A DNA stretch of 64,000 nucleotides, from positions 1 to 64,000 of the forward strand of contig CAIYYI010000230.1 in NCBI GenBank assembly GCA_903930345.1, written 5' to 3'. The notes beneath the pieces are model-generated. The model saw nothing but the letters and a program-made list of their open reading frames with translations. It had not been told where the DNA came from and made no database searches. This document shows positions 1 to 64,000 of the stretch, one piece after another. This DNA is from an uncultured Verrucomicrobiota bacterium. GTDB lineage: Bacteria > Verrucomicrobiota > Verrucomicrobiia > Limisphaerales > CAIYYI01. The translations under genes were made by a program, and so were the position numbers. How positions within the stretch are numbered: the first letter of the stretch is position 1; the number at the start of each line of letters is the position of its first letter.

Positions 1-32
1 GCAGGTGCTCTATCCAACTGAGCTACGGGCGC
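1..32 (-). tRNA. tRNA 5' portion, truncated at window edge (possibly tRNA-Arg; anticodon not visible)
   Basis: Reverse complement reads GCGCCCGTAGCTCAGTTGGATAGAGCACCTGC, a typical acceptor/D-arm sequence. Confidence 0.85.
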
Positions 33-240
33 AAACCGTTCTGTCCTGAACCTATACCCCAAAGTCAGGTCGGACGGCAAGCGTATCCTTGCTTCTGACC
101 AAACTGCGGGATTCCCAGTTTCATTCGCTTTTGCCCGATCCAGCGCCAGTGTGTTTGCTTCTTTGGGGGATTTGATGTTAGGTTGTTTTATGCCAACCTC
201 TGCCCATGGCTGTCCGGACCGTGAAACAAAAAGGAATCCA

Positions 241-1500
241 ATGCCGCGAATGATCTCTGCTCTTGCACTCGCGTTCATCCTGCCGCTGGTGGAGGGCGCC
301 GCCGAGGCTGCCAGGCTGGCAGCGAACCCAATCACCCAGCCCGGCACCAATGTCCCCGGCTTGGCGTTCATTGACACCAGTTTTGAGAATGCCTCCCCAC
401 TCTGGTATGATGTTGCGGCTGACGGAACGATTCAGGTCCACCTGCTCTACGACCACGAGCGCGCGGCCCCCAATCGGGCTGCTGGCCACGTTCATCTATT
501 GCTTCAGGGCACACCGGGTACGAGGCTCACGCTTGAATTCCTGAACCTCGACAACGTGTGGAATGGAAAATCCGGCTCCGTTGCCCGGGAACTCAAAACG
601 GTGGTGGTGTCCACCAATGGGCGGGATTGGCAGACGTTGACAACCCAGGCCCTGCCGACCAACCGCGTCCAAGTGACGGTTGAGATGCCTGGCCCGCGGC
701 TTTATCTCGCACGAGTCGAGCCTTACCGCCTTTCCGATCTTGACCGGTGGCTTGCGGCGATCCGCAAAAATCGGTTGGTGGGCATCACCCCCATTGGCCA
801 GACTGTTCAGGGGCGCGGACTGGAGATCGTTCGGATCGGTCAACCGAGCGCGCCGTACCGTGTGTTTCTCCGGGCCCGGGCCCACCCATGGGAAGCGGGC
901 GGCAATTGGGTGGTGGAAGGGCTGGTTCACCGCTTGCTGCTGGGGGATGCCGGGGCGAGGAAGTTCCTGCAATCCTACTGCGTTTACATTCTGCCAGTGG
1001 CGAACAAGGACGGGGTGGCCCGGGGGATGACCCGTTTCAATGCCTCGGGCATGGACCTGAACCGCAACTGGGACCATCCAGCGGACCCGGACGTGGCCCC
1101 GGAAAACGCGGCCTTGGAGCGGTGGCTGGAGGGGATGATCCGCGACGGCAAACGTCCCCATCTGGCGATGGAATTGCACAACGATGCGGGTGGGTTGCTC
1201 CACATCAGCCGACCCGGCATTCCGGAATTGAACCGTCACCTGGCCCGGATGGCGGCGCTCGAAACGAGCCTCCGCCAGCACACTTGGTTCACGGAGGGCA
1301 GCACCAAGGCGACGTTTCGCAATCCCGGTTCTCTCGGTGATGGCTGGTGCGAAAGGTTTGGCATAGACGCCGTTGTCCAGGAGTTCAATTGCAACTGGAT
1401 TGCGGGCCTCAATGATTACCCCTCCGCCCGGCATTGGCAGGCATACGGGGCCCAGCTCGCCACGGTGTTTCACGAATATTTCGCCCGCGTGAAACCGTAA
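241..1500 (+). CDS. Secreted M14-family zinc carboxypeptidase-like protein
   Basis: ORF 151..1500; start at 241 gives a signal peptide (MPRMISALALAFILPLVEGAAEA); M14-like motifs HPWEAG, DLNRNWDHP, ELHND. Confidence 0.8.
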   Translation: MPRMISALALAFILPLVEGAAEAARLAANPITQPGTNVPGLAFIDTSFENASPLWYDVAADGTIQVHLLYDHERAAPNRAAGHVHLLLQGTPGTRLTLEFLNLDNVWNGKSGSVARELKTVVVSTNGRDWQTLTTQALPTNRVQVTVEMPGPRLYLARVEPYRLSDLDRWLAAIRKNRLVGITPIGQTVQGRGLEIVRIGQPSAPYRVFLRARAHPWEAGGNWVVEGLVHRLLLGDAGARKFLQSYCVYILPVANKDGVARGMTRFNASGMDLNRNWDHPADPDVAPENAALERWLEGMIRDGKRPHLAMELHNDAGGLLHISRPGIPELNRHLARMAALETSLRQHTWFTEGSTKATFRNPGSLGDGWCERFGIDAVVQEFNCNWIAGLNDYPSARHWQAYGAQLATVFHEYFARVKP

Positions 1501-1605
1501 GCAGGAGGGATGGATGCCGTGCCGCCGTTGAGGGGATCCAGCCCCCGGTCGGCACAACTCTGCCAGTGTCTTTTCACCGGCTTCCAGCCGTCAGATTCAC
1601 CCGTC

Positions 1606-4600
1606 TCAGTACTTGTTGGGATGGCAGTCTTTGCAGGCGGTCTTCACCGGCTTCCAGACATTATTGATGTGGCATTTCGCGCACGCCACATTCATGTGAT
1701 CCCGGCCCAGGGTGAAGCGGGTCATGGTGTCGTGGTTGAAGCGCAGATTCTCGCCCTTCCATCCCCCGTTGCTGTGGCAGCGCGCACAGTCGGGGCCCAT
1801 GGAGGGCTTGTGGGGATCATCTTTTTTGTGGCAGACGACACATTGGCTATCCGGTTTGTTAATGCGCCCCAGCACGGGGATGAGGGTGTCGTTGTGGCAG
1901 GATTTGCAGTCGGTGGTCAGGTGCTTGCCAATCAGTTGTTCCCCGTCAAAGGTGAACTGGTGGATGTGCTCAGCCCCGGGCCGTTTCTTGGGCCACAGGT
2001 CGTTGTTGTGGCAGGATAAACAGGTCGGCCCGTAGAAGTCTGGATGCTTCACTTTATGGCACGAAGCACATTCGGTCGCCAATCCCTTGAAGGTGGCCGA
2101 GGCCAGTTTTCCACTGGGTGCTTTGGCTTGGTGGCATTTGATGCACTCAACAGTCAGGTGTTTCCCCACCAGTGCGTATTTTGAATCCCGGTTATGGTCG
2201 AAGTGAAGCTCCTTCAGGGTGAACCCTGCGGGCGTGGTGTGGCACTTCGAGCATTCCCGCTTGAACTGTTCGCCATGCGGGTCCTTGTGGCAATCGGCGC
2301 AGTCTGTTTTCAGCCCCCGGAACTGGGCGGAGCCGAGTTTCTTGCTTGGGGCCACCGGGAGATGGCATTTGATGCAGTCCACCTCCAGATGCTTCGCCAC
2401 AAGTTGGTACTTGGAGTCCTTGTTATGGTCAAAGGAAAGCGACTTCCTCTTGAACCCGAACGGACTATGGCACTTTGTGCAGGCTTCGGAAAACTGCTCC
2501 CGGTGCGGGTTCTTATGGCAATCGGCACAGCCGGATTTCAAGTCGTGGAACAGGGCGGAGGCCAGTTTTTTGTCCGGGGAGGTCGGCACGTGGCATTTTT
2601 CACACGAGATTCTGGCGTGCTTGGATTCGAGCTTGAACTTTGAATCCCGGTCATGGTTGAAAATCAACGCCTTTTTTGTCCAGCCAGCGGTGGTGTGGCA
2701 CTGGGTGCAGGTGCTGACGAACTGTTTCTTGTGTGGATCCTCATGGCAACTGGTGCAGTCGCTGGACAGGCCCTTGAATAAGGCCGTGCCTAGCGCCCCG
2801 TCCGGTTTCTTGGGTTTGTGGCATTTGGCGCAGGCCACCGACTCGTGTTTGCCGGTCAGCTTGAAGGAGCTGTCTTTTTCATGGGCAAATTTCAGGTCCT
2901 TGGCGGTCCAGCCTGCCGTCGAGTGGCATTTCTCACAGGAGGCGACAAACTGGCCCTCATGCTTGTCGGCGTGGCAGGCGATGCAGGCATCGTATTTCAG
3001 CCCGATGAAATAATTCCCCGGCATGCCAGCGGTGCGTTTTTTCTTGTGGCACTCATCACAGTCAACCTTGGCGTGTTTCCCATCCAGTTTGAAGCTGGCC
3101 AGGTTGTGGTCGAACTTCTCCTTCACAAAGGGGACAATCGACTGCGAGGCGGGAAGATGCTCCTTGTGGCAGTCGATACAGGCCCCTTTGAGCGTGCCGT
3201 GGTAGCCGGCCAATTGCGTCCGGCGCTCCTTGACGACCTCGTGGCAATGTTCGCATTGCGAGTTGGCGATGGTTCCGGTGTAGGAATGGCACTTGGTGCA
3301 GGATTCGGCCGCCGGGCCGATGCGGTGTTTGGTGGACAAGTCATTCGGGCTGATGCAATCCGCAAAGCTCTTGGTGAAATTCTTTTTCACCGACGCCATC
3401 TGCCCTTGGGTGAAGAGGAACACTCCGGCGACCGCCATGATTATGGCCAGAGCCAGGACGGCCAATTCAACTTTCGAGACGAAGACCTCCTCCACGATCG
3501 ATTTGAGCGTGATGGGGGCAAGATGATCGCGATGGGTGGAGGGAAGGCTCAAGGCGTGGTGATGCTCCACGTACTCCATGGGAGACCAGCCGTGGAAAAT
3601 GCCGGCCAAGGCAATGCGCGTGCCGGGGTTGATCAACGATAGAAACAAATGTCCGCCCACGGAGCCCAAAGTGGCGGAGAACAGTGCGGTGTGGACATAC
3701 CAGGGGATCAGGATCGTGCTTTGGAAGATCATGAGCAGTCCGGTGGCTCCAAAGCCGAGGAAATACAGCATGACCAGGCAGGCGTTGATCTTCTGGCCGG
3801 TGTTGAAGCGGCCCACTGCGGCTAAAATGGCTTTTCTGTTATAGAGGCTGCGGAGCGATTGCACCATCCATACCAGGTCGGCACTCCCCCAGCTCAGCAT
3901 TACCCGGATGTGTGCCCAATGGACTTTGGGGTGCAACAGCACCACCACCGGAAGGGATGCCAGCCAGCCTATGGCAATGACCTTGTGGGTCAGTACGGTC
4001 AATGAAAACCATTGTCGGTCAAAATGCAGGAAGCGAAATGCCACCATGATCAGCCCGGATAACATCAGCAGGACAAACGGCACCGCATTCACCCAGTGGA
4101 GAATCAGCTCGGGTTTGACAAACCGGCGGAACTTCTGGAAGCAGAGGCCATACTGATCGGTCTCCGGTTGGTGGGAGAGAATCTGATCGCCGCCGCGCTG
4201 GTGCAATTCCTTGAGCACCCCCGTCACTTCGGTGAGCAGTGCCTTCGCGGGAGACTGTTCCTGCCAGGCGAGGTCAGGCAGGAAGAGGCACAATTGATCC
4301 CGCAGGTCGATGGGGCGAATCCCCACGGGTTCGTAAATATCCTCGGCGGTCAGCCGGTGGATGCACAGGGCGGGGATGATGCGTGCGCAAAGTGTCTGGT
4401 GCGCCGGATTCGTAAATGCGCCCGCCGACTTTTTTTCCAGCTTTTTGCCATGCGCGGTCACCGCTTCGATTTCCGGCTCCAGGCGCAGATCAGGATGATC
4501 GCGCAGGATGTTCCAGAGGCTGTCGAAGGCGATCAGGCCTGGGCCATCTGTTCCGCTTGGCTGGCCCAGGCGCTGGCTCACCAGCTTGGAGAGGGTGGGC

Positions 4601-5583
4601 AGGATGGCCAGTCGCCCCGCGATGGGGATCTTTGCGAAAACCTCGACCAAATCCGGATGCACCGGGAACAGCGCGACAAAATCGTCCAGCCGATCGCCCA
4701 TGGTTCCATAGCAATGAACGAACTGTGCCAGGTGGGCTTTGACTTGGGCCTTTTGGGCGGGTGTTTTCCGGACTAAACATTCAGCCACGGCGCAGCCCAC
4801 GTCGTCTGGCGTGATGGGCACCAGCTCAAAATGCGCTTTGACACCCTGAAGCACCTCGGCGGCAAACTTGAATTGCGGGCTGCTGAACAAATCCTCCCGG
4901 AGTCCCGCCATAAAGCGGAACTTCGTGCTCTGGCAGAGTTCCCCGATCTCGCCGAGAAAATGCAGGTCCAGATACAGATCCCGCTTTCGCCGGCTTCGCA
5001 GGTAATCAACCAGCTCATCCATCACAACCAGCAGACCCTGTTCCGGAAACGACTGGTGGAAGCTCGACAGCATGTCGCCGAACGCAACTTTGTCCACGTG
5101 CGACTTGGATCCGGGCGGGAAATGGTAGCTGATCCCCCAGGCCGACAAGCCGGCTTCGATCTGGGCGAGGAGAATGTCCCGGAGCGGCTGGGGCCTGGCT
5201 TTGATGTCGAGGCGGACAACCTTGAAGCGGCCGGCAATCGCGTCTGCTCCGACGGATCCGTTCTCTTTGGACCCTGGATCCGGTTTGAGCACCTTCTGGA
5301 GGGAGGGTGTCCCCGCAAAATCAGCGTGCTCACCCAGGCTGGAGATGGCCGAGAGAAAATGGCTTTTGCCGGTGCCGCGCCTGCCAACCACCAGCAAGGC
5401 CCGGGCTGACGCCGGATCGTCACAGCGCAGCCGGGGGAAAACCTGCCCCATCAACCGCGCGGCCATTCCTTCGGAAATGGCGTAGCTGGAGACCAGCCGC
5501 CGGGCAGTCTCCTTCTGATCGGCGTCCTGAAGCCGGACGCTGCCCTCAATCGGTTCAAACTGGATGAGTTCGCCGTAGTTCAT
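1606..5583 (-). CDS. Fusion protein: PglY/DUF6079-like P-loop ATPase N-terminus, membrane cytochrome b domain, 23-CxxCH multiheme cytochrome c
   Basis: Single 1325-aa ORF; Walker A GRRGTGKS (aa 67-74), Walker B LLVVMDE (aa 184-190), hydrophobic His-containing region aa ~485-685, TM helix ~705-727, 23 CxxCH motifs from aa 762. Confidence 0.85.
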   Translation of the reverse strand: MNYGELIQFEPIEGSVRLQDADQKETARRLVSSYAISEGMAARLMGQVFPRLRCDDPASARALLVVGRRGTGKSHFLSAISSLGEHADFAGTPSLQKVLKPDPGSKENGSVGADAIAGRFKVVRLDIKARPQPLRDILLAQIEAGLSAWGISYHFPPGSKSHVDKVAFGDMLSSFHQSFPEQGLLVVMDELVDYLRSRRKRDLYLDLHFLGEIGELCQSTKFRFMAGLREDLFSSPQFKFAAEVLQGVKAHFELVPITPDDVGCAVAECLVRKTPAQKAQVKAHLAQFVHCYGTMGDRLDDFVALFPVHPDLVEVFAKIPIAGRLAILPTLSKLVSQRLGQPSGTDGPGLIAFDSLWNILRDHPDLRLEPEIEAVTAHGKKLEKKSAGAFTNPAHQTLCARIIPALCIHRLTAEDIYEPVGIRPIDLRDQLCLFLPDLAWQEQSPAKALLTEVTGVLKELHQRGGDQILSHQPETDQYGLCFQKFRRFVKPELILHWVNAVPFVLLMLSGLIMVAFRFLHFDRQWFSLTVLTHKVIAIGWLASLPVVVLLHPKVHWAHIRVMLSWGSADLVWMVQSLRSLYNRKAILAAVGRFNTGQKINACLVMLYFLGFGATGLLMIFQSTILIPWYVHTALFSATLGSVGGHLFLSLINPGTRIALAGIFHGWSPMEYVEHHHALSLPSTHRDHLAPITLKSIVEEVFVSKVELAVLALAIIMAVAGVFLFTQGQMASVKKNFTKSFADCISPNDLSTKHRIGPAAESCTKCHSYTGTIANSQCEHCHEVVKERRTQLAGYHGTLKGACIDCHKEHLPASQSIVPFVKEKFDHNLASFKLDGKHAKVDCDECHKKKRTAGMPGNYFIGLKYDACIACHADKHEGQFVASCEKCHSTAGWTAKDLKFAHEKDSSFKLTGKHESVACAKCHKPKKPDGALGTALFKGLSSDCTSCHEDPHKKQFVSTCTQCHTTAGWTKKALIFNHDRDSKFKLESKHARISCEKCHVPTSPDKKLASALFHDLKSGCADCHKNPHREQFSEACTKCHSPFGFKRKSLSFDHNKDSKYQLVAKHLEVDCIKCHLPVAPSKKLGSAQFRGLKTDCADCHKDPHGEQFKRECSKCHTTPAGFTLKELHFDHNRDSKYALVGKHLTVECIKCHQAKAPSGKLASATFKGLATECASCHKVKHPDFYGPTCLSCHNNDLWPKKRPGAEHIHQFTFDGEQLIGKHLTTDCKSCHNDTLIPVLGRINKPDSQCVVCHKKDDPHKPSMGPDCARCHSNGGWKGENLRFNHDTMTRFTLGRDHMNVACAKCHINNVWKPVKTACKDCHPNKY

Positions 5584-5593
5584 GGTTGCGCGC

Positions 5594-7333
5594 CTAATAC
5601 GACAGCGGATTGTGGTCCTTGCCGTGGCAATTCAGGTAGCAGGTGCCGCGGTACATCCCGTTATCGATGAATTCCAGCCGCCCGCCCGATGATTTGGTCA
5701 CATAGGTGGTGTTGAAGTTGATGAGGTGGCCGGCCCGGTTGGACCCGTGTGAATCATGGCAGGTGGTGCAGGCGGTTTTCACCCCTACAATGTGCTTGTT
5801 GTGGGTCCGGCAACTCTGGTCGGCCAGGATGCTGGATCGGCTGTGGCATTTGTAACACAGGGCATAGGCACCGGCATTTTCGGTCTGGTTATCCGTCATC
5901 TCCAGGCGGCGCTCCAGCAGGGGGACAAAGGTGGAGCCGTGCGGGCCGTTCGGTCCGACCCCGCCCGCGGCCGGACCGGTGTTGCTGTTGTGGCAATCGG
6001 TGCAGTACATCAGACTGCTGGTTTTCCAGGGGTCAATCAGGCTGGGAACATTGGGATTCTTGCCGGCGGTCTCCACCGGGTGGAAGGACATGCCCGAGGG
6101 GCTGAATTCCAAACGCGTGTTGGTCTGCACAAACTGACGTTCCACCCGGGCGGGGCCGCGGGAGGCGCTGTCGGCATGGCAGCGGAAACAAAGCTCGTAC
6201 TCGTTGACCACTGGGCTGATCACGGCGCCGGAGGCGGAAATGCCCTTCACCCCCGCAAGGGATCCCGACGCCGTCGGGGCCGAGGCGGTCTGCTCGTTGG
6301 CGGCGTGGGGATTGTGGCAGTCCGCACACCCCACATGCCGCGTAGGGTTCAGGGCGTCCTCCGTCGGATCATGGGTGCCCGAGGAGAAGTTGACCGGGTG
6401 GACGGATACCTTGTTGAACTCGTTTTGGATGTTTTTTGAGGCGACGTTTCCGTTGTGGCAGACGTAGCAGTTGGCCTCATCGCCGGAAAAGTTCAGCAGC
6501 CGCTGCCGGGTTCCGGCGGCGTGCGGTCGGTGGCAGTTCTCGCACCCGTTGCCCATCACAGAACTCTCGGCGGTGTGCGGCCAGGGATCGGGCAGCGTGC
6601 CGTTCCAGATTTTGGCCGAGGTTTTGTGCACGCTGGCATTCCAATAGTCCGGGTTGTGGCAGGCAAGGCACAGCGCGGATCCGTAATTGTTTTGCACGAG
6701 GAATTTGCCGAAACGGTTTTCGTGGGCCGTGTGGCAGGAGGTGCACTGCATCTGCTTGTCATGGTCAAGCTGGACCGGTCCCACCAGCGTGGCTGGATCC
6801 CGCAGTTGTCCCTTGGCCATCACCAGAGCGCTGTCATACCGGAAGGAGATGGGGTGGTCATCCGAAAGGTCAGTGCCCAGGCGTGCCGCCCCGACCGGCA
6901 GGGTTTGCAATGCCCCGGCCTTGCTCCCTCCCCGGCTCTGCTTGCGCACCATCCCGGCCGCCACCGTGCCGTCGTGGCAGCTCAGGCACAGCTTCGATGA
7001 GCCGGTTGGCTGGCCGGTTGTCCCCTTTTGCGTGGTGCTGGTGTACGGGACATAAACCGCTCCGGATTGAATGTGGTTCCACATGGGCGCCTGGCTTTTG
7101 ACCCCATGGGGGGTGTGGCAGAAAATGCAGATCTCACTTTCGCCGGCTATCTTGACTGTTCCCGGGCTGGTGGCGGAAAGATTGTGCCGCGTGTGTTGGA
7201 TGCTCTGCGCACCCGGCGGGGGACCCGCCTTGAGGGCGATGGGCGCGAGCAGCAGACCCAGGCTGATCACCCACCGCTGCCACTCTGGCGCGACGGTCTG
7301 GAACATGGAAATCAATCGGGAGGTGACGTTCAT
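5594..7333 (-). CDS. Multiheme cytochrome c (11 CxxCH plus one CX3CH)
   Basis: 579 aa with signal peptide; CIFCH, CLSCH, CTSCH, CLACH, CENCH, CYVCH, CADCH, CFRCH, CTDCH, CYKCH, CTTCH, CYLNCH. Confidence 0.93.
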   Translation of the reverse strand: MNVTSRLISMFQTVAPEWQRWVISLGLLLAPIALKAGPPPGAQSIQHTRHNLSATSPGTVKIAGESEICIFCHTPHGVKSQAPMWNHIQSGAVYVPYTSTTQKGTTGQPTGSSKLCLSCHDGTVAAGMVRKQSRGGSKAGALQTLPVGAARLGTDLSDDHPISFRYDSALVMAKGQLRDPATLVGPVQLDHDKQMQCTSCHTAHENRFGKFLVQNNYGSALCLACHNPDYWNASVHKTSAKIWNGTLPDPWPHTAESSVMGNGCENCHRPHAAGTRQRLLNFSGDEANCYVCHNGNVASKNIQNEFNKVSVHPVNFSSGTHDPTEDALNPTRHVGCADCHNPHAANEQTASAPTASGSLAGVKGISASGAVISPVVNEYELCFRCHADSASRGPARVERQFVQTNTRLEFSPSGMSFHPVETAGKNPNVPSLIDPWKTSSLMYCTDCHNSNTGPAAGGVGPNGPHGSTFVPLLERRLEMTDNQTENAGAYALCYKCHSRSSILADQSCRTHNKHIVGVKTACTTCHDSHGSNRAGHLINFNTTYVTKSSGGRLEFIDNGMYRGTCYLNCHGKDHNPLSY

Positions 7334-8415
7334 GGCTGGCGCAGATATTTAAAAACTTGGATGCGGCTGTTATAGGAGTCAGCCACATAAACCAGGTTGT
7401 CCCGGCTGATGGCGATGCCGCCGGGGAGCCAAAACTCCCCCGGCCCGGTGCCGTTGCTCCCCACCGGCAGGAGGAAGCGGCCCTGCTGGTCGAAAATCTG
7501 GAGGTTGTCGAACAGGGCATCAATCACATACAGGTTGCCATCCCCATCCACGGCCACCCCTTTGGGGCGGCTCAGGTGGCCCGAGCTGTCGCCCGCGCTG
7601 CCGATGGAGCTGACATGCCGGTGTTCCGGGTCAAATATCTGAACGCGGAAGTTCATCGAATCGGTGACAAAAAGCTTCCCCAGATGATCAGCGGCCAAGT
7701 GGGTGGGATAGTTGAATTCACCGGGCCCGGTGCCCCGGGTGCCAAAGGAGGCCCGGAAGGTGCCCGTTAGGTCAAATTCCAGAATGGAGTGTGCGGCGGC
7801 ATCGCTCACGTAGAGTCGGTCCCGGATGATCGCGAGCCCGGTCGGCCGCTCCAAGGGGTGGTTTAAAGCAAACAGGAATTTCCCCTTCACATCCATCGCC
7901 AGAACCATTTTCAAGCCGGAGTCAGCCACAAACAGTGTGGTTCCCTGCTTGGCCACAGCCACGGGTGTGATCAGGGCTGTTTTCCCGACCTTGGTCCACC
8001 GGTGCCAGGAATTGCGTTCCCGATCATAAAAATACACGGCGGCATTGGCCGTGTCGGTCAGGCAAAGGTTGTCCTTTTCATCCAGGGATAACCCGACCGG
8101 TCGCACCAGATTCTGGCTTTTATCCCCCCCGGTCAGCCAATCCAGGAGTCGTATGGCACCGCTGCGTCTTGCCCCCACGTCAGCAGGCCCATGGATGCTC
8201 TGAACGTAGGCAATGCGTGGTGTGGCGGGTGGCTCCGGCCAGACCCGGTGGACTTCGGCCACGTTTGCGGCACGTTGCTGGGTGGCACACCCACCCCCCA
8301 AGGCGGCCAGCAGGAGGGACAGCAGCGCCTGTAGCCGAACGGGGTGTCGCTGGCAGTCCCTCACCTGAGCTTCAGCCGGGCCAAACAACGGAGGACGATG
8401 GAAAAGGGGCTGCAT
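7330..8415 (-). CDS. NHL-repeat beta-propeller, probable lipoprotein
   Basis: 361 aa; lipobox-like LAALGGGC; repeats such as RPTGLAIIRDRLYVSDAAAHSILEFD and RPKGVAVDGDGNLYVIDALFDNLQIFD; 4-bp overlap with the downstream cytochrome gene. Confidence 0.85.
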   Translation of the reverse strand: MQPLFHRPPLFGPAEAQVRDCQRHPVRLQALLSLLLAALGGGCATQQRAANVAEVHRVWPEPPATPRIAYVQSIHGPADVGARRSGAIRLLDWLTGGDKSQNLVRPVGLSLDEKDNLCLTDTANAAVYFYDRERNSWHRWTKVGKTALITPVAVAKQGTTLFVADSGLKMVLAMDVKGKFLFALNHPLERPTGLAIIRDRLYVSDAAAHSILEFDLTGTFRASFGTRGTGPGEFNYPTHLAADHLGKLFVTDSMNFRVQIFDPEHRHVSSIGSAGDSSGHLSRPKGVAVDGDGNLYVIDALFDNLQIFDQQGRFLLPVGSNGTGPGEFWLPGGIAISRDNLVYVADSYNSRIQVFKYLRQP

Positions 8416-8416
8416 T

Positions 8417-10444
8417 TCAGAAGGAGCGTTTGGCTTTCAAAGTAAAGAAGTGCCGCTGGCGCAATTCCCCCAGATAATCCTGGTCCTGCAGGTCGTAGCT
8501 CAGCTTCACGGATAGCTTGTTGCGCACATATTCCACCCCCGTGCGGAAAATCGCCAGGTTTTGATCAAATCCCTGGCCACGTTCCATCCGCCATCCGCCC
8601 TCCACGCTCCAGGCCAGGGAGGTGGTGAGGTGCTTGTTGTAGCGTGCAATGTGATTATACGCGGTTCGATGCCGCCCATCATCCTTGAAAGCGGTCCAGC
8701 TCTGGTCCAGATCAAAGCTCAAGGTGGAGCCTTCGTTGACCCCAAAACTGAAGGACTGGAAACAACGCTTGGAGGTGAAAGGCCCGAGGTTGGAATCAAA
8801 TATCTCATACTCGGTTCCCGCCCGAAGCCAGCGCCACGACACGTCAGCTCCGGCGACCTTGTCTGTGATATTCTGCGTCAGCAGGGAGAGGGCGCCCCGG
8901 TTGTCCATCAGATTGAGCCGGGCATAGACGCCCATCAGGTAGTTGAAGAAATCCAGCCGGATCTGGAATTGCTGGGCCATGGTCCGGAAGTCGTCCGAGG
9001 GGGCCAGGTAGGCCTGGTAGTCCACCAGCACCGCACCTCCATTCGGAATGGTCGTCAGGCCCGGTGCCCGGCGGATCTCCGTCAACTCACCCTGCACAAC
9101 CACAATATAATCCAGTAGGGGGGTATAGCTCTTGCCGGCATTGTCGGTTACCCGGATGGTGGCGGCAACCACGCGCGGTTCCTTCAGATAGGTGACCACG
9201 CCGTCGGTCAGGTTGTGTGCTTCCCCTATGATCATGAGGGTTTGTCCGCTCGTCTCACGCTGCTCCAAATCGTAGCGTCCGCTGTAGCCCAGGTTCAAAT
9301 CGCTCCAGGAAACCACTCGCCGGGTAAAAGTGCTGCCCCAGCCCAGACCATAGCGCTTGCCTGACAAAGAGGTGCCGGGGCTGGTGTTTTCGAATGTCTG
9401 GCCATGCACATCCGCCGTGGTGTTGAGTCGTTCGCGCCATTGGTGGTGCAAGGAGGCCTGGGCATTGTGTCCCTGGCTGTCCGATACTCCGGCGCTGCGG
9501 TTGTCGTAGCTATAGTTATAATCGCTGTTCAGCGTTTTGGTGTGTTCAATGGTGCCACGCTCCGTCAGCATGAGGTTTCGCGTTGGCACGGTGGAGTCAT
9601 CCATCCGGTTGTAAAACAGGCTGGAATTCAGATGCACCCGGTCATTCCTACCCCAGACCTCGCGGTCGGAAAGGTTGACCGTGTGGTAGGTGCCCTGCTG
9701 CAGCGCCATGTCCGACTCCTGCCGGTTGTAGCTGTCGAGCATGTAGGATAGGCTGGTGCTGGCGTTGTTCTGGCGTTCATTCTGCATGTCAAAGGCCAGA
9801 GTGCTTTCCCGTAGTGTGCTGGGGCGGGTGAAACCGGTGATGTCTTCCTCCAGGCGGGTGTAGTTCACGTGAAAGGGTAGGACCCCCTCCGTGTAGCCGA
9901 TCTGCCCGCCGTAACGCCGGTTGTCCACCGTCACGCGGTTGAAAAAGTCAAACTGGCGGAAGTTATGGTCCTTTTCCGCAAATATTCTGGTTGCATACGG
10001 CTTTTCCTGAAGCAGTTGCAAGGATGTCTGGTATCGTTCCAGAAATCTGATTTTGGACTCCGTGCCAGAAAGGGTCAGGCCTACCGGCTGATTTATGCTT
10101 TGCTGCTGCCAGCTCAGGCCATCCTCCAGCCTGACGTTGAACAGGGCCAGGTTGGGATGGTAGATGGAACCCTGCATGCCCAGATTCAGCATGGGGGCCA
10201 CGTACAAATAGCTGCGCTCCATGGTGCCCGGGCTGTCTTTGCGGCTGCGTATCTCTTTTTCCCCCTCCACTTCCAGTCCCAAACTGGTCTCCGTGAATTG
10301 CATCCGCATCCACTGGAACTGATCCTCTTCCTCAGGCGGTTGCGCTGGGGCAATCACCACCGCATTGACCAGGAATGCCAGACACAAGCTGAACCACCTT
10401 CGCCGCCACGCATTGGTTGCTGGCCTTTTCATTCTGAAGGTCAT
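8417..10444 (-). CDS. Predicted outer-membrane beta-barrel (porin-like) protein
   Basis: 675 aa; N-terminal signal; alternating beta-strand pattern (e.g. LNTTADVHGQTFENTSPGTSLSGKRYGLGWGSTF) and terminal aromatic ...HFFTLKAKRSF. Confidence 0.72.
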   Translation of the reverse strand: MTFRMKRPATNAWRRRWFSLCLAFLVNAVVIAPAQPPEEEDQFQWMRMQFTETSLGLEVEGEKEIRSRKDSPGTMERSYLYVAPMLNLGMQGSIYHPNLALFNVRLEDGLSWQQQSINQPVGLTLSGTESKIRFLERYQTSLQLLQEKPYATRIFAEKDHNFRQFDFFNRVTVDNRRYGGQIGYTEGVLPFHVNYTRLEEDITGFTRPSTLRESTLAFDMQNERQNNASTSLSYMLDSYNRQESDMALQQGTYHTVNLSDREVWGRNDRVHLNSSLFYNRMDDSTVPTRNLMLTERGTIEHTKTLNSDYNYSYDNRSAGVSDSQGHNAQASLHHQWRERLNTTADVHGQTFENTSPGTSLSGKRYGLGWGSTFTRRVVSWSDLNLGYSGRYDLEQRETSGQTLMIIGEAHNLTDGVVTYLKEPRVVAATIRVTDNAGKSYTPLLDYIVVVQGELTEIRRAPGLTTIPNGGAVLVDYQAYLAPSDDFRTMAQQFQIRLDFFNYLMGVYARLNLMDNRGALSLLTQNITDKVAGADVSWRWLRAGTEYEIFDSNLGPFTSKRCFQSFSFGVNEGSTLSFDLDQSWTAFKDDGRHRTAYNHIARYNKHLTTSLAWSVEGGWRMERGQGFDQNLAIFRTGVEYVRNKLSVKLSYDLQDQDYLGELRQRHFFTLKAKRSF

Positions 10445-11610
10445 TGGCTCTGCCCGAAACCATAGACGCTGACTTTCCTGCTCCCGTACTGGTTGACGGC
10501 CAGAACCAGATACTCCAGCTTGAAGTTGGGGGCGGCATATTTCTGGAAGTAAGCCAGATGATCGTAATCGATGATGACCTGGGTGGGCAGATCAAGCGGG
10601 ACTGCACTCCCGCCGCTTTCGCCGAAGAACATCAGGACCTGCCCCTCCGGATTGAAAATCTGGATCACCTGGGCGGCGGCGTCCACCACGTAGAGTCGTC
10701 CTTCACGGTCCACCGCCACGCCCTTGGGCCGCGCAAATTCCCCGGGCCGATCCCCTGAGCGTCCATAGGCGCGCAGGAATTTTCCCTCCGCGTTGTATTT
10801 TTTGACGAAAAAACCACCCATGTCAGACACGTACAACTGGTTCTGGGAGTCCAGAGCCAGGTTGGCGGGGGCGAATAATTTGGCCGATGCATCCTGTCGG
10901 TCGCGTGGGATCTGAAACAGTGGTTGACGGTTGGTCTTGGTGTACACCTGAACGCAGTTGTTGTTCAGATCCGTCACATAGAGGCGATCGCTCGAAATCG
11001 CCACATCCGTGGGCCAGATGGGCTTGAGTGTTCCTGGCGTTGCCGCAGCATTCGTTTGCCATTTGGCATCCCCTGCCGATTTCTCCCCGATGGCACCCAA
11101 CAACGTTTCGTCAGTCGCGAAAATGAGGATTTGATTGTGGCCGCGGTCCGCCACATAACGGGTGCCGTCCTGATCCAGGCGGATGTTGATCGGCGTGTGC
11201 AGGAACTTGTCGATCGTCGAATCAAGGTAGTAGAGTTTCCTTAGCCCCAGATCCAAAATGGAAATGCCGCGGCGGCCGGTGTCGCTGACGAAGATTTTTC
11301 CGTCCCACAAGGCCAGTCCATAAGGCTTGAACAGTGACCGTTTGGGCGCTTCCTTTCCCACCAGGAACCGCGCAAATTTGTTCGGGGCCGCGCCCAAGTC
11401 CCCGTCATCGGAAAAGCTGGTCAAATACTGCAGGCGTGGTTCTGCGGGTGCCGGGGGGTAGAATATGGGCGCGGCGACCGGAGTTTTCTTTTTTGCGCCC
11501 GGTTTGGCTTCGGCTGCTGGCAAAGCCTTGGGTTGGATCAGACCAAATGACAAGACCGCGACCACAAGCCATCCGGTCAGCCGCTGGCTGATTTTGGGTG
11601 TTCTCATCAA
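10441..11610 (-). CDS. NHL-repeat beta-propeller protein
   Basis: 389 aa with signal peptide; repeats FARPKGVAVDREGRLYVVDAAAQVIQIFN and APANLALDSQNQLYVSDMGGFFVKKYN; 4-bp overlap with the porin-like gene. Confidence 0.85.
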   Translation of the reverse strand: MMRTPKISQRLTGWLVVAVLSFGLIQPKALPAAEAKPGAKKKTPVAAPIFYPPAPAEPRLQYLTSFSDDGDLGAAPNKFARFLVGKEAPKRSLFKPYGLALWDGKIFVSDTGRRGISILDLGLRKLYYLDSTIDKFLHTPINIRLDQDGTRYVADRGHNQILIFATDETLLGAIGEKSAGDAKWQTNAAATPGTLKPIWPTDVAISSDRLYVTDLNNNCVQVYTKTNRQPLFQIPRDRQDASAKLFAPANLALDSQNQLYVSDMGGFFVKKYNAEGKFLRAYGRSGDRPGEFARPKGVAVDREGRLYVVDAAAQVIQIFNPEGQVLMFFGESGGSAVPLDLPTQVIIDYDHLAYFQKYAAPNFKLEYLVLAVNQYGSRKVSVYGFGQSQ

Positions 11611-11742
11611 GGTTTTAGCAGAGTCGTTAAGATTCTCTGGGGCAGTATCCTAGGAGGGTTACTGCATCCGGGCGCACGAGTTTGCGATAGTGTTCTTGAG
11701 TGCTTGATCACGTCGTTGCAGTGGCATGTTAAACCGGGGGAA

Positions 11743-11767
11743 GAGGGTGGCCAACTATGCCACCCTC
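11743..11767. other. Perfect intergenic hairpin (9-bp stem, 7-nt loop)
   Basis: GAGGGTGGC-CAACTAT-GCCACCCTC in the 214-bp gap between the tetraheme and NHL genes. Confidence 0.5.
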
Positions 11768-11823
11768 CCCCCCCTCGATCAGAGAGGTAATTCGCCGAAA
11801 ACAACCGGTATTGTCAGCCCCGG

Positions 11824-12459
11824 TTACTTGATGTGGCATTTCAGGCACAGCGCGCTGCCAGTGTTTGCCATGCGTAGAAAGGGAGGGAATTCATTGTTGT
11901 GGACCTGGTGGCAGGAAGCACATTCTACTTTGCCCGCAAACAGCGGAACCTTGCCTAGAGCATCCACCTTGCTGGCCGAGGTTGGTGAGACCAAGGCTCC
12001 ATCGTCGCCAGCCAGTTTGGCATCGTAGAGAAAGGAGATGGGGTGGTCATTGGATAAATCGGTTCCCACCACGTTGGTGCCGGTCATGGGCGGTTGGGTT
12101 CCACTTTTTCCGCCAAACGAATCCATGGCGACCGTGCCATCATGGCAGCTCAGGCAGAGTTTGGAGGAACTGCTCGGAGAGCCAACGACTGCGTTTAGCG
12201 TCGGGCTGACCGTGGCATCATATACCTTGAATGCGACCGTCGATGTCACTTTGTGGTTCCACAAAGGAGCATCCTTGACGGTGGTATCAGAATTGTGCGG
12301 CGTGTGGCAGAAGATGCAGAGTTCATCGGTGCCCCAGCCTTTGACCGAGAGATCGTGCTTGGTGCCAGATATGCCTGCCGCCGCCTGCAGGGCGGTGGGG
12401 GTTGCTGCCAGCAGCGCCAAGGCTGCGGTTAACATCAATAATTGCTTTACGTTTTTCAT
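11824..12459 (-). CDS. Tetraheme cytochrome c, signal peptide
   Basis: 211 aa; CIFCH, CLSCH, CASCH, CLKCH; similar to the first four-heme module of the 579-aa cytochrome. Confidence 0.93.
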   Translation of the reverse strand: MKNVKQLLMLTAALALLAATPTALQAAAGISGTKHDLSVKGWGTDELCIFCHTPHNSDTTVKDAPLWNHKVTSTVAFKVYDATVSPTLNAVVGSPSSSSKLCLSCHDGTVAMDSFGGKSGTQPPMTGTNVVGTDLSNDHPISFLYDAKLAGDDGALVSPTSASKVDALGKVPLFAGKVECASCHQVHNNEFPPFLRMANTGSALCLKCHIK

Positions 12460-12504
12460 ACTTGGATTGGGTTTTGGTTCGGTTGAATCATGCTGATGCT
12501 GAGA

Positions 12505-13014
12505 TTACGGTGCTTGTTTGGGGCGGGTTCGCGGTGCGCGTTTGGCTGGCTTCGGTGCGGTTTTTTCCACGGTTTGTGCATGGCAACGGGCTTCGGTCCG
12601 CTTGTCCAGACCGGCAATGCCGTTGGTAATGACTTCCGCCAGAGTGGCGTTCGTCATTGCTTCACGAAGCCGTCCTTTGGTTTCTGTCCAGAGGTCATGG
12701 GTGGGACAGATATGTTGTGAGTTGCACTCCCTCAGGCCCAGCAGGCACCCGCCCAACCATGATTTTCCCTCCACCGCCTCCACGATCTCTATCAAGGCGA
12801 TGTCTTCCGCTGGCCGCGCCAGACCAATGCCGCCGCTGTGCCCTCGTTTGGTGGTCACCAAGTTCTTTTTGGTCAACAGGTTGATGATTTTGGCGAGGTA
12901 TGGCTTCTGAATGCCCGTGAGGTCCGCCACCTCCCGGATCAATAGAACCCGGTCGGTGCTCAGACAACTGAGCGCGTGGATGGCATAGCCGGTGGTTTGT
13001 GACAAGCTAAGCAT
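12505..13014 (-). CDS. Rrf2-family transcriptional regulator
   Basis: N-terminal MLSLSQTTGYAIHALSCL...IREVADLTGIQKPYLAKIINLLTKKNLVTTKRGHSGGI; three-Cys cluster CLLGLRECNSQHIC compatible with an Fe-S site. Confidence 0.9.
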   Translation of the reverse strand: MLSLSQTTGYAIHALSCLSTDRVLLIREVADLTGIQKPYLAKIINLLTKKNLVTTKRGHSGGIGLARPAEDIALIEIVEAVEGKSWLGGCLLGLRECNSQHICPTHDLWTETKGRLREAMTNATLAEVITNGIAGLDKRTEARCHAQTVEKTAPKPAKRAPRTRPKQAP

Positions 13015-13045
13015 GTTGACTCGTGCCTTTAAATACCAAAGAGGA

Positions 13046-13058
13046 CTTGATTATCAAG
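13046..13058. promoter_or_regulatory. Candidate operator: 13-bp perfect dyad upstream of the Rrf2 gene
   Basis: CTTGAT-T-ATCAAG in the divergent intergenic region (13015-13215), ~32 bp upstream of the Rrf2 start. Confidence 0.45.
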
Positions 13059-13215
13059 ATTAAAGATGATAAATCCGTCATCTAACGACACTGTGATCCA
13101 AACTTTGCTGAAGCTGGCGGTAAACGCGTGACATCCTATGCTTCCATTGCACCGGTTGAAACGGGCTTAACTGAGCCTCGTCCGGGGAAACCATTCGCTT
13201 AAACATAAGACACAC

Positions 13216-15687
13216 ATGTTGAGGCAGATTTCATTCCATCGTCTCGTTAGCCGACCGTCTTTCCCGTCCCTGTTCTTGTTTCTGACCCTGGTCATGGTCA
13301 GCCTGGTGGTTGCCAGTGACCCTCCTCACGACGAGGATTGTGTAGCGTGTCACCTGACCCACAACTCCCTCGGGGGAGGTTTGGGGAGCGTGGCGGGCAA
13401 TGCCAATTTGTGCATCAGTTGCCACAATTCGAAGGGAACGGCTTCCGCCAAGTCCTTTGCGGACAGCCAACAGGCCTTGTCCTGGCCAGGTCTTCCGGTG
13501 GGAACCAACGCCATGGGGACATCTCACCGCTGGGATGTGGGCATGGTCGGTCGCATTCAATTTTTGGGAGGTGCGGCGATACGTTCCACCGGAACCATCA
13601 AGCCAGCCGGTTCATACACTGGGGTTTATCCAAAAACCTACACCCTCACGATTGCCACCGCCGGGAATGTGAATGGGGCCCGTTTCAATTGGTCGGCCAC
13701 CACCCCCGGGGGGGGGAGTGGAGCTCTGGTTCTGGCCCGAGCCAACGTGACCTTGAACGAGGGGATCTTCGTTTCCTTTAGTAACAGCGTTGATGCTGTT
13801 AACGCGTTTCAGGTGGGCGACACATGGAACATCTACGTGCGATCTGATCTTCGCAATCCGACCAATTCGGCCATGTTGACCCGGTTGGATAATGGCCGGG
13901 TCACTTGTTCCACCTGCCACGATGCGCACAGTCAGGCCGATGCGCCCTTCGACCCCAAAGCCCCGGCCTATGCCGGGGTGGGCACGGGGACCGGACGGCA
14001 TTTCATGCGCATCAGCAACAACGTGGAACAAATGTGCGTGGATTGCCATGCCGTGCGGAATGTGACCAATTCCGTTGCCGGTTCGCATCCGGTGGGCATG
14101 GTGTACGCCACCAACGCCTTCTACAAATTCACCACCAATCTGCCGTTGGAAAAAGTGACCGGCAAAATCAGGTGTCTCACCTGCCACAAGATCCATTTTG
14201 CCCCCTCCAACGATGGTGATCTGCTGGTGATGACCAATGCCACCGCCATGTGTGCCGAATGCCACACCCTGGCCGACCGAACCTCTCCGGCAGTCCACCT
14301 CAGTGCCACGAATGGAATGACCCTTTGGCCCGGTGGCCAATATGGTGGCACTTTCCCACAGCGCACCAACGCGAGCGATCGGGGCAGTTGCATGAATTGC
14401 CATGATCCCCACGGGTGGCCGGATACGGCGAATCCCACCACCCATTACCCCAAGCTGCTCGTGGATCAGGAGGAAAACCTCTGCTATGCCTGCCACGATG
14501 CCAATGGACCGGCCCTGAAGAATGTGAAGGATGATTTTGCCAAAGCCAGGCGGCATCCGATCGGGGATTCCGATTCCCTTCGCCGGGCCGGGCGCTCGGT
14601 TGAATGCAGTGATTGCCATAACACCCATCGGGCCATGGTTGGATCGCATGTTTATACCAATACCGCCACCGCCACCCGGAACCTCATTAGCAACCCGCTC
14701 AAAGGGGTGTCGGGTGTGTCGGTGAATTACACCGGTTTGGGGAATTTTGTGGCCCCCACAACGAATCTGTACACGGCTATCCCCAAATCGGTGGGGGCCA
14801 CCTACGAGTACCAGATTTGCTTCAAGTGCCATACCGCCTATTCATTCGGGAGCACACCCCCTCCGGGACTTTCCCCTGTTTACAGCACCGGGACGGCCTC
14901 GTTCACCACCGGATCAACCAACGTCGTCGGTGCCTCCACAACTTGGAGGGCATCCATGGTGGGAATGTGGATCGTGCTGACGAGTGATCCAACCAATGCC
15001 TATCGCATAACGGTGGTGACCAGCACCACCAGCATGACGGTGACCCCGGCCTTTGCGGGTGCCTCGGTTGCCGGCCAGGCTTACACCATCGTGGGCGGAA
15101 CCGACGTGGCCCAGGAGTTCAGCCCCATGAACCGGTCGGGGCACCCGATCATGACCGGCCTGGACAACTATCCCAATTCCACTGCTGTTTCAGGCAAAAA
15201 AGGGCTTTTGGCTGCGGCCTTGAAGGTGCCGTGGAACAGCAGTATTGGTCAGCAGACGATGATGTGTTCTGATTGCCACAACACCGATGGGGCCTCCCCG
15301 GCAGCGCAGGGACCGCATGGGTCAGCCGCGCAGTATATGCTGCGGGGGGCCAACGCTGCCAATTGGCCCAATATCACCCTGGCGAATTTTAACACCAGTT
15401 GGTGCGCCAACTGCCACAACAACGCCGCTGGTTCTACCCACACCCGGGGCGACCACACCGGCCGGCAATGTTACCAATGTCACATCGTGATTCCGCACGG
15501 CGGCAAGCTTTCCCGGCTCATGGCGGATCATGACACGATGCCTGGTCGATATGCCTATAACGGCACCACGAACAATCAGTACATGCAAAGTTTCACCAAA
15601 GCGACGACTGGCGGGTATGGGGAAAGCAATTGCAAGGCGCAATGTGCCAGCGAACACAGAAATCGAACGCCATCCGAAAACTGGTGA
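13216..15687 (+). CDS. Multiheme cytochrome c (13 CxxCH) with inserted beta-rich modules
   Basis: 823 aa; signal peptide; 13 CxxCH from CVACH to CYQCH. Confidence 0.93.
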   Translation: MLRQISFHRLVSRPSFPSLFLFLTLVMVSLVVASDPPHDEDCVACHLTHNSLGGGLGSVAGNANLCISCHNSKGTASAKSFADSQQALSWPGLPVGTNAMGTSHRWDVGMVGRIQFLGGAAIRSTGTIKPAGSYTGVYPKTYTLTIATAGNVNGARFNWSATTPGGGSGALVLARANVTLNEGIFVSFSNSVDAVNAFQVGDTWNIYVRSDLRNPTNSAMLTRLDNGRVTCSTCHDAHSQADAPFDPKAPAYAGVGTGTGRHFMRISNNVEQMCVDCHAVRNVTNSVAGSHPVGMVYATNAFYKFTTNLPLEKVTGKIRCLTCHKIHFAPSNDGDLLVMTNATAMCAECHTLADRTSPAVHLSATNGMTLWPGGQYGGTFPQRTNASDRGSCMNCHDPHGWPDTANPTTHYPKLLVDQEENLCYACHDANGPALKNVKDDFAKARRHPIGDSDSLRRAGRSVECSDCHNTHRAMVGSHVYTNTATATRNLISNPLKGVSGVSVNYTGLGNFVAPTTNLYTAIPKSVGATYEYQICFKCHTAYSFGSTPPPGLSPVYSTGTASFTTGSTNVVGASTTWRASMVGMWIVLTSDPTNAYRITVVTSTTSMTVTPAFAGASVAGQAYTIVGGTDVAQEFSPMNRSGHPIMTGLDNYPNSTAVSGKKGLLAAALKVPWNSSIGQQTMMCSDCHNTDGASPAAQGPHGSAAQYMLRGANAANWPNITLANFNTSWCANCHNNAAGSTHTRGDHTGRQCYQCHIVIPHGGKLSRLMADHDTMPGRYAYNGTTNNQYMQSFTKATTGGYGESNCKAQCASEHRNRTPSENW

Positions 15688-15729
15688 CAAAGTGCGACTA
15701 ATTCCCATGAGCATCCCGAAAAGCATCCC

Positions 15730-17664
15730 ATGATCGGCACTGCAAAGCGATTCCTGCGTTCGCCCCGCGTCATTGTGGCCGAGTTGGCCGGTCTGGCGCT
15801 GTTGTGCGCGCTGGGTGCCAGTCTGCCGCAGTCCGGTACGGCTACCCCGGCCGAACTCGCCCGTCTGCATGAAAGTGGCCCGTTCGTGGTGGCGCTGGTT
15901 GAAACCTTCGCGCTGGACCACATTTTTCGCAGCCCCCTTTTCATGGCGCTGACGTTGCTGTCCGCCGTCTCACTTCTCGTCATCGTCATCGGCCAGGTGA
16001 AACGGCTTCGATCACAGTGGTTTCAGCGGCTTGGCCCCGCCCAGTTTCAGTCGGCTCCGTTCCGGGTGCAGTTTGAACGGCCAGCCAGGTTGCCCTTGGG
16101 CCAGGCGACCACCAAGGTGTGGTCGAAAAACCGCCTCGGTTTGGCTGGCTCAGCCATCTTCCATACCGGGCTGCTGCTTGTCATGCTGGCCGGGGTTTTG
16201 CGCGCTCTGTTTGGGGCGGATGCGGTCGTTGATCTGTTTGAAGGGGAGACGCTGCCTCCGACGGCCCGGGCGTGGGCGGCCCAATGGCCAGGCCTTCTGG
16301 CCAGGCCCGTCCAATTTGAGGAATCGTTGACGCTCAACCGGGTCCACGTTTCCCGCTATCCCTCCGGGGATCTGAAGGAGTTGACGGTCAACCTTGAGGC
16401 GCGCCGTCCGGAAGGCGTTGAAAAGGTCGATCTGGCGGTGAATCATGATGCTCACCTTGCGGGCCAGCGTCTTTTTCTCGGCCGCGAGTTCGGCCCAACG
16501 GTTTTTGTTGAGTGGCAGAACCACGGCGGGTCCTCTGCCCGGCAGGCCGTGCTGCTCGCGCCAGGGAACGAGGGCGTCTTTGAGGGTTGCTCCATCGGCC
16601 CGGGCAATTTGCGGGCTTACTTGCGGACCGTGGGCCGGTCGGCCGGCGACCACCCCACCACGGTGGAGGTGCGCGTGATGAAGGACAATGCCCTCCTGTT
16701 TTCCGGGGATACGCGGGTTCAGGAATCCGTCAGCCTGTTCGGCGGGGACCGGCTGGTGTTGCATGGGGCTGCCTTCTGGGCCCGCCTGCGCGGCAGTCGT
16801 GATGGCGCGCTTTGGCTGGCTTACACCGGTTTTGCCCTGGTTCTGGCGGGCATCACCCTCATTTTTTGTGTGGTCAGGGTGGATGGCTGCCTGGTTGTCA
16901 CCCCGGCGGGAGACTGGGAATCGGTTTTTCTTGCCGTGCGACCGCAGCGTTTTTCTGCAGCTTACGGTGATTATTTTCGCAGTCTCGTGCGCCAACAGGG
17001 GGGGGATCCCGGAACGGAGCTGCCACCAGGTGCCGCTCCGGCGCGTTCCCCTGATGCGGCCAAGGTTCCCACACCGATGGATGGTCCGCCGCAGCGCTCC
17101 CCGGTGGAATTAAGCGGGGCAACGCCCCGCCTGGCTGCCTGGATTTTGCTCGGGGTTTGTCTGGCTGCCCTGCCGGGATGTCAGCGGTCTTCCATGAAGG
17201 AGGCCCGGCAGCTGGTGGAGCGCTATAATCAGGTGGTGTCTGAAGCCTATCGGCGCGGGGATGTCCGGCTGATTGATCCGGTCGTTGGCCCCAATGAGGG
17301 ACGGAAGCTGACCGGGTTGATCGGGGTTCGCACCGATCTGGGTATCACCTTGGATTCCCGGCTGCTCTCCCTCCTGGTCACCCATGTGGATGTGGTGGCG
17401 GACGAGATGCGGGTGCACACGAAGGAGCGGTGGCATTACCGTGATCTCAGGATCGGCACGGGCCAGCAGGTGGGGGAGGAATCACTCGATGCCTATGAGA
17501 TGCTCTACATTTTCAAACGCATCGACAAGGCGTGGCTGGTGGACGAGATTAAGTTTGCCTCGCCGCCGCAGGTGGGCCGCAAGAAAACCCCCTGGGTTGC
17601 GGATCGCCAGGACGCGCACGCTTTGGGTGGCCCGTCCCAGGGCGGGGAGGGGAGACAGCCATGA
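15730..17664 (+). CDS. ResB-like cytochrome c biogenesis protein with C-terminal lipoprotein-like extension
   Basis: N-terminal ResB-type pattern (LFSLxxLCALGASLPQ-like region, multiple TM helices), followed by AAWILLGVCLAALPGCQRSS and a soluble domain; next to a ccsA-like gene. Confidence 0.75.
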   Translation: MIGTAKRFLRSPRVIVAELAGLALLCALGASLPQSGTATPAELARLHESGPFVVALVETFALDHIFRSPLFMALTLLSAVSLLVIVIGQVKRLRSQWFQRLGPAQFQSAPFRVQFERPARLPLGQATTKVWSKNRLGLAGSAIFHTGLLLVMLAGVLRALFGADAVVDLFEGETLPPTARAWAAQWPGLLARPVQFEESLTLNRVHVSRYPSGDLKELTVNLEARRPEGVEKVDLAVNHDAHLAGQRLFLGREFGPTVFVEWQNHGGSSARQAVLLAPGNEGVFEGCSIGPGNLRAYLRTVGRSAGDHPTTVEVRVMKDNALLFSGDTRVQESVSLFGGDRLVLHGAAFWARLRGSRDGALWLAYTGFALVLAGITLIFCVVRVDGCLVVTPAGDWESVFLAVRPQRFSAAYGDYFRSLVRQQGGDPGTELPPGAAPARSPDAAKVPTPMDGPPQRSPVELSGATPRLAAWILLGVCLAALPGCQRSSMKEARQLVERYNQVVSEAYRRGDVRLIDPVVGPNEGRKLTGLIGVRTDLGITLDSRLLSLLVTHVDVVADEMRVHTKERWHYRDLRIGTGQQVGEESLDAYEMLYIFKRIDKAWLVDEIKFASPPQVGRKKTPWVADRQDAHALGGPSQGGEGRQP

Positions 17665-18488
17665 CCCCATTTACCCGGGAGGTTATCCTCCACTGGAGCG
17701 CCGTGGCTTTGTACATCGCCGGCACCATTGGTTTTGCCTACGCTCTGATCTTTGCCCGGCCCGAAAAGGTGAGGGGGGCTCTGTGCGTGACGGCGGCCGG
17801 CCTGGTGCCGCACACGCTGGCGCTCGTCCTCCGCTATGTTCGGGTTGGCCATGGCCCTTACATGCTCAAGTACGAGGTGCTTTCTTCCAATGCCTGGATC
17901 GCCATCGCCATGCTGCTGCTGTTTGTCTGGCGGCGGCCCGCCTGGGCATCGGTGGCGCTCATCGCGTTGCCGGCCTCCATCCTGATGATGGGGTTGGGAT
18001 TGTTCACCAACCCTGAGGCCCGCAGTCTCCCCCCCTCGTTGCGCTCGCTCTGGCTGGTGTTCCATGTGCTCTTCAACAAGCTTGCAGTGGGCGCATTCGT
18101 GCTCGCGCTCGCCTCGGCGGTGGTGCTGCTCCGGAAGCTCCGGGGTGCCACCGGTCGGTGGTTGGATCGTTTGCCCGGGTCCGAGGTGGTCGAGGTCTAT
18201 ATGGTCCGTTTCATTGGTTTCGGCTTTGTTTTTTGGACCACTACCATCGGGGCCGGGGCCATCTGGGCCAACCAATCGTGGGGCCGTTATTGGGGCTGGG
18301 ATCCCATTGAAACCTGGTCCCTCGTCACCTGGCTGGCCTACGCCATTTTGCTGCACGCCCGCCTGTTTTTCCGGCTGGGTGGCCGTGCGACGGCCTGGGG
18401 CACCGTGGCCTGCTTTGTTCTGTCCATCCTGACGGTGCTGATTTTCCCCTTTGTATTTCCGTCCATGCATTCCGCCTATTTCCAATGA
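17661..18488 (+). CDS. ccsA: CcsA/ResC-like cytochrome c assembly protein
   Basis: 275 aa polytopic; WWD-type motif WANQSWGRYWGWDPIETWSLVTWLAYAILLHARL; ATGA overlap with the upstream ORF. Confidence 0.9.
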   Translation: MTPFTREVILHWSAVALYIAGTIGFAYALIFARPEKVRGALCVTAAGLVPHTLALVLRYVRVGHGPYMLKYEVLSSNAWIAIAMLLLFVWRRPAWASVALIALPASILMMGLGLFTNPEARSLPPSLRSLWLVFHVLFNKLAVGAFVLALASAVVLLRKLRGATGRWLDRLPGSEVVEVYMVRFIGFGFVFWTTTIGAGAIWANQSWGRYWGWDPIETWSLVTWLAYAILLHARLFFRLGGRATAWGTVACFVLSILTVLIFPFVFPSMHSAYFQ

Positions 18489-19930
18489 TGAAACCGCGCC
18501 CCGAAATATTGCTGGTGACCCCCCCGTACCATTCGGGCGTGGTGGAGTCGGCCGGCTCCTGGCTGCCGCTGGGGCTGCTTTACGTGGGCGGGGCTCTGCA
18601 AAAAGCGGGCTTTGGGGTGGCGCTCTACGACGCCATGACCCGGTTCGACACGCTGGATCAGGTCCGGGCCACCTTGCGCCGGGAACGGCCGGATGCGGTC
18701 TTCGTTTCCTGCATAACGGCCACGGTTCTCGATGGCATTGAGGTTTGCCGGGTGGCGAAGGAGGAGGCCCCCGGCACCCTTACGGTCCTGGGCAACACCC
18801 ATCCGAGTTTCATGTACGAGGAGATTTTGCGGGAGTATCCCGAGGTGGATGTCATTGTGCGCGCTGAGGGCGAAGAGACGTCGGTGGAGCTTATGCAGGC
18901 CTGGCAGGCGGGGGCTGATCTTTCTCGGGTCAGTGGCATCGCCTTTCGCCGGGATGGCCGGGCTTTTGCCACGCCTCCCCGCTGTTTCATTGCCAACCTC
19001 GACCCGCTGGAGCCAGCTTGGGATCTGGTGCCATGGAAGGAGTACAGTTACCGGCCCAAACCCGGATCGACTTTGGCCGTGGTCTCCTCCTCCCGGGGCT
19101 GTAAGCAACATTGCTCTTTTTGCTCCCAACGCCTGTTCTGGAAGGAGTCATGGCGCGCGGTTTCCGCCGCTCGTTTTGTGGATCAGCTCGAGATGCTGCG
19201 GTCGCGTTACGGCGTCGATGTGGCCATGATTGCCGATGAGATTCCGTCCGTCGATCCCGTGCGCTGGAGCCGGATCCTGGATTTGTTGATTGAGCGCGAT
19301 ATGGGCACTTCCCTGATGCTCGAGACGCGGGTCGAGGACATCATCCGTGATGCCGCTTTGCTTCCCCGGTATCGCCAGGCGGGCATTGAGCACATTTACG
19401 TGGGCGTCGAATCGGTCAACCAGGCCACGCTCGATTTGTTCAAGAAGGACGCCAAGGTTGAACAGGGCAAGCGCGCCATTGAGCTGATCAATGAGCACCA
19501 GATGATTTCCGAGACCTCCTTCGTCATGGGCATGCCCGATGAGACCATCGAAAACATGCAGCACACCATTGAGCTGGCCAAGTTTTTCGATCCCGACATG
19601 GCCTTTTTCCTCGCCATCACTCCCTGGCCTTACGCGGATCTGTACCAGGATGTGAAGGATCACATCGCCACGCGGGATTATCGCAAATACAATCTGGTTG
19701 AGCCGGTCATCAAACCGGTCTCCATGTCGCTTGATGATGTGCGGGAGCAGCTTTTCCGGGGGTTTCGCGAGTTCTACCACAACAAGATGAAAGGCATGGC
19801 CGCCATGCCGCCCTGGAAACAGCAGTTCATGAAAACCCTGATGAAGCTGCTGATGGAACATTCCTATCTGAAGGATCAGATGGCGGGCCTGGGTCATCCA
19901 CTGCCGGAGCACCCTGGCCCTGGAGCTTGA
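18485..19930 (+). CDS. B12-binding-domain radical SAM protein
   Basis: LLVTPPY and ILGNTHPSF-like B12-domain pattern; radical SAM CKQHCSFC; overlaps the end of ccsA by 4 bp. Confidence 0.87.
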   Translation: MMKPRPEILLVTPPYHSGVVESAGSWLPLGLLYVGGALQKAGFGVALYDAMTRFDTLDQVRATLRRERPDAVFVSCITATVLDGIEVCRVAKEEAPGTLTVLGNTHPSFMYEEILREYPEVDVIVRAEGEETSVELMQAWQAGADLSRVSGIAFRRDGRAFATPPRCFIANLDPLEPAWDLVPWKEYSYRPKPGSTLAVVSSSRGCKQHCSFCSQRLFWKESWRAVSAARFVDQLEMLRSRYGVDVAMIADEIPSVDPVRWSRILDLLIERDMGTSLMLETRVEDIIRDAALLPRYRQAGIEHIYVGVESVNQATLDLFKKDAKVEQGKRAIELINEHQMISETSFVMGMPDETIENMQHTIELAKFFDPDMAFFLAITPWPYADLYQDVKDHIATRDYRKYNLVEPVIKPVSMSLDDVREQLFRGFREFYHNKMKGMAAMPPWKQQFMKTLMKLLMEHSYLKDQMAGLGHPLPEHPGPGA

Positions 19931-19936
19931 GGCGCA

Positions 19937-21703
19937 ATGAACAATCGCCATCAATGTGTTATGCATGACCATACTAAAACGGCCAGGCCGTTCGGGATGA
20001 CTCCGCCAGCCGGGGCACGGCTTCTCTTTGCAAACCGGGTTTCGGCTTTCAGCCGGCTGCTCCGCGCCGGGTGCTGCCTGGTGGTTTGGCTCTTCTCGGC
20101 AGCCTCAATGCGCGCTGAGACCCCCTTGGTGGCTTCCTTGGGCGCGTATCGCGGGAGCCTCCAGGCCCCTGCCTGCGTCGCTGCGGATGCGGCTGGGTAC
20201 CTTTATGTCACGGACCCTCAGGCCGGCCAGGTGGTGGTATTCGATGGTTTTGGGCGGGTGGCGCAGGTCGTTCCCGGCTTCTCCGGTCCGCTGGGAATCG
20301 CTTTGGATGCCAATGGGCAGATTTATTTGTCGGAAGCGGCAAGCGGCAGTGTGACCGTCTTTGATGCCCAGTGGCATCCCCTGTACAAGCTCGGTGGCGG
20401 CGACCATGAGTTCCTCTTGCCAAACTACCTGGCCTTGGATCCCGCCCCGGGCAGTGCGGCGGTTTATGTTTCGGACAGCAAGGCCAACCTGATCAAGGTT
20501 TATCGTGCCGGAGCGTTTGATTTCAGTTTTGGCGGCAAGGGCACCAATGATGGGCAGTTCAATTTCCCCACCGGTTTGCACCTCGCCGCCAATGGTGAGG
20601 TTTTTGTGGTGGACCAGAACAATGAACGCGTTCAGGTCTTTGGCCGGAGCGGTGATTTTCGGCGCTCATTCTCCTTGGTGACCCCGCTTGGTGGAATGGG
20701 GTTGGGTTCGGCTGGGGGGCGTTCTCAGGGCATCACCGGTGACCCATTGGGGCGTCTTCTGGTGGCAGATTCCTTTCAAGGTTTTGTGCGGGTGTTTGAT
20801 GCGCAGGGCAATTATCAGGGACGCTTTGGTGGACTGGGGGAATTGCCCGGCCAGTTTGGCACCCCGTTGGGGTTGGTCATGGATGGGTGTGGCCGGCTTT
20901 TTACCGCTTCCGCAAACAATGGGCGCGTGGAGGTTCTTGGTCTGGACGGCTTCGCGCAGTTCAGCGCTGTCCCTGCCCAGCAGGTGGTTTGTGCCGGCAC
21001 CAACGTTGCGTTTTCGGTGACCGTCACCAACCCCGGTGTCTGCACTTTCCAATGGCGCAAGGGCGCCAGTCCATTGGGGGATGGGGGTGTTGTTTCCGGA
21101 GCCACTGGCCTGGTGCTCAATCTTGTCGGCGTTTCTCCGGCGGATAGTGGGCAGTACTCCGTGCAGGTAACCGGGCCGGGGGTGGATCTGACCAGCCCGG
21201 CGGCAAATCTCACCGTGCTTCTCCCGCCCACCATTCTCAGCTTTTCGTCCAGCCAGACGGTGATCTTTGGCACCAACGTCACTTTCGCTGTGGGTGTCCT
21301 GGGGGAGGCCCTGTCCTACCAGTGGTTCTTCAGGGGGTATCCGATGGATGGGGCCACGGGTTCATCCCTCACGCTGCTCAACGTCCAGCCCGACCATGCT
21401 GGGGCCTATTCTGTGGAGGTGAGGAATTCGGTGGGGGCGGCGGTGAGTCCGGTGGCGCAGCTTGCTGTCCTGGTTCCGCCCGGCCCGCCGAAAATCGAAT
21501 CCAGCATCCTCCTCCCGGGTGTGGGTGTGCAGCTCACCATCAATGGTGATATGGGCTACTCCTTCTGGATTGATGGAGCGAACAATCTTGCGGATTGGGT
21601 GGCCTTGACGAACATCGTCAATGAAACCGGGTCCCTGGATGTCGTGCTGCCGTTGTCCACGAATTTTCCGAACCAGTTTTACCGTATGCGCTGGATGCCG
21701 TGA
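19937..21703 (+). CDS. Secreted NHL-repeat protein with Ig-like domains
   Basis: NHL motifs (FNFPTGLHLAANGEVFVVDQNNERVQVFG) then immunoglobulin-like repeats (ADSGQYSVQVTGPG, DHAGAYSVEVRNSVG); start codon uncertain. Confidence 0.8.
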   Translation: MNNRHQCVMHDHTKTARPFGMTPPAGARLLFANRVSAFSRLLRAGCCLVVWLFSAASMRAETPLVASLGAYRGSLQAPACVAADAAGYLYVTDPQAGQVVVFDGFGRVAQVVPGFSGPLGIALDANGQIYLSEAASGSVTVFDAQWHPLYKLGGGDHEFLLPNYLALDPAPGSAAVYVSDSKANLIKVYRAGAFDFSFGGKGTNDGQFNFPTGLHLAANGEVFVVDQNNERVQVFGRSGDFRRSFSLVTPLGGMGLGSAGGRSQGITGDPLGRLLVADSFQGFVRVFDAQGNYQGRFGGLGELPGQFGTPLGLVMDGCGRLFTASANNGRVEVLGLDGFAQFSAVPAQQVVCAGTNVAFSVTVTNPGVCTFQWRKGASPLGDGGVVSGATGLVLNLVGVSPADSGQYSVQVTGPGVDLTSPAANLTVLLPPTILSFSSSQTVIFGTNVTFAVGVLGEALSYQWFFRGYPMDGATGSSLTLLNVQPDHAGAYSVEVRNSVGAAVSPVAQLAVLVPPGPPKIESSILLPGVGVQLTINGDMGYSFWIDGANNLADWVALTNIVNETGSLDVVLPLSTNFPNQFYRMRWMP

Positions 21704-21763
21704 GCAGTGATGATGCAATGTTTTAATATTGACACTCGGTTAACTAATAATAACGCTAAAGCT

Positions 21764-23083
21764 ATGAACCTTGGCAAATCCTCTGTCTTTGTCACCAAAG
21801 ACCTTCTGACCAATAAGTTCCCCCTCGCTTCTATTACAATGGTTTTCGCTGCCCTGCTGGGGGTCAGTCTTCCCGCGCTGGGTCAGTCTGATCAGACCTA
21901 TGGTTTTGTTGGTTTCGCTGGCTTCGCTGGCTCACCTGGCAGTCTTGATGGCGAGGGCAGTGCCGCACGATTCAACTTTCCCGCCGGGGTGGCCTTGGAT
22001 ATTTCCAGCAACTTGGTGGTGGCGGATTTTGGCAATCACACCGTTCGGATGGTCTCCTCCGCTGGTGCGGTGACGACTCTGGTGGGCACCGCAGGGATTT
22101 CCGGCACCAACAATGGGACGGGCGGTGCCGCCCGGTTCAATCATCCCTTCGGCGTGGCTTTGGACCGCAGTGGGAATATTTTTGTGGCCGATTCGGACAA
22201 TCATACAATTCGGAAAGTGACTCCCGCCGGGGTGGTCACAACGCTGGCGGGAAGTGCCGGTACTTCCGGCACCAACGATGGGGTCGGCCTTGCCGCCTTG
22301 TTCAGCCATCCTTTCGGTTTGGCGGTGGATGGGGCGAATAATATCTTTGTGGCCGATTCCGACAATCACACTATCCGGAAGATAACCCCGGCGGGCGTGG
22401 TCACGACTTTTGCGGGCAGCCCGGGGATGCCAGGAGCCATTGATGCTGCAGGAGGCGATGCGAGGTTCAATCACCCCTCTGGCGTGGCTGTGGACAGTCA
22501 GGGTAACGTGATGGTGGCGGATAAAGGCAATTTTACGATTCGGCGGGTGACCACGAATGGGGTGGTGACCACTCTGGCCGGATTGGCGGGTTATTATGGT
22601 CGGATGGATGGAACGCGCAGTGTGGCGCGTTTTTATGATCCGTCGGGGGTGTCTGTGGATGCCGCAGGCAACGTGTTTGTGTCGGAATTCGGTAACACGA
22701 TCCGGAAGGTGACCCCGGCCGGGACGGTGTCGAGTTTGACAGACGGCGCCGGCCCGCTTGATGCACCCCAGGCTGTGGCTGTGGATGCTGCCGGCGTTCT
22801 TTTTATCGCCGATTCCTTGAACAATCGCATTGTCAAAGGTCGGCTCGGTGGGTTCGGTGGGATCTCGCCATCGTTGAGGGTGGCTCTCTCCGGCGGTCGC
22901 GCCAACGTGTCTCTATCCTGGCCCCCAAGTCACCTCGGCTGGGAACTGCAAATGACGACCAACTTGTCCGGCGGGGGGCTCACCACCGCTTGGACTCGCG
23001 TGGTCGGCTCCACTGGCGGCACCAACTTTTCCCTGCCCAATAACCCAGCCAATCCCGGCTTTTATCGGCTAAAAAGTCCGTAG
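21764..23083 (+). CDS. NHL-repeat protein
   Basis: ORF 21707..23083; repeated ARFNHPFGVALDRSGNIFVADSDNHTIRKVTPAGVVTTLAGSAG units; start at MNLGKSS preferred because it precedes the hydrophobic segment. Confidence 0.85.
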   Translation: MNLGKSSVFVTKDLLTNKFPLASITMVFAALLGVSLPALGQSDQTYGFVGFAGFAGSPGSLDGEGSAARFNFPAGVALDISSNLVVADFGNHTVRMVSSAGAVTTLVGTAGISGTNNGTGGAARFNHPFGVALDRSGNIFVADSDNHTIRKVTPAGVVTTLAGSAGTSGTNDGVGLAALFSHPFGLAVDGANNIFVADSDNHTIRKITPAGVVTTFAGSPGMPGAIDAAGGDARFNHPSGVAVDSQGNVMVADKGNFTIRRVTTNGVVTTLAGLAGYYGRMDGTRSVARFYDPSGVSVDAAGNVFVSEFGNTIRKVTPAGTVSSLTDGAGPLDAPQAVAVDAAGVLFIADSLNNRIVKGRLGGFGGISPSLRVALSGGRANVSLSWPPSHLGWELQMTTNLSGGGLTTAWTRVVGSTGGTNFSLPNNPANPGFYRLKSP

Positions 23084-23152
23084 TGCTGCCAGATGTTCTT
23101 ACTTCGTTCTCTTTTTTGCTTCTGTTGAATCTGGCTGTTTCTTCCAGGTTTG

Positions 23153-23312
23153 GGAGGCGGTAAGAAATTAAGGTCGCAAGATGGCGCCGGGATTTTACCG
23201 TTGGGCGAGGCGCGACCAAGGAGCATATCCGCAGCGATCTGTGACTGAGGAGCAACGACGCCCAACGCCACAAGAACCAGTCAGGTTGTCGCCATAATTT
23301 CTTACCGCCTCC
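23153..23312. repeat. 160-bp element with 18-bp perfect terminal inverted repeats (MITE-like or structured intergenic repeat)
   Basis: GGAGGCGGTAAGAAATTA (23153-23170) and TAATTTCTTACCGCCTCC (23295-23312); nested inner repeat CGTTGGGCG (23199-23207) / CGCCCAACG (23259-23267). Confidence 0.65.
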
Positions 23313-24563
23313 TTAACGGGCCGGACGGGCGGGTGGCGTTGCCGCATCGGTTTGGGCTGCGGCAAGTTCCTTGTTGATGGCGGCGGAGCGCTGTTTCAGA
23401 TGTTCGCGGAGCAGTTTTTCACGCGCATCGAATTTGGCGCGTTCAAGGTCAGAGGCTTCGCTCAGGGCCGGGCGGAGCATTTGGGCGAGTTGATCCACCT
23501 GGCGGTTTAGCTTTTCCAGGTTGAAAACCTGGGTGGCCAGCCAGGTGCAACGGTTGGTATAGGCCTCCCGGCCTTGGGGGGTCTCATAGAGGGCTTTCGA
23601 CACCAGCGCGCTGAAGCCAGGGTGAAGGATGGAAGGGCGGCATTGTTCAAACATGCGGTCCAGGTCGTTGGGCATGAAGACGAGGGTGTGCGTTTCGGGA
23701 TCATGGTAGAGCCGGAAGTTGTGGCCGTACACCGAATAGCCATCGCAATGGCAGGTGATGATTTCCATGGCCATGAAGGAGAGGAAGCGGCGGATGTCGA
23801 GCGTGGTTTGGAGCCGTTCCCAGCGGCGGTCGAGGTCGCGCTCCTGGCAGGCCGCCACCAGGGCGGAGAGGTCGGACAGGGGCTGCGGCTGCCTCCCCTC
23901 ATCCAACCGGAAACGCCTCTGAAGATCATTGCCGGAGCCGAGATCGTAGGAGCCTTGGTTGATGTCGTAGAGGTTGCCGTCGGTTTCCTTGAAGTAAAGG
24001 CGGAGAAAATCCTTGCTGAATCCCTCCTTCAGGACGTAGAGGCCGAGTTTGCGGCCGTTGATCTGGACCAGGGCGTGGCCCGTGCGCGGGGCGGGCACGC
24101 CGGCTTCGCGGAAGAGCTGGCCGGCGAGGGCTTCATTCATGTAGGAGGGGTCTTGAACGGAGTTGTTGAGCAGGATCTTCCGCAGACCGTGGAAATTCTG
24201 ATCGGGAACGAAATACTGGAAGTTGAGGGTCAATCCCGGTTTGTCATCAAAGTTCCGAAAACTGCCGCTCGCCCCTTTCAGGTGAACGGCGACATTCTGA
24301 TAAATCCGGCCGCCCTCTTTGACGGTCGCACGCACCTTGCGGCGGGGATCCTTGCGGAGGCTTGCCGTGTTGGCGGGATCGAGTTCAATGGCGATCTCCA
24401 CTGGTGCGCGGTGGGTGAACAGGTCCGCGCCTGGCTCGGTCCGTCCCGCCGGTTCAGCGGCGGAAACCGCCGGGCGGAGGGCCGGAGATCCGATCCCCAG
24501 AAGGGCGATCAGGAGCAGGATGCTGGCGAGTGATGGCATGATGCTGGAAACAGGTTGAACCAT
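23313..24563 (-). CDS. CotH kinase family protein, secreted
   Basis: APVEIAIELDPANTASLRKDPRRKVRATV..., VAVHLKGASGSFR, KPGLTLNF, LNNSVQDPSYMNEALAGQLFREAGVPAPR, GLYVLKEGF; start chosen at MVQPVSSIMPSLA (signal peptide). Confidence 0.85.
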   Translation of the reverse strand: MVQPVSSIMPSLASILLLIALLGIGSPALRPAVSAAEPAGRTEPGADLFTHRAPVEIAIELDPANTASLRKDPRRKVRATVKEGGRIYQNVAVHLKGASGSFRNFDDKPGLTLNFQYFVPDQNFHGLRKILLNNSVQDPSYMNEALAGQLFREAGVPAPRTGHALVQINGRKLGLYVLKEGFSKDFLRLYFKETDGNLYDINQGSYDLGSGNDLQRRFRLDEGRQPQPLSDLSALVAACQERDLDRRWERLQTTLDIRRFLSFMAMEIITCHCDGYSVYGHNFRLYHDPETHTLVFMPNDLDRMFEQCRPSILHPGFSALVSKALYETPQGREAYTNRCTWLATQVFNLEKLNRQVDQLAQMLRPALSEASDLERAKFDAREKLLREHLKQRSAAINKELAAAQTDAATPPARPAR

Positions 24564-24884
24564 TCCTGGTGCCAACCGCCAGCAAAAAAGCCCCTCTGGA
24601 TTGATCCAGCGCCATGGTTTTCTCCCAGTGCCCATTGCGGAAACTTGCGAGATGGGTTGCTGCCAATTCGGGTGGTGGGCGCGGTGCGAGCGAGGCGGCA
24701 TCCCCGCCGCAGGCTGTGACGAGCGAGCAGCAAGGCCGGCCACCCTAAGGGCCAAGCGCCCGCTCGCACTTTTCAGCCTTACCCCGGTTTTTATTGCGCC
24801 ACCCAACCTTGGCTGGTACGTTCCAGCAGCCTTGGATCTAGTATTCCTACTATTTCCATCATAGCTGTGGTATAAAATATATTT

Positions 24885-27800
24885 ATGTACAAACGCGACG
24901 CGGGCGGTTTTCTTCGGGTGGTTGTCGAGCTGTTTTATCCAAGCGCCGGGTCGCGCATAGATTCCAGCGCGGGGTGGGGATTATGGCTGGGGTTCCTGAT
25001 CTTCACCGCGTTCCTCCCCCCGGTCCTTGCACAAACCGGGCCGATGAGTGTGCGTCCGGGATCGGTTCCCGGGCAGGCGGAAGTTTCCGTTGGGAGTCAA
25101 ACGGACAAGTTTTATCAATTGGAAGTCTCCCGCGACCTGAAGGACTGGTGGGCTGCGCTCGGAACGAACGGGACCGGGAGCAACCTGACTTACACGGTGG
25201 ATACCACCGGTCAGGACCGGCTCTTCTTCCGGTTTGTGATTGAGCAGAACGGACTGCTGCGCGGGCTCACCAACCTGGTGTTGGCACCCGAGGCCGGTTT
25301 TAGTGAGGTGGGTGAGCGGGCGGCTCTGATACTGGCCTCCAATGGGGTTGCCAGCACGGATGATTTGTTCAACCGCTTCCGTTCTGTCTCCCGTTTGAAC
25401 CAGGAGGTGGCCCGCCTCCAACAGTCCGGGGTCCGCATTGATGCGGGCAATGTCATCGGCCTGCTCAAAGAGGCGGAGTTGCGCACCAATCTAAAGTCGC
25501 TGGAGGAAAAAGGTTTCCGCAAGTCTCTGACCGACGTGCTGGTATCAAGCCGTTTTAACATGACAGAGCTGCACCGGTTCATGCGCCGGGTGCCGGCGGA
25601 TGCCGGGGCTTTGCTGGCGCAGGAGGCCTATCTGGAGTTCAAAAACACCTTGCAGGAGGTGGGGAGTTGCCCGTTGAGCCAGGAGGAATTCCATCAGTTG
25701 CGGGCGCACGTCGCCTCGCTCAACCCGGTGCCCGATCTCCAAGTTACGCAGAGCCACCAGGACGCCCGGTATGGCACGCTGCCCGGGGCAGCCAAGCGCC
25801 TGGCAACCGCGCAAGCCAAGGATGGCACCCTGACCAACCTCGTCGGCGAGGCGGTTTCCTCCTTGGAGGAACAACTCTCCAAGCTACCTCCGCCCAGTTA
25901 CGATTACATCCCGGCCTACGTGCAGCAGCACAACCAGGCCCGGTTCCTGCTCGAACCGTACCCCCTCGCCATCCTGGGCTACCGATTGGTTCGCAGTGGG
26001 GCCGCCTCTTTGCCGGTGCCGATTGACGCGCTGCCTCCCTTCACGGTCGAGTCTGAAAACCCCGGCTACCGAAAATTCCTCATCAATGAGTCGGGGTTGG
26101 CCTGGTTCAAAGCCTACGGCCACGCCCAGGGGGCGCACCTTCTCATCCGGAATTCCACCGGACAGACCATTCTGGATGAGCAAATCCCGGCCAACAGTTC
26201 CCGGGGCTTCATCCTTCCCATTTTCCAGGAGGATGTCGGTGCCGGATTTGAGGTGTTGAAGGTCGATGGCCTCACCCTTTCAGCCATGTCCTTGCAAAAA
26301 CCCCTGGTCGCGGAGAACGTGGCGGGCGAATTCAGGCTGCAGGATCAGTCCCTGACACCGGTGGTGCCATCCCTGCCGGGGGGGGCGGCCTGGCTGCGGT
26401 TCTCCCTGCTGGACTCCCCCGGGGCAGGCGCGCCCCCGCTCGTCGCCTCACTTCAGGTCCGTAATTCATTCCTGCCGGACGGAACTTATCAGACGGTGCT
26501 GATTAATCCCTCCCGCGTCCCCGCCACCAATTGCCTCACCCTAAACCACCCCTTGGAATTGCCGTTCCAAGGCCAGAATGGCCTTTGGAATTTGTTCATC
26601 CTGCCTCCCGGGATCGACGGTGCCCCGCTGATCCGGTTAAATCCCGTGACGGGCCAGGTCGATGCTCTCTCCCTCTTTGCCCTCAACGCGGACACCAGCT
26701 CCGGGGAGTCCGCCTTTGACTTTGTGCTGCAACACGCGCCGGTTCAAACCCGGGCCTTTCTCGTCGGCAAAATGAACCAGGTCGCCTACAGCCGGGATGG
26801 GGAATCCGCCGGATCATTCGGGGAGGTGAAACTCTCCTTCCATGCCAACATTGCCCCCTACTTTGATCAGGCGGCGAGTTTCGGATCCGTCTTCGGGGAA
26901 AGCCGCGCTTTCCAAGCCTGGCGGCTTTGGCTGGATAACGGCCAGAATGCCGCTGCTTTGGCCCTGAACGAACAATTTGTCGCGGGCCTGGCCGAACTTC
27001 GGTTGAACGAGGCTTTCCGGTCCGAATACCTCAGCTCATTTTATGAGTTCTTCCCCTACCAGAATTCCCCTTACAGCTTCTACGATGACAATGATCTGCT
27101 CACGGTTTACAGCGCCCACGTCAGGAATGAACTGGGCCGGAGCTGGTATCGGAACATCGGTGATGCGGCAGCCCTCTATCAGTCCTGGGCGGACCGTGTG
27201 GTTCAGATCAATGCCTTCAAATACCCGTTCGGACAACAGTACAAGATCGTGGACAATCTGGTCACCGGGTCCCCTCTCAACGGCACGCTCTCCTACCTGA
27301 GCCTGCACCCGGTGATCCCCGTGGACGTGCCGCTCTTTGCGGTGCCCAAGGACCGGATGGCCCGGGAACCTTTGCCCATCTCTTTTGACTATGCCACCTG
27401 GGAAATGGACGAGCTGGACAAGAGTGATCTTTTCGGCTCTGCCCTCAAGGGCGTAGTCAATGTGGGCCTCGGCATTCTCGGCCAGAACTGGGCCCGGGCG
27501 GTCTGTTCTGGCGTGGACATGATTGACGAACTGCACCGGACGGTGAAAGCGGCCAAGGATGATCCGATTGGCTCCGCCAATTTCCGGCTCAGCCGCGCCT
27601 CCAGCCGGCACGGGTTTTATGGTTTGGAGGATGATGAGCTGATGTCCTTTCATTTCTCTGGAAAACCGAAGAAGAACAACCTTAATGCCTTTGAAACCGG
27701 CCTCAACTACGCCAAGCTGGCTTGCGATACCATGACCGCCGTCTCCTCCGTCGGGGGAAACCTTAGTGATCTCAAAAAGAACCTCTCGTCTGCCTGGAGC

Positions 27801-30800
27801 ATGCTCAGCAGCGGCAACCTGTCCGACCTGGAGGGGCTTAAGAGCATCCTGCTGTTGGCCGCCGGGGAGAACGCCGCCAAGATCCTCCGCGTGGAGGAGT
27901 TTATCAGCCGCCTGAAAGCGGGCCAGCTCACCGACAACTTCGAGGCCACCCTGGAGTTGGCCTCGCTCTCCGAAACCCTCACCGCAGGCACAGATCTTTA
28001 CGACACCTTTGCCGGGCTGGCGGAAAATCTCAAGGGCATGAGCGGCATGGGTTCCCTGGGCTTCAATCTGGTGCATAGCGAATGCTATTTCCACTTCAAC
28101 GGTTATACCGACCGGAAAACCACCGCCCAGAGCAGCGTTGGTATCGTTCGTTCCGTGCCCGCCAGATCCATTTCTGTGGTACTCGACAAAGTCGAGGTTT
28201 TCGACCTCAAGGAGGAGCTGCTTTCACTGCCGGCGGAAATCTTCATCAACAGCCGGGTGGGCATCATTGCCGATCAAGCCCCGGTGGCCTGGACAAACGT
28301 TGATTTGCAATTCACCGATGCCCAAAATCAACTGGTGCTCAACAACGGCAGCCAGGGTTTTGCCACCTGCCCGAACGTCCCTTTCGTGGCCTATGCCAAG
28401 CGCAGCTTCCCCAAGGTTGATTTCATGAGGCCGGGCGCATATGCCCCGTGGTCCCGGGTGGACAACACCCTCCTGCAGGCCACCTGGAGTTCCAACGTCA
28501 ACACCGCTGCCATTTACCTCGAACTCGGTGTTTATGAAAACGATGGGGATAACATTGATGATGACATGCTCGGCGTGTATTCCCGGACCTTCCTTTTGGA
28601 GGACATCCTGAAATCTCCCGGCGTGGTCTGGCAGCAGACCGGTGATCGCCGCTGGCGGCTGGAGGTCAAGGACTACCCGGTCTATGACGCGTCCAACTTG
28701 GAAACCGTCGTTGAACCGCAGGAGGGGGACATGAAAACCCGCCAGCAGACCCACAACATTGAGCGGTTGTCGCATCCCTCCGCTCTCGTCAATTTTCATA
28801 TCGACCTCGAGTTGGCAGACCTGGTTCACTGGGCGGACACCAATTCCTACAACCTCCAGCCCGGCAACACCACCCAGTCACTCAGCAACATCAACTTGCG
28901 GGTGGTCGGGCAGGGTGGGGATGCCGCCCGTCAAATCATGGATGTCCGGGGCGGGCAGGCTCTGGCCCGCCTGGAGCCCGGCGACCGGAATTTCCTTCTG
29001 GGTCTCTTTGATGTGACCCCCACCAATGCCGCCTCTGCCATCCGGTTGCGGGGCCGCCTCCCGGCGGACGATATGAGTCCGGTCGTGAAAAGCTGGTTCC
29101 AGGCGGATCAGTTCCTGTGGGCGCAGCTTGCCGGGGATGGCAGCGTTGTGATCGTGGCCCACACCGGCGGGCTGGCCAGCTTTGATGTGGGCAACCCAGC
29201 CGCCATCCGGGTGGTCAATCATCCGTTCGCGTCTGACGCCTACCCCAGCCGCATGGCGGTGGATGCGGATGGTGAGCGGATCTATGTTTCCTTCCGAAAA
29301 ACCGGCTTGGATCTGGCTGTTTTCCGCCATGAAACCAACGGCGCTTTCACTCTGCTGGCAGAAAAAAACGACCTTAACCATACCGTGGCCGGGCTGGTTC
29401 CCCTGCCGGGTGGCGGGGTGATTGTCCATTCCGTGTCCGGCATCCGCAACGACAGCTTTGGCTGTTCGACATATGCCTCGGGCAACGAGGAAACCTACTT
29501 CACCAGCGCGGACGACATCCAGGATGAAGGAGGCGACCGTTTTGGCAATTACAACGGCCTCCTGACCCTCCTCTGGCAGGATGGTCTGCTGCAGGCCCAC
29601 AGTTTCATTGACCTGAGCGGAGAACTCTCCGAAACCCAGATGGGCTGGGTTCGCCTGCGCAATCAGTCGTCCATGTTCCATCGTTTCGATGGCAGCACCC
29701 TGCTTTCCAACGGGCGGAGACCCTTTGCCATCGGGTTGGACAGCTTCCTCTTTTTCACCAATCCGGAATGGTTGAACCGGAAGGAAACGGAATTCAACAA
29801 ATACTGGTGTACGGACCTGCTGGGGATTGATGCGGGCCCCTGCTACGTGAGCAGCACCATCAACGGACGGATCAACAAGACCTTTGTGCGCGCCTATTGG
29901 GAGGATGAGACGGCGCTTTCCCCCTTCAACGCCTGCACCCGGCAGGCCGGGCCGCTGACCTGCCCGGATAACTTTCTGGTCGGCGCAGAGCTGTTCCCGC
30001 TCGCCGCCGCCGGCCCCCAGTACATCCTGGCCCGGGGCCGAACCAACGGGCTCAAGGCCTCCGCTTCCGAGAGCCTGCCGGACGCCGCCCCTTTGATTCT
30101 CATCAACCTCTGCGCGCCTGCGGCCGTCCGGAAACTGGAGCCGGCTTATGCCGGACAGGCTGAGCTTGAACTGGGCCACTGGGTGGATGCCTGCACCTTT
30201 TTATCCCAGGCCAATCTGGCGGTGATCGGCGGGCATGACACCATGGCCGGCGGAGATGACCTGCACCTGGTGGATTACACCGATTCCGCCAATCCCCGGA
30301 CCATCCTCAATTTTGGCGGCGACCTTTACACCGTCAATGACCTGCTTTATGTGGCGTCGCAGAACCTCCTCTTCGTCGCCAACGCCCGCCTGGGCACAGT
30401 GCAGGTTTACAACCTGGCCAGCCCCGCCTCCCCGCAGTTGGTTGCCTCCTTGGATACCAGCGCTTCCACCCTGGCCTGGTCGGAAAAACGACGGCAGCTC
30501 TATGTCACCGGCATTTACGGAGCCATCACGATCTACACCCTCACCGGCCCCGGTTCGTTTGAGAGTTACCAGGAAACCTTTCCTGGCGTCGGCTTCTTCA
30601 ACCGTCTGGTTCTGAATGACGAACTGGATCTGGCCCTGGCCTCGTGCCGGTCCTTTGATTATCTGGGTGTGGGTGCCCATGAGCTGCTGGTGCTTGACTT
30701 TACCCATGCGGGCGACACCAACCGTGCCACCGGCCGCATCGCGCTCACGGGACGCTGGAAGCACCCTCAAACCGGCTTTTATGTCGCCCTCACAGATGTG

Positions 30801-31181
30801 GCCCTGAGCCCCGATGGTCAGACCGGCTATGCCGTGATCCGCAATAACAATCAGTACGCGGACATTTACCGGATCGACCTCGCCAACCGGACCGCCCCCT
30901 CTCCCCGGGATGCGGTTTACAACAGCACGAGCATCACACCCCTGATCGGGGGAATTGGGCTCAGCCGGGATGGACGCTACCTCGCCTGCACTCGCAACGG
31001 GTTGGATGTTTTTGATCTCCAAAATCAGGCTCAACCCTCCCTGGTGGTGTCTGCACGGCTGAGCGATCCCAACGGCTGGCCCCCCTACGGTTCGGTGGAA
31101 TTCTCCGCTGATGGTGCATACGTCCTGACGGGTCGCGTGGGATACTCAAATCATGCCTTGAGGATCCGCCTCTTCAAATGA
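24885..31181 (+). CDS. Giant (2098 aa) secreted protein of unknown function with C-terminal beta-propeller-like repeats
   Basis: One uninterrupted ORF; N-terminal hydrophobic segment; repeats such as NDLLYVASQNLLFVANARLGTVQVYNLASPASPQLVASLDTS (LVIVD/YVTN-like). Confidence 0.75.
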   Translation: MYKRDAGGFLRVVVELFYPSAGSRIDSSAGWGLWLGFLIFTAFLPPVLAQTGPMSVRPGSVPGQAEVSVGSQTDKFYQLEVSRDLKDWWAALGTNGTGSNLTYTVDTTGQDRLFFRFVIEQNGLLRGLTNLVLAPEAGFSEVGERAALILASNGVASTDDLFNRFRSVSRLNQEVARLQQSGVRIDAGNVIGLLKEAELRTNLKSLEEKGFRKSLTDVLVSSRFNMTELHRFMRRVPADAGALLAQEAYLEFKNTLQEVGSCPLSQEEFHQLRAHVASLNPVPDLQVTQSHQDARYGTLPGAAKRLATAQAKDGTLTNLVGEAVSSLEEQLSKLPPPSYDYIPAYVQQHNQARFLLEPYPLAILGYRLVRSGAASLPVPIDALPPFTVESENPGYRKFLINESGLAWFKAYGHAQGAHLLIRNSTGQTILDEQIPANSSRGFILPIFQEDVGAGFEVLKVDGLTLSAMSLQKPLVAENVAGEFRLQDQSLTPVVPSLPGGAAWLRFSLLDSPGAGAPPLVASLQVRNSFLPDGTYQTVLINPSRVPATNCLTLNHPLELPFQGQNGLWNLFILPPGIDGAPLIRLNPVTGQVDALSLFALNADTSSGESAFDFVLQHAPVQTRAFLVGKMNQVAYSRDGESAGSFGEVKLSFHANIAPYFDQAASFGSVFGESRAFQAWRLWLDNGQNAAALALNEQFVAGLAELRLNEAFRSEYLSSFYEFFPYQNSPYSFYDDNDLLTVYSAHVRNELGRSWYRNIGDAAALYQSWADRVVQINAFKYPFGQQYKIVDNLVTGSPLNGTLSYLSLHPVIPVDVPLFAVPKDRMAREPLPISFDYATWEMDELDKSDLFGSALKGVVNVGLGILGQNWARAVCSGVDMIDELHRTVKAAKDDPIGSANFRLSRASSRHGFYGLEDDELMSFHFSGKPKKNNLNAFETGLNYAKLACDTMTAVSSVGGNLSDLKKNLSSAWSMLSSGNLSDLEGLKSILLLAAGENAAKILRVEEFISRLKAGQLTDNFEATLELASLSETLTAGTDLYDTFAGLAENLKGMSGMGSLGFNLVHSECYFHFNGYTDRKTTAQSSVGIVRSVPARSISVVLDKVEVFDLKEELLSLPAEIFINSRVGIIADQAPVAWTNVDLQFTDAQNQLVLNNGSQGFATCPNVPFVAYAKRSFPKVDFMRPGAYAPWSRVDNTLLQATWSSNVNTAAIYLELGVYENDGDNIDDDMLGVYSRTFLLEDILKSPGVVWQQTGDRRWRLEVKDYPVYDASNLETVVEPQEGDMKTRQQTHNIERLSHPSALVNFHIDLELADLVHWADTNSYNLQPGNTTQSLSNINLRVVGQGGDAARQIMDVRGGQALARLEPGDRNFLLGLFDVTPTNAASAIRLRGRLPADDMSPVVKSWFQADQFLWAQLAGDGSVVIVAHTGGLASFDVGNPAAIRVVNHPFASDAYPSRMAVDADGERIYVSFRKTGLDLAVFRHETNGAFTLLAEKNDLNHTVAGLVPLPGGGVIVHSVSGIRNDSFGCSTYASGNEETYFTSADDIQDEGGDRFGNYNGLLTLLWQDGLLQAHSFIDLSGELSETQMGWVRLRNQSSMFHRFDGSTLLSNGRRPFAIGLDSFLFFTNPEWLNRKETEFNKYWCTDLLGIDAGPCYVSSTINGRINKTFVRAYWEDETALSPFNACTRQAGPLTCPDNFLVGAELFPLAAAGPQYILARGRTNGLKASASESLPDAAPLILINLCAPAAVRKLEPAYAGQAELELGHWVDACTFLSQANLAVIGGHDTMAGGDDLHLVDYTDSANPRTILNFGGDLYTVNDLLYVASQNLLFVANARLGTVQVYNLASPASPQLVASLDTSASTLAWSEKRRQLYVTGIYGAITIYTLTGPGSFESYQETFPGVGFFNRLVLNDELDLALASCRSFDYLGVGAHELLVLDFTHAGDTNRATGRIALTGRWKHPQTGFYVALTDVALSPDGQTGYAVIRNNNQYADIYRIDLANRTAPSPRDAVYNSTSITPLIGGIGLSRDGRYLACTRNGLDVFDLQNQAQPSLVVSARLSDPNGWPPYGSVEFSADGAYVLTGRVGYSNHALRIRLFK

Positions 31182-31337
31182 TCCCCGCCCAATGTTGGGA
31201 ACATGCAGGATCATCCTCGGAGCCAACCCCCAGCAAAAATACTGTCGAAAAAGATGAGGTTGCCAGCTCCTCTGGTGGGTGTTAAACCGGTTAAAGACTG
31301 GGTAATTTGATGAAGCTAGAGTCCATTTTTCCGCCCA

Positions 31338-31718
31338 TCACGCGCCGCGCGCGGAGCGCACGATTTTCTCCGCCCGCGCATGGGAGCCGAGGTTGAAAGC
31401 GTTAACATAACCCAGACTGCGTGCCTGGCCCTTGGCGATGCCGCTGCGCCCGCCGCTCAGGCAATGGAGTAGCAGCACCTGGTTCTTGTCCTTCACGCGG
31501 CGCGGCAGGCTTTCGCGCAGCTCCCCCAGCGGGAGGTTGATCGCCTCTGGCACGTGCCCGCTGCGGAATTCCTCCGGCGAGCGCACGTCGATTACCAGCG
31601 CGCCTTCTGCGAGGTGCTTGTGCGCCTCCTGCTCCGGGATGAATGCCATCCGTTTCATGAGGAAGAATGCGGCCATGACGATGCCGACGATGATGGGTAT
31701 GGTCCAATTGGTGAACAT
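31338..31718 (-). CDS. Rhodanese-like domain protein, membrane-anchored
   Basis: 126 aa; N-terminal TM; EGALVIDVRSPEEFRSGHVPEAINLPLGEL and active-site-like LLHCLSGGRSG. Confidence 0.88.
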   Translation of the reverse strand: MFTNWTIPIIVGIVMAAFFLMKRMAFIPEQEAHKHLAEGALVIDVRSPEEFRSGHVPEAINLPLGELRESLPRRVKDKNQVLLLHCLSGGRSGIAKGQARSLGYVNAFNLGSHARAEKIVRSARGA

Positions 31719-31724
31719 AAGAAA

Positions 31725-33407
31725 TCAGTTGGGGTGGTGAAGCGTCGTCGCCGTCTTCCACGTGCGGTATGAGCCGGTCAGGTTGCGCACGCGGTAGCCG
31801 CGCTGGCTTAGGAACCGGCAGGCGAAGTAAGAGCGCTGGCCGCTTTGGCAGCTCACGACGATTTCCTTGCCTATCGGCAGCTCGCCGACGCGCACGCGAA
31901 GTTGGGGGAGGGGAATGTGTATCGAGCCGGGGATATGTCCGGCCTGGCGTTCGCCGTCGCTGCGCACATCCAGCACCAGCGTGCTGGCCGGATCAAGTGA
32001 GGCCACTTCGTGCCACTGGGCGAGCGCCACGCCTCCGCTGAGCACGTTCTGTGCGGCCATGCCGGCGAGGTTCACCGGGTCTTTGGCGGAGCCGAAGGGG
32101 GGTGCGTAGGCAAGTTCCAGCTCGGCCAGCTCATGCACCGTCATGCCGGCCTTGAGCGCGGTGGCCAGCACGTCAATCCGCTTGTCCACACCGTCCTGGC
32201 CGACGGCCTGTGCGCCAAGGAGCCTGCCCGTGTCAGGCGCGAACAACACCTTCATCGCGATGGGCGAGGCACCGGGATAGTAGCCAGCGTGGGACGCGGG
32301 ATGGAGGTGGATGGCCTGATATGGGATGCCCGCTTTCTTCAAGGTCTTCTCGCTCGCGCCGGTGCAGGCGGCGGTGAGCTTGAACAGGCGCAGAATCGAG
32401 GTTCCCAGCGTGCCGGCATAATGGGAGTGCTGGCCAAGGATGTTGTCGGCGGCGATCCGGCCCTGGCGGTTGGCCGGGCCGGCGAGCGGAACCAGGCTCC
32501 ACGCGCCGGTCACGCCGTCGCGGACCTCAATGGCATCACCCACGGCCCAGATGTGCTGGTCGCTGGTCTGCAGATGTTCGTTCACGCGGATGCCGCCCAG
32601 GGTGCCGATCTCCAGACCGGCCTGCCGGGCCAGGCTGGTTTCCGGGCGCACGCCCATGCCGAGCACCACGAGATCGGCGGGCAAACGCCGCCCGCTCTGC
32701 AACACCACGACCGAGGCGCGCGCCTCTTCGCCGGCTTGCGGCGGCTCAAACGCCGCGACGGCATCGTTGAGGTGAAGGTCGACGCCGTTGGCGTTGAGTT
32801 CCTGATGCAGCCAGGCGGCCATTTCGGGGTCCAGCGGCGTCATCACCTGGGCCGGGCGCTGAGCCAGCGCCACGGACAAGCCTCGCCGCTGCAACTGTTC
32901 GGCCATCTCCAGACCGATGTAACCGCCGCCCACCACCACCGCGCGGCGCGCCTGTGTCTCCCTGATCCAGTCCGTCAACTTTTCCACGTCGGGGACGTTG
33001 CGCACTAGAAAGTGGCCGGGGCGGTCGAAGCCGGGCACATCCGGATGCACCGGGACCGCGCCCGTGGCCAGCACCAGCGCGTCATAGGGCTGGGTGTACT
33101 CCCGGCCGGATTGCACCTCGCGAACTCGCACCTGCTGCGCGGCGCGGTCGATGGCGACGACTTCGGTGAGCACCCGCACATCGAGGTTGAACCGGGCGCG
33201 CAAGCTTTGTGGGGTTTGCAGGAGCAATTCGTCGCGGTCGGCAATTTCACCGCCCACAAAATAGGGCAGACCGCAATTGGCAAAAGAGACGTGTGGGCCG
33301 CGCTCAAAAATGATGATCTCGGCTTCCTCGGAAAGCCGCCGTGCCCGCGCCGCCGCGCTGGCTCCGCCGGCAACTCCGCCCACAATGACAATTCGTTTCT
33401 GGTTCAT
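31725..33407 (-). CDS. CoA-disulfide-reductase-like FAD/NAD(P) oxidoreductase with C-terminal rhodanese domain
   Basis: Start at MNQKRIVIVGGVAGGASAAARARRL; SFANCGLPYF active-site Cys; AVVVGGGYIGLEMAEQL; C-terminal rhodanese LVLDVRSDGERQAGHIPGSIHIPL...VSCQSGQRS. Confidence 0.88.
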   Translation of the reverse strand: MNQKRIVIVGGVAGGASAAARARRLSEEAEIIIFERGPHVSFANCGLPYFVGGEIADRDELLLQTPQSLRARFNLDVRVLTEVVAIDRAAQQVRVREVQSGREYTQPYDALVLATGAVPVHPDVPGFDRPGHFLVRNVPDVEKLTDWIRETQARRAVVVGGGYIGLEMAEQLQRRGLSVALAQRPAQVMTPLDPEMAAWLHQELNANGVDLHLNDAVAAFEPPQAGEEARASVVVLQSGRRLPADLVVLGMGVRPETSLARQAGLEIGTLGGIRVNEHLQTSDQHIWAVGDAIEVRDGVTGAWSLVPLAGPANRQGRIAADNILGQHSHYAGTLGTSILRLFKLTAACTGASEKTLKKAGIPYQAIHLHPASHAGYYPGASPIAMKVLFAPDTGRLLGAQAVGQDGVDKRIDVLATALKAGMTVHELAELELAYAPPFGSAKDPVNLAGMAAQNVLSGGVALAQWHEVASLDPASTLVLDVRSDGERQAGHIPGSIHIPLPQLRVRVGELPIGKEIVVSCQSGQRSYFACRFLSQRGYRVRNLTGSYRTWKTATTLHHPN

Positions 33408-33742
33408 ATCGCAATTTGTTCTGACGGCGAACTTGCCTCGCCTGGTGCGCGGCGCACACCCAGCAAGTCGCGCGCGTGCCGCGTCTTCCTTGAATTGAGC
33501 CGTGAGATGGAAAAAGGTTACACGATTTTCCAGGCCTCGCACCTGATTCCCGCATTGATCCCAGACTGGAATGATGGAAGGGATTCAAATGGACAGCAGA
33601 CTATTGTCCAAGTGGACAGCGAGAGGCGTACAACGCCCTGGGGGAACAACTAAATACCAATTTCCCCGCATTCGTCTGCTCTATTCCGCTACTGGATAAA
33701 GCGAGGCTGGCGAACAGGAGGATTGCGGTTTGTAGCGGGATT

Positions 33743-35812
33743 CTACTCATGGCGGGAGCCGCCTTTTGCATCGCGCACCATCAGCGCACAGGTCCTCGAG
33801 GAGGGAACTGTGGCCTTGGACTGAGCAATCGTTTCCGTGACATGCGGAAAGGTTCCCGGGCGGAAGGCTTTCAGCTGGGCAACCACCACATCCTCTGAAT
33901 TTTCCACGTCCAGCATCGGCTTGTCGCCGAGCTGAAGCACGTTGCCGTAAAGACAGTAGATGCGCACGTCGCGCGAATTTGAAATGCGGCTGGGGGTGTT
34001 GCCGTCGCCGGCGTCGGCGCGCTGGATTGTCCCCGCCTCGACTTTGTAATAGTACACGCGGAGGTGCTCGCAGTTCCTGATCTCCGATTGCGGGTTCGAT
34101 GTCACGCGCTCCACATTCAGCGCATAGAATGCCGTTGGCTGCCGGAGGCCGCTCCACACCAGCGGCCGCCCCATCGCCATCACGCCATAGAACCGCCCGC
34201 CCGCGTTCCCGGACATTTGGAATCCAGCCCGGTTCATCATCCATAGGCCCCGCCCGGAGCGCCACTGGACGCGCCCTCGCACGGAAAGAAAGGCTAGCCC
34301 GGGAGCAGCTTCCGCGTCGTCCGGGGTTTCGATGGTGAAAGAGTCACTCTCAGGCGAAGGCCCGGGCTCGCCTGTGTTTGCGCGGGCGGTCCCGGCACCG
34401 ATGGAAGCGAAGGAGCGGCTGATGCTGAACAGCTGGGTCCTGGGCTTCAGCCGCAGCGTGCCGGATAAACGGTAATCGCCGCCCGGCACAAACACCTTGT
34501 CGTGCGCCGCGATGGCCTTGGCAAAGGCGGCGGTGTCGTCCGTCGTGCCGTCGCCCTTGGCGCCGAAGTCGCGCACGTTGGCTGCGCCCGCGTCTTCAAA
34601 CGAAGGAGTCGGCGTCCAGTGCTGGCGGCGGATGGCGGCATAATCGGGCTCCTCCGCTGGGGCCTGCTGGAGGATGGTGCCCGGGGCGACCGTTCCGTTG
34701 AGCAGGTTTACGCCTTGATTGTCGTGCGATGAAAATCGTCCGATGCGAGTCCACTGGCTGGGACGCGTCATCTTGGCGCCGCCGGGGGTGATGGATTCCA
34801 CTCCCTGCACGAAGGTGTTCTCAAGGTAGACATTCTCAGGTTTCTTCGTTTTTACCACCACGGCGCCAGGCTTCATCGCAATGACGCAATCCACCAGGCT
34901 GACGCCCGCGTAAGATCGCTCTGTGGACAGATCCACAGCCGCATCGCCAGCCGGTTCAAGTCGGCAAGCCACGAGCAGCGTCGGCACCTGCGAGCCGCCT
35001 TTGGCGTAGCGGATGGCCGCCTTTGTTTGTCCCGTGAACACGCAGGCATTCAGCAGGGGAAACCGGCTGTCCGGGTCCAGCACGATCCCGTACTGGCCGC
35101 CCGTGACCCCGACGTTATGTGTGCCGCCGCCTTGCCCGGGGCAGCAGTTCAGACCGGCGTATGCTCCGTCAGCGTAAACCGTGACGTCCTGCATCGTTGA
35201 ACCTTGCGAGCCGGAGTGCCGGATGCCGACCGCCCCGGCATGGCTTCGAATATCAATGTCAATTCCCTTGAAGATGTGATTGAACGAAATGTTCGCCTGC
35301 TCCTTGCCCCAGATCGGCTCCTCCTTGCCGGGAGCGTCGAACCACGTCTGTGCCCAGATGTGAACCAGGGGTTTCGGGCTAGCCTGATTATCAAAACCCT
35401 TCGCCTGCGCGGAGAGTTTGAGCACCGGCCGCTTCCCATGGGTTGACCCCAGGAGGACCATGGGCTGGTGAACCGGCCAATAATACTGGGTTCCACCGTC
35501 CACATGCTTGGGCCTGTCCAGCTTGCGGACCTGCTGCTCGCAGGAAATGGTGTCGGAGACGAGATAGGTTCCTCCCGGAAAAAAGCAGACCAGCGCGTGG
35601 TCCCGGGCATCGTTCGCCGCTCGCTGGATGGCCTTGGTCGCATCAGCCACGCCTGTGGGATCGGCGTGGTAAGGGGCCTTGGTCACGTCCAGCAGGCCGA
35701 GCTGCAGCAGACGGTCTGCGGAGTTTACGCCTGATGGCAGTTCCGCAGCGGCCGCAAAAGCCGCAACCGTGAGGTTCAGAAAATAGCGCAGGATGTTTTT
35801 CATAATATTCAA
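33743..35812 (-). CDS. Secreted right-handed beta-helix (pectate-lyase superfamily/GH55-like) protein
   Basis: Two repeats of the AT-K-AIQRAANDARDHALVCFFPGGTYLVSDT / NVRDFGAKGDGTTDDTAAFAKAIAAHDKVFVPGGDYRLSGT type. Confidence 0.78.
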   Translation of the reverse strand: MNIMKNILRYFLNLTVAAFAAAAELPSGVNSADRLLQLGLLDVTKAPYHADPTGVADATKAIQRAANDARDHALVCFFPGGTYLVSDTISCEQQVRKLDRPKHVDGGTQYYWPVHQPMVLLGSTHGKRPVLKLSAQAKGFDNQASPKPLVHIWAQTWFDAPGKEEPIWGKEQANISFNHIFKGIDIDIRSHAGAVGIRHSGSQGSTMQDVTVYADGAYAGLNCCPGQGGGTHNVGVTGGQYGIVLDPDSRFPLLNACVFTGQTKAAIRYAKGGSQVPTLLVACRLEPAGDAAVDLSTERSYAGVSLVDCVIAMKPGAVVVKTKKPENVYLENTFVQGVESITPGGAKMTRPSQWTRIGRFSSHDNQGVNLLNGTVAPGTILQQAPAEEPDYAAIRRQHWTPTPSFEDAGAANVRDFGAKGDGTTDDTAAFAKAIAAHDKVFVPGGDYRLSGTLRLKPRTQLFSISRSFASIGAGTARANTGEPGPSPESDSFTIETPDDAEAAPGLAFLSVRGRVQWRSGRGLWMMNRAGFQMSGNAGGRFYGVMAMGRPLVWSGLRQPTAFYALNVERVTSNPQSEIRNCEHLRVYYYKVEAGTIQRADAGDGNTPSRISNSRDVRIYCLYGNVLQLGDKPMLDVENSEDVVVAQLKAFRPGTFPHVTETIAQSKATVPSSRTCALMVRDAKGGSRHE

Positions 35813-35918
35813 GACAACTCAATAAGCTGTGGCGCGGTCGTCGGTTCAATGGCTATCAGGCGTCCATTCGTCAACCGGGAACCAGTCCCATCAATTAAGT
35901 TCATGGCTGCTTCCAGGG

Positions 35919-36935
35919 TTAGGCGGCAGGCTTGTCCGCCAGCACGAGCGGAAAAGGTCCGGGCACTTCCAGCCGCCTCGGATTGCTGAAGCCGGCCTCA
36001 AGCAGCCACGCGCTCAGCTCCGCATACGTGTAGGTGTCGCCCGCCTCGGTGTTCACGAGCATGTTCACGGCAAATAGCAGCGCCAGGGGCGGAGCGGTGC
36101 GGTCGTCATTCGGCACAAACTCCTGGATCGCCAGCGTGCCGCCGGGTGCCAGCGCAGCCAGGGTTTTCCGGAGCAGGCGCCGGCAGCAGTCGCGGCCCTC
36201 GCTGTGCAGGATATGCCCCAGCACCGCAATCTGGTGCCTCTGGCCAAAATCGGCTTCATGGAAATCGCCCGGCACCACGGTCAGGCGCTCGGCCACCCCG
36301 TGCCTCGCGGCCACGCTCTTCGTTACTTCCAGCACGCGCGGCCAGTCCACGGCCCGGACGGTCACCTGCGCTGATTGCCTGGCCAGCGCGATTCCCCACA
36401 CGCCGGAGCCCGCGCCAATGTCCAGTACGCTCACCGGCGCGCTGGCTTTCGCCAGGCCCAGGTGCTCGCCCAGCGCGTGCGCGGCGGCAAAGCTCACAGG
36501 AAACAGCGACTCAACAAACTGGGCGTAATGCCCCGCTCCCTCGTCCTCGTGGTTCGTGCGGGCCACTGGTTTGCCGGTGCGAACCACCTCCGCCAGATGC
36601 ATCCACTGGGGCAGCAGCTGCCCGGTGTGATGCTGGAAAAAGAGGCCGCGATAACCCGGCTTGGAGGAGACGAGAAAGGCGGCGCTCTCAGCGGTGAGCG
36701 CATAGCGATCATCCACGCGGGCGAGCAGCTTCAAGCCGACCAGCGCGTTGAGGATGGCCGTGAGGCCACGGGCCGAAGCCCCCGTTTTCGCGGCCAGTTC
36801 CGGGAGGGAGCGCGGCCCCTCGTCCAGCCGGTCAAACACCCCGGTCCGGACGGCAGCCTCAATGATGAGCGTGGGTGCGTAGCCCCAGGCAAACTGCATA
36901 ATGCGGTCAGGTGTCAAAGCTTCAATGGTATGCAT
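35919..36935 (-). CDS. SAM-dependent O-methyltransferase-like protein
   Basis: N-terminal winged-helix dimerisation pattern and SVLDIGAGSGVWGIALARQ SAM motif. Confidence 0.82.
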   Translation of the reverse strand: MHTIEALTPDRIMQFAWGYAPTLIIEAAVRTGVFDRLDEGPRSLPELAAKTGASARGLTAILNALVGLKLLARVDDRYALTAESAAFLVSSKPGYRGLFFQHHTGQLLPQWMHLAEVVRTGKPVARTNHEDEGAGHYAQFVESLFPVSFAAAHALGEHLGLAKASAPVSVLDIGAGSGVWGIALARQSAQVTVRAVDWPRVLEVTKSVAARHGVAERLTVVPGDFHEADFGQRHQIAVLGHILHSEGRDCCRRLLRKTLAALAPGGTLAIQEFVPNDDRTAPPLALLFAVNMLVNTEAGDTYTYAELSAWLLEAGFSNPRRLEVPGPFPLVLADKPAA

Positions 36936-36973
36936 ATTTAAAGTGATCCCGCAGGCATCGGGATTTTGCGGAT

Positions 36974-38383
36974 TCAGAACTCCCGCGTCTTCTTGATTCC
37001 GGGTTGCGGCGTGGGATAGCAGCCATCCGGGCCGGCGGCCACCGGCGCAGGGGAATCCTTGGTCAGCTTGTCCACGCCCGGCGCGAATTCCTCATCGCAG
37101 TTCAGCATGTCTTCAAATGTCACTATCTGACCGGTGTGGACCGCCCGGCGGCCCATGAGGACCACCAGGCTGGCCTCGGCACCGCGCTTCACCTCGTTGT
37201 AAGGCTGGTCCCGTCGAATGGCCTCAATCAGATGATCCCACTCCAGCAGGTACGGATTCGGCTCGGGCTGAGGGAAAGCCCAGGTTTGATTGGCCCGGGT
37301 CATTTCATGGCCCTTGAAGAGGCGGCATTTGGCCGGCGTGTGCGCCACGGTGGAAATCACTGCTGAGCCCCGGGTGCCATGGGCGTAGCTGGCAAATTCC
37401 TCGTGGCAGCCCGGCTCGTAGCGGGAATTGAGGAAGAGCTTGGTGCCGTCGGCAAAGGTGTACTCGATGGCGTAGTGGTCGAAGTTCTGGTCCACCGCAG
37501 CGCCGCGATAGAGCCGCCCGCCCAGGCCTTGCGCGCGCACCGGCCAGGCGCCTTTCATCCAGCAGCACTCGTCGACGTTGTGGGCCACGTAGTCGTGGAA
37601 CACCCCCCCGCTGGCCCAGAAGAAGCCGAGGTAGCGCTGCACCTGGAAGAGCAGTTCGCTTTGATCCGCCGGCTTCGGCCCGGTGAAGCCGGCTGGGGAG
37701 ACCAGCCGGTAGGTCCGCAGCATCGTGAGGTCCCCGATCTCGCCCGCTCTGATGCGCTCATGAAGTTCGCGGCGGGCCTGGCAATGGCGGCACATCAGGC
37801 CCACGCCGACCTTGAGGTTCCGCTTCGCCGCCGCTTCGCCCAGCTCGATCATCCGGCGCGTGGAGGGGCCATCGACGGTGATCGGTTTTTCCATGAAGAC
37901 GTTGAGCCCCTTCGCAATGGCGTAGGCGAAGTGGACCCAGCGGAAAGCGACCGGCGTGGTCAGGATCACCACGTCCCCAGGCTTGAGGCAGTCCATCGCC
38001 TGCCGGTAGGCGTCAAAGCCCAGGAACTGCCGCTCACGCGGCACGTCCAGCTGCGATGCCTCAAAACCTCCGACCCAGCTATCCGCGGCGCCAGCCGGTT
38101 TGGTGGCGGCGCTCTTCAGGGCCTCGATGCTGCGGTTCAGTCGCGCTTCGAATATATCGGCCATCGCCACCAGCTTGATGGGGCCGCTGCGGTTGGCCAG
38201 GGCGTTGGCCGCCGCGCCGGTGCCCCGCCCGCCGCAGCCGACCAGGGCGACTTGGATGGTGTCGCCCCCCGCCGCGTGGACGTGCGGAATGACCGTTCCG
38301 GCCAGGGCTGAGACGGCGGCCAGGCGGCCTGTGTGTTGCAGGAATTCGCGCCGCGAGGAGGGTGGAAGGGGGAGGCTATTCAT
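36974..38383 (-). CDS. Gfo/Idh/MocA-family oxidoreductase, Tat-like signal
   Basis: SSRREFLQHTGRLAAVSALAG Tat-like signal; VALVGCGGRGTGAAANAL; FMEKPITVDGPSTRRMIEL. Confidence 0.87.
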   Translation of the reverse strand: MNSLPLPPSSRREFLQHTGRLAAVSALAGTVIPHVHAAGGDTIQVALVGCGGRGTGAAANALANRSGPIKLVAMADIFEARLNRSIEALKSAATKPAGAADSWVGGFEASQLDVPRERQFLGFDAYRQAMDCLKPGDVVILTTPVAFRWVHFAYAIAKGLNVFMEKPITVDGPSTRRMIELGEAAAKRNLKVGVGLMCRHCQARRELHERIRAGEIGDLTMLRTYRLVSPAGFTGPKPADQSELLFQVQRYLGFFWASGGVFHDYVAHNVDECCWMKGAWPVRAQGLGGRLYRGAAVDQNFDHYAIEYTFADGTKLFLNSRYEPGCHEEFASYAHGTRGSAVISTVAHTPAKCRLFKGHEMTRANQTWAFPQPEPNPYLLEWDHLIEAIRRDQPYNEVKRGAEASLVVLMGRRAVHTGQIVTFEDMLNCDEEFAPGVDKLTKDSPAPVAAGPDGCYPTPQPGIKKTREF

Positions 38384-38507
38384 ACGCGCATTGGGTTTCA
38401 AGGGACCAAAGGGGTTGCACAGATGCAGTTGCCCCGCCGATTTCGCAGCGGGCAAGCCAGGCTTCGTGTTGAGAAGCATTCGCGCCAGAGACCACTGCTC
38501 CGGCTCT

Positions 38508-39383
38508 TTAACTCGCCGAGGCCAGTTCCAGCCAGCGCTGACGGTACTTCTTTAGGAACGCCACCCCTTCCTCAGCCGGAACGCTCTTGGCATACTCACA
38601 CAGGGTAAACCGGTCGTAACCGGACTCGCGGAACAGCTTGAACAACTCCTGGTACGGGTACTGCGAATTCAGATCGTTGATGTGGCAGGATCGGATCCGG
38701 TCCTTCAGCAGGTCGTACGACCATTTCACGGAACCCTCCTTGACATCCCCGCCGTTGGAGTTCCAGCAGGCGCCGACATTCTTGTTCGGGCAGGCGTCCA
38801 TGATGGCCCGCGCATTCTTCGGCTCAGCGGTTACGGAACCGTGCACTTCCATCCAGATTTCCACGCCGTGATCCGCCCCGATCTTCCCACATTCGTCGAG
38901 CGCCGCGCCAATCTGCGCAATCGTCTTTTCGGGTGGCACTTCCTTGGGGAACCCGTTCGGGCGTACTTTGACACCCCGGGCCCCAATGTCAGCAGCCAGC
39001 TTGATAAATTCGGCGCAGGTGGCGATGTTCTTCTTCACGACCGCCTGGTCGGTCGCGTGGAATTCGCACACCGATCCCAGCCCCCAGATGGTCACGCCGC
39101 CGTCAAGGCAGCGCTTTTTCACCTCGCGCCGCTGGTCGGCAGTCAGTGCGGGCTCGACCAGGTGTTTGTGCGTGGTGCGAAACTCCACCCCTTCAATCTG
39201 CGCCTGGCGGCAGACATCAATAGTGGTGGCAAGGTCCCAATTGGCGGACACATTGTAGGAGACGATGCCGAGCTTGAATTTGCGCGGAGCCTCGGCGGCC
39301 AACAGAGGGCGTGCGGCGAGTGCGCCCAGTGCGAGCGCACTGGTGCTGTGCAAAAACTGTCGTCGATTCATGGGATGCTTCAT
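38508..39383 (-). CDS. Sugar phosphate isomerase/epimerase-like TIM barrel protein, Tat-like signal
   Basis: MNRRQFLHSTSALALGALAARPLLA; KLGIVSYNVSANWDLATTIDVCRQAQIEGVEFRTTHKHLVEP; EIWMEVHG. Confidence 0.8.
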   Translation of the reverse strand: MKHPMNRRQFLHSTSALALGALAARPLLAAEAPRKFKLGIVSYNVSANWDLATTIDVCRQAQIEGVEFRTTHKHLVEPALTADQRREVKKRCLDGGVTIWGLGSVCEFHATDQAVVKKNIATCAEFIKLAADIGARGVKVRPNGFPKEVPPEKTIAQIGAALDECGKIGADHGVEIWMEVHGSVTAEPKNARAIMDACPNKNVGACWNSNGGDVKEGSVKWSYDLLKDRIRSCHINDLNSQYPYQELFKLFRESGYDRFTLCEYAKSVPAEEGVAFLKKYRQRWLELASAS

Positions 39384-39524
39384 ACGGACGAAAGTACCAG
39401 CCTCCACAGCACAGTCAACTGTCAGATCCCGTTCAATTGTAGGCCCGTCAAAGTGGCAGCGGCGTCCCGCCGCTGTTTCATCCCTTCCCCGTACCGATGG
39501 CTCCTGCCCCCCGTCCGGCCCGTC

Positions 39525-40143
39525 CCCGTTTGTAGTCCAGGCTTCAGCCTGTCCGAGTGGCGTACCCAGCACCGCGAGATCCGGAATTCCCGCAAGCTGG
39601 TGCGGCCCAATGCTGGTGGGGCTCCCGCCGAGCCGTCCCCAGAGTGGCAGCGGTTCTGCCGCAATCCACAATCCGCAATCCGCACTCCGCACTCCGCACT
39701 CCGCACTCCGCACTCCGCATTTGCGTGGTCCGTCAAAGTGGCAGCGGCGTGATTCCCATCAAATCCTCAATCCGCAATCCACAATCCGCACTCCGCATTT
39801 GCGTGGGCCGTCATTTTCCCCGCTTGTAGTCCAGGCTTCAGCCTGTCCAAGTGGCGTACCCAGCACCGCGAGATCCGGAATTCCCTCAAGCTGGTGCGGT
39901 CCAATGCTGGTGGGGAGAGGCTCCCGCCGAGCCGCCCCTGTCTTCAAATCCGCACTCCGCATTCGCAGTTTCCCCGCTTGTAGTCCAGGCTTCAGCCTGC
40001 CTGAGTGGCGTACCCAGGCCCGCGAGATCCGGAATTCCCTCAAGCTGGTGCGGTCCAATGCTGGTGGGGCTCCAAATCCGCAATCCACAATCCGCACTCC
40101 GCATTTGCGTGAGCCGTCAGTTTCCCCGTTTGTAGTCCAGTCA
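39525..40143. repeat. Three ~100-120-bp copies plus a fragment of an interspersed intergenic repeat
   Basis: TTGTAGTCCAGGCTTCAGCCTG(TC/CC)...GTGGCGTACCCAG...GAGATCCGGAATTCCC...AGCTGGTGCGG(C/T)CCAATGCTGGTGGGG at ~39525-39640, ~39820-39940, ~39971-40072; fragment ~40118-40143. Confidence 0.85.
39662..39717. repeat. Heptamer tandem repeat, 8 units of CA(A/C)TCCG
   Basis: caatcca caatccg caatccg cactccg x5; related strings recur near 39766-39803, 40073-40105 and 40753-40780. Confidence 0.9.
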
Positions 40144-40524
40144 TCTTTGACCATGCTGCCATCAACCAAGAACCAAGAACGATCAACCAAGAACCATCAA
40201 CCATCACCGGATCACCGACTCCCCGGGCCGGCTCTTCGGTTCCTATTCGTGTGCTTCGCGTAATTCGTGGTCGATCGCAACTCCGCCTTCGGGTATTGTA
40301 TCATACAACTAAAATACTCCCTACCGGCTTGCCAGGCAGAGGGTTTTTTGCAATAGTATCACACGTTATGCATACATCATCAACGCCAGCCGCCGATTCT
40401 CCGGGCGATCTCGCTTCGGCCAACATCCCCCTGTTTCGCATCCCGCGTTCCGAATTCCGCGTTCAGTTGGGCTTTCCCAATTTCTGCTTTTCCCCTCCGG
40501 TTTCCATGCGCCGCCACAAAACAT

Positions 40525-40570
40525 GGTGCCAAAAGGTGCCAAAAAGTGTCAAAAGGTGCCAGAAAGTGCC
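40525..40570. repeat. 10-bp-period tandem repeat (GGTGCCAAAA)
   Basis: GGTGCC aaaa GGTGCC aaaa AGTGTC aaaa GGTGCC agaa AGTGCC in exact decameric register. Confidence 0.85.
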
Positions 40571-41014
40571 AAACTTTCAAAAACATGGAGCTGGAAATGC
40601 AGATTATGAACGAACCGCCCCATGCCAAGGATCTGACGTCCACCGCACCCGTCGCTCCGCCCGGTCCATCTGCCACCTCCAATCTCCCATCTGAAATCCC
40701 AGGAGACTCTCCCCCGTCAAAGTGGCAGCGGCGGATTCCCATTCCCCATTTTCAAATCCGCAATCCACAATCCGCATTCGCTCGTGGCTCCTGCCGAGCC
40801 GTTCCCGGTTCCATTTTATATTCGAGCTGACCTCTGACTTCCGACCTCTGACCTCAACGATCATTTACCAGTCACTCCATTTCCGTCTGTACCATTTCAC
40901 CGAATTAACGGCCCACGGAATGACTGAAACAACGCTGGTTTCTTGAAGAAACTATATGCGGAAAACACAGGTAGCGAACGTGTTACCCGAGTGATTAAGT
41001 ATTTATTGCCGAGT

Positions 41015-41268
41015 CGCCAAAGTTGGCGTAGGAATTACTCTGTCGATCGAACCTGGCGGGGCTGGGCAAGATTGGCCGGCGAAAACACTCCGGGGGAGTG
41101 CCAGTAACCCCTGGGTTTACCCGGGCCTTTCTCGGTGAGGGAGGGTTCACGTCGGTCGCGTGCAAACGCGTGCCGCCGTTTTACTCAATAAACCACGCAT
41201 TCTGGATGTCTTGAATGCTCCCGGAACAATTGTGTCCCGGGATAATCCGGAACGCTTGACCGCGTTCC
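41015..41268 (+). other. Hairpin-rich region upstream of the small HTH-like ORF (candidate structured leader or ncRNA)
   Basis: Perfect hairpins CGCCAA-AG-TTGGCG (41015-41028), CACTCC-GGG-GGAGTG (41086-41100), GGAACGC-TTGACC-GCGTTCC (41249-41268). Confidence 0.4.
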
Positions 41269-41284
41269 GCACCGAAAGGCAATT

Positions 41285-41695
41285 ATGAAAGATCAGGAAA
41301 CGCTCGCGCAGTTCATCGCCCTCCGGGTCCAGGGCTGGACCTTCGACCGCATTTCGCAGGCCCTGAAGGTCTCCAAACCCGTCCTCATCGACTGGAGCCG
41401 TCAGCACCAGTTCCACATCCAGAATCTCCAGGCGGTGGAGCTTGAGGCGCTGGCTGACAAACATTTGTCCTCCCGCCAGCTGCGCTGGCAGCAGTTGGGC
41501 GGCAGCCTCAGCCGGGTTGAGGCCGAGCTGGCCAAGCGCGACCTGGCCGAGGTCCCCACCGCCCGCCTCATCACGCTGGCATCGTCCTTGCGCGCCGAGG
41601 CCACGAGGGAGACGGGCTCGCTCCGGTTCACCGCCGCCCTGAAGGACATTCCGAGGGAGCAATATGTCGAGAACGTCATGGATTGGCAGGTTTGA
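41285..41695 (+). CDS. Small HTH-like DNA-binding protein of unknown function
   Basis: 136 aa; FIALRVQGWTFDRISQALKVSKPVLIDWSRQH resembles an HTH/resolvase-like helix pattern; helical C-terminus. Confidence 0.65.
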   Translation: MKDQETLAQFIALRVQGWTFDRISQALKVSKPVLIDWSRQHQFHIQNLQAVELEALADKHLSSRQLRWQQLGGSLSRVEAELAKRDLAEVPTARLITLASSLRAEATRETGSLRFTAALKDIPREQYVENVMDWQV

Positions 41696-42326
41696 CGGAG
41701 GCGCTGCCCCAAAAAACTCTGGGCTGGTAAGGAAATAGTAAACTTTTAGTAAACTTTTCCGGGGGCGACCACCTTCCAACCCCGGTTTCACCCGGTTGCT
41801 TATGTTTGCCTTGAGCCGTTGCCGTTCGCCGTCCCGCAACGTCCGGCGGCCCCTCAGCCGCCCGGTCACCCGCCGTGTCTCTCGCCCCTGCCATCGGCGT
41901 GCGTGGCGCGACTGTTGGCGCACCTTGGTGCCCTACCGGGGCCCCTCCTTGATCTCCATAGTCGCGCTGCTCCGCCGCTGTTGCCGGCTGTCGGAGCGGT
42001 ACCAGAAACGCTGGTGCAATTCCCGCTTCAAAACCCTGCTCACTCCGGAGCAAGCGAAGCGCCAGATGATGCAGGATCTGGAGCGTGTGTGCGGCGATAA
42101 ACCCGCTCCCGGCCCTGGCCCACCGCCCGCCGCCGCCCCGGGTCCGGCCCCGGCCGCCCCTGCCAAAGCACCTCCGGCATGGCCGCCCCCGGAGGATAAA
42201 AGGGATGTCACCCCGGTGCCGATCAGGGGGGCCATCCCGTTGTCTCAATCCAATCGGTCATGAAAATCCTGCTGAAAAACTGTTGCCATCAGGCCGGGAC
42301 TCCTCCAAATTATCCCTCGCTGTTGC

Positions 42327-42416
42327 GGAGAGATGGCAGAGTGGTCTATTGCGCACGCCTGGAAAGCGTGTGTACCTGAAAGGGTACCGTGAGTTCAAAT
42401 CTCACTCTCTCCGCCA
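42327..42416 (+). tRNA. tRNA-Ser(GGA), CCA encoded
   Basis: GGAGAGATGGCAGAGTGGTCTATTGCGCACGCCTGGAAAGCGTG...GAGTTCAAATCTCACTCTCTCCGCCA; anticodon loop CTGGAAA; long variable arm. Confidence 0.95.
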
Positions 42417-42529
42417 CTTCCATCGGTGGCTCGGCGGCCGGTTTTCAGTCGGTTTTCCCCATTTCTTTTTTTCGGTTAAACGCTTTCGGGCGTGACTGTT
42501 TTGCCCCCTTTCCCCACAGTTGGGCTCCA

Positions 42530-45500
42530 ATGAACCTGAGCTGCGATCCCCGGGGATGGGCACGCTGGTGGTCGGTGCTGCCAGCCTGGCTGGCCCTGAT
42601 TTGCTGCCTTCCGTTGCCGGGGCGGGGGCAGACTCTGGACATTCAGGACGCGGTGAAAACCTATGCCGCGCTGACCAATACCGTGGTGACGCTGTCCGGC
42701 CGCGCCGAGCTGCGGGTGTCCGGGACGGGGGATCCGATCCCGGGCTGTGTCATTCACCTCAACTCCCCGGATGCCTGGCTGCTGATGCCGGAGGTGCTGC
42801 CGTCCAAGGTTGCCTCCACCCTGCTCAGCCGGGTGCGGGTGAACGGGGCCAATGCGGTCCTGGATGGGAACGTGCGGGTGGCGCAGTATGCCCAGGGGGC
42901 GGTGGTGATCCCGCAGGCACCGGACTTTGCGCCGCTGGAGGTGTTTTCCGGGCGGTATTTCACCAGCGCCTCCCGGCGGCTGAGCTCGTACGTTGCCTAT
43001 AACAACGCCCGGCTGGGGACGATGGCGGCAGGCATCGGCTCCTTTAAGCTGAAGCGCGGCTACATGGCAACGTTGGCGCAGCAGGAAAACGGCACGGGGA
43101 TCAGCCGGGTGTATATCGCGCAGGATGGTGATTTGGAGGTTGGGCGGCTGCCGGTGGAGCTGGAGAATGCGATCCGTTTTGTGCGGGTCTTCCCGTGGCG
43201 CTGGGTGGCGAAAAAGGGGGTGGCGGGCAACATCTATTCGCCCGTCAAGGCGCAGTGGTGGTACAACTGGAATCTGGACCGCACCTCGCCGCTGGATGTG
43301 GAGTATGTCGCTATCCGCCAAACGCGCTGGTGGCCCGGGCTGGGCGAGGATTGGCAGTACCGCGAGGTAAACCACCTGCTCGGCTACAACGAGCCGGATA
43401 GCACGGCCCAGGCGAACATTGCCCTCAGCGACGCCCTCGCGTCCTGGCCGGATCTGCTGGGGACGGGGCTGCGGGTGGGGTCGCCCGCGACCACCGACGG
43501 AGGGCGGAGCAGTTGGCTGTATCCCTTCATTCAGCAGGCGGATGCCGCCGGGATGCGGGTGGACTTTGTGGCCGTCCACTACTACTGGTGCTACAATCCC
43601 GCCGATCCGGCCGGCGCGGCCAGCCAGATGTACAACTTCCTCAAGGCCACCTATGACCAGGTGAAGCGTCCGCTCTGGGTCACCGAGTGGAACAACGGGG
43701 CCAACTGGACCGGATGCGCCGATCCCACCTACGCGCAGCAGCAGGCGGCGGTGGCGGCCATGATCGAGATGCTCGACAACGCGCCGTTCGTCGAGCGCTA
43801 CGCCATCTACAACTGGGTGGAGGATGTGCGGCGCGTGGTGTGGGATGACAACTGGCCCACCGATGCCGGCGTGACCTACCGCGACCACATCTCGCCGCTG
43901 TCCTACCGGCAGGAAATGGCGGATGCCGGCGTTGGCTCCTCCGCCCGGTATTCCTTCGACGGTGACACGCACGACGGCTGGGGCAACGGCCAGGATGCGA
44001 TGAGCATCGGCGCCCCGGCGTTCACCCCGGGCCGGTTCGGGCAGGCCATCGAGCTCAATGGCGCCACGGACTACCTGCAGCTTTCGCCGCGCCTGGCGGA
44101 CAGCACCGACTGGACCTTTGCCGGGTGGGTCTACTGGAACGGCGGCGCCAACTGGCAGCGCATCTTTGATTTCGGCGAGGACACCTCCCACTACCTGTAC
44201 CTGTGCCCGAAGACCGGCGCTGGCAACCTGCGCTTCGCCATCAATGACGGCAGCGGAGAGCAGCAGCTGAGCGCGGCCGGGTTCACTGCCGGGACGTGGA
44301 CCCACGTGGCCGTCACCATTGCGGGCAGCACCGGCAAGATGTTCGTCAACGGCGTGGCAGTGGCGACGAACACCGCCATGACCCTTAACCCGATCGACGT
44401 TGGCACCCGGTTCAATTTTCTGGGCAAAAGCCGTTTCAGCGCAGATCCGCTGTTCAGCGGGAAGTTTGACGACTTCCGTTTCATCAGCTCCTCGTTGACG
44501 GATGCGCAGGTGGCGGCCATCGCCGCCATTCCGCCGCCCCAGTTCCGGGCCGCCACGCTGTACAAGCCGGATGCGCAGCTGCTCCAGCCCTACAGCGCCA
44601 CGCTGGCCGGGGACGCCACCGGCACCGGCCCGCTGACCTACAGCAGGATGGACGGGCCGGCGTGGCTCACGGTCGCCGCCAGCGGCGCGCTGGCCGGGAC
44701 GCCCGGCCAGACCAATGGCGGCGTGAACAGCTTCCTGGTGCGCGTCACCGACACCAACGGATCGCTCCACACGGCGGCCCTCCTCATCAGCGTGCCAAAC
44801 CTCACCGCGACCCTGGCCGCGAGCGCCGACGATGCCGAGCAATCCGCCGCCGGGGCCGTCAATCTCACCAGCACTGACCTGGAGCTGGTCAACGATGACG
44901 CCTCGGGCGCAGGCAACCAGCTCATCGGCCTGCGTTTCACCGGGCTGGCGATTCCGCCGGGCGCCATCGTCACCAACGCGACGATCCAATTCACAGCGGA
45001 CGAGGCGCAGAGCGAGGCCACGCAGATCCAAATCCAGGCTGAGGCGGCCGACGATGCCGCAACCTTTGCCGCCGTGACCAACAACCTCAGCGCGCGGCTG
45101 ACGGTCCCGCTGCGGGCGGCCTGGACTCCGGCGGCCTGGAGCGTGGGCGAATCCAACGCCACGCAGCGCACCCCGAACCTGGCCGGGCTGGTGCAGGAGG
45201 TGGTGTCGCGCCCCGGCTGGGTGAGCGGCAACGCCGTGGTTTTCCTGCTCTCCGGCACCGGCCACCGCACGGCCGATGCCTTTGACAAAACCGGCGGATT
45301 TCCACCGCGCCTGACCGTGGCTTACGTTTCCCCCACGCCGACCTATGTGGCGAGCGCGACCGTGAGCTCCAGCGCCAACGATGCCGAGCAGGCCGCCGCC
45401 GGGGCGGTGACGCTGAACAGCACCGACCTGGAACTGGTGAATGACGGCGCGCAGGGGGACCAGACCATCGGGCTGCGCTTTGAAAACCTGCCGCTGACCG

Positions 45501-46255
45501 CCGGCTGCCTGATTGAAAGTGCCGACATCCAGTTTGCCGCCGACGAAGCCCAGAGCGAGGCGACGGCCCTCGTGATCCGCGCGCAGGCGGCGGACCATGC
45601 CGCGCTATTCACCACCAACGCAAACAGCCTCACTGCCCGCCCGCTGACCGCTGCAACAGTGGCCTGGGCACCCGTCGCCTGGGCCATGGTGGGCGAGCGC
45701 GAGGCCCTGCAGCGCACGCCGGATCTTTCCGCGCTGGTGCGCGAGGTGGTGTCGCGTCCTGGCTGGTCCGGAGGCAATGCCCTGGCGTTCCTCATCTCCG
45801 GCACGGGACATCGCACGGCGGATGCCGCCGACAAAGCGGGCGGCTCCCCGGCCACGCTCACCGTGCGTTACCGGCCCGAAGCGCCGGTGGGCAGCTATCT
45901 CCGCTGGGCTGCCGCCCACCCCGGCGCTGTTTCGCTGGCCGCCGACCCCGATGGCGATGGCTATAACAACCTGCTTGAATATGCCTTGGGCCTGGACCCT
46001 GCGGTGGCGGATCGCAACGTGCCCCGGCTCAGCCTGGATCCGCTTTATCTCCACTTCACCTACACGCGGCCCACGCTGGCCAATGAGGTGACCTACCAGG
46101 TTGAGTGGGCGGACAATGTTGTGACCGGTCCCTGGCGGACGATTGGTTTTTCCAATCAGATTCTCAGTGATGATGGCACGCTCCGCACCATCCGGGCCTC
46201 CCTCCTCAAGGGGGCCACTGGTCGCCGCTTCGTGCGTTTGGTGATCACCTACTGA
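42530..46255 (+). CDS. Secreted glycoside-hydrolase-like protein (glycosyl-hydrolase catalytic core, LamG-like domain, duplicated C-terminal module)
   Basis: LLGYNEPD and PLWVTEWNN acid motifs; LamG-like FDGDTHDGWGNGQDAMSIGAPAFTPGRFGQAIELNG; start moved from 42389, which overlaps the tRNA, to 42530. Confidence 0.75.
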   Translation: MNLSCDPRGWARWWSVLPAWLALICCLPLPGRGQTLDIQDAVKTYAALTNTVVTLSGRAELRVSGTGDPIPGCVIHLNSPDAWLLMPEVLPSKVASTLLSRVRVNGANAVLDGNVRVAQYAQGAVVIPQAPDFAPLEVFSGRYFTSASRRLSSYVAYNNARLGTMAAGIGSFKLKRGYMATLAQQENGTGISRVYIAQDGDLEVGRLPVELENAIRFVRVFPWRWVAKKGVAGNIYSPVKAQWWYNWNLDRTSPLDVEYVAIRQTRWWPGLGEDWQYREVNHLLGYNEPDSTAQANIALSDALASWPDLLGTGLRVGSPATTDGGRSSWLYPFIQQADAAGMRVDFVAVHYYWCYNPADPAGAASQMYNFLKATYDQVKRPLWVTEWNNGANWTGCADPTYAQQQAAVAAMIEMLDNAPFVERYAIYNWVEDVRRVVWDDNWPTDAGVTYRDHISPLSYRQEMADAGVGSSARYSFDGDTHDGWGNGQDAMSIGAPAFTPGRFGQAIELNGATDYLQLSPRLADSTDWTFAGWVYWNGGANWQRIFDFGEDTSHYLYLCPKTGAGNLRFAINDGSGEQQLSAAGFTAGTWTHVAVTIAGSTGKMFVNGVAVATNTAMTLNPIDVGTRFNFLGKSRFSADPLFSGKFDDFRFISSSLTDAQVAAIAAIPPPQFRAATLYKPDAQLLQPYSATLAGDATGTGPLTYSRMDGPAWLTVAASGALAGTPGQTNGGVNSFLVRVTDTNGSLHTAALLISVPNLTATLAASADDAEQSAAGAVNLTSTDLELVNDDASGAGNQLIGLRFTGLAIPPGAIVTNATIQFTADEAQSEATQIQIQAEAADDAATFAAVTNNLSARLTVPLRAAWTPAAWSVGESNATQRTPNLAGLVQEVVSRPGWVSGNAVVFLLSGTGHRTADAFDKTGGFPPRLTVAYVSPTPTYVASATVSSSANDAEQAAAGAVTLNSTDLELVNDGAQGDQTIGLRFENLPLTAGCLIESADIQFAADEAQSEATALVIRAQAADHAALFTTNANSLTARPLTAATVAWAPVAWAMVGEREALQRTPDLSALVREVVSRPGWSGGNALAFLISGTGHRTADAADKAGGSPATLTVRYRPEAPVGSYLRWAAAHPGAVSLAADPDGDGYNNLLEYALGLDPAVADRNVPRLSLDPLYLHFTYTRPTLANEVTYQVEWADNVVTGPWRTIGFSNQILSDDGTLRTIRASLLKGATGRRFVRLVITY

Positions 46256-46273
46256 GGGGCGATGAGGCAGGGC

Positions 46274-47476
46274 TTACTCGCTTAAGGCGGCGTCCCAATC
46301 CTTCCAGACCGGCTCATACCCCAGCCAACGGATTTTCTCGGCCACTTCCTCCGCCGACCGTTCATCGGCAATTTGAAATTGTTCGGTGGCCTGGGTGGCA
46401 CCCGCGCTGGCGGGGGCCCACTCGCTGGCACCCGGGGTCAGCTCCATGATCCGTCCGCCCTTGGTGGTGTGGACTTTGTCGTTCCCAGCGCCGGTGTAAC
46501 CGCCGGGTTCGGTGTGGCTGCCCGCGCTGATCAGCGTGATGCCCAAGGGTAGCAGGCCGTCGCGCAACTGGGGTTTCTCCCGGGTGGAGAGCACCAGGCC
46601 CACATCCGGGAACATCAGCCGGTAGGCGGCCACCAATTGGACCATTTCCCGGTCGGTCATGTGGGTGAGTGGTTGGAATTCCCCGGCGCAAGGCCGCAGG
46701 CGGGGCAGGGAGATGGTCACCGTCGATTTCCAGCAGTTCCGTTGCAGGTAGGCGGCATGGGCGGCCACGCTCAACGCTTCCCGACGCCATTCCGAAAGCC
46801 CGTAAAGCGCGCCGATGCCCAGCCGCCGAAATCCGGCTTGGTACGCCCGTTCCGGCGTTTCCATGCGCCAGTCGAAATTCCGTTTGGGACCGGAGATGTG
46901 CATGTCCGCGTACACCGCCCGATCATAGGTTTCCTGATAGACCACCAGACCTTCCGCCCCGGCTTGCACCAAGGGGCGGTATTCCTCGGCCTCCATCGGT
47001 CCGATTTCCAGCGAGACCGAGGGCATTTCCTCGTGCATCACTCGGATGCAATCCTGCAGGTAGCTGCCGGAAACAAACTTGGGATGTTCTCCGGCGACCA
47101 ACAGCAGGTTGCGAAAGCCTTGTGCCTTGATCGCCCGGGCCTCCCGTAGCACCTCATCCAAGCTCAGGGTTACCCGCAGGATGGCATTATCCCGGGAGAA
47201 CCCGCAATACTTGCAGTTGTTGATGCATTCGTTGGAGAGGTAGAGCGGTGCAAACAGCCGGATGACCCGTCCAAAGCGTTGCCGGGTCAACTGTTGCGAT
47301 TTCTGGCACAGGGTTTCCAGGCACGCCCCCGCCGCCGGGGAGATCAGCACGGCGAAATCCGCCAAAGTCAGGGAATCTTTGCCCAGACAGGCTTGGACGG
47401 CGGCCGGGGTGGCCGCCATGCTCTGCCGCACGAGGCTGGCCAGCGGCAGCGCATTGAACTCTGCAACGAAACTCAT
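46274..47476 (-). CDS. thiH: 2-iminoacetate synthase (ThiH), radical SAM
   Basis: APLYLSNECINNCKYCGFSRDN; NLLLVAGEHPK; SLEIGPMEAEEYRPLVQAGAEGLVVYQETYD. Confidence 0.92.
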   Translation of the reverse strand: MSFVAEFNALPLASLVRQSMAATPAAVQACLGKDSLTLADFAVLISPAAGACLETLCQKSQQLTRQRFGRVIRLFAPLYLSNECINNCKYCGFSRDNAILRVTLSLDEVLREARAIKAQGFRNLLLVAGEHPKFVSGSYLQDCIRVMHEEMPSVSLEIGPMEAEEYRPLVQAGAEGLVVYQETYDRAVYADMHISGPKRNFDWRMETPERAYQAGFRRLGIGALYGLSEWRREALSVAAHAAYLQRNCWKSTVTISLPRLRPCAGEFQPLTHMTDREMVQLVAAYRLMFPDVGLVLSTREKPQLRDGLLPLGITLISAGSHTEPGGYTGAGNDKVHTTKGGRIMELTPGASEWAPASAGATQATEQFQIADERSAEEVAEKIRWLGYEPVWKDWDAALSE

Positions 47477-47530
47477 GCCAACACTTAACCACCGGATGCC
47501 GGGTAAACCAAGCGGAGAATGGCCCGATTC

Positions 47531-47914
47531 TCAACCGGTTTGCCGACGCAGCCGAGTGAGTTCGACGAAATGCCGGTCATCATGCTCCAGTTCGAGGTTA
47601 TAATGCCAGGCGCAGGCAGCCACCAGTAAGTCAGTGACCGGGAAGCGCATTCCCTGTTGCCGCCCCAGATCCGCCAGTGCACAAGCACTTTGCCACACCT
47701 CATTGGTAATCGGGTAATCGGGGATCTCTTGCTCGAACTCACGCAAGATGCGACGTTCATAGTCGCTGCCGATCCCGGCCCAAAGTTCCAATCGAATGGG
47801 CATGCACCACGCAGCTTGACCGTTTTTGACCAAGTCAAGCAGTCGGGCGCGAATGACCGGATCCCCCTGGCGCCGGAATGCGTGGATCCAACATCCGGTG
47901 TCCACGAGTTTCAT
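47531..47914 (-). CDS. vapC: PIN-domain toxin (VapC-like)
   Basis: MKLVDTGCWIHAFRRQGD...; acidic PIN residues; overlaps the upstream antitoxin gene. Confidence 0.85.
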   Translation of the reverse strand: MKLVDTGCWIHAFRRQGDPVIRARLLDLVKNGQAAWCMPIRLELWAGIGSDYERRILREFEQEIPDYPITNEVWQSACALADLGRQQGMRFPVTDLLVAACAWHYNLELEHDDRHFVELTRLRRQTG

Positions 47915-48129
47915 CGGTGGGGAGACTGTTCCTTGTCTTCAAGCGCTTCAACTTCTTCGTTGGTCATAAGCGTATCAAAGGTGCCGAAATACCCCACCAG
48001 AGAGGCCAGGCGTTGACGGTGGTTATAGTCGGACACGGCGGTGAGGATTGCTTCTCGTTTGGTCTTGGCTTTGGTGTATTTCATCACCTCCCGCAATTCG
48101 TTGTCTGGAATATCCAGGGACGTCTTCAT
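47911..48129 (-). CDS. vapB: VapB-like antitoxin
   Basis: MKTSLDIPDNELREVMKYTKAKTKREAILTAVSDYNHRQR, RHH-type antitoxin pattern; 4-bp overlap with vapC. Confidence 0.82.
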   Translation of the reverse strand: MKTSLDIPDNELREVMKYTKAKTKREAILTAVSDYNHRQRLASLVGYFGTFDTLMTNEEVEALEDKEQSPHR

Positions 48130-48275
48130 GATTCTAATCAATATCCATTTGTATTCCTTGTCAAGTCGATCTGGAATCCTATTTTCCAAATACGGTATTC
48201 ATCGTAATCCGGAATGTTGTGGAAACCGAATTGCATCCCGGCGGCTTCCAGCTATCCTGACTCCCGGTCGCACCG

Positions 48276-49652
48276 ATGCATCCGCAGGAAGAAACCATTG
48301 CCGCCATTGCCACCCCCCTCGGCGAGGGAGGGCTGGCGGTCATTCGGATTTCCGGCGTGGCAGCCCTGGCAGTGGCAGACCGCTGTTTTCAGCCGCACGG
48401 GAAACGTTCACTGGCCCCTTCCCAAGCGCCCAGTCACACGCTCCAATACGGCCACATTCACCAGCAAGGGCGGCTCATTGATGAGGTGCTGGTGGCGGTC
48501 ATGCGCGCCCCCCGCACTTACACGTGCGAGGATGTGGTGGAGATTTCCTGCCATGGCGGCCTGCTGCCTGCCCGGATGGTGTTGGAGGCCGTGTTGCAAG
48601 CGGGTGCCCGGCTCGCGCATCCTGGGGAATTCACCCGGCGCGCCTTCCTGCATGGCCGGCTGGACCTGGCCCAGGCCGAAGCCGTGGCGGATCTGATCCA
48701 TTCCCGCACGGAGCTATCCCTGGCAGCGGCCCAGGAGCAGTTGGCCGGCCGCTTTTCACAACGCATCAACACCCTGCGCAAGGACCTGCTGGGCATGCTG
48801 GCGCACGTGGAGGCACACATTGATTTTCCCGACGAGGACATCGCGCCCGACACCCGCGACCAATTGTGCCAGCGCCTGACGCGCGGGATTGGGTTCATGG
48901 ATGAGCTGCTGCGCACCGCCCGGGAGGGGCAGTTGCTGCGGCGCGGGGTGCGTGCGGCGATCATCGGCCGCCCCAACGCGGGCAAATCCAGCCTGCTGAA
49001 CCTGCTGCTGGGCCATGAGCGGGCCATCGTTTCGCCCATCCCCGGCACCACGCGCGACACAATTGAGGAGACGGCCAACATCCGGGGCATTCCGGTCGTT
49101 TTCATCGATACCGCCGGCCTGCGCGAGGGGGGGGATGAGATTGAGGTGGAGGGTATCCGGCGCACGCTGGCCAAGGTGGAGCAGGCGGAGGTATTGCTGC
49201 ACGTGGTGGATGGAGCAGAGCCGCTTTCCGCGACGGACCGGCAGTACCTGGAAAGCCTGGCCGGGCGGCCCCGGTTGGTGGTTCGCAATAAGTCCGATTT
49301 GCCCGCTCGGTTCGCGCTGCCGCCGGAGGACCCGGTCCGCTGCGTGCCGGTCTGTTGCACCACGGGCGAGGGGTTGGAGGCGCTGAAGGACGCGCTCAAG
49401 GAAATGGTCTGGGCCGGAGAGATCCGGGCGGAGATGTTGCAGGTGATGGTCAATGCCCGGCATCAGGACGCCCTGCTGCGGGCCCGGGAGGCCGGGTTGC
49501 GCACCCGCGAGGCGCTCTCCGCCGGACTGACGCTCGAACTGGTGGCCATGGACTTGCGCATCGCGGTCAACGCGGTGGGTGAAATCGTGGGACAGACCAG
49601 CACGGAAGACCTGCTGGACACCATCTTCAGCACCTTTTGCATCGGTAAGTGA
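48276..49652 (+). CDS. mnmE: tRNA modification GTPase MnmE
   Basis: ETIAAIATPLGEGGLAVIRISG; GRPNAGKSSLLN; GTTRDTIEE; DTAGLRE; C-terminal CIGK. Confidence 0.97.
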   Translation: MHPQEETIAAIATPLGEGGLAVIRISGVAALAVADRCFQPHGKRSLAPSQAPSHTLQYGHIHQQGRLIDEVLVAVMRAPRTYTCEDVVEISCHGGLLPARMVLEAVLQAGARLAHPGEFTRRAFLHGRLDLAQAEAVADLIHSRTELSLAAAQEQLAGRFSQRINTLRKDLLGMLAHVEAHIDFPDEDIAPDTRDQLCQRLTRGIGFMDELLRTAREGQLLRRGVRAAIIGRPNAGKSSLLNLLLGHERAIVSPIPGTTRDTIEETANIRGIPVVFIDTAGLREGGDEIEVEGIRRTLAKVEQAEVLLHVVDGAEPLSATDRQYLESLAGRPRLVVRNKSDLPARFALPPEDPVRCVPVCCTTGEGLEALKDALKEMVWAGEIRAEMLQVMVNARHQDALLRAREAGLRTREALSAGLTLELVAMDLRIAVNAVGEIVGQTSTEDLLDTIFSTFCIGK

Positions 49653-49661
49653 CGCCGCCGC

Positions 49662-50387
49662 TCACTCGCCCAAGTTGCGTTTCAGCAGGGCCACCAGTTT
49701 GGCGGGGCTCACCACGGTCACAATGCGACCCTTCACGGTCACGAGGTTCTGTTCCCGGAATTTGGCGAGGGTGCGGGAGAACGTCTCGCTTACCGTGCCG
49801 AGTTCGGCCGCCAGGACGCGCTTGGTCATTTTCAGCTCGATCTGGCAGGGCGTGGGACTTTGGGGGTTGGGACAGCGTTTGACCAGCCAGTTGGCCAGGC
49901 GCGTTTCCACATCCTTCAGCGTCAGGTCCTCCAGTTGACCGACCAGCACGCGCAGGTGCATGCTCATGGCTCCCAGCATGCGCAAGGCCAGCTCCGGTTG
50001 GTGCTTGAGCAGGCCCAGAAAGCCGCTCTTCTGCACCAGCAGCACCTGGCTGGGTTCCAGCGCCCGCGCATCGGCCGGATACCCGCTGGTGGTGGCCAGG
50101 GTGGCCTCCGCAAAGGAATCCCCCGTGCGGAACACCTGAATGATCTGTTCCTTGCCGGCCTGGTTCACCCGATGCACATTCACCGAGCCTTGCTGCACGA
50201 TGTAAAAGCCGGGCGAAGGTTCCCCTTCCCGAAACAGATACTCGCCCTTCTCCAGCCGGCGCACCACGGTGATGCCCGCCACGTTGTTGAGATCGGCCTG
50301 GGGCAGCCCGGCAAACAACTGGCAGGAGCGCAGGGTGTTGACAAAGGCGGCCTGTTTAAGATCGGCCAGGCTTTTGTTTTCAGTCAT
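49662..50387 (-). CDS. Crp/Fnr-family transcriptional regulator
   Basis: cNMP-binding fold FREGEPSPGFYIVQQGSVNVHR; C-terminal HTH KRVLAAELGTVSETFSRTLAKFREQNLV. Confidence 0.9.
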   Translation of the reverse strand: MTENKSLADLKQAAFVNTLRSCQLFAGLPQADLNNVAGITVVRRLEKGEYLFREGEPSPGFYIVQQGSVNVHRVNQAGKEQIIQVFRTGDSFAEATLATTSGYPADARALEPSQVLLVQKSGFLGLLKHQPELALRMLGAMSMHLRVLVGQLEDLTLKDVETRLANWLVKRCPNPQSPTPCQIELKMTKRVLAAELGTVSETFSRTLAKFREQNLVTVKGRIVTVVSPAKLVALLKRNLGE

Positions 50388-50586
50388 AGTGTATCGGCCC
50401 GATCCGCCGCGTGTTCAACCCGGGGGGCAGGGCGGTTGCCCGCCGCTCGAAGCGATTCTTTTAGGACGGTGCGCCGATGGGACAAACCTTCACCATTTCC
50501 AGGCATTCGTCCAGCCTCCATTCCGCCCATTTCCGGGCAACTGCGATCACGCTTGAATTTCCGGTGCTTTAGGAAACACTCCCGAC

Positions 50587-52428
50587 ATGGTTGCTGACAA
50601 ACCGAATCGGAAAGGTGACGTGGTTCCCGGAGTTTTGGGAGTGGAGGGGGGCGGCACCCGCACCTCAGCTTGCTGGCTGCCGCTGGACGGTTCGGCCGCG
50701 ATCACGCGGGAGTTTGGCCCGGCCAACCTGAAGTTGATCAAGGACGCACAATTAGTGCGGTTGTTTCGGTCGCTGGCCCGCGCATTTCCTGCTCCGCAAG
50801 CGGTGGTGGTGGGATTGGCCGGGGCACGCACCCAAGCTGATTGGCAACGCATCGAGAGGACAGCGGGCCGGGTTTGGCCGAAAGTGCCGGTGCGTGGCAC
50901 CAATGATTTGGTGACCGCCCTGGCTTCAGCCCAGGCGCAGCATCCGGAGATTTCGCGTCGGATATTGGTGTTAAGTGGCACCGGCTCATGTTGTTATGGT
51001 CAGGATAAAACGGGCAGAACCTGCCAGGTGGGCGGTTGGGGACATTGGCTGGGGGATCAAGGGAGCGCGTATGCTGTCGGACTGCGAGCGTTGCGAACGG
51101 TTGTGGCCGTGCGCGATTCTTCCGGTCACTGGCCGACCTTGGGTCAGGCACTACTCCGGCAACTCCAATTGAACGAGCCCAACCAGTTCATCCCGTGGAT
51201 CCAAACAGCGGAGAAAGCCCAAGTGGCGGCTTTGGCCATGGTGGTGGAAAAACGGGCAGCCAAACGGGATCCTCTGGCGCAAAGCATTCTGGCGGAGGAG
51301 GCTGAGCGGCTAGCCTCCGATGCGGCCGCATGTGCCCTGCGGTTGGGGCCATCCGGGCAACCGGCGGTATTTGTGCTGGCGGGTGGAATGATGGTGAAGG
51401 GTTCCCGATTTCGGCAGCTTTTTTTGGCCCGGTTACTTCGGAATTGGCCCACGGCTTGCCCGGTGACTCCGGACCAGTCCGGTTCTTATGGTGCCGCGTG
51501 CCTGGCTCAGGAGTTGTTATCCTCAGCCACCCCCCAACACCAAGGTGAGGTGACACTAGAGGCACCTGCCATCCGGACCTTGGACTTTTCGTCATCATCC
51601 TTATCTTCGCTGCCTCCAACGGAGCAGCGCAACCCACGTTCCAACCGATTGGACCGTATGAGCTTAAATGAAGCGATTGCGTTGATGCTGACGGAGGAGG
51701 ATCACGTGGTTGCCGCGCTGCGCGAGCAGGCAACGGTGATTGAAAAAACCATCCAGCGGGTGGTGCGCGCTTTTCGACAGGGAGGGCGGCTCTTTTACGT
51801 GGGAGCCGGCACCAGTGGCCGCTTGGGGATTCTTGATGCCAGCGAATGTCCCCCCACTTTTCGGACCCCTCCGGAGTGGGTTCAGGGGATTATCGCCGGG
51901 GGGCAACGGGCCATATGGGAGGCCGTGGAGGGCGCGGAGGATGACGTGACCGCCGGGGCGCAGGCGATCATCCACCGGGGAGTGACTGCGCGGGATGTGG
52001 TTGTGGGCATCGCCGCCAGCGGTCGCACGCCGTTCGTGTGGGGCGCCTTGAAACAGGCCGACAAGGTGGGGGCCACCACAGTGCTTTTGTGTTTTAACCC
52101 GCAGCCGCCGCAGCCGAAAGGATGGCGGCCTGATTTGGTGATCGCCGCCAATACGGGTCCAGAAATATTGACCGGATCCACCCGGTTGAAGGCGGGGACC
52201 GCCACCAAGCTGGTGCTGAATATGATCACCACGCTGTCCATGGTGCGGCTGGGCAAAGTGGCGGGCAACTTGATGGTGGATTTGAATCCTTCCAACACCA
52301 AACTGCGGGATCGGGCGGTGCGGATCGTGACGGAACTGACGGGGTGTGCTCCCGCGCCTGCCCGGCAGGCACTGGAGCAGCAGGAGTGGCGGCTTCAGAG
52401 GACGCTGGTGAAATTGGGTTGGAAATAG
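50587..52428 (+). CDS. murQ: Amino-sugar kinase (BadF/BadG/BcrA/D-type) fused to N-acetylmuramic acid 6-phosphate etherase
   Basis: N-terminus GVEGGGTRTSACWLPLDG...VLSGTGSCCYG; C-terminus LFYVGAGTSGRLGILDASECPPTF...VVGIAASGRTPFVWGAL. Confidence 0.9.
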   Translation: MVADKPNRKGDVVPGVLGVEGGGTRTSACWLPLDGSAAITREFGPANLKLIKDAQLVRLFRSLARAFPAPQAVVVGLAGARTQADWQRIERTAGRVWPKVPVRGTNDLVTALASAQAQHPEISRRILVLSGTGSCCYGQDKTGRTCQVGGWGHWLGDQGSAYAVGLRALRTVVAVRDSSGHWPTLGQALLRQLQLNEPNQFIPWIQTAEKAQVAALAMVVEKRAAKRDPLAQSILAEEAERLASDAAACALRLGPSGQPAVFVLAGGMMVKGSRFRQLFLARLLRNWPTACPVTPDQSGSYGAACLAQELLSSATPQHQGEVTLEAPAIRTLDFSSSSLSSLPPTEQRNPRSNRLDRMSLNEAIALMLTEEDHVVAALREQATVIEKTIQRVVRAFRQGGRLFYVGAGTSGRLGILDASECPPTFRTPPEWVQGIIAGGQRAIWEAVEGAEDDVTAGAQAIIHRGVTARDVVVGIAASGRTPFVWGALKQADKVGATTVLLCFNPQPPQPKGWRPDLVIAANTGPEILTGSTRLKAGTATKLVLNMITTLSMVRLGKVAGNLMVDLNPSNTKLRDRAVRIVTELTGCAPAPARQALEQQEWRLQRTLVKLGWK

Positions 52429-52576
52429 TTTTTCCGCAACATGAGCTTGTATTTTTCGCGGAATTGTAGATATTTACACAAATATCTTGGCCCTGAGTAA
52501 CGCTCTGCGACTCAAGTTGAATGCGGGTGTTTACGGTTTTCAGCTCAGGAAATAACGCAGGGCACGCTCGAACATT

Positions 52577-53506
52577 ATGCCATCCAGCACAACTCGAAAG
52601 GAACCGGTTCGGTTGAAATTTTGGGGCGTCCGTGGTTCCATTCCCACTCCCGGGCCTGAAACCGTGCATTATGGCGGTAATACGGCCTGCTTGGAGTTTC
52701 GCGGGGATGGCGAGTTGATCATTCTGGATGCCGGTTCCGGCATGCGGCCGCTTGGTCTTTCCCTTGCCCGTGAGTTTAAAGGGAAGCCGATGTCTGTCAC
52801 CTTGCTGATCACCCATACGCACTGGGATCACATTCAGGGTTTCCCCTTCTTTGTCCCCGCCTACATGCCCCAGAACAGCATTCGCATCCTCGGCTACGAA
52901 GGGGCCAAACATGGCTTGGAGGAAACCTTGTCCGGACAGATGGAGAGCCCGTACTTCCCCATCGGCATGAACCAGATGCCGGGAAACATCGTCATTCAGG
53001 AGCTGCGGGATTTGCAGTTCAACATCGGGAAAATCAAGATCACGGCCGCCTACATGAATCATCCCGGCATCTGTGTCGGTTACCGCCTGACCACCAGCGC
53101 CGGTTCCATCGTTTACATCCCTGACAACGAGAATTTTGTCCGTTTCAAGGCCCATCCCGGGGCTAACCAGGCGGACACCCAGAGCAAGGCCGCGATCGAA
53201 TACGCCCGCAAACAGGAGCAGAAACAAATCGAATTCATTCAGGGGGCAGATATTCTGGTGATTGATTCCCAGTACGATACGCAGGAATACGAATCGCACG
53301 TGGGGTGGGGGCACAGTTGTGTGGATGATTCCGTCACCATGGGGATTAAGGGACGGGTGAAGAAGCTGTTTCTTTTTCACCATGACCCGACGCACAGTGA
53401 TGAGAAGGTGAGCCAGATGCTCGAACATGCCCGCCAGCTGGTCAAGGCACAGGGTGCCGACCTATGCGTGGATGCTGCGCGTGAATCTCTGGAAATCGTT
53501 TTGTAG
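52577..53506 (+). CDS. MBL-fold metallohydrolase
   Basis: GVRGSIPTPGPETVHYGGNTACLEF; LLITHTHWDHIQGFPFF. Confidence 0.9.
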   Translation: MPSSTTRKEPVRLKFWGVRGSIPTPGPETVHYGGNTACLEFRGDGELIILDAGSGMRPLGLSLAREFKGKPMSVTLLITHTHWDHIQGFPFFVPAYMPQNSIRILGYEGAKHGLEETLSGQMESPYFPIGMNQMPGNIVIQELRDLQFNIGKIKITAAYMNHPGICVGYRLTTSAGSIVYIPDNENFVRFKAHPGANQADTQSKAAIEYARKQEQKQIEFIQGADILVIDSQYDTQEYESHVGWGHSCVDDSVTMGIKGRVKKLFLFHHDPTHSDEKVSQMLEHARQLVKAQGADLCVDAARESLEIVL

Positions 53507-53528
53507 CCGTAGAGCGCATGCTCAGGCG

Positions 53529-53546
53529 CACGCCCCAATGGGCGTG
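53529..53546. other. Intergenic hairpin between the two MBL genes
   Basis: CACGCCC-CAAT-GGGCGTG, perfect 7-bp stem. Confidence 0.4.
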
Positions 53547-53610
53547 TAAGAGGGTGAGGATCGGCAGCCAATGCGCTGTTGGTGCCCACGTTCACGGTGT
53601 TGCCACCGAC

Positions 53611-54978
53611 ATGAAAACAGTCATCTTGATTGATGAGGATCTGGCCTCCCGCGAGGCCATGGCGGGCTGGCTCACCGACGCCGGTTGGCGCGTGGTCGTG
53701 GCGGAAGACGGCGAGGTGGGTTTGGACCTCATCCAAAGGCACCCGCCAGAACTGGTCGTCTGCGACTTGCTCATGCCCCGCTGCAACGGCTTTCAACTTT
53801 GCCGGACCGTTCGCAAAGATCCCCAGCTCAAGGACAAAACCAAGCTCATTGTCACCACTGCCAGCGGGTATATGACGGACCGGCTCAATGCCACCGATGC
53901 CGGGGCCAATGAGTGTGTGGTCAAGCCGATCCAGCGGTTGGAGTTTCTGCGGTTGGTGCAGGCGTTAACCACCGGTGAGACCACCCTGTTGACCCGTAAA
54001 TCCACGCAGGACAACATCCGTTTTGATCGGCCACCCAATGTTCCGGCACTGCCGCTGGATGATCCTGTGCGGCTCCGTTTCTGGGGCGTGCGGGGGTCCA
54101 TTCCCACTCCAGGCCCTGCCACTGTTCGGTACGGTGGTAACACCTCCTGTTTGGAGGTGCGGGCGGATGGCGAAATCATCATTCTGGACGCTGGCACCGG
54201 CATTGCCCCCTTGGGCGCGCATCTGGCCCAGGAGTTCAAAGGTCGTTCCTTCGATATCTCCATCCTGATTTCGCATACCCATTGGGATCACATTCAGGGT
54301 TTTCCCTTTTTCGAACCTGCTTATAATCCCGCCAACGGTGTGCGCATCATCGGGTTCAAGGGGGCGCGCGAAGGGCTTGCCTCCACCTTGTCCAGCCAGA
54401 TGGAGAGCCCGTTCTTCCCCATCCGCATGCAGCAGATCCCGGCCAATATCTCGGTGGAGGAAATGCGCGATTTGAAGTTCAAGATCGGGGCTGTGAGTGT
54501 GGAGGCCACCTACTTGAACCATCCCGGGCTGTGCATGGGCTACCGTATCAATACCAGTTGCGGCTCCATCGCCTATCTTCCTGACAATGAGCCTTATCAG
54601 CGCTTCAAGTACCACACCGCTTCCCCTGAAACTGCCAACTCGGTGGAATCCTTGGAATATGCCCGCCGCCAGGATCAACGCATCGTGGATTTCATCCAGG
54701 GTGCGGACATTCTGGTGATCGATTCCCAGTACGATGCCACGGAGTACCAAACGCGCATCGGGTGGGGGCACGGTTGCGTGGATGATGTGGTGGCTCTGGC
54801 CCTGAGCGCCAAGGTCAAGCGGTTGTTTCTATTCCACCATGATCCCCGGCACAACGACGATTTCATCGACAAAATGGCCGAATGGGGTTCCAACTTCGTG
54901 ACCATGCTCGGGGACACCCTGCCGGTGGAGTGCGCCCGTGAGGGCTTGGAGATCATCCTGCCGCGCCCACAGCCGTAA
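53611..54978 (+). CDS. Response-regulator receiver domain fused to an MBL-fold hydrolase
   Basis: MKTVILIDEDLASREAMAGWL...LVVCDLLMPRCNGFQLCR...KPIQRLEFL receiver; then GVRGSIPTPGPATVRYGGNTSCLEV and ISHTHWDHIQGFPFF. Confidence 0.9.
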   Translation: MKTVILIDEDLASREAMAGWLTDAGWRVVVAEDGEVGLDLIQRHPPELVVCDLLMPRCNGFQLCRTVRKDPQLKDKTKLIVTTASGYMTDRLNATDAGANECVVKPIQRLEFLRLVQALTTGETTLLTRKSTQDNIRFDRPPNVPALPLDDPVRLRFWGVRGSIPTPGPATVRYGGNTSCLEVRADGEIIILDAGTGIAPLGAHLAQEFKGRSFDISILISHTHWDHIQGFPFFEPAYNPANGVRIIGFKGAREGLASTLSSQMESPFFPIRMQQIPANISVEEMRDLKFKIGAVSVEATYLNHPGLCMGYRINTSCGSIAYLPDNEPYQRFKYHTASPETANSVESLEYARRQDQRIVDFIQGADILVIDSQYDATEYQTRIGWGHGCVDDVVALALSAKVKRLFLFHHDPRHNDDFIDKMAEWGSNFVTMLGDTLPVECAREGLEIILPRPQP

Positions 54979-54985
54979 GCACCAT

Positions 54986-55909
54986 TCAGTTTTCCGCCGT
55001 CAGCTTTTCCTGCTTCATCCACTTCAGGGCATTCGTCTGCCAGGAATCCCACATGGGACCCTTGTACCCATTGAGCCCATGGCCACCGCTGGGCAATTCC
55101 AGGTATTGGCTGGGGATGCCTTTTGCCTGCAATGCGGCAAGGAAATTCCGGCTGTTATCGGGTGTCACCACAGTGTCATCCTTCGCGTGGGTCAGAAAGG
55201 CGGGCGGGGTTCTTTGGGTGATTTGCAGTTCGTTGGAGAAGAGTTTTACCAGGGCGGGTGGCGGATTAACTCCCAGCAGGTTGGCGCGCGATCCCCCATG
55301 GGTGTTGGTCCCCATGCTGATCACGGGGTAAACCAGAATCATGAAATCCGGTCGGCAGTTGATCCGTTGAATGGGGTCCGTTGCGGCGGCGTCTCCGGCG
55401 TCAAAGTGAGTGCCGGCGGTGGCCGCGAGGTGGCCTCCGGCGGAAAAACCCATGATGCCGATGCGGTTGGGCTTCAAATTCCATGCTTTTGACTGGGCGC
55501 GGGTGGTGCGGATCGCCCGTTGGGCGTCCAGCAACGGCACCAGATAACGCCCCTTGGGCAGTCGGTACTCCAGCACCACGCCGGTGATCCCCTGGCCGTT
55601 AAGCCAGCGGGCGATGCCGTGGCCTTCAGCTCCGGTCACCAGTCCGCCGTAGCCTCCGCCCGGGCAAATGACGATGGCGGTGCCATTGGGGTACTCTGGG
55701 TGATGCACGGTGATCCTGGCCGTGTTCGTCTCGGTCTGCCCATTGCCCAAGGGGGCACCCTCCGGCCACAGGGGCAACGGCAGAGGATCGGCCGCCTGCC
55801 CCACTGCTGAGGCCGCCAGCAGGAGCAGGGCGGCACACAGACCGGTGAGGGTGGCAGTGATTCCGGATGTCTTCAGGGGCGAATTCAGCATTTCATTCAC
55901 GGTCTTCAT
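54986..55909 (-). CDS. Secreted alpha/beta-hydrolase (esterase/lipase-like)
   Basis: AIVICPGGGYGGLVTGAEGHGIARWLNGQGI; IGIMGFSAGGHLAAT; HAKDDTVVTPDNS; GGHGLNGYKG. Confidence 0.88.
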   Translation of the reverse strand: MKTVNEMLNSPLKTSGITATLTGLCAALLLLAASAVGQAADPLPLPLWPEGAPLGNGQTETNTARITVHHPEYPNGTAIVICPGGGYGGLVTGAEGHGIARWLNGQGITGVVLEYRLPKGRYLVPLLDAQRAIRTTRAQSKAWNLKPNRIGIMGFSAGGHLAATAGTHFDAGDAAATDPIQRINCRPDFMILVYPVISMGTNTHGGSRANLLGVNPPPALVKLFSNELQITQRTPPAFLTHAKDDTVVTPDNSRNFLAALQAKGIPSQYLELPSGGHGLNGYKGPMWDSWQTNALKWMKQEKLTAEN

Positions 55910-55918
55910 GCGGTGAGA

Positions 55919-57577
55919 TCAATCTTCGGGCAGTGGCTGGCCTTTGGTTTCAGGCGCCCAGATCAAGGCCACGATGCCCACCAGGTAAATCAATGACATG
56001 GTGACCGCCACCGTGCGGAACGGATAGACCGCACTCAACGCCCCCAACAGGAAGGGAAACGGGGCGGTGATAAAACGAACGGTATTGTAACAGAAACCCA
56101 CCCCTGTGCCGCGCAGGCGGGTGGGGAACAATTCCGGGAAGTAAATGGAATACCCGGCAAAGACTGAGAGGGTCACAAACCCAAGCATTGGTAGCATCCA
56201 GTAAACATCACTCTCGGTTTTCAGGGAGTAAAACACGTAGGCCACCACCACCAAGGCCATGCTGTAGGCCAATAAAAACGCCTTTCGCCGATTGAAGAAG
56301 GCGGCTACAAAAGTGAAGGTAAACATGCCGGTCAGGGATCCCACATCCTGCAGCATCATGCCTTTGGACACGATTTTGGCGATCGACTTTTGGAGGGAGG
56401 CAATCTGTCCCGGGAAGGCTTGTTCCAGCAACTGCCGGTTAAGGAAAAGAATCTCCTCCTTCTCTTTTTTCTTCTGCACCAGGACGATCTGGTTTTGAGT
56501 GTTTTTTGTGAGGGTGACATTCTTGAACGCCTGTTCGTTGAAGATGCTGGCGCCCAGAATGATCCGGTTAAAGTCCTCCGTCAGGACGGCGGCTGAAAGG
56601 GTGCCTGCCTCGGCCTGCTGGACCACAGCAGGGCTCATGAGTTGCTTGATATGAGCCACCGCGCTGTTGGTGGAAGCCTTGAGGCTGGCGTTGACTTTGG
56701 CAATATCCAGAATTTCCCTTTCATAGAGGGGGCTGCTTTTCAGGGCCTTGTTGACCAATTCGGGCGAGAAGAAACCGATGCCCCACAGGCCTACCATGCC
56801 GGCCACCCCCAGAGAAATGCCAACGAAAGTATTGTGGCGCCAGCGGGGATGCCGGAAAAGGTCGGCCATGGAGCCGACTTTCTTGCCGGTGCCGGCCTTG
56901 GCCTGGGCGCGGGCATTGCGCCACGGTTCTGGTTCCTTGAGCAGGATGAACATGGGCACGCCCAACACGATGGGGAAAATGCTGATGAAGAATATGACCT
57001 GCCAACCGCTATAGCTGCCCCAGACGCTCTCCTGGGCTGGGGTGATGCCCAAGCTCAGAGATGCCCCGATGATATTGCCGACGGCGGACAGGGTCTGCAT
57101 GGAGCCCAAGGCCCACGTCCGGAACTTGGGCGGGACGCTCTCGGCCACCAGCGTGGTGGCGGCTCCGAACATGCCTCCGACCCCCATTCCGCAGAGCAGG
57201 CGGTAAATGAGGAATTCAATGGTGCTGCCGGAAATTCCGGAAAGTGCGGAGAACCCCGTGTAGGCGATCAAAGTGGCGATCATGGCTTTCACCCGCCCAA
57301 AGCGGTCACTCATCATGCCAAACAGCAGGCCGCCGATGCCCCAGCCCACCATGAGGATACAGGTGGCCATGCCGCCCCAGTATTTCACATCCCCATCTGT
57401 CGCGCCCGGTCCCAGCAGTTCCTGGATGGCTGGCTGCCGTGCCAGCACAAAAATGCGCTGTCCCATGCAGTCAAACAGCCAGCCGCAGGAGGCCAAAATG
57501 ACCACCAACCAGTGGTAAAAGGTCACCCCCTGGAAAATACCTTTGTTTTCGTTTTTGTTTTCAGCAATGGATGCCAT
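55919..57577 (-). CDS. MFS transporter
   Basis: 552 aa polytopic; GMMSDRFGRVKAM; ELFPTRLRGTGVGFCYN; extended central soluble loop. Confidence 0.88.
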   Translation of the reverse strand: MASIAENKNENKGIFQGVTFYHWLVVILASCGWLFDCMGQRIFVLARQPAIQELLGPGATDGDVKYWGGMATCILMVGWGIGGLLFGMMSDRFGRVKAMIATLIAYTGFSALSGISGSTIEFLIYRLLCGMGVGGMFGAATTLVAESVPPKFRTWALGSMQTLSAVGNIIGASLSLGITPAQESVWGSYSGWQVIFFISIFPIVLGVPMFILLKEPEPWRNARAQAKAGTGKKVGSMADLFRHPRWRHNTFVGISLGVAGMVGLWGIGFFSPELVNKALKSSPLYEREILDIAKVNASLKASTNSAVAHIKQLMSPAVVQQAEAGTLSAAVLTEDFNRIILGASIFNEQAFKNVTLTKNTQNQIVLVQKKKEKEEILFLNRQLLEQAFPGQIASLQKSIAKIVSKGMMLQDVGSLTGMFTFTFVAAFFNRRKAFLLAYSMALVVVAYVFYSLKTESDVYWMLPMLGFVTLSVFAGYSIYFPELFPTRLRGTGVGFCYNTVRFITAPFPFLLGALSAVYPFRTVAVTMSLIYLVGIVALIWAPETKGQPLPED

Positions 57578-57709
57578 TGAATTTGAAAAGGCTTAATGTT
57601 TTAGTGTGTTTCCGGGTTCAAGCTAATGCCGGATTGTCGGGAATTTGCGCCAACCGTGTCAAGTGGACATTCAGTGGGGGGATGATTATGTGACGATTAA
57701 TGCGTCGAG

Positions 57710-58390
57710 TCAGGGTTTTTCTTTCAGGAACGGTCCCACCACCTCCCGCCAAATGGCATAGCCATTGGTGTTCATGTGGAGTTGGTCGTTTAGATAAATG
57801 TCCGGTTTGGGCAAACCGTCCGGGGCCAGCATGTGTGGGAAAACATCAATGAACACCAGGTTTTTGCTTTCCTTGATATAATCCGCGATGAGTTTGTTGG
57901 CGGTTTTGATGCGGGCGATTTGAGTCCAGCGGGCCGGGTTGGGAGCAATGGAAATATAGGCGATACGGGTTTGCGGCAATCGGTCCCGCACGGTTTTGAC
58001 AAAAGCCTGGAAGTCGGCCAGAACCTGTTCCGGGGATTTGCCGCCGTTGAGGTCATTGCCTCCCGCATACATCACGACCAACCGGGGTTGGTGCGGAATG
58101 ACAATGCGTTCCGCAAAATACGTGGAATCAACTATCTGCGAGCCGCCAAAGCCGCGATTGATGACCTGATACCCAGGGAAGTCCCTGGCCAGACTACGCC
58201 ACATTCGGATGCTGGAACTGCCCACAAACAGCGCCGCATTTTTGGGTGGGGGATTGGTTTGATCCGCGCGTTCAAACGCGGTGATCTCTTTTTCCCACCG
58301 GGTAAACTGATTGGTGGCCCCGGGCAGCCACATGGCGGGCAACAGCAATAAGCTCAACAGTGAACAGAGCAGGGACAAGCGTGGTTTCAT
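57710..58390 (-). CDS. SGNH/GDSL-type hydrolase, secreted
   Basis: ALFVGSSSIRMWRSL; NRGFGGSQI; YAGGNDLNGG; DQLHMNTNGYAIW; start at MKPRLSLLCSLL. Confidence 0.87.
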   Translation of the reverse strand: MKPRLSLLCSLLSLLLLPAMWLPGATNQFTRWEKEITAFERADQTNPPPKNAALFVGSSSIRMWRSLARDFPGYQVINRGFGGSQIVDSTYFAERIVIPHQPRLVVMYAGGNDLNGGKSPEQVLADFQAFVKTVRDRLPQTRIAYISIAPNPARWTQIARIKTANKLIADYIKESKNLVFIDVFPHMLAPDGLPKPDIYLNDQLHMNTNGYAIWREVVGPFLKEKP

Positions 58391-58474
58391 GGCGGTACTT
58401 TGGCCCCAATCCGTGCGGTTCGAAAAGTAAATATTTTCCTTCAAGCGTTTCTTTTCCTGTTTCATGCTGCTGGC

Positions 58475-59347
58475 ATGCGAAGTCTGCCTCTCCAAATGGT
58501 CCGGCAGGCGGTGAAAACCGCCCTGGCGGAGGATGTTGGCACTGGTGACGTCACCACGCTCTCCACCGTGCCCGCCCGGCACCGGGCGACGGCGGTGTTG
58601 GTGGCGCGCGAGCCTTTGGTGGTGGCAGGTCTGGTTTTTGCCGAAACGGCCTTCCGGCAGGTGTCCTCTCGGGTCTGTGTCAAACACTTGGTTCGTGACG
58701 GCCAGAGTGTGGCCGCCGGCACCGAATTGATGCGGGTGACCGGTCTGGCACGGGCACTCCTGACCGGTGAGCGTGTGGCCCTGAATTTTGTGCAGCGTCT
58801 ATCCGGGGTGGCCACCCTGACCCGCAAATTTGCACAAGCCATCAAAGGAAGCCGGGCGGTGATTTTGGACACGCGCAAAACCACCCCCGGCTGGCGACTG
58901 TTTGAAAAGTACGCGGTCAGTTGTGGGGGCGGCACCAACCACCGGACCGGGCTGTATGACATGGTCCTGATCAAGGATAACCATCTGGCGGCCTTGCGCG
59001 ATACCCCACCCAACGCCGTTGCGGCAGCGGTAGCGCGTGCCCGGTTCCAGTATCCCCGGCTCAAGGTGGAAGTGGAGGCTGATAATCTGGAGCAGGTGGG
59101 GCAAGCCCTGGCCGCCCGGGCGGATATCATCCTCCTGGACAACATGAGTCTGGCGCAACTGCGGGAGGCGGTGGCCTTGGTGGGCCGACGCGCCAAAACC
59201 GAGGCCAGCGGAGGGGTCAACCTGAAGACGGTTGCAGCCATTGCCGCCACAGGGGTGAATTTCATCTCCGTGGGCGCGTTGACGCACTCGGCTCCCGCCG
59301 TGGATGTGGCCTTGGATTTTGTGGCGCAGACGGAGCTGGATGCATGA
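58475..59347 (+). CDS. nadC: Nicotinate-nucleotide pyrophosphorylase
   Basis: ALAEDVGTGDVTT; LNFVQRLSGVATLTR; ILDTRKTTPGWR; GGGTNHRTGLYDMVLIKDNH. Confidence 0.95.
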   Translation: MRSLPLQMVRQAVKTALAEDVGTGDVTTLSTVPARHRATAVLVAREPLVVAGLVFAETAFRQVSSRVCVKHLVRDGQSVAAGTELMRVTGLARALLTGERVALNFVQRLSGVATLTRKFAQAIKGSRAVILDTRKTTPGWRLFEKYAVSCGGGTNHRTGLYDMVLIKDNHLAALRDTPPNAVAAAVARARFQYPRLKVEVEADNLEQVGQALAARADIILLDNMSLAQLREAVALVGRRAKTEASGGVNLKTVAAIAATGVNFISVGALTHSAPAVDVALDFVAQTELDA

Positions 59348-60327
59348 ACACCGACGCTAAAATTCTGCGGGCGCTGCGGGCGGCCGGGGAAGGAACGGTT
59401 TCCGGGGCCGAACTCTCCCAGAAACTGGGGGTGAGCCGCGCGGCCATCTGGGCGCACATTGAGGAGCTGCGCGAATTGGGTTATGACATCGAAGCCAGCC
59501 CGCACCTCGGCTACCGTTTGCGCGGCGTGCCGGACGTGTTGCACGCCGATGATTTAATGGCCCGGCTCGAGGGCAACCGCATCGTTGGAAGAGACATCAA
59601 AGTCTTTCAGGAAACCACCTCCACCAGCGATGTGGTGGACAAGCTATCGCGGGACGGTGTGCCGGAGGGGATCGTGGTGTTTGCGGAGGCGCAAACCAAG
59701 GGGCGGGGACGCATGGGCCGATCCTGGGTGTCACCTTCCGGTCTGGGGCTTTGGTTTTCCGTGCTCTTGCGACCCCGGATGCGGCCGCAGTCCGCCATGC
59801 AATTGACGGTGGCGGCCGCCACCGCGGTGACCCGCGCGCTGCGTTCGCGGTGCTCGTTACCCATCGGGATCAAATGGCCCAATGACATCCTGGTGCAAGG
59901 ACGCAAGCTGGTGGGCATTCTCACCGAGATGAGCGCCGAACTGGACTCCGTGCGGCATCTTTGCCTGGGCGTGGGCATGAATATCAACCAGGAACAGCGC
60001 GACTTTCCCAGGGAACTGCACGGATTGGCCACCTCGCTGCGCATGGAAACCGGCGAAATGTGGTCGCGTTCCGACCTGGCCGTGGCAATCCTCAAGGAGT
60101 TGGATGTGGAGTATGACCGCATCATCTGCGGTCGGTTTTCCGAGGTGGTGGAGGAATGGGCACGGCAAAGTGTCACCCTTGGCCATCCGGTGACCATCCT
60201 CGTTGGCAATCGCAAAATCCACGGGCGGGCGGAATCTCTGGATGTGGATGGCGCCCTGCTGGTGCGGACCCAGCATGGCCACCTGGAACGTATTGTGGGT
60301 GGAGAAGTTGTTTTGGAGAAAAAATGA
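59344..60327 (+). CDS. birA: Biotin--[acetyl-CoA-carboxylase] ligase/repressor
   Basis: N-terminal HTH VSGAELSQKLGVSRAAIWAHIEELRELGY; TKGRGRMGRSWVSPSGLGLWFSVLLRP; GIKWPNDILV. Confidence 0.94.
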   Translation: MNTDAKILRALRAAGEGTVSGAELSQKLGVSRAAIWAHIEELRELGYDIEASPHLGYRLRGVPDVLHADDLMARLEGNRIVGRDIKVFQETTSTSDVVDKLSRDGVPEGIVVFAEAQTKGRGRMGRSWVSPSGLGLWFSVLLRPRMRPQSAMQLTVAAATAVTRALRSRCSLPIGIKWPNDILVQGRKLVGILTEMSAELDSVRHLCLGVGMNINQEQRDFPRELHGLATSLRMETGEMWSRSDLAVAILKELDVEYDRIICGRFSEVVEEWARQSVTLGHPVTILVGNRKIHGRAESLDVDGALLVRTQHGHLERIVGGEVVLEKK

Positions 60328-61073
60328 TCCTCCTGCTCGACATCGGCAATACCACCACCCACATCGCCTTGGCTGATGCCCGGAGGGTGCGGCGGCCATC
60401 CGGTTTTCCCACGCTGCTTTGGCAGCAAGGCCAGGCCGGTCGGGAATTAAGTCGGTTGGCGGGCGCCTCGGTACCGTCCCAAGTCGCCCTTTGTTCCGTG
60501 GTTCCCTCCGTTACCCCCTTGGCGGTTGGGTGGGTGCGGGATCATTGGGACAAACCGGTGGCGGTCTTAACCCACCGCAACGCTCCCGGCTTGCGCTTTC
60601 GCTATCCCAAACCCCAAACCATTGGCGCGGATCGCCTGGCCAACCTCGTGGCCTTGAAACATCACTATGGTGCTCCGGCGGTGAGCCTGGATATCGGAAC
60701 TGCCACCACTTTGGAAGTCCTGGATGCCGAGGGTTTCTTTATTGGCGGCATCATCACCGCCGGACCGGCGGCGCTCGCGGAGTATCTCACTGAGAAAACC
60801 GCCCGCCTGCCGCGTGTGATGCCGCAGAGAGTACGCTCTGTTCTGGGCCGCAGCACGCGGGAATCCATGCTGGTGGGAGTGGTTCGCGGATATCAAGGGC
60901 TGGTGCGTGAATTGGTGGGCGGTTTGCAGGCGAAATTTGCCTGCCAGCGACTGTCGGTGGTGGCCACGGGTGGGGGCCTGCGCTGGCTGCCCCGCAAATT
61001 GCCGGGGGTCACAGACATCCGGCCGGATCTCACGCTGGAAGGGCTGCGCCTGTTCGCTTGTGCCAACAAGTAA
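60324..61073 (+). CDS. coaX: Type III pantothenate kinase
   Basis: MILLLDIGNTTTHIALAD; IGADRLANLVALKHHYG; SLDIGTATTLEVLDAEGFFIGGIITAG; ATGGGLRWLP; ATGA overlap with birA. Confidence 0.93.
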   Translation: MILLLDIGNTTTHIALADARRVRRPSGFPTLLWQQGQAGRELSRLAGASVPSQVALCSVVPSVTPLAVGWVRDHWDKPVAVLTHRNAPGLRFRYPKPQTIGADRLANLVALKHHYGAPAVSLDIGTATTLEVLDAEGFFIGGIITAGPAALAEYLTEKTARLPRVMPQRVRSVLGRSTRESMLVGVVRGYQGLVRELVGGLQAKFACQRLSVVATGGGLRWLPRKLPGVTDIRPDLTLEGLRLFACANK

Positions 61074-61139
61074 AGACGGGATGGGGGGTGGATTTACGTG
61101 CTTGCGTCGCAGGCCGGGCGATTGGAGACTGGCGGCTGC

Positions 61140-61946
61140 ATGAACCGAATTGACGAACGCTTTGGCAAATTGCAGGCCGCCCGCCAGAAAGGATTGGTGG
61201 TGTACATTGGGGCCGGCGATCCGGATCTGGAGGCCACCCGCCAGTTGGCCCTGGCTTTTGACCTTGCCGGGGTGGATGTGCTGGAGTTGGGGGTGCCTTT
61301 CAGCGATCCCCTGGCCGATGGCCTGGTCAACCAGTTGGCCGCCCAACGGGGGCTTGATTCCGGCACGACGCCCATGGGGGTGCTGGAGACGGTGTCAGCC
61401 ATCCGCAAGCAAAGCCAGATCCCCATCGTCCTTTACATCTATTACAATCTGATTCACCGGCAGGGGGTGGAGGTGTTTGTGCGGGCGGCGGCACAGGCCG
61501 GGGTGGATGGTCTGCTGGTGCTGGATCTGCCCCCGGAAGAGGCGGTGAATTACGAAACGATGATGGCGCAGGCCGGCCTGTGCAATATCTACCTGGTGGC
61601 CCCCACCACTCCGGAGGACCGGATGGAATTCATCGCGCGGCGCGGCAAGGGGTTTCTTTATTACATTTCCCGGGAGGGGGTGACCGGCATGCAGACCAGT
61701 GTGGCGGGCAATATTTCCCAGATGACCGCCCGCATCCGCCAGCATACCCGCCTGCCCATCGCCGTGGGCTTTGGCATTTCCAATGCGGAGCAGGCCCGTA
61801 CGGTGGCGCAAAGCGCGGAGGCCATTGTGGTGGGTAGCGCGGTGGTGAATCTGGTGGCGCGTCACGGCAGATCTCCGGAGCTGGTGCCCACGGTGGCAGC
61901 CTTTGTGCAGAGTCTGGTGCAGGCCATCAGACCCTCAACCCCATAA
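61140..61946 (+). CDS. trpA: Tryptophan synthase alpha subunit
   Basis: MNRIDERFGKLQ; YIGAGDPDLEATRQLALAFDLAGVDVLELGVPFSDPLADG; GVDGLLVLDLPPEEA; YYISREGVTG. Confidence 0.95.
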   Translation: MNRIDERFGKLQAARQKGLVVYIGAGDPDLEATRQLALAFDLAGVDVLELGVPFSDPLADGLVNQLAAQRGLDSGTTPMGVLETVSAIRKQSQIPIVLYIYYNLIHRQGVEVFVRAAAQAGVDGLLVLDLPPEEAVNYETMMAQAGLCNIYLVAPTTPEDRMEFIARRGKGFLYYISREGVTGMQTSVAGNISQMTARIRQHTRLPIAVGFGISNAEQARTVAQSAEAIVVGSAVVNLVARHGRSPELVPTVAAFVQSLVQAIRPSTP

Positions 61947-61975
61947 TGATCGGTTAAACAAAGGAGTTGAATGGC

Positions 61976-63109
61976 ATGAGTACCAAGAAATCAGCGAAAC
62001 AGGATCGTTTTGTGGTGGTGATGGCGGGCGGGCGCGGGGAGCGTTTCTGGCCGGTCAGCCGGGAGAAAACGCCCAAGCAACTGATCCGGTTGCTGGGGGA
62101 GGGATCCTTCCTGCAGCAGGCCGTGGCCCGGGTGGGGACGCTGGTGCCGCCCGAGAATATTTTCATCATCACCAACGAGGTGCAGGCGGCCGAGGTGCGA
62201 CGGCAGTTGCCACAACTCCCCAGGGGCAACGTGGTGGCCGAACCCTGCGGACGGGATACCTGCGCGGCGGTGGCCCTCGGGGCGGCCATTGTGGCCGCCC
62301 GTTCCAGCACCGGAGTGATGGCGGTTTTGCCGGCGGATCACGTGATTCCCGACGCCCGCAAATTCCAGCGCGTGCTGGCTGAGAGCTTTGACCTCGCCCG
62401 CCGTGAGCCGACGATTGTGACCATTGGCATCAAGCCCAATGAGCCCGCCACCGGCTACGGTTACATCCGCGTGGGTGTCAGATTGCCCCCATCCGCAGGC
62501 AGCTCGGCGGGCCGGACTGATTTCCACCAAGCGGAGCAGTTCGTGGAAAAACCGCACTTGGAAAAGGCCCGGGAGTATCTGGCCGCAGGGAACTACCGGT
62601 GGAATGCCGGAATGTTCATCTGGTCGGTGCCCACCATCATGGAGGGATTGCGGCAGCATCAGCCGGGGATGCACGCGGCCGCCCTGCGCTGGCAGGCGGT
62701 GGCCTCGCAACCGGCCAGACTGGCCCGTCTCCTGGCCCGCGAATACCCTGACATCCAAAAGATTTCCATCGATTTCGCCCTCATGGAAAAAGCCCGTAAC
62801 GTGGTGGTGGCTGACGCCACTTTTGCCTGGGACGATCTCGGCTCCTGGCCCGCTTTGTCCCGCCACCTTAAGGCGGATGCGGCCGGTAATTGTGCGGTGG
62901 GCGATTTTCTGCACGTGGATGCCGCCCGCAATCTGGTCTTTGACGCCCGCACGAAGCACCGGACCCCCATTGCGGTGGTGGGTTTGCAGGATTGCATCCT
63001 GGTGCATACCGATGATGCGGTGATGGTGGCGAGCAAGCACGACTCCCAGAAGGTCAAGGATCTGGTGAAAATGCTCGCCGGTGATCCGCGGTTCAAACAC
63101 CTGGTCTGA
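61976..63109 (+). CDS. Mannose-1-phosphate guanylyltransferase
   Basis: VVVMAGGRGERFWPVSREKTPKQL; EPCGRDTCAAVALGA; PADHVIPD; YGYIRVG; WNAGMFIWS. Confidence 0.92.
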   Translation: MSTKKSAKQDRFVVVMAGGRGERFWPVSREKTPKQLIRLLGEGSFLQQAVARVGTLVPPENIFIITNEVQAAEVRRQLPQLPRGNVVAEPCGRDTCAAVALGAAIVAARSSTGVMAVLPADHVIPDARKFQRVLAESFDLARREPTIVTIGIKPNEPATGYGYIRVGVRLPPSAGSSAGRTDFHQAEQFVEKPHLEKAREYLAAGNYRWNAGMFIWSVPTIMEGLRQHQPGMHAAALRWQAVASQPARLARLLAREYPDIQKISIDFALMEKARNVVVADATFAWDDLGSWPALSRHLKADAAGNCAVGDFLHVDAARNLVFDARTKHRTPIAVVGLQDCILVHTDDAVMVASKHDSQKVKDLVKMLAGDPRFKHLV

Positions 63110-63162
63110 CTTCATTGCAAGAGATGGTTGCCTGCCCGCCTGATTCGGTTTAGAGTCCGGCC

Positions 63163-64000
63163 ATGATTCACTTTCGATATGGCCAGGCTTGGGTGCTGGG
63201 TGCCTCAGCCGCTCTCTTTATCGTGCATTTGGCCGGTGCGGCGCAGCCGCCCGCCGGATTCCAACCGTTGTTCAATGAGCGCGACCTCACCGGATGGTGG
63301 GGGGCCACAACCGAGGATCCGCGCAAGTATCTGGCGTTGCCCGCCGAAGAGTTTCAGAAAAAGCGATCAGCCAGTTTGGCGGACATCCAGAAGCATTGGT
63401 CGGTGCAGGGGGATGAGTTGGTCAATGACGGCAACGGTCTCTATCTGACCACGGATAAGAACTACCGCGATTTCGAGTTGCACCTGGAGTACAAAACCGT
63501 GCCCAAGGCCGACAGCGGCATCTACTTGAAGGGTTGCCCGCAGGTGCAGATCTGGGATTTCACGGATCAGGCCAAGTTTAGCATCGGCGGCAACAAGGGT
63601 TCGGGCGGACTCTGGAACAACTCCCCGGGAGCGCCCGGCAAGGATCCCCTGGTTTTGGCGGACAAGCCTCTGGGCGAGTGGAATCATTTCCGCGTGCTGC
63701 AACTGGGCAGCCGCACCACGGTCTGGTTGAATAACCAACTGGTGGTGGCCAACGCCAACATGGAGAATTATTTCGACCGCAAACAACCGCTCCCGCCTGC
63801 CGGACCGATCCAATTGCAAACCCACGGTGGCGAAATCCGCTGGCGCAATCTCTTCCTGCGCGAAATCGCCTCCGATGATGCCAACCGCACCCTGCGCGGT
63901 GTTGATTCAGACGGTTTTTTATCGGTGTTCAACGGTCGGGACTTCACCGGGTGGGCCGGGCCGGTGGATAATTACGAGGTGCGGGATGGTTCGATTGTGT
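63163..64000 (+). CDS. DUF1080 (3-keto-disaccharide hydrolase-like) protein, truncated at window end
   Basis: Manual translation from ATG at 63163: signal peptide, then FQPLFNERDLTGWWG...FELHLEYKTVPKADSGIYLKG...WNHFRVLQLGSRTTVWLNN; second module FLSVFNGRDFTGW starts near 63919. Confidence 0.88.
   Translation, partial: MIHFRYGQAWVLGASAALFIVHLAGAAQPPAGFQPLFNERDLTGWWGATTEDPRKYLALPAEEFQKKRSASLADIQKHWSVQGDELVNDGNGLYLTTDKNYRDFELHLEYKTVPKADSGIYLKGCPQVQIWDFTDQAKFSIGGNKGSGGLWNNSPGAPGKDPLVLADKPLGEWNHFRVLQLGSRTTVWLNNQLVVANANMENYFDRKQPLPPAGPIQLQTHGGEIRWRNLFLREIASDDANRTLRGVDSDGFLSVFNGRDFTGWAGPVDNYEVRDGSIV

What the first reader, a model, noticed from the sequence alone, without database searches (positions are those of the whole stretch)
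1606..5583. BREX PglY/DUF6079-like ATPase fused in frame to a cytochrome b and a 23-heme cytochrome c
Sequence shows one uninterrupted 1325-aa ORF. Aa 1-~482 (about 4140-5583) carry Walker A GRRGTGKS and Walker B LLVVMDE. The flanking text (MNYGELIQFEPIEGSVRLQDAD..., VVMDELVDYLRSR, FPVHPDLVEVF, HRLTAEDIYEPVGIRPIDLRDQLCLF, ETDQYGLCF) matches my recollection of the N-terminal part of DUF6079/PglY proteins from BREX-like phage defence. Where such proteins would continue, this ORF switches to FRRFVKPELILHWVNAVPFVLLMLSGLIM..., a cytochrome b561/formate-dehydrogenase-gamma-like membrane region, then a TM anchor and 23 CxxCH motifs. The layout is topologically plausible: cytosolic ATPase, membrane b-type hemes, periplasmic c-type hemes. 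Inference: an ATP-dependent or ATP-sensing module coupled directly to quinone/periplasm electron flow, or a defence-derived ATPase recruited to respiration. I know of no described protein of this architecture.
Basis: partly seen in the sequence, partly recalled or inferred. Interest (0 to 1): 0.92.

Follow-up and report, generated by a model that had tools for sequence, protein, structure and literature searches.

The report
BREX-ATPase head on respiratory cytochrome
A family of uncultured Verrucomicrobia carries one long protein that joins the front part of a phage-defence ATPase to a membrane cytochrome with 20-23 extra hemes used, most likely, to send electrons out of the cell; the join is real and shared by 12 genomes, but the ATPase part is losing, or has lost, its catalytic machinery.

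Summary
Observation confirmed. Window 1606-5583(-) is one 1325-aa ORF: aa 1-483 match DUF6079/BrxC (Pfam 4e-142; top fold matches are solved BrxC structures), aa 484-~690 an FDH-gamma-like diheme cytochrome b, aa 707-725 a TM anchor, then 23 CxxCH. It is not a misassembly: the same fusion, at the same junction, occurs in 13 genes of 12 Verrucomicrobiota genomes across at least two classes, and every relative of this cytochrome b that I found is fused. The gene lies in a porin-multiheme-cytochrome operon; all 10 fusion genomes of the order carry the barrel. The ATPase donor is BREX-3-type BrxC, cut after its first winged helix. Hydrolysis is not what is conserved: the P-loop Lys is kept in all 9 genes that retain the core, but only 1 of 9 keeps the Walker-B Glu plus both mapped arginine fingers (the window has Glu, lacks the fingers), and one clade of 4 genomes has deleted the whole ATPase core, keeping the extreme N-terminus, lid and winged helix. 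Best reading: a CbcL-like quinol-to-periplasm entry protein for extracellular electron transfer with a repurposed cytosolic cap.

The parts
1606..5583 (-). Fusion gene, 1325 aa: BrxC-type AAA+/wHTH head + diheme cytochrome b + TM anchor + 23-heme cytochrome c
   Evidence: orthologues
4135..5583 (-). aa 1-483: DUF6079/BrxC N-terminal module (AAA+ core aa ~12-262, lid ~263-392, wHTH ~393-483)
   Evidence: Pfam/PADLOC; AF2 model aa 1-483 mostly pLDDT 60-90; Foldseek top hits BrxC 9zll/9zdx, E 3e-8
5362..5385 (-). Walker A GRRGTGKS (aa 67-74); Lys73 kept in all 9 core-bearing fusions
5014..5034 (-). Walker B LLVVMDE (aa 184-190); Asp189 invariant, Glu190 is E/D/Q/G in orthologues
4831..4845 (-). 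Positions (aa 247, 251) that map to BrxC arginine fingers K326/R330; here G and H
   Evidence: alignment to 9zll with residues named in PMC13326643; columns
4135..4797 (-). aa 263-483: lid + wHTH, the only large part of the head kept in the deletion clade
   Evidence: model of the deleted form pTM 0.78
3514..4134 (-). aa 484-690: FDH-gamma/b561-like diheme cytochrome b; H496, H533, H631, H645 invariant
   Evidence: ligand assignment by analogy with FdnI is from general knowledge
3409..3465 (-). aa 707-725: fifth TM segment, anchor into the periplasm
   Evidence: hydropathy
1621..3300 (-). aa 762-1321: 23 CxxCH heme motifs (orthologues have 20 or 23)
5594..7333 (-). 11-heme doubled-CxxCH cytochrome, conserved operon gene; stop 10 bp before the fusion's ATG
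7330..8415 (-). NHL beta-propeller protein, conserved operon gene
8417..10444 (-). Putative outer-membrane beta-barrel (675 aa, no family match, C-terminal Phe); conserved operon gene
10441..11610 (-). Second NHL propeller protein, conserved operon gene
11824..12459 (-). 4-heme doubled-CxxCH cytochrome, conserved operon gene

Best explanation
The gene encodes an inner-membrane electron-entry protein for a verrucomicrobial porin-cytochrome (extracellular electron transfer) system. Quinol is oxidised at the diheme cytochrome b; electrons pass to the tethered 20-23-heme periplasmic arm and on to the operon's periplasmic and outer-membrane cytochromes and barrel (inferred; the direction could be reversed). 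The cytosolic head is the AAA+ plus first wHTH module of a BREX-3-type BrxC, captured once by gene fusion. Its conserved role is most likely structural or regulatory, as a cytosolic cap that mediates self-association or partner binding, helped in most members by ATP binding but not by conserved ATP hydrolysis. Shown: architecture, conserved fusion, operon, retained P-loop, scattered loss of hydrolysis residues, core deletion. Inferred: electron route, quinol oxidation, cap function.
For: Same junction in 13 genes. Tree: the 13 fusion heads lie on one side of a 98/98 branch from 11 BREX BrxC heads; deletion clade 100/100. Conserved porin-cytochrome operon, same order in G474; 10 of 10 fusion genomes of the order carry the barrel against 51 of 321 overall. 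c-type cytochrome maturation genes ResB/CcsA nearby. Lys73 and Asp189 kept in 9/9, full E+R+R set in 1/9 against 7/7 canonical heads readable at all three positions. Core absent in 4 genomes, not found elsewhere in them. The head is still constrained: 2nd codon positions differ less than 3rd (0.38 against 0.62), and 19 canonical-invariant lid/wHTH residues are kept in all 13. The isolated BrxC 1-551 head dimerises with ATP, more so with E269Q (PMC13326643).
Against: No biochemical data. The head evolves faster than the cytochrome parts (mean identity 38-40% against 55-57%). Both mapped arginine fingers are lost in the window protein, which argues against BrxC-style ATP-bridged dimers. The finger mapping rests on a profile alignment to a distant type-1 BrxC. 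Cytochrome b was modelled at low confidence.
Confidence: 0.55

Rival explanations
1. Relic passenger: the head came in by an accidental fusion (perhaps bringing a start site) and is decaying; it has no function beyond not harming the cytochrome.
For: Faster evolution of the head, scattered loss of catalytic residues, wholesale core deletion in one clade.
Against: The frame is intact in all 13 genes at deep divergence; codon-position pattern shows constraint; the deletion clade precisely keeps the N-terminal ~10 residues and lid-wHTH, with 32 of 75 canonical-invariant columns kept in all four.
Confidence: 0.17
2. Membrane-tethered wHTH: the head binds DNA or nucleoid proteins, making the cytochrome a redox-responsive one-component regulator or a nucleoid-linked respiratory complex.
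For: The head ends in a wHTH (PMC12839542 for BrxC), and the lid-wHTH is what survives in the deletion clade.
Against: The wHTH is net acidic or neutral in nearly all fusions and in canonical BrxC; no HTH-regulator match; 20-23 hemes are far more than a sensor needs.
Confidence: 0.12
3. ATP-hydrolysing module coupled to electron flow.
For: The window and G657 keep Walker A and the Walker-B Glu; G657 keeps both fingers as well.
Against: Glu190 is D, Q or G in 7 of 9; fingers lost in most, including the window; 4 genomes lack the core.
Confidence: 0.08
4. Defence role: a BREX-like sensor that shuts or drains respiration upon phage infection.
For: BrxC origin of the head.
Against: No BREX partner among the operon neighbours examined; PglZ absent by HMM from most fusion genomes; the BrxC C-terminal half is missing; G658 carries a separate full BrxC.
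Confidence: 0.04
5. Assembly chimera or frameshift artefact.
For: The window is from a 709-contig MAG.
Against: Same junction in 13 genes of 12 genomes.
Confidence: 0.01

Closest known systems
BREX BrxC/PglY (DUF6079), type-3 branch
   Same: aa 1-483 align end to end with the N-terminal AAA+ and first wHTH (Pfam 1-472 of 1238); ~41% identity; nearest plasmid relatives sit beside brxF in BREX-3 loci.
   Different: The alpha+beta domain, second wHTH and coiled-coil/dimerisation tail are replaced by cytochrome; no BREX genes beside it; hydrolysis residues not conserved.
Geobacter CbcL (inner-membrane diheme b + nonaheme c cytochrome, PMC9129911)
   Same: Works like it: diheme b membrane domain linked to a periplasmic multiheme arm, feeding extracellular electron transfer.
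   Different: 20-23 rather than nine c-hemes, 5 rather than six TM helices, and a cytosolic BrxC-type head of which the CbcL paper passages that I read say nothing; no direct sequence comparison with CbcL was run.
Verrucomicrobial porin-multiheme cytochrome clusters (PMC5615132)
   Same: Same phylum; beta-barrel clustered with multiheme cytochromes, proposed for electron transfer to humics/Fe(III).
   Different: The inner-membrane step was left undefined there ('ET in IM'); whether its porin is homologous to this barrel was not tested here.
Formate dehydrogenase gamma / b561-type diheme cytochrome b
   Same: TIGR01583 match over aa 484-677 and the His spacing.
   Different: Below the equivalog cut-off (39.6 against 115.85 bits); no dehydrogenase subunits were seen among the neighbours examined.

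Membership tests
BrxC/PglY (BREX) | N-terminal ORC/Cdc6-type AAA+ with Walker A and B | tested here: met
BrxC/PglY (BREX) | First wHTH after the AAA+ helical bundle | tested here: met
   AF2 model ends in helices plus a beta-hairpin 469-480; domain order as in PMC12839542
BrxC/PglY (BREX) | Conserved trans arginine fingers | tested here: not met
   G247/H251 in the window against R/R in canonical heads
BrxC/PglY (BREX) | alpha+beta domain, second wHTH, coiled-coil/C-terminal dimerisation tail | tested here: not met
   Pfam match stops at 472/1238; cytochrome follows; no stray C-terminal half in the genome
BrxC/PglY (BREX) | Locus with PglX, PglZ, BrxF or similar | tested here: not met
   Neighbours are cytochromes, NHL proteins and a barrel; PglZ hits in G000 lie on other contigs
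CbcL-like inner-membrane quinol:cytochrome entry protein | Diheme membrane cytochrome b | tested here: met
   b561/FDH-gamma profiles, four invariant His with FdnI-like spacing; heme binding itself not tested
CbcL-like inner-membrane quinol:cytochrome entry protein | Covalently linked periplasmic multiheme c domain | tested here: met
   TM5 then 23 CxxCH
CbcL-like inner-membrane quinol:cytochrome entry protein | Quinol oxidation and reduction of periplasmic cytochromes | not testable with these tools
   needs biochemistry
CbcL-like inner-membrane quinol:cytochrome entry protein | Sequence homology to CbcL itself | not tested
   No CbcL sequence was compared; resemblance is architectural only
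Formate dehydrogenase gamma (TIGR01583) | Equivalog score cut-off | tested here: not met
   39.6 against 115.85 bits
Porin-cytochrome operon | Outer-membrane barrel clustered with multiheme cytochromes | tested here: inconclusive
   Clustering and co-occurrence shown; barrel nature inferred from C-terminal Phe and size only, no profile match

The most novel reading that the evidence does not exclude
Core-bearing members are nucleotide-gated electron-entry proteins: ATP binding without turnover by a captured BREX AAA+ head sets the oligomeric or active state of a cytochrome b-c conduit, so cell energy charge directly gates extracellular electron transfer; natural E-to-D/Q/G changes hold it in the ATP-bound state.
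Probability: 0.25. Interest if true: 0.9.

Novelty: new variant of a known kind. Interest (0 to 1): 0.74.

Why it matters
It shows a phage-defence ATPase module moved into respiration and kept there across at least two classes of Verrucomicrobiota, with a natural series from near-intact ATPase to complete core deletion that tells which part matters. It also gives a concrete candidate for the inner-membrane step of verrucomicrobial porin-cytochrome systems, which the 2017 description left open (PMC5615132), and a specific hypothesis that ATP gates electron export. I found no description of such a fusion in the papers searched: 'cytochrome' does not occur in the main text of the 2026 domain survey of BREX (PMC12839542).

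Tried and rejected
Misassembly/frameshift: rejected by orthologues. Remainder of the BrxC gene elsewhere in the genome: not found. Separate ATPase-core gene in the deletion-clade genomes: not found. First genome-contig scan with the single fusion sequence found nothing; the scan with the cytochrome alignment worked. Single-sequence and cytochrome-b-profile searches of the PDB gave nothing; the head profile hit BrxC. The lid-wHTH model of the deleted form has no significant PDB match. Distant hits L038-L047 match only the heme part and have no cytochrome b or ATPase head in the reading frames inspected. dS is near saturation for all pairs, so dN/dS values are only indicative.
Full report
Observation. 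Window 1606-5583 on the minus strand is one open frame of 1325 codons. Aa 1-483 match DUF6079 from profile position 1 to 472 of 1238 (E 3.9e-142) and PADLOC BrxC-PglY (1.6e-151). From aa 484 an FDH-gamma/b561-like cytochrome b follows (E 5e-10 to TIGR01583, below its equivalog cut-off; Pfam Ni_hydr_CYTB 28.9 bits in the whole protein, 30.9 for the C-terminal part alone, cut-off 30.1), a fifth hydrophobic segment at 707-725, and 23 CxxCH motifs at 762-1321. The 23-heme count is right; orthologues have 20 or 23.

Is it real? The window belongs to a 709-contig MAG, so a chimera had to be excluded. A phylum-wide search found the same fusion in G203, a genome of another class (51% identity over aa 1-994; 52% over the alignment). 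A scan of 85,462 species genomes with the cytochrome part as query returned eight loci from Verrucomicrobia (one of them the G203 contig); seven show the DUF6079-derived segment in the same frame upstream, and the eighth (L035) starts inside it at a contig end, with its missing front found on another contig of that genome. An order-wide search with the cytochrome b profile found 10 of 321 genomes, all fused. In G203's class it is 1 of 347. In total 13 genes in 12 genomes share the junction: canonical QYYLDLKKTDDY becomes QYYLHFKKFKRFIKPEL-LHWVNA. No unfused relative of this cytochrome b was met. One fusion event is the simplest reading; the tree of heads puts 11 BREX BrxC heads and 13 fusion heads on opposite sides of one branch with 98/98 support, but it is unrooted and G461 is a long branch.

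Where the head comes from. The nearest non-fused relatives are BrxC proteins in 8 Verrucomicrobiota genomes, full-length or cut by a contig end or the stretch fetched (one, G228, has an interrupted frame), and plasmid copies annotated beside brxF in BREX-3 loci. The AlphaFold2 model of aa 1-760 gives a well-formed AAA+ plus winged helix over aa 1-483, and its best PDB matches are the 2026 BrxC structures 9zll and 9zdx, followed by ORC/Cdc6. The fusion cuts BrxC exactly after its first winged helix, the domain order described in PMC12839542 and the 1-551 construct of PMC13326643.

Is it an ATPase? Using the residues named in PMC13326643 (K78, E269, fingers K326 and R330 of Acinetobacter BrxC) and the alignment of 9zll to the head profile, I compared catalytic positions (the columns labelled Rf1/Rf2 are one position late, and the printed alignment in that call was used). 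Canonical heads keep K, D-E and R/R wherever these are readable. Among the 9 fusions that keep the core, Lys73 and Asp189 are kept in 9/9. Glu190 is E in the window and G657, D in G203, L031, L032 and G658, Q in G490, G in G474 and G461. The finger positions 247/251 are G/H in the window; L/R, R/L, R/H, K/Y, R/Q, G/R in G203, L031, L032, G490, G474, G658; and R/R in G657 and G461. So only G657 has the whole set. In four genomes of one genus-level group (G621, G622, G631, G635) the core from about aa 12 to 250 is deleted in frame; the first ~11 residues and the lid-wHTH remain fused to the cytochrome, and no separate copy of the core is found in those genomes. The finger mapping is the weaker part (distant type-1 template, domain E 0.0014); the Glu190 and deletion results do not depend on it.

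Is the head under constraint? Yes, more weakly than the cytochromes. Mean identity among core-bearing fusions is 38% (core), 40% (lid-wHTH), 57% (cytochrome b), 55% (cytochrome c). Codon positions 1/2/3 differ in 0.44/0.38/0.62 of comparisons in the lid-wHTH. Nineteen residues invariant in canonical BrxC lid-wHTH are kept in all 13 genes. The deleted form's lid-wHTH is modelled with pTM 0.78 but has no significant PDB match by itself. The wHTH carries no net positive charge in nearly all members, a weak argument against DNA binding.

Setting. Upstream in the operon, reading toward the fusion, lie a 4-heme cytochrome, an NHL protein, a 675-aa protein with C-terminal Phe and no family match (taken as an outer-membrane barrel), a second NHL protein and an 11-heme cytochrome whose stop lies 10 bp before the fusion's ATG. 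The same six genes in the same order occur in G474; partial or rearranged sets in G203, L031, L032, G461, G622, G635, G657. All 10 fusion genomes of the order have the barrel, against 51 of 321 overall; by my arithmetic the chance of this without regard to relatedness is about 5e-9, which overstates independence. The core operon also occurs without the fusion in G639, G034, G476, G517 and G637, though some of these contigs end nearby, so the fusion looks like an optional inner-membrane partner. A further multiheme cytochrome (13216-15687) and ResB/CcsA maturation genes lie next door.

Mechanism. Best supported: a CbcL-like entry protein. CbcL joins a diheme b membrane domain to nine c-hemes and is needed for low-potential acceptors in Geobacter (PMC9129911). 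With five TM segments and c-hemes that must be periplasmic, the head is cytosolic. The verrucomicrobial porin-cytochrome clusters described in 2017 left the inner-membrane step undefined (PMC5615132); this protein is a good candidate for such a step, though homology of the two barrels was not tested. The head's role is inferred: BrxC 1-551 dimerises with ATP and the BrxC ATPase domain binds BrxB:PglZ (PMC13326643), so a self-association or partner-binding cap is the most economical reuse; hydrolysis is not conserved, and nucleotide binding is dispensable in one clade. A decaying passenger cannot be excluded.

Limits. Genomes are MAGs without names for G handles; metagenome collections could not be scanned; dS is near saturation; cytochrome b was poorly modelled (pLDDT about 40); heme content, quinone reactivity and direction of electron flow are untested.

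Noticed in passing
window 13216-15687 (+), 15730-17664 (+), 17661-18488 (+): Large doubled-CxxCH multiheme cytochrome followed by ResB-like and CcsA-like cytochrome c maturation genes; G203 also has ResB- and CcsA-like ORFs upstream of its fusion operon (by eye, L028:66-2131).
   Followed up: partly
window 24885-31181 (+): 2098-aa ORF with no Pfam match; signal-peptide-like start, probably a large exported protein.
   Followed up: no
G000 contigs C307:330-848, C470:8-544 and C172:2368-2586: The window's genome has two strong PglZ matches and a weak DUF6079 fragment on other contigs, suggesting a separate BREX-like system.
   Followed up: no
G658 C83:20037-23750 and C161:18700-20127: One genome holds both a full-length canonical BrxC and the cytochrome fusion as separate genes; a weaker PglZ match is on C83.
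   Followed up: no
L031 and L032 (CAIMFY010000082.1, CAIMFY010000117.1): One Opitutae MAG carries two diverged copies of the fusion, each beside operon genes.
   Followed up: partly
L038-L042: Exported 20-30-heme cytochromes in Alteromonadaceae, Bacteroidetes, Chlorobiota and Halobacteriovoraceae MAGs resemble the heme arm (29-34% identity) without cytochrome b or head.
   Followed up: partly
window 1606-5583 and orthologues: Heme number is 20 or 23, differing by one three-heme repeat (window aa ~982-1043 absent from 20-heme members).
   Followed up: no
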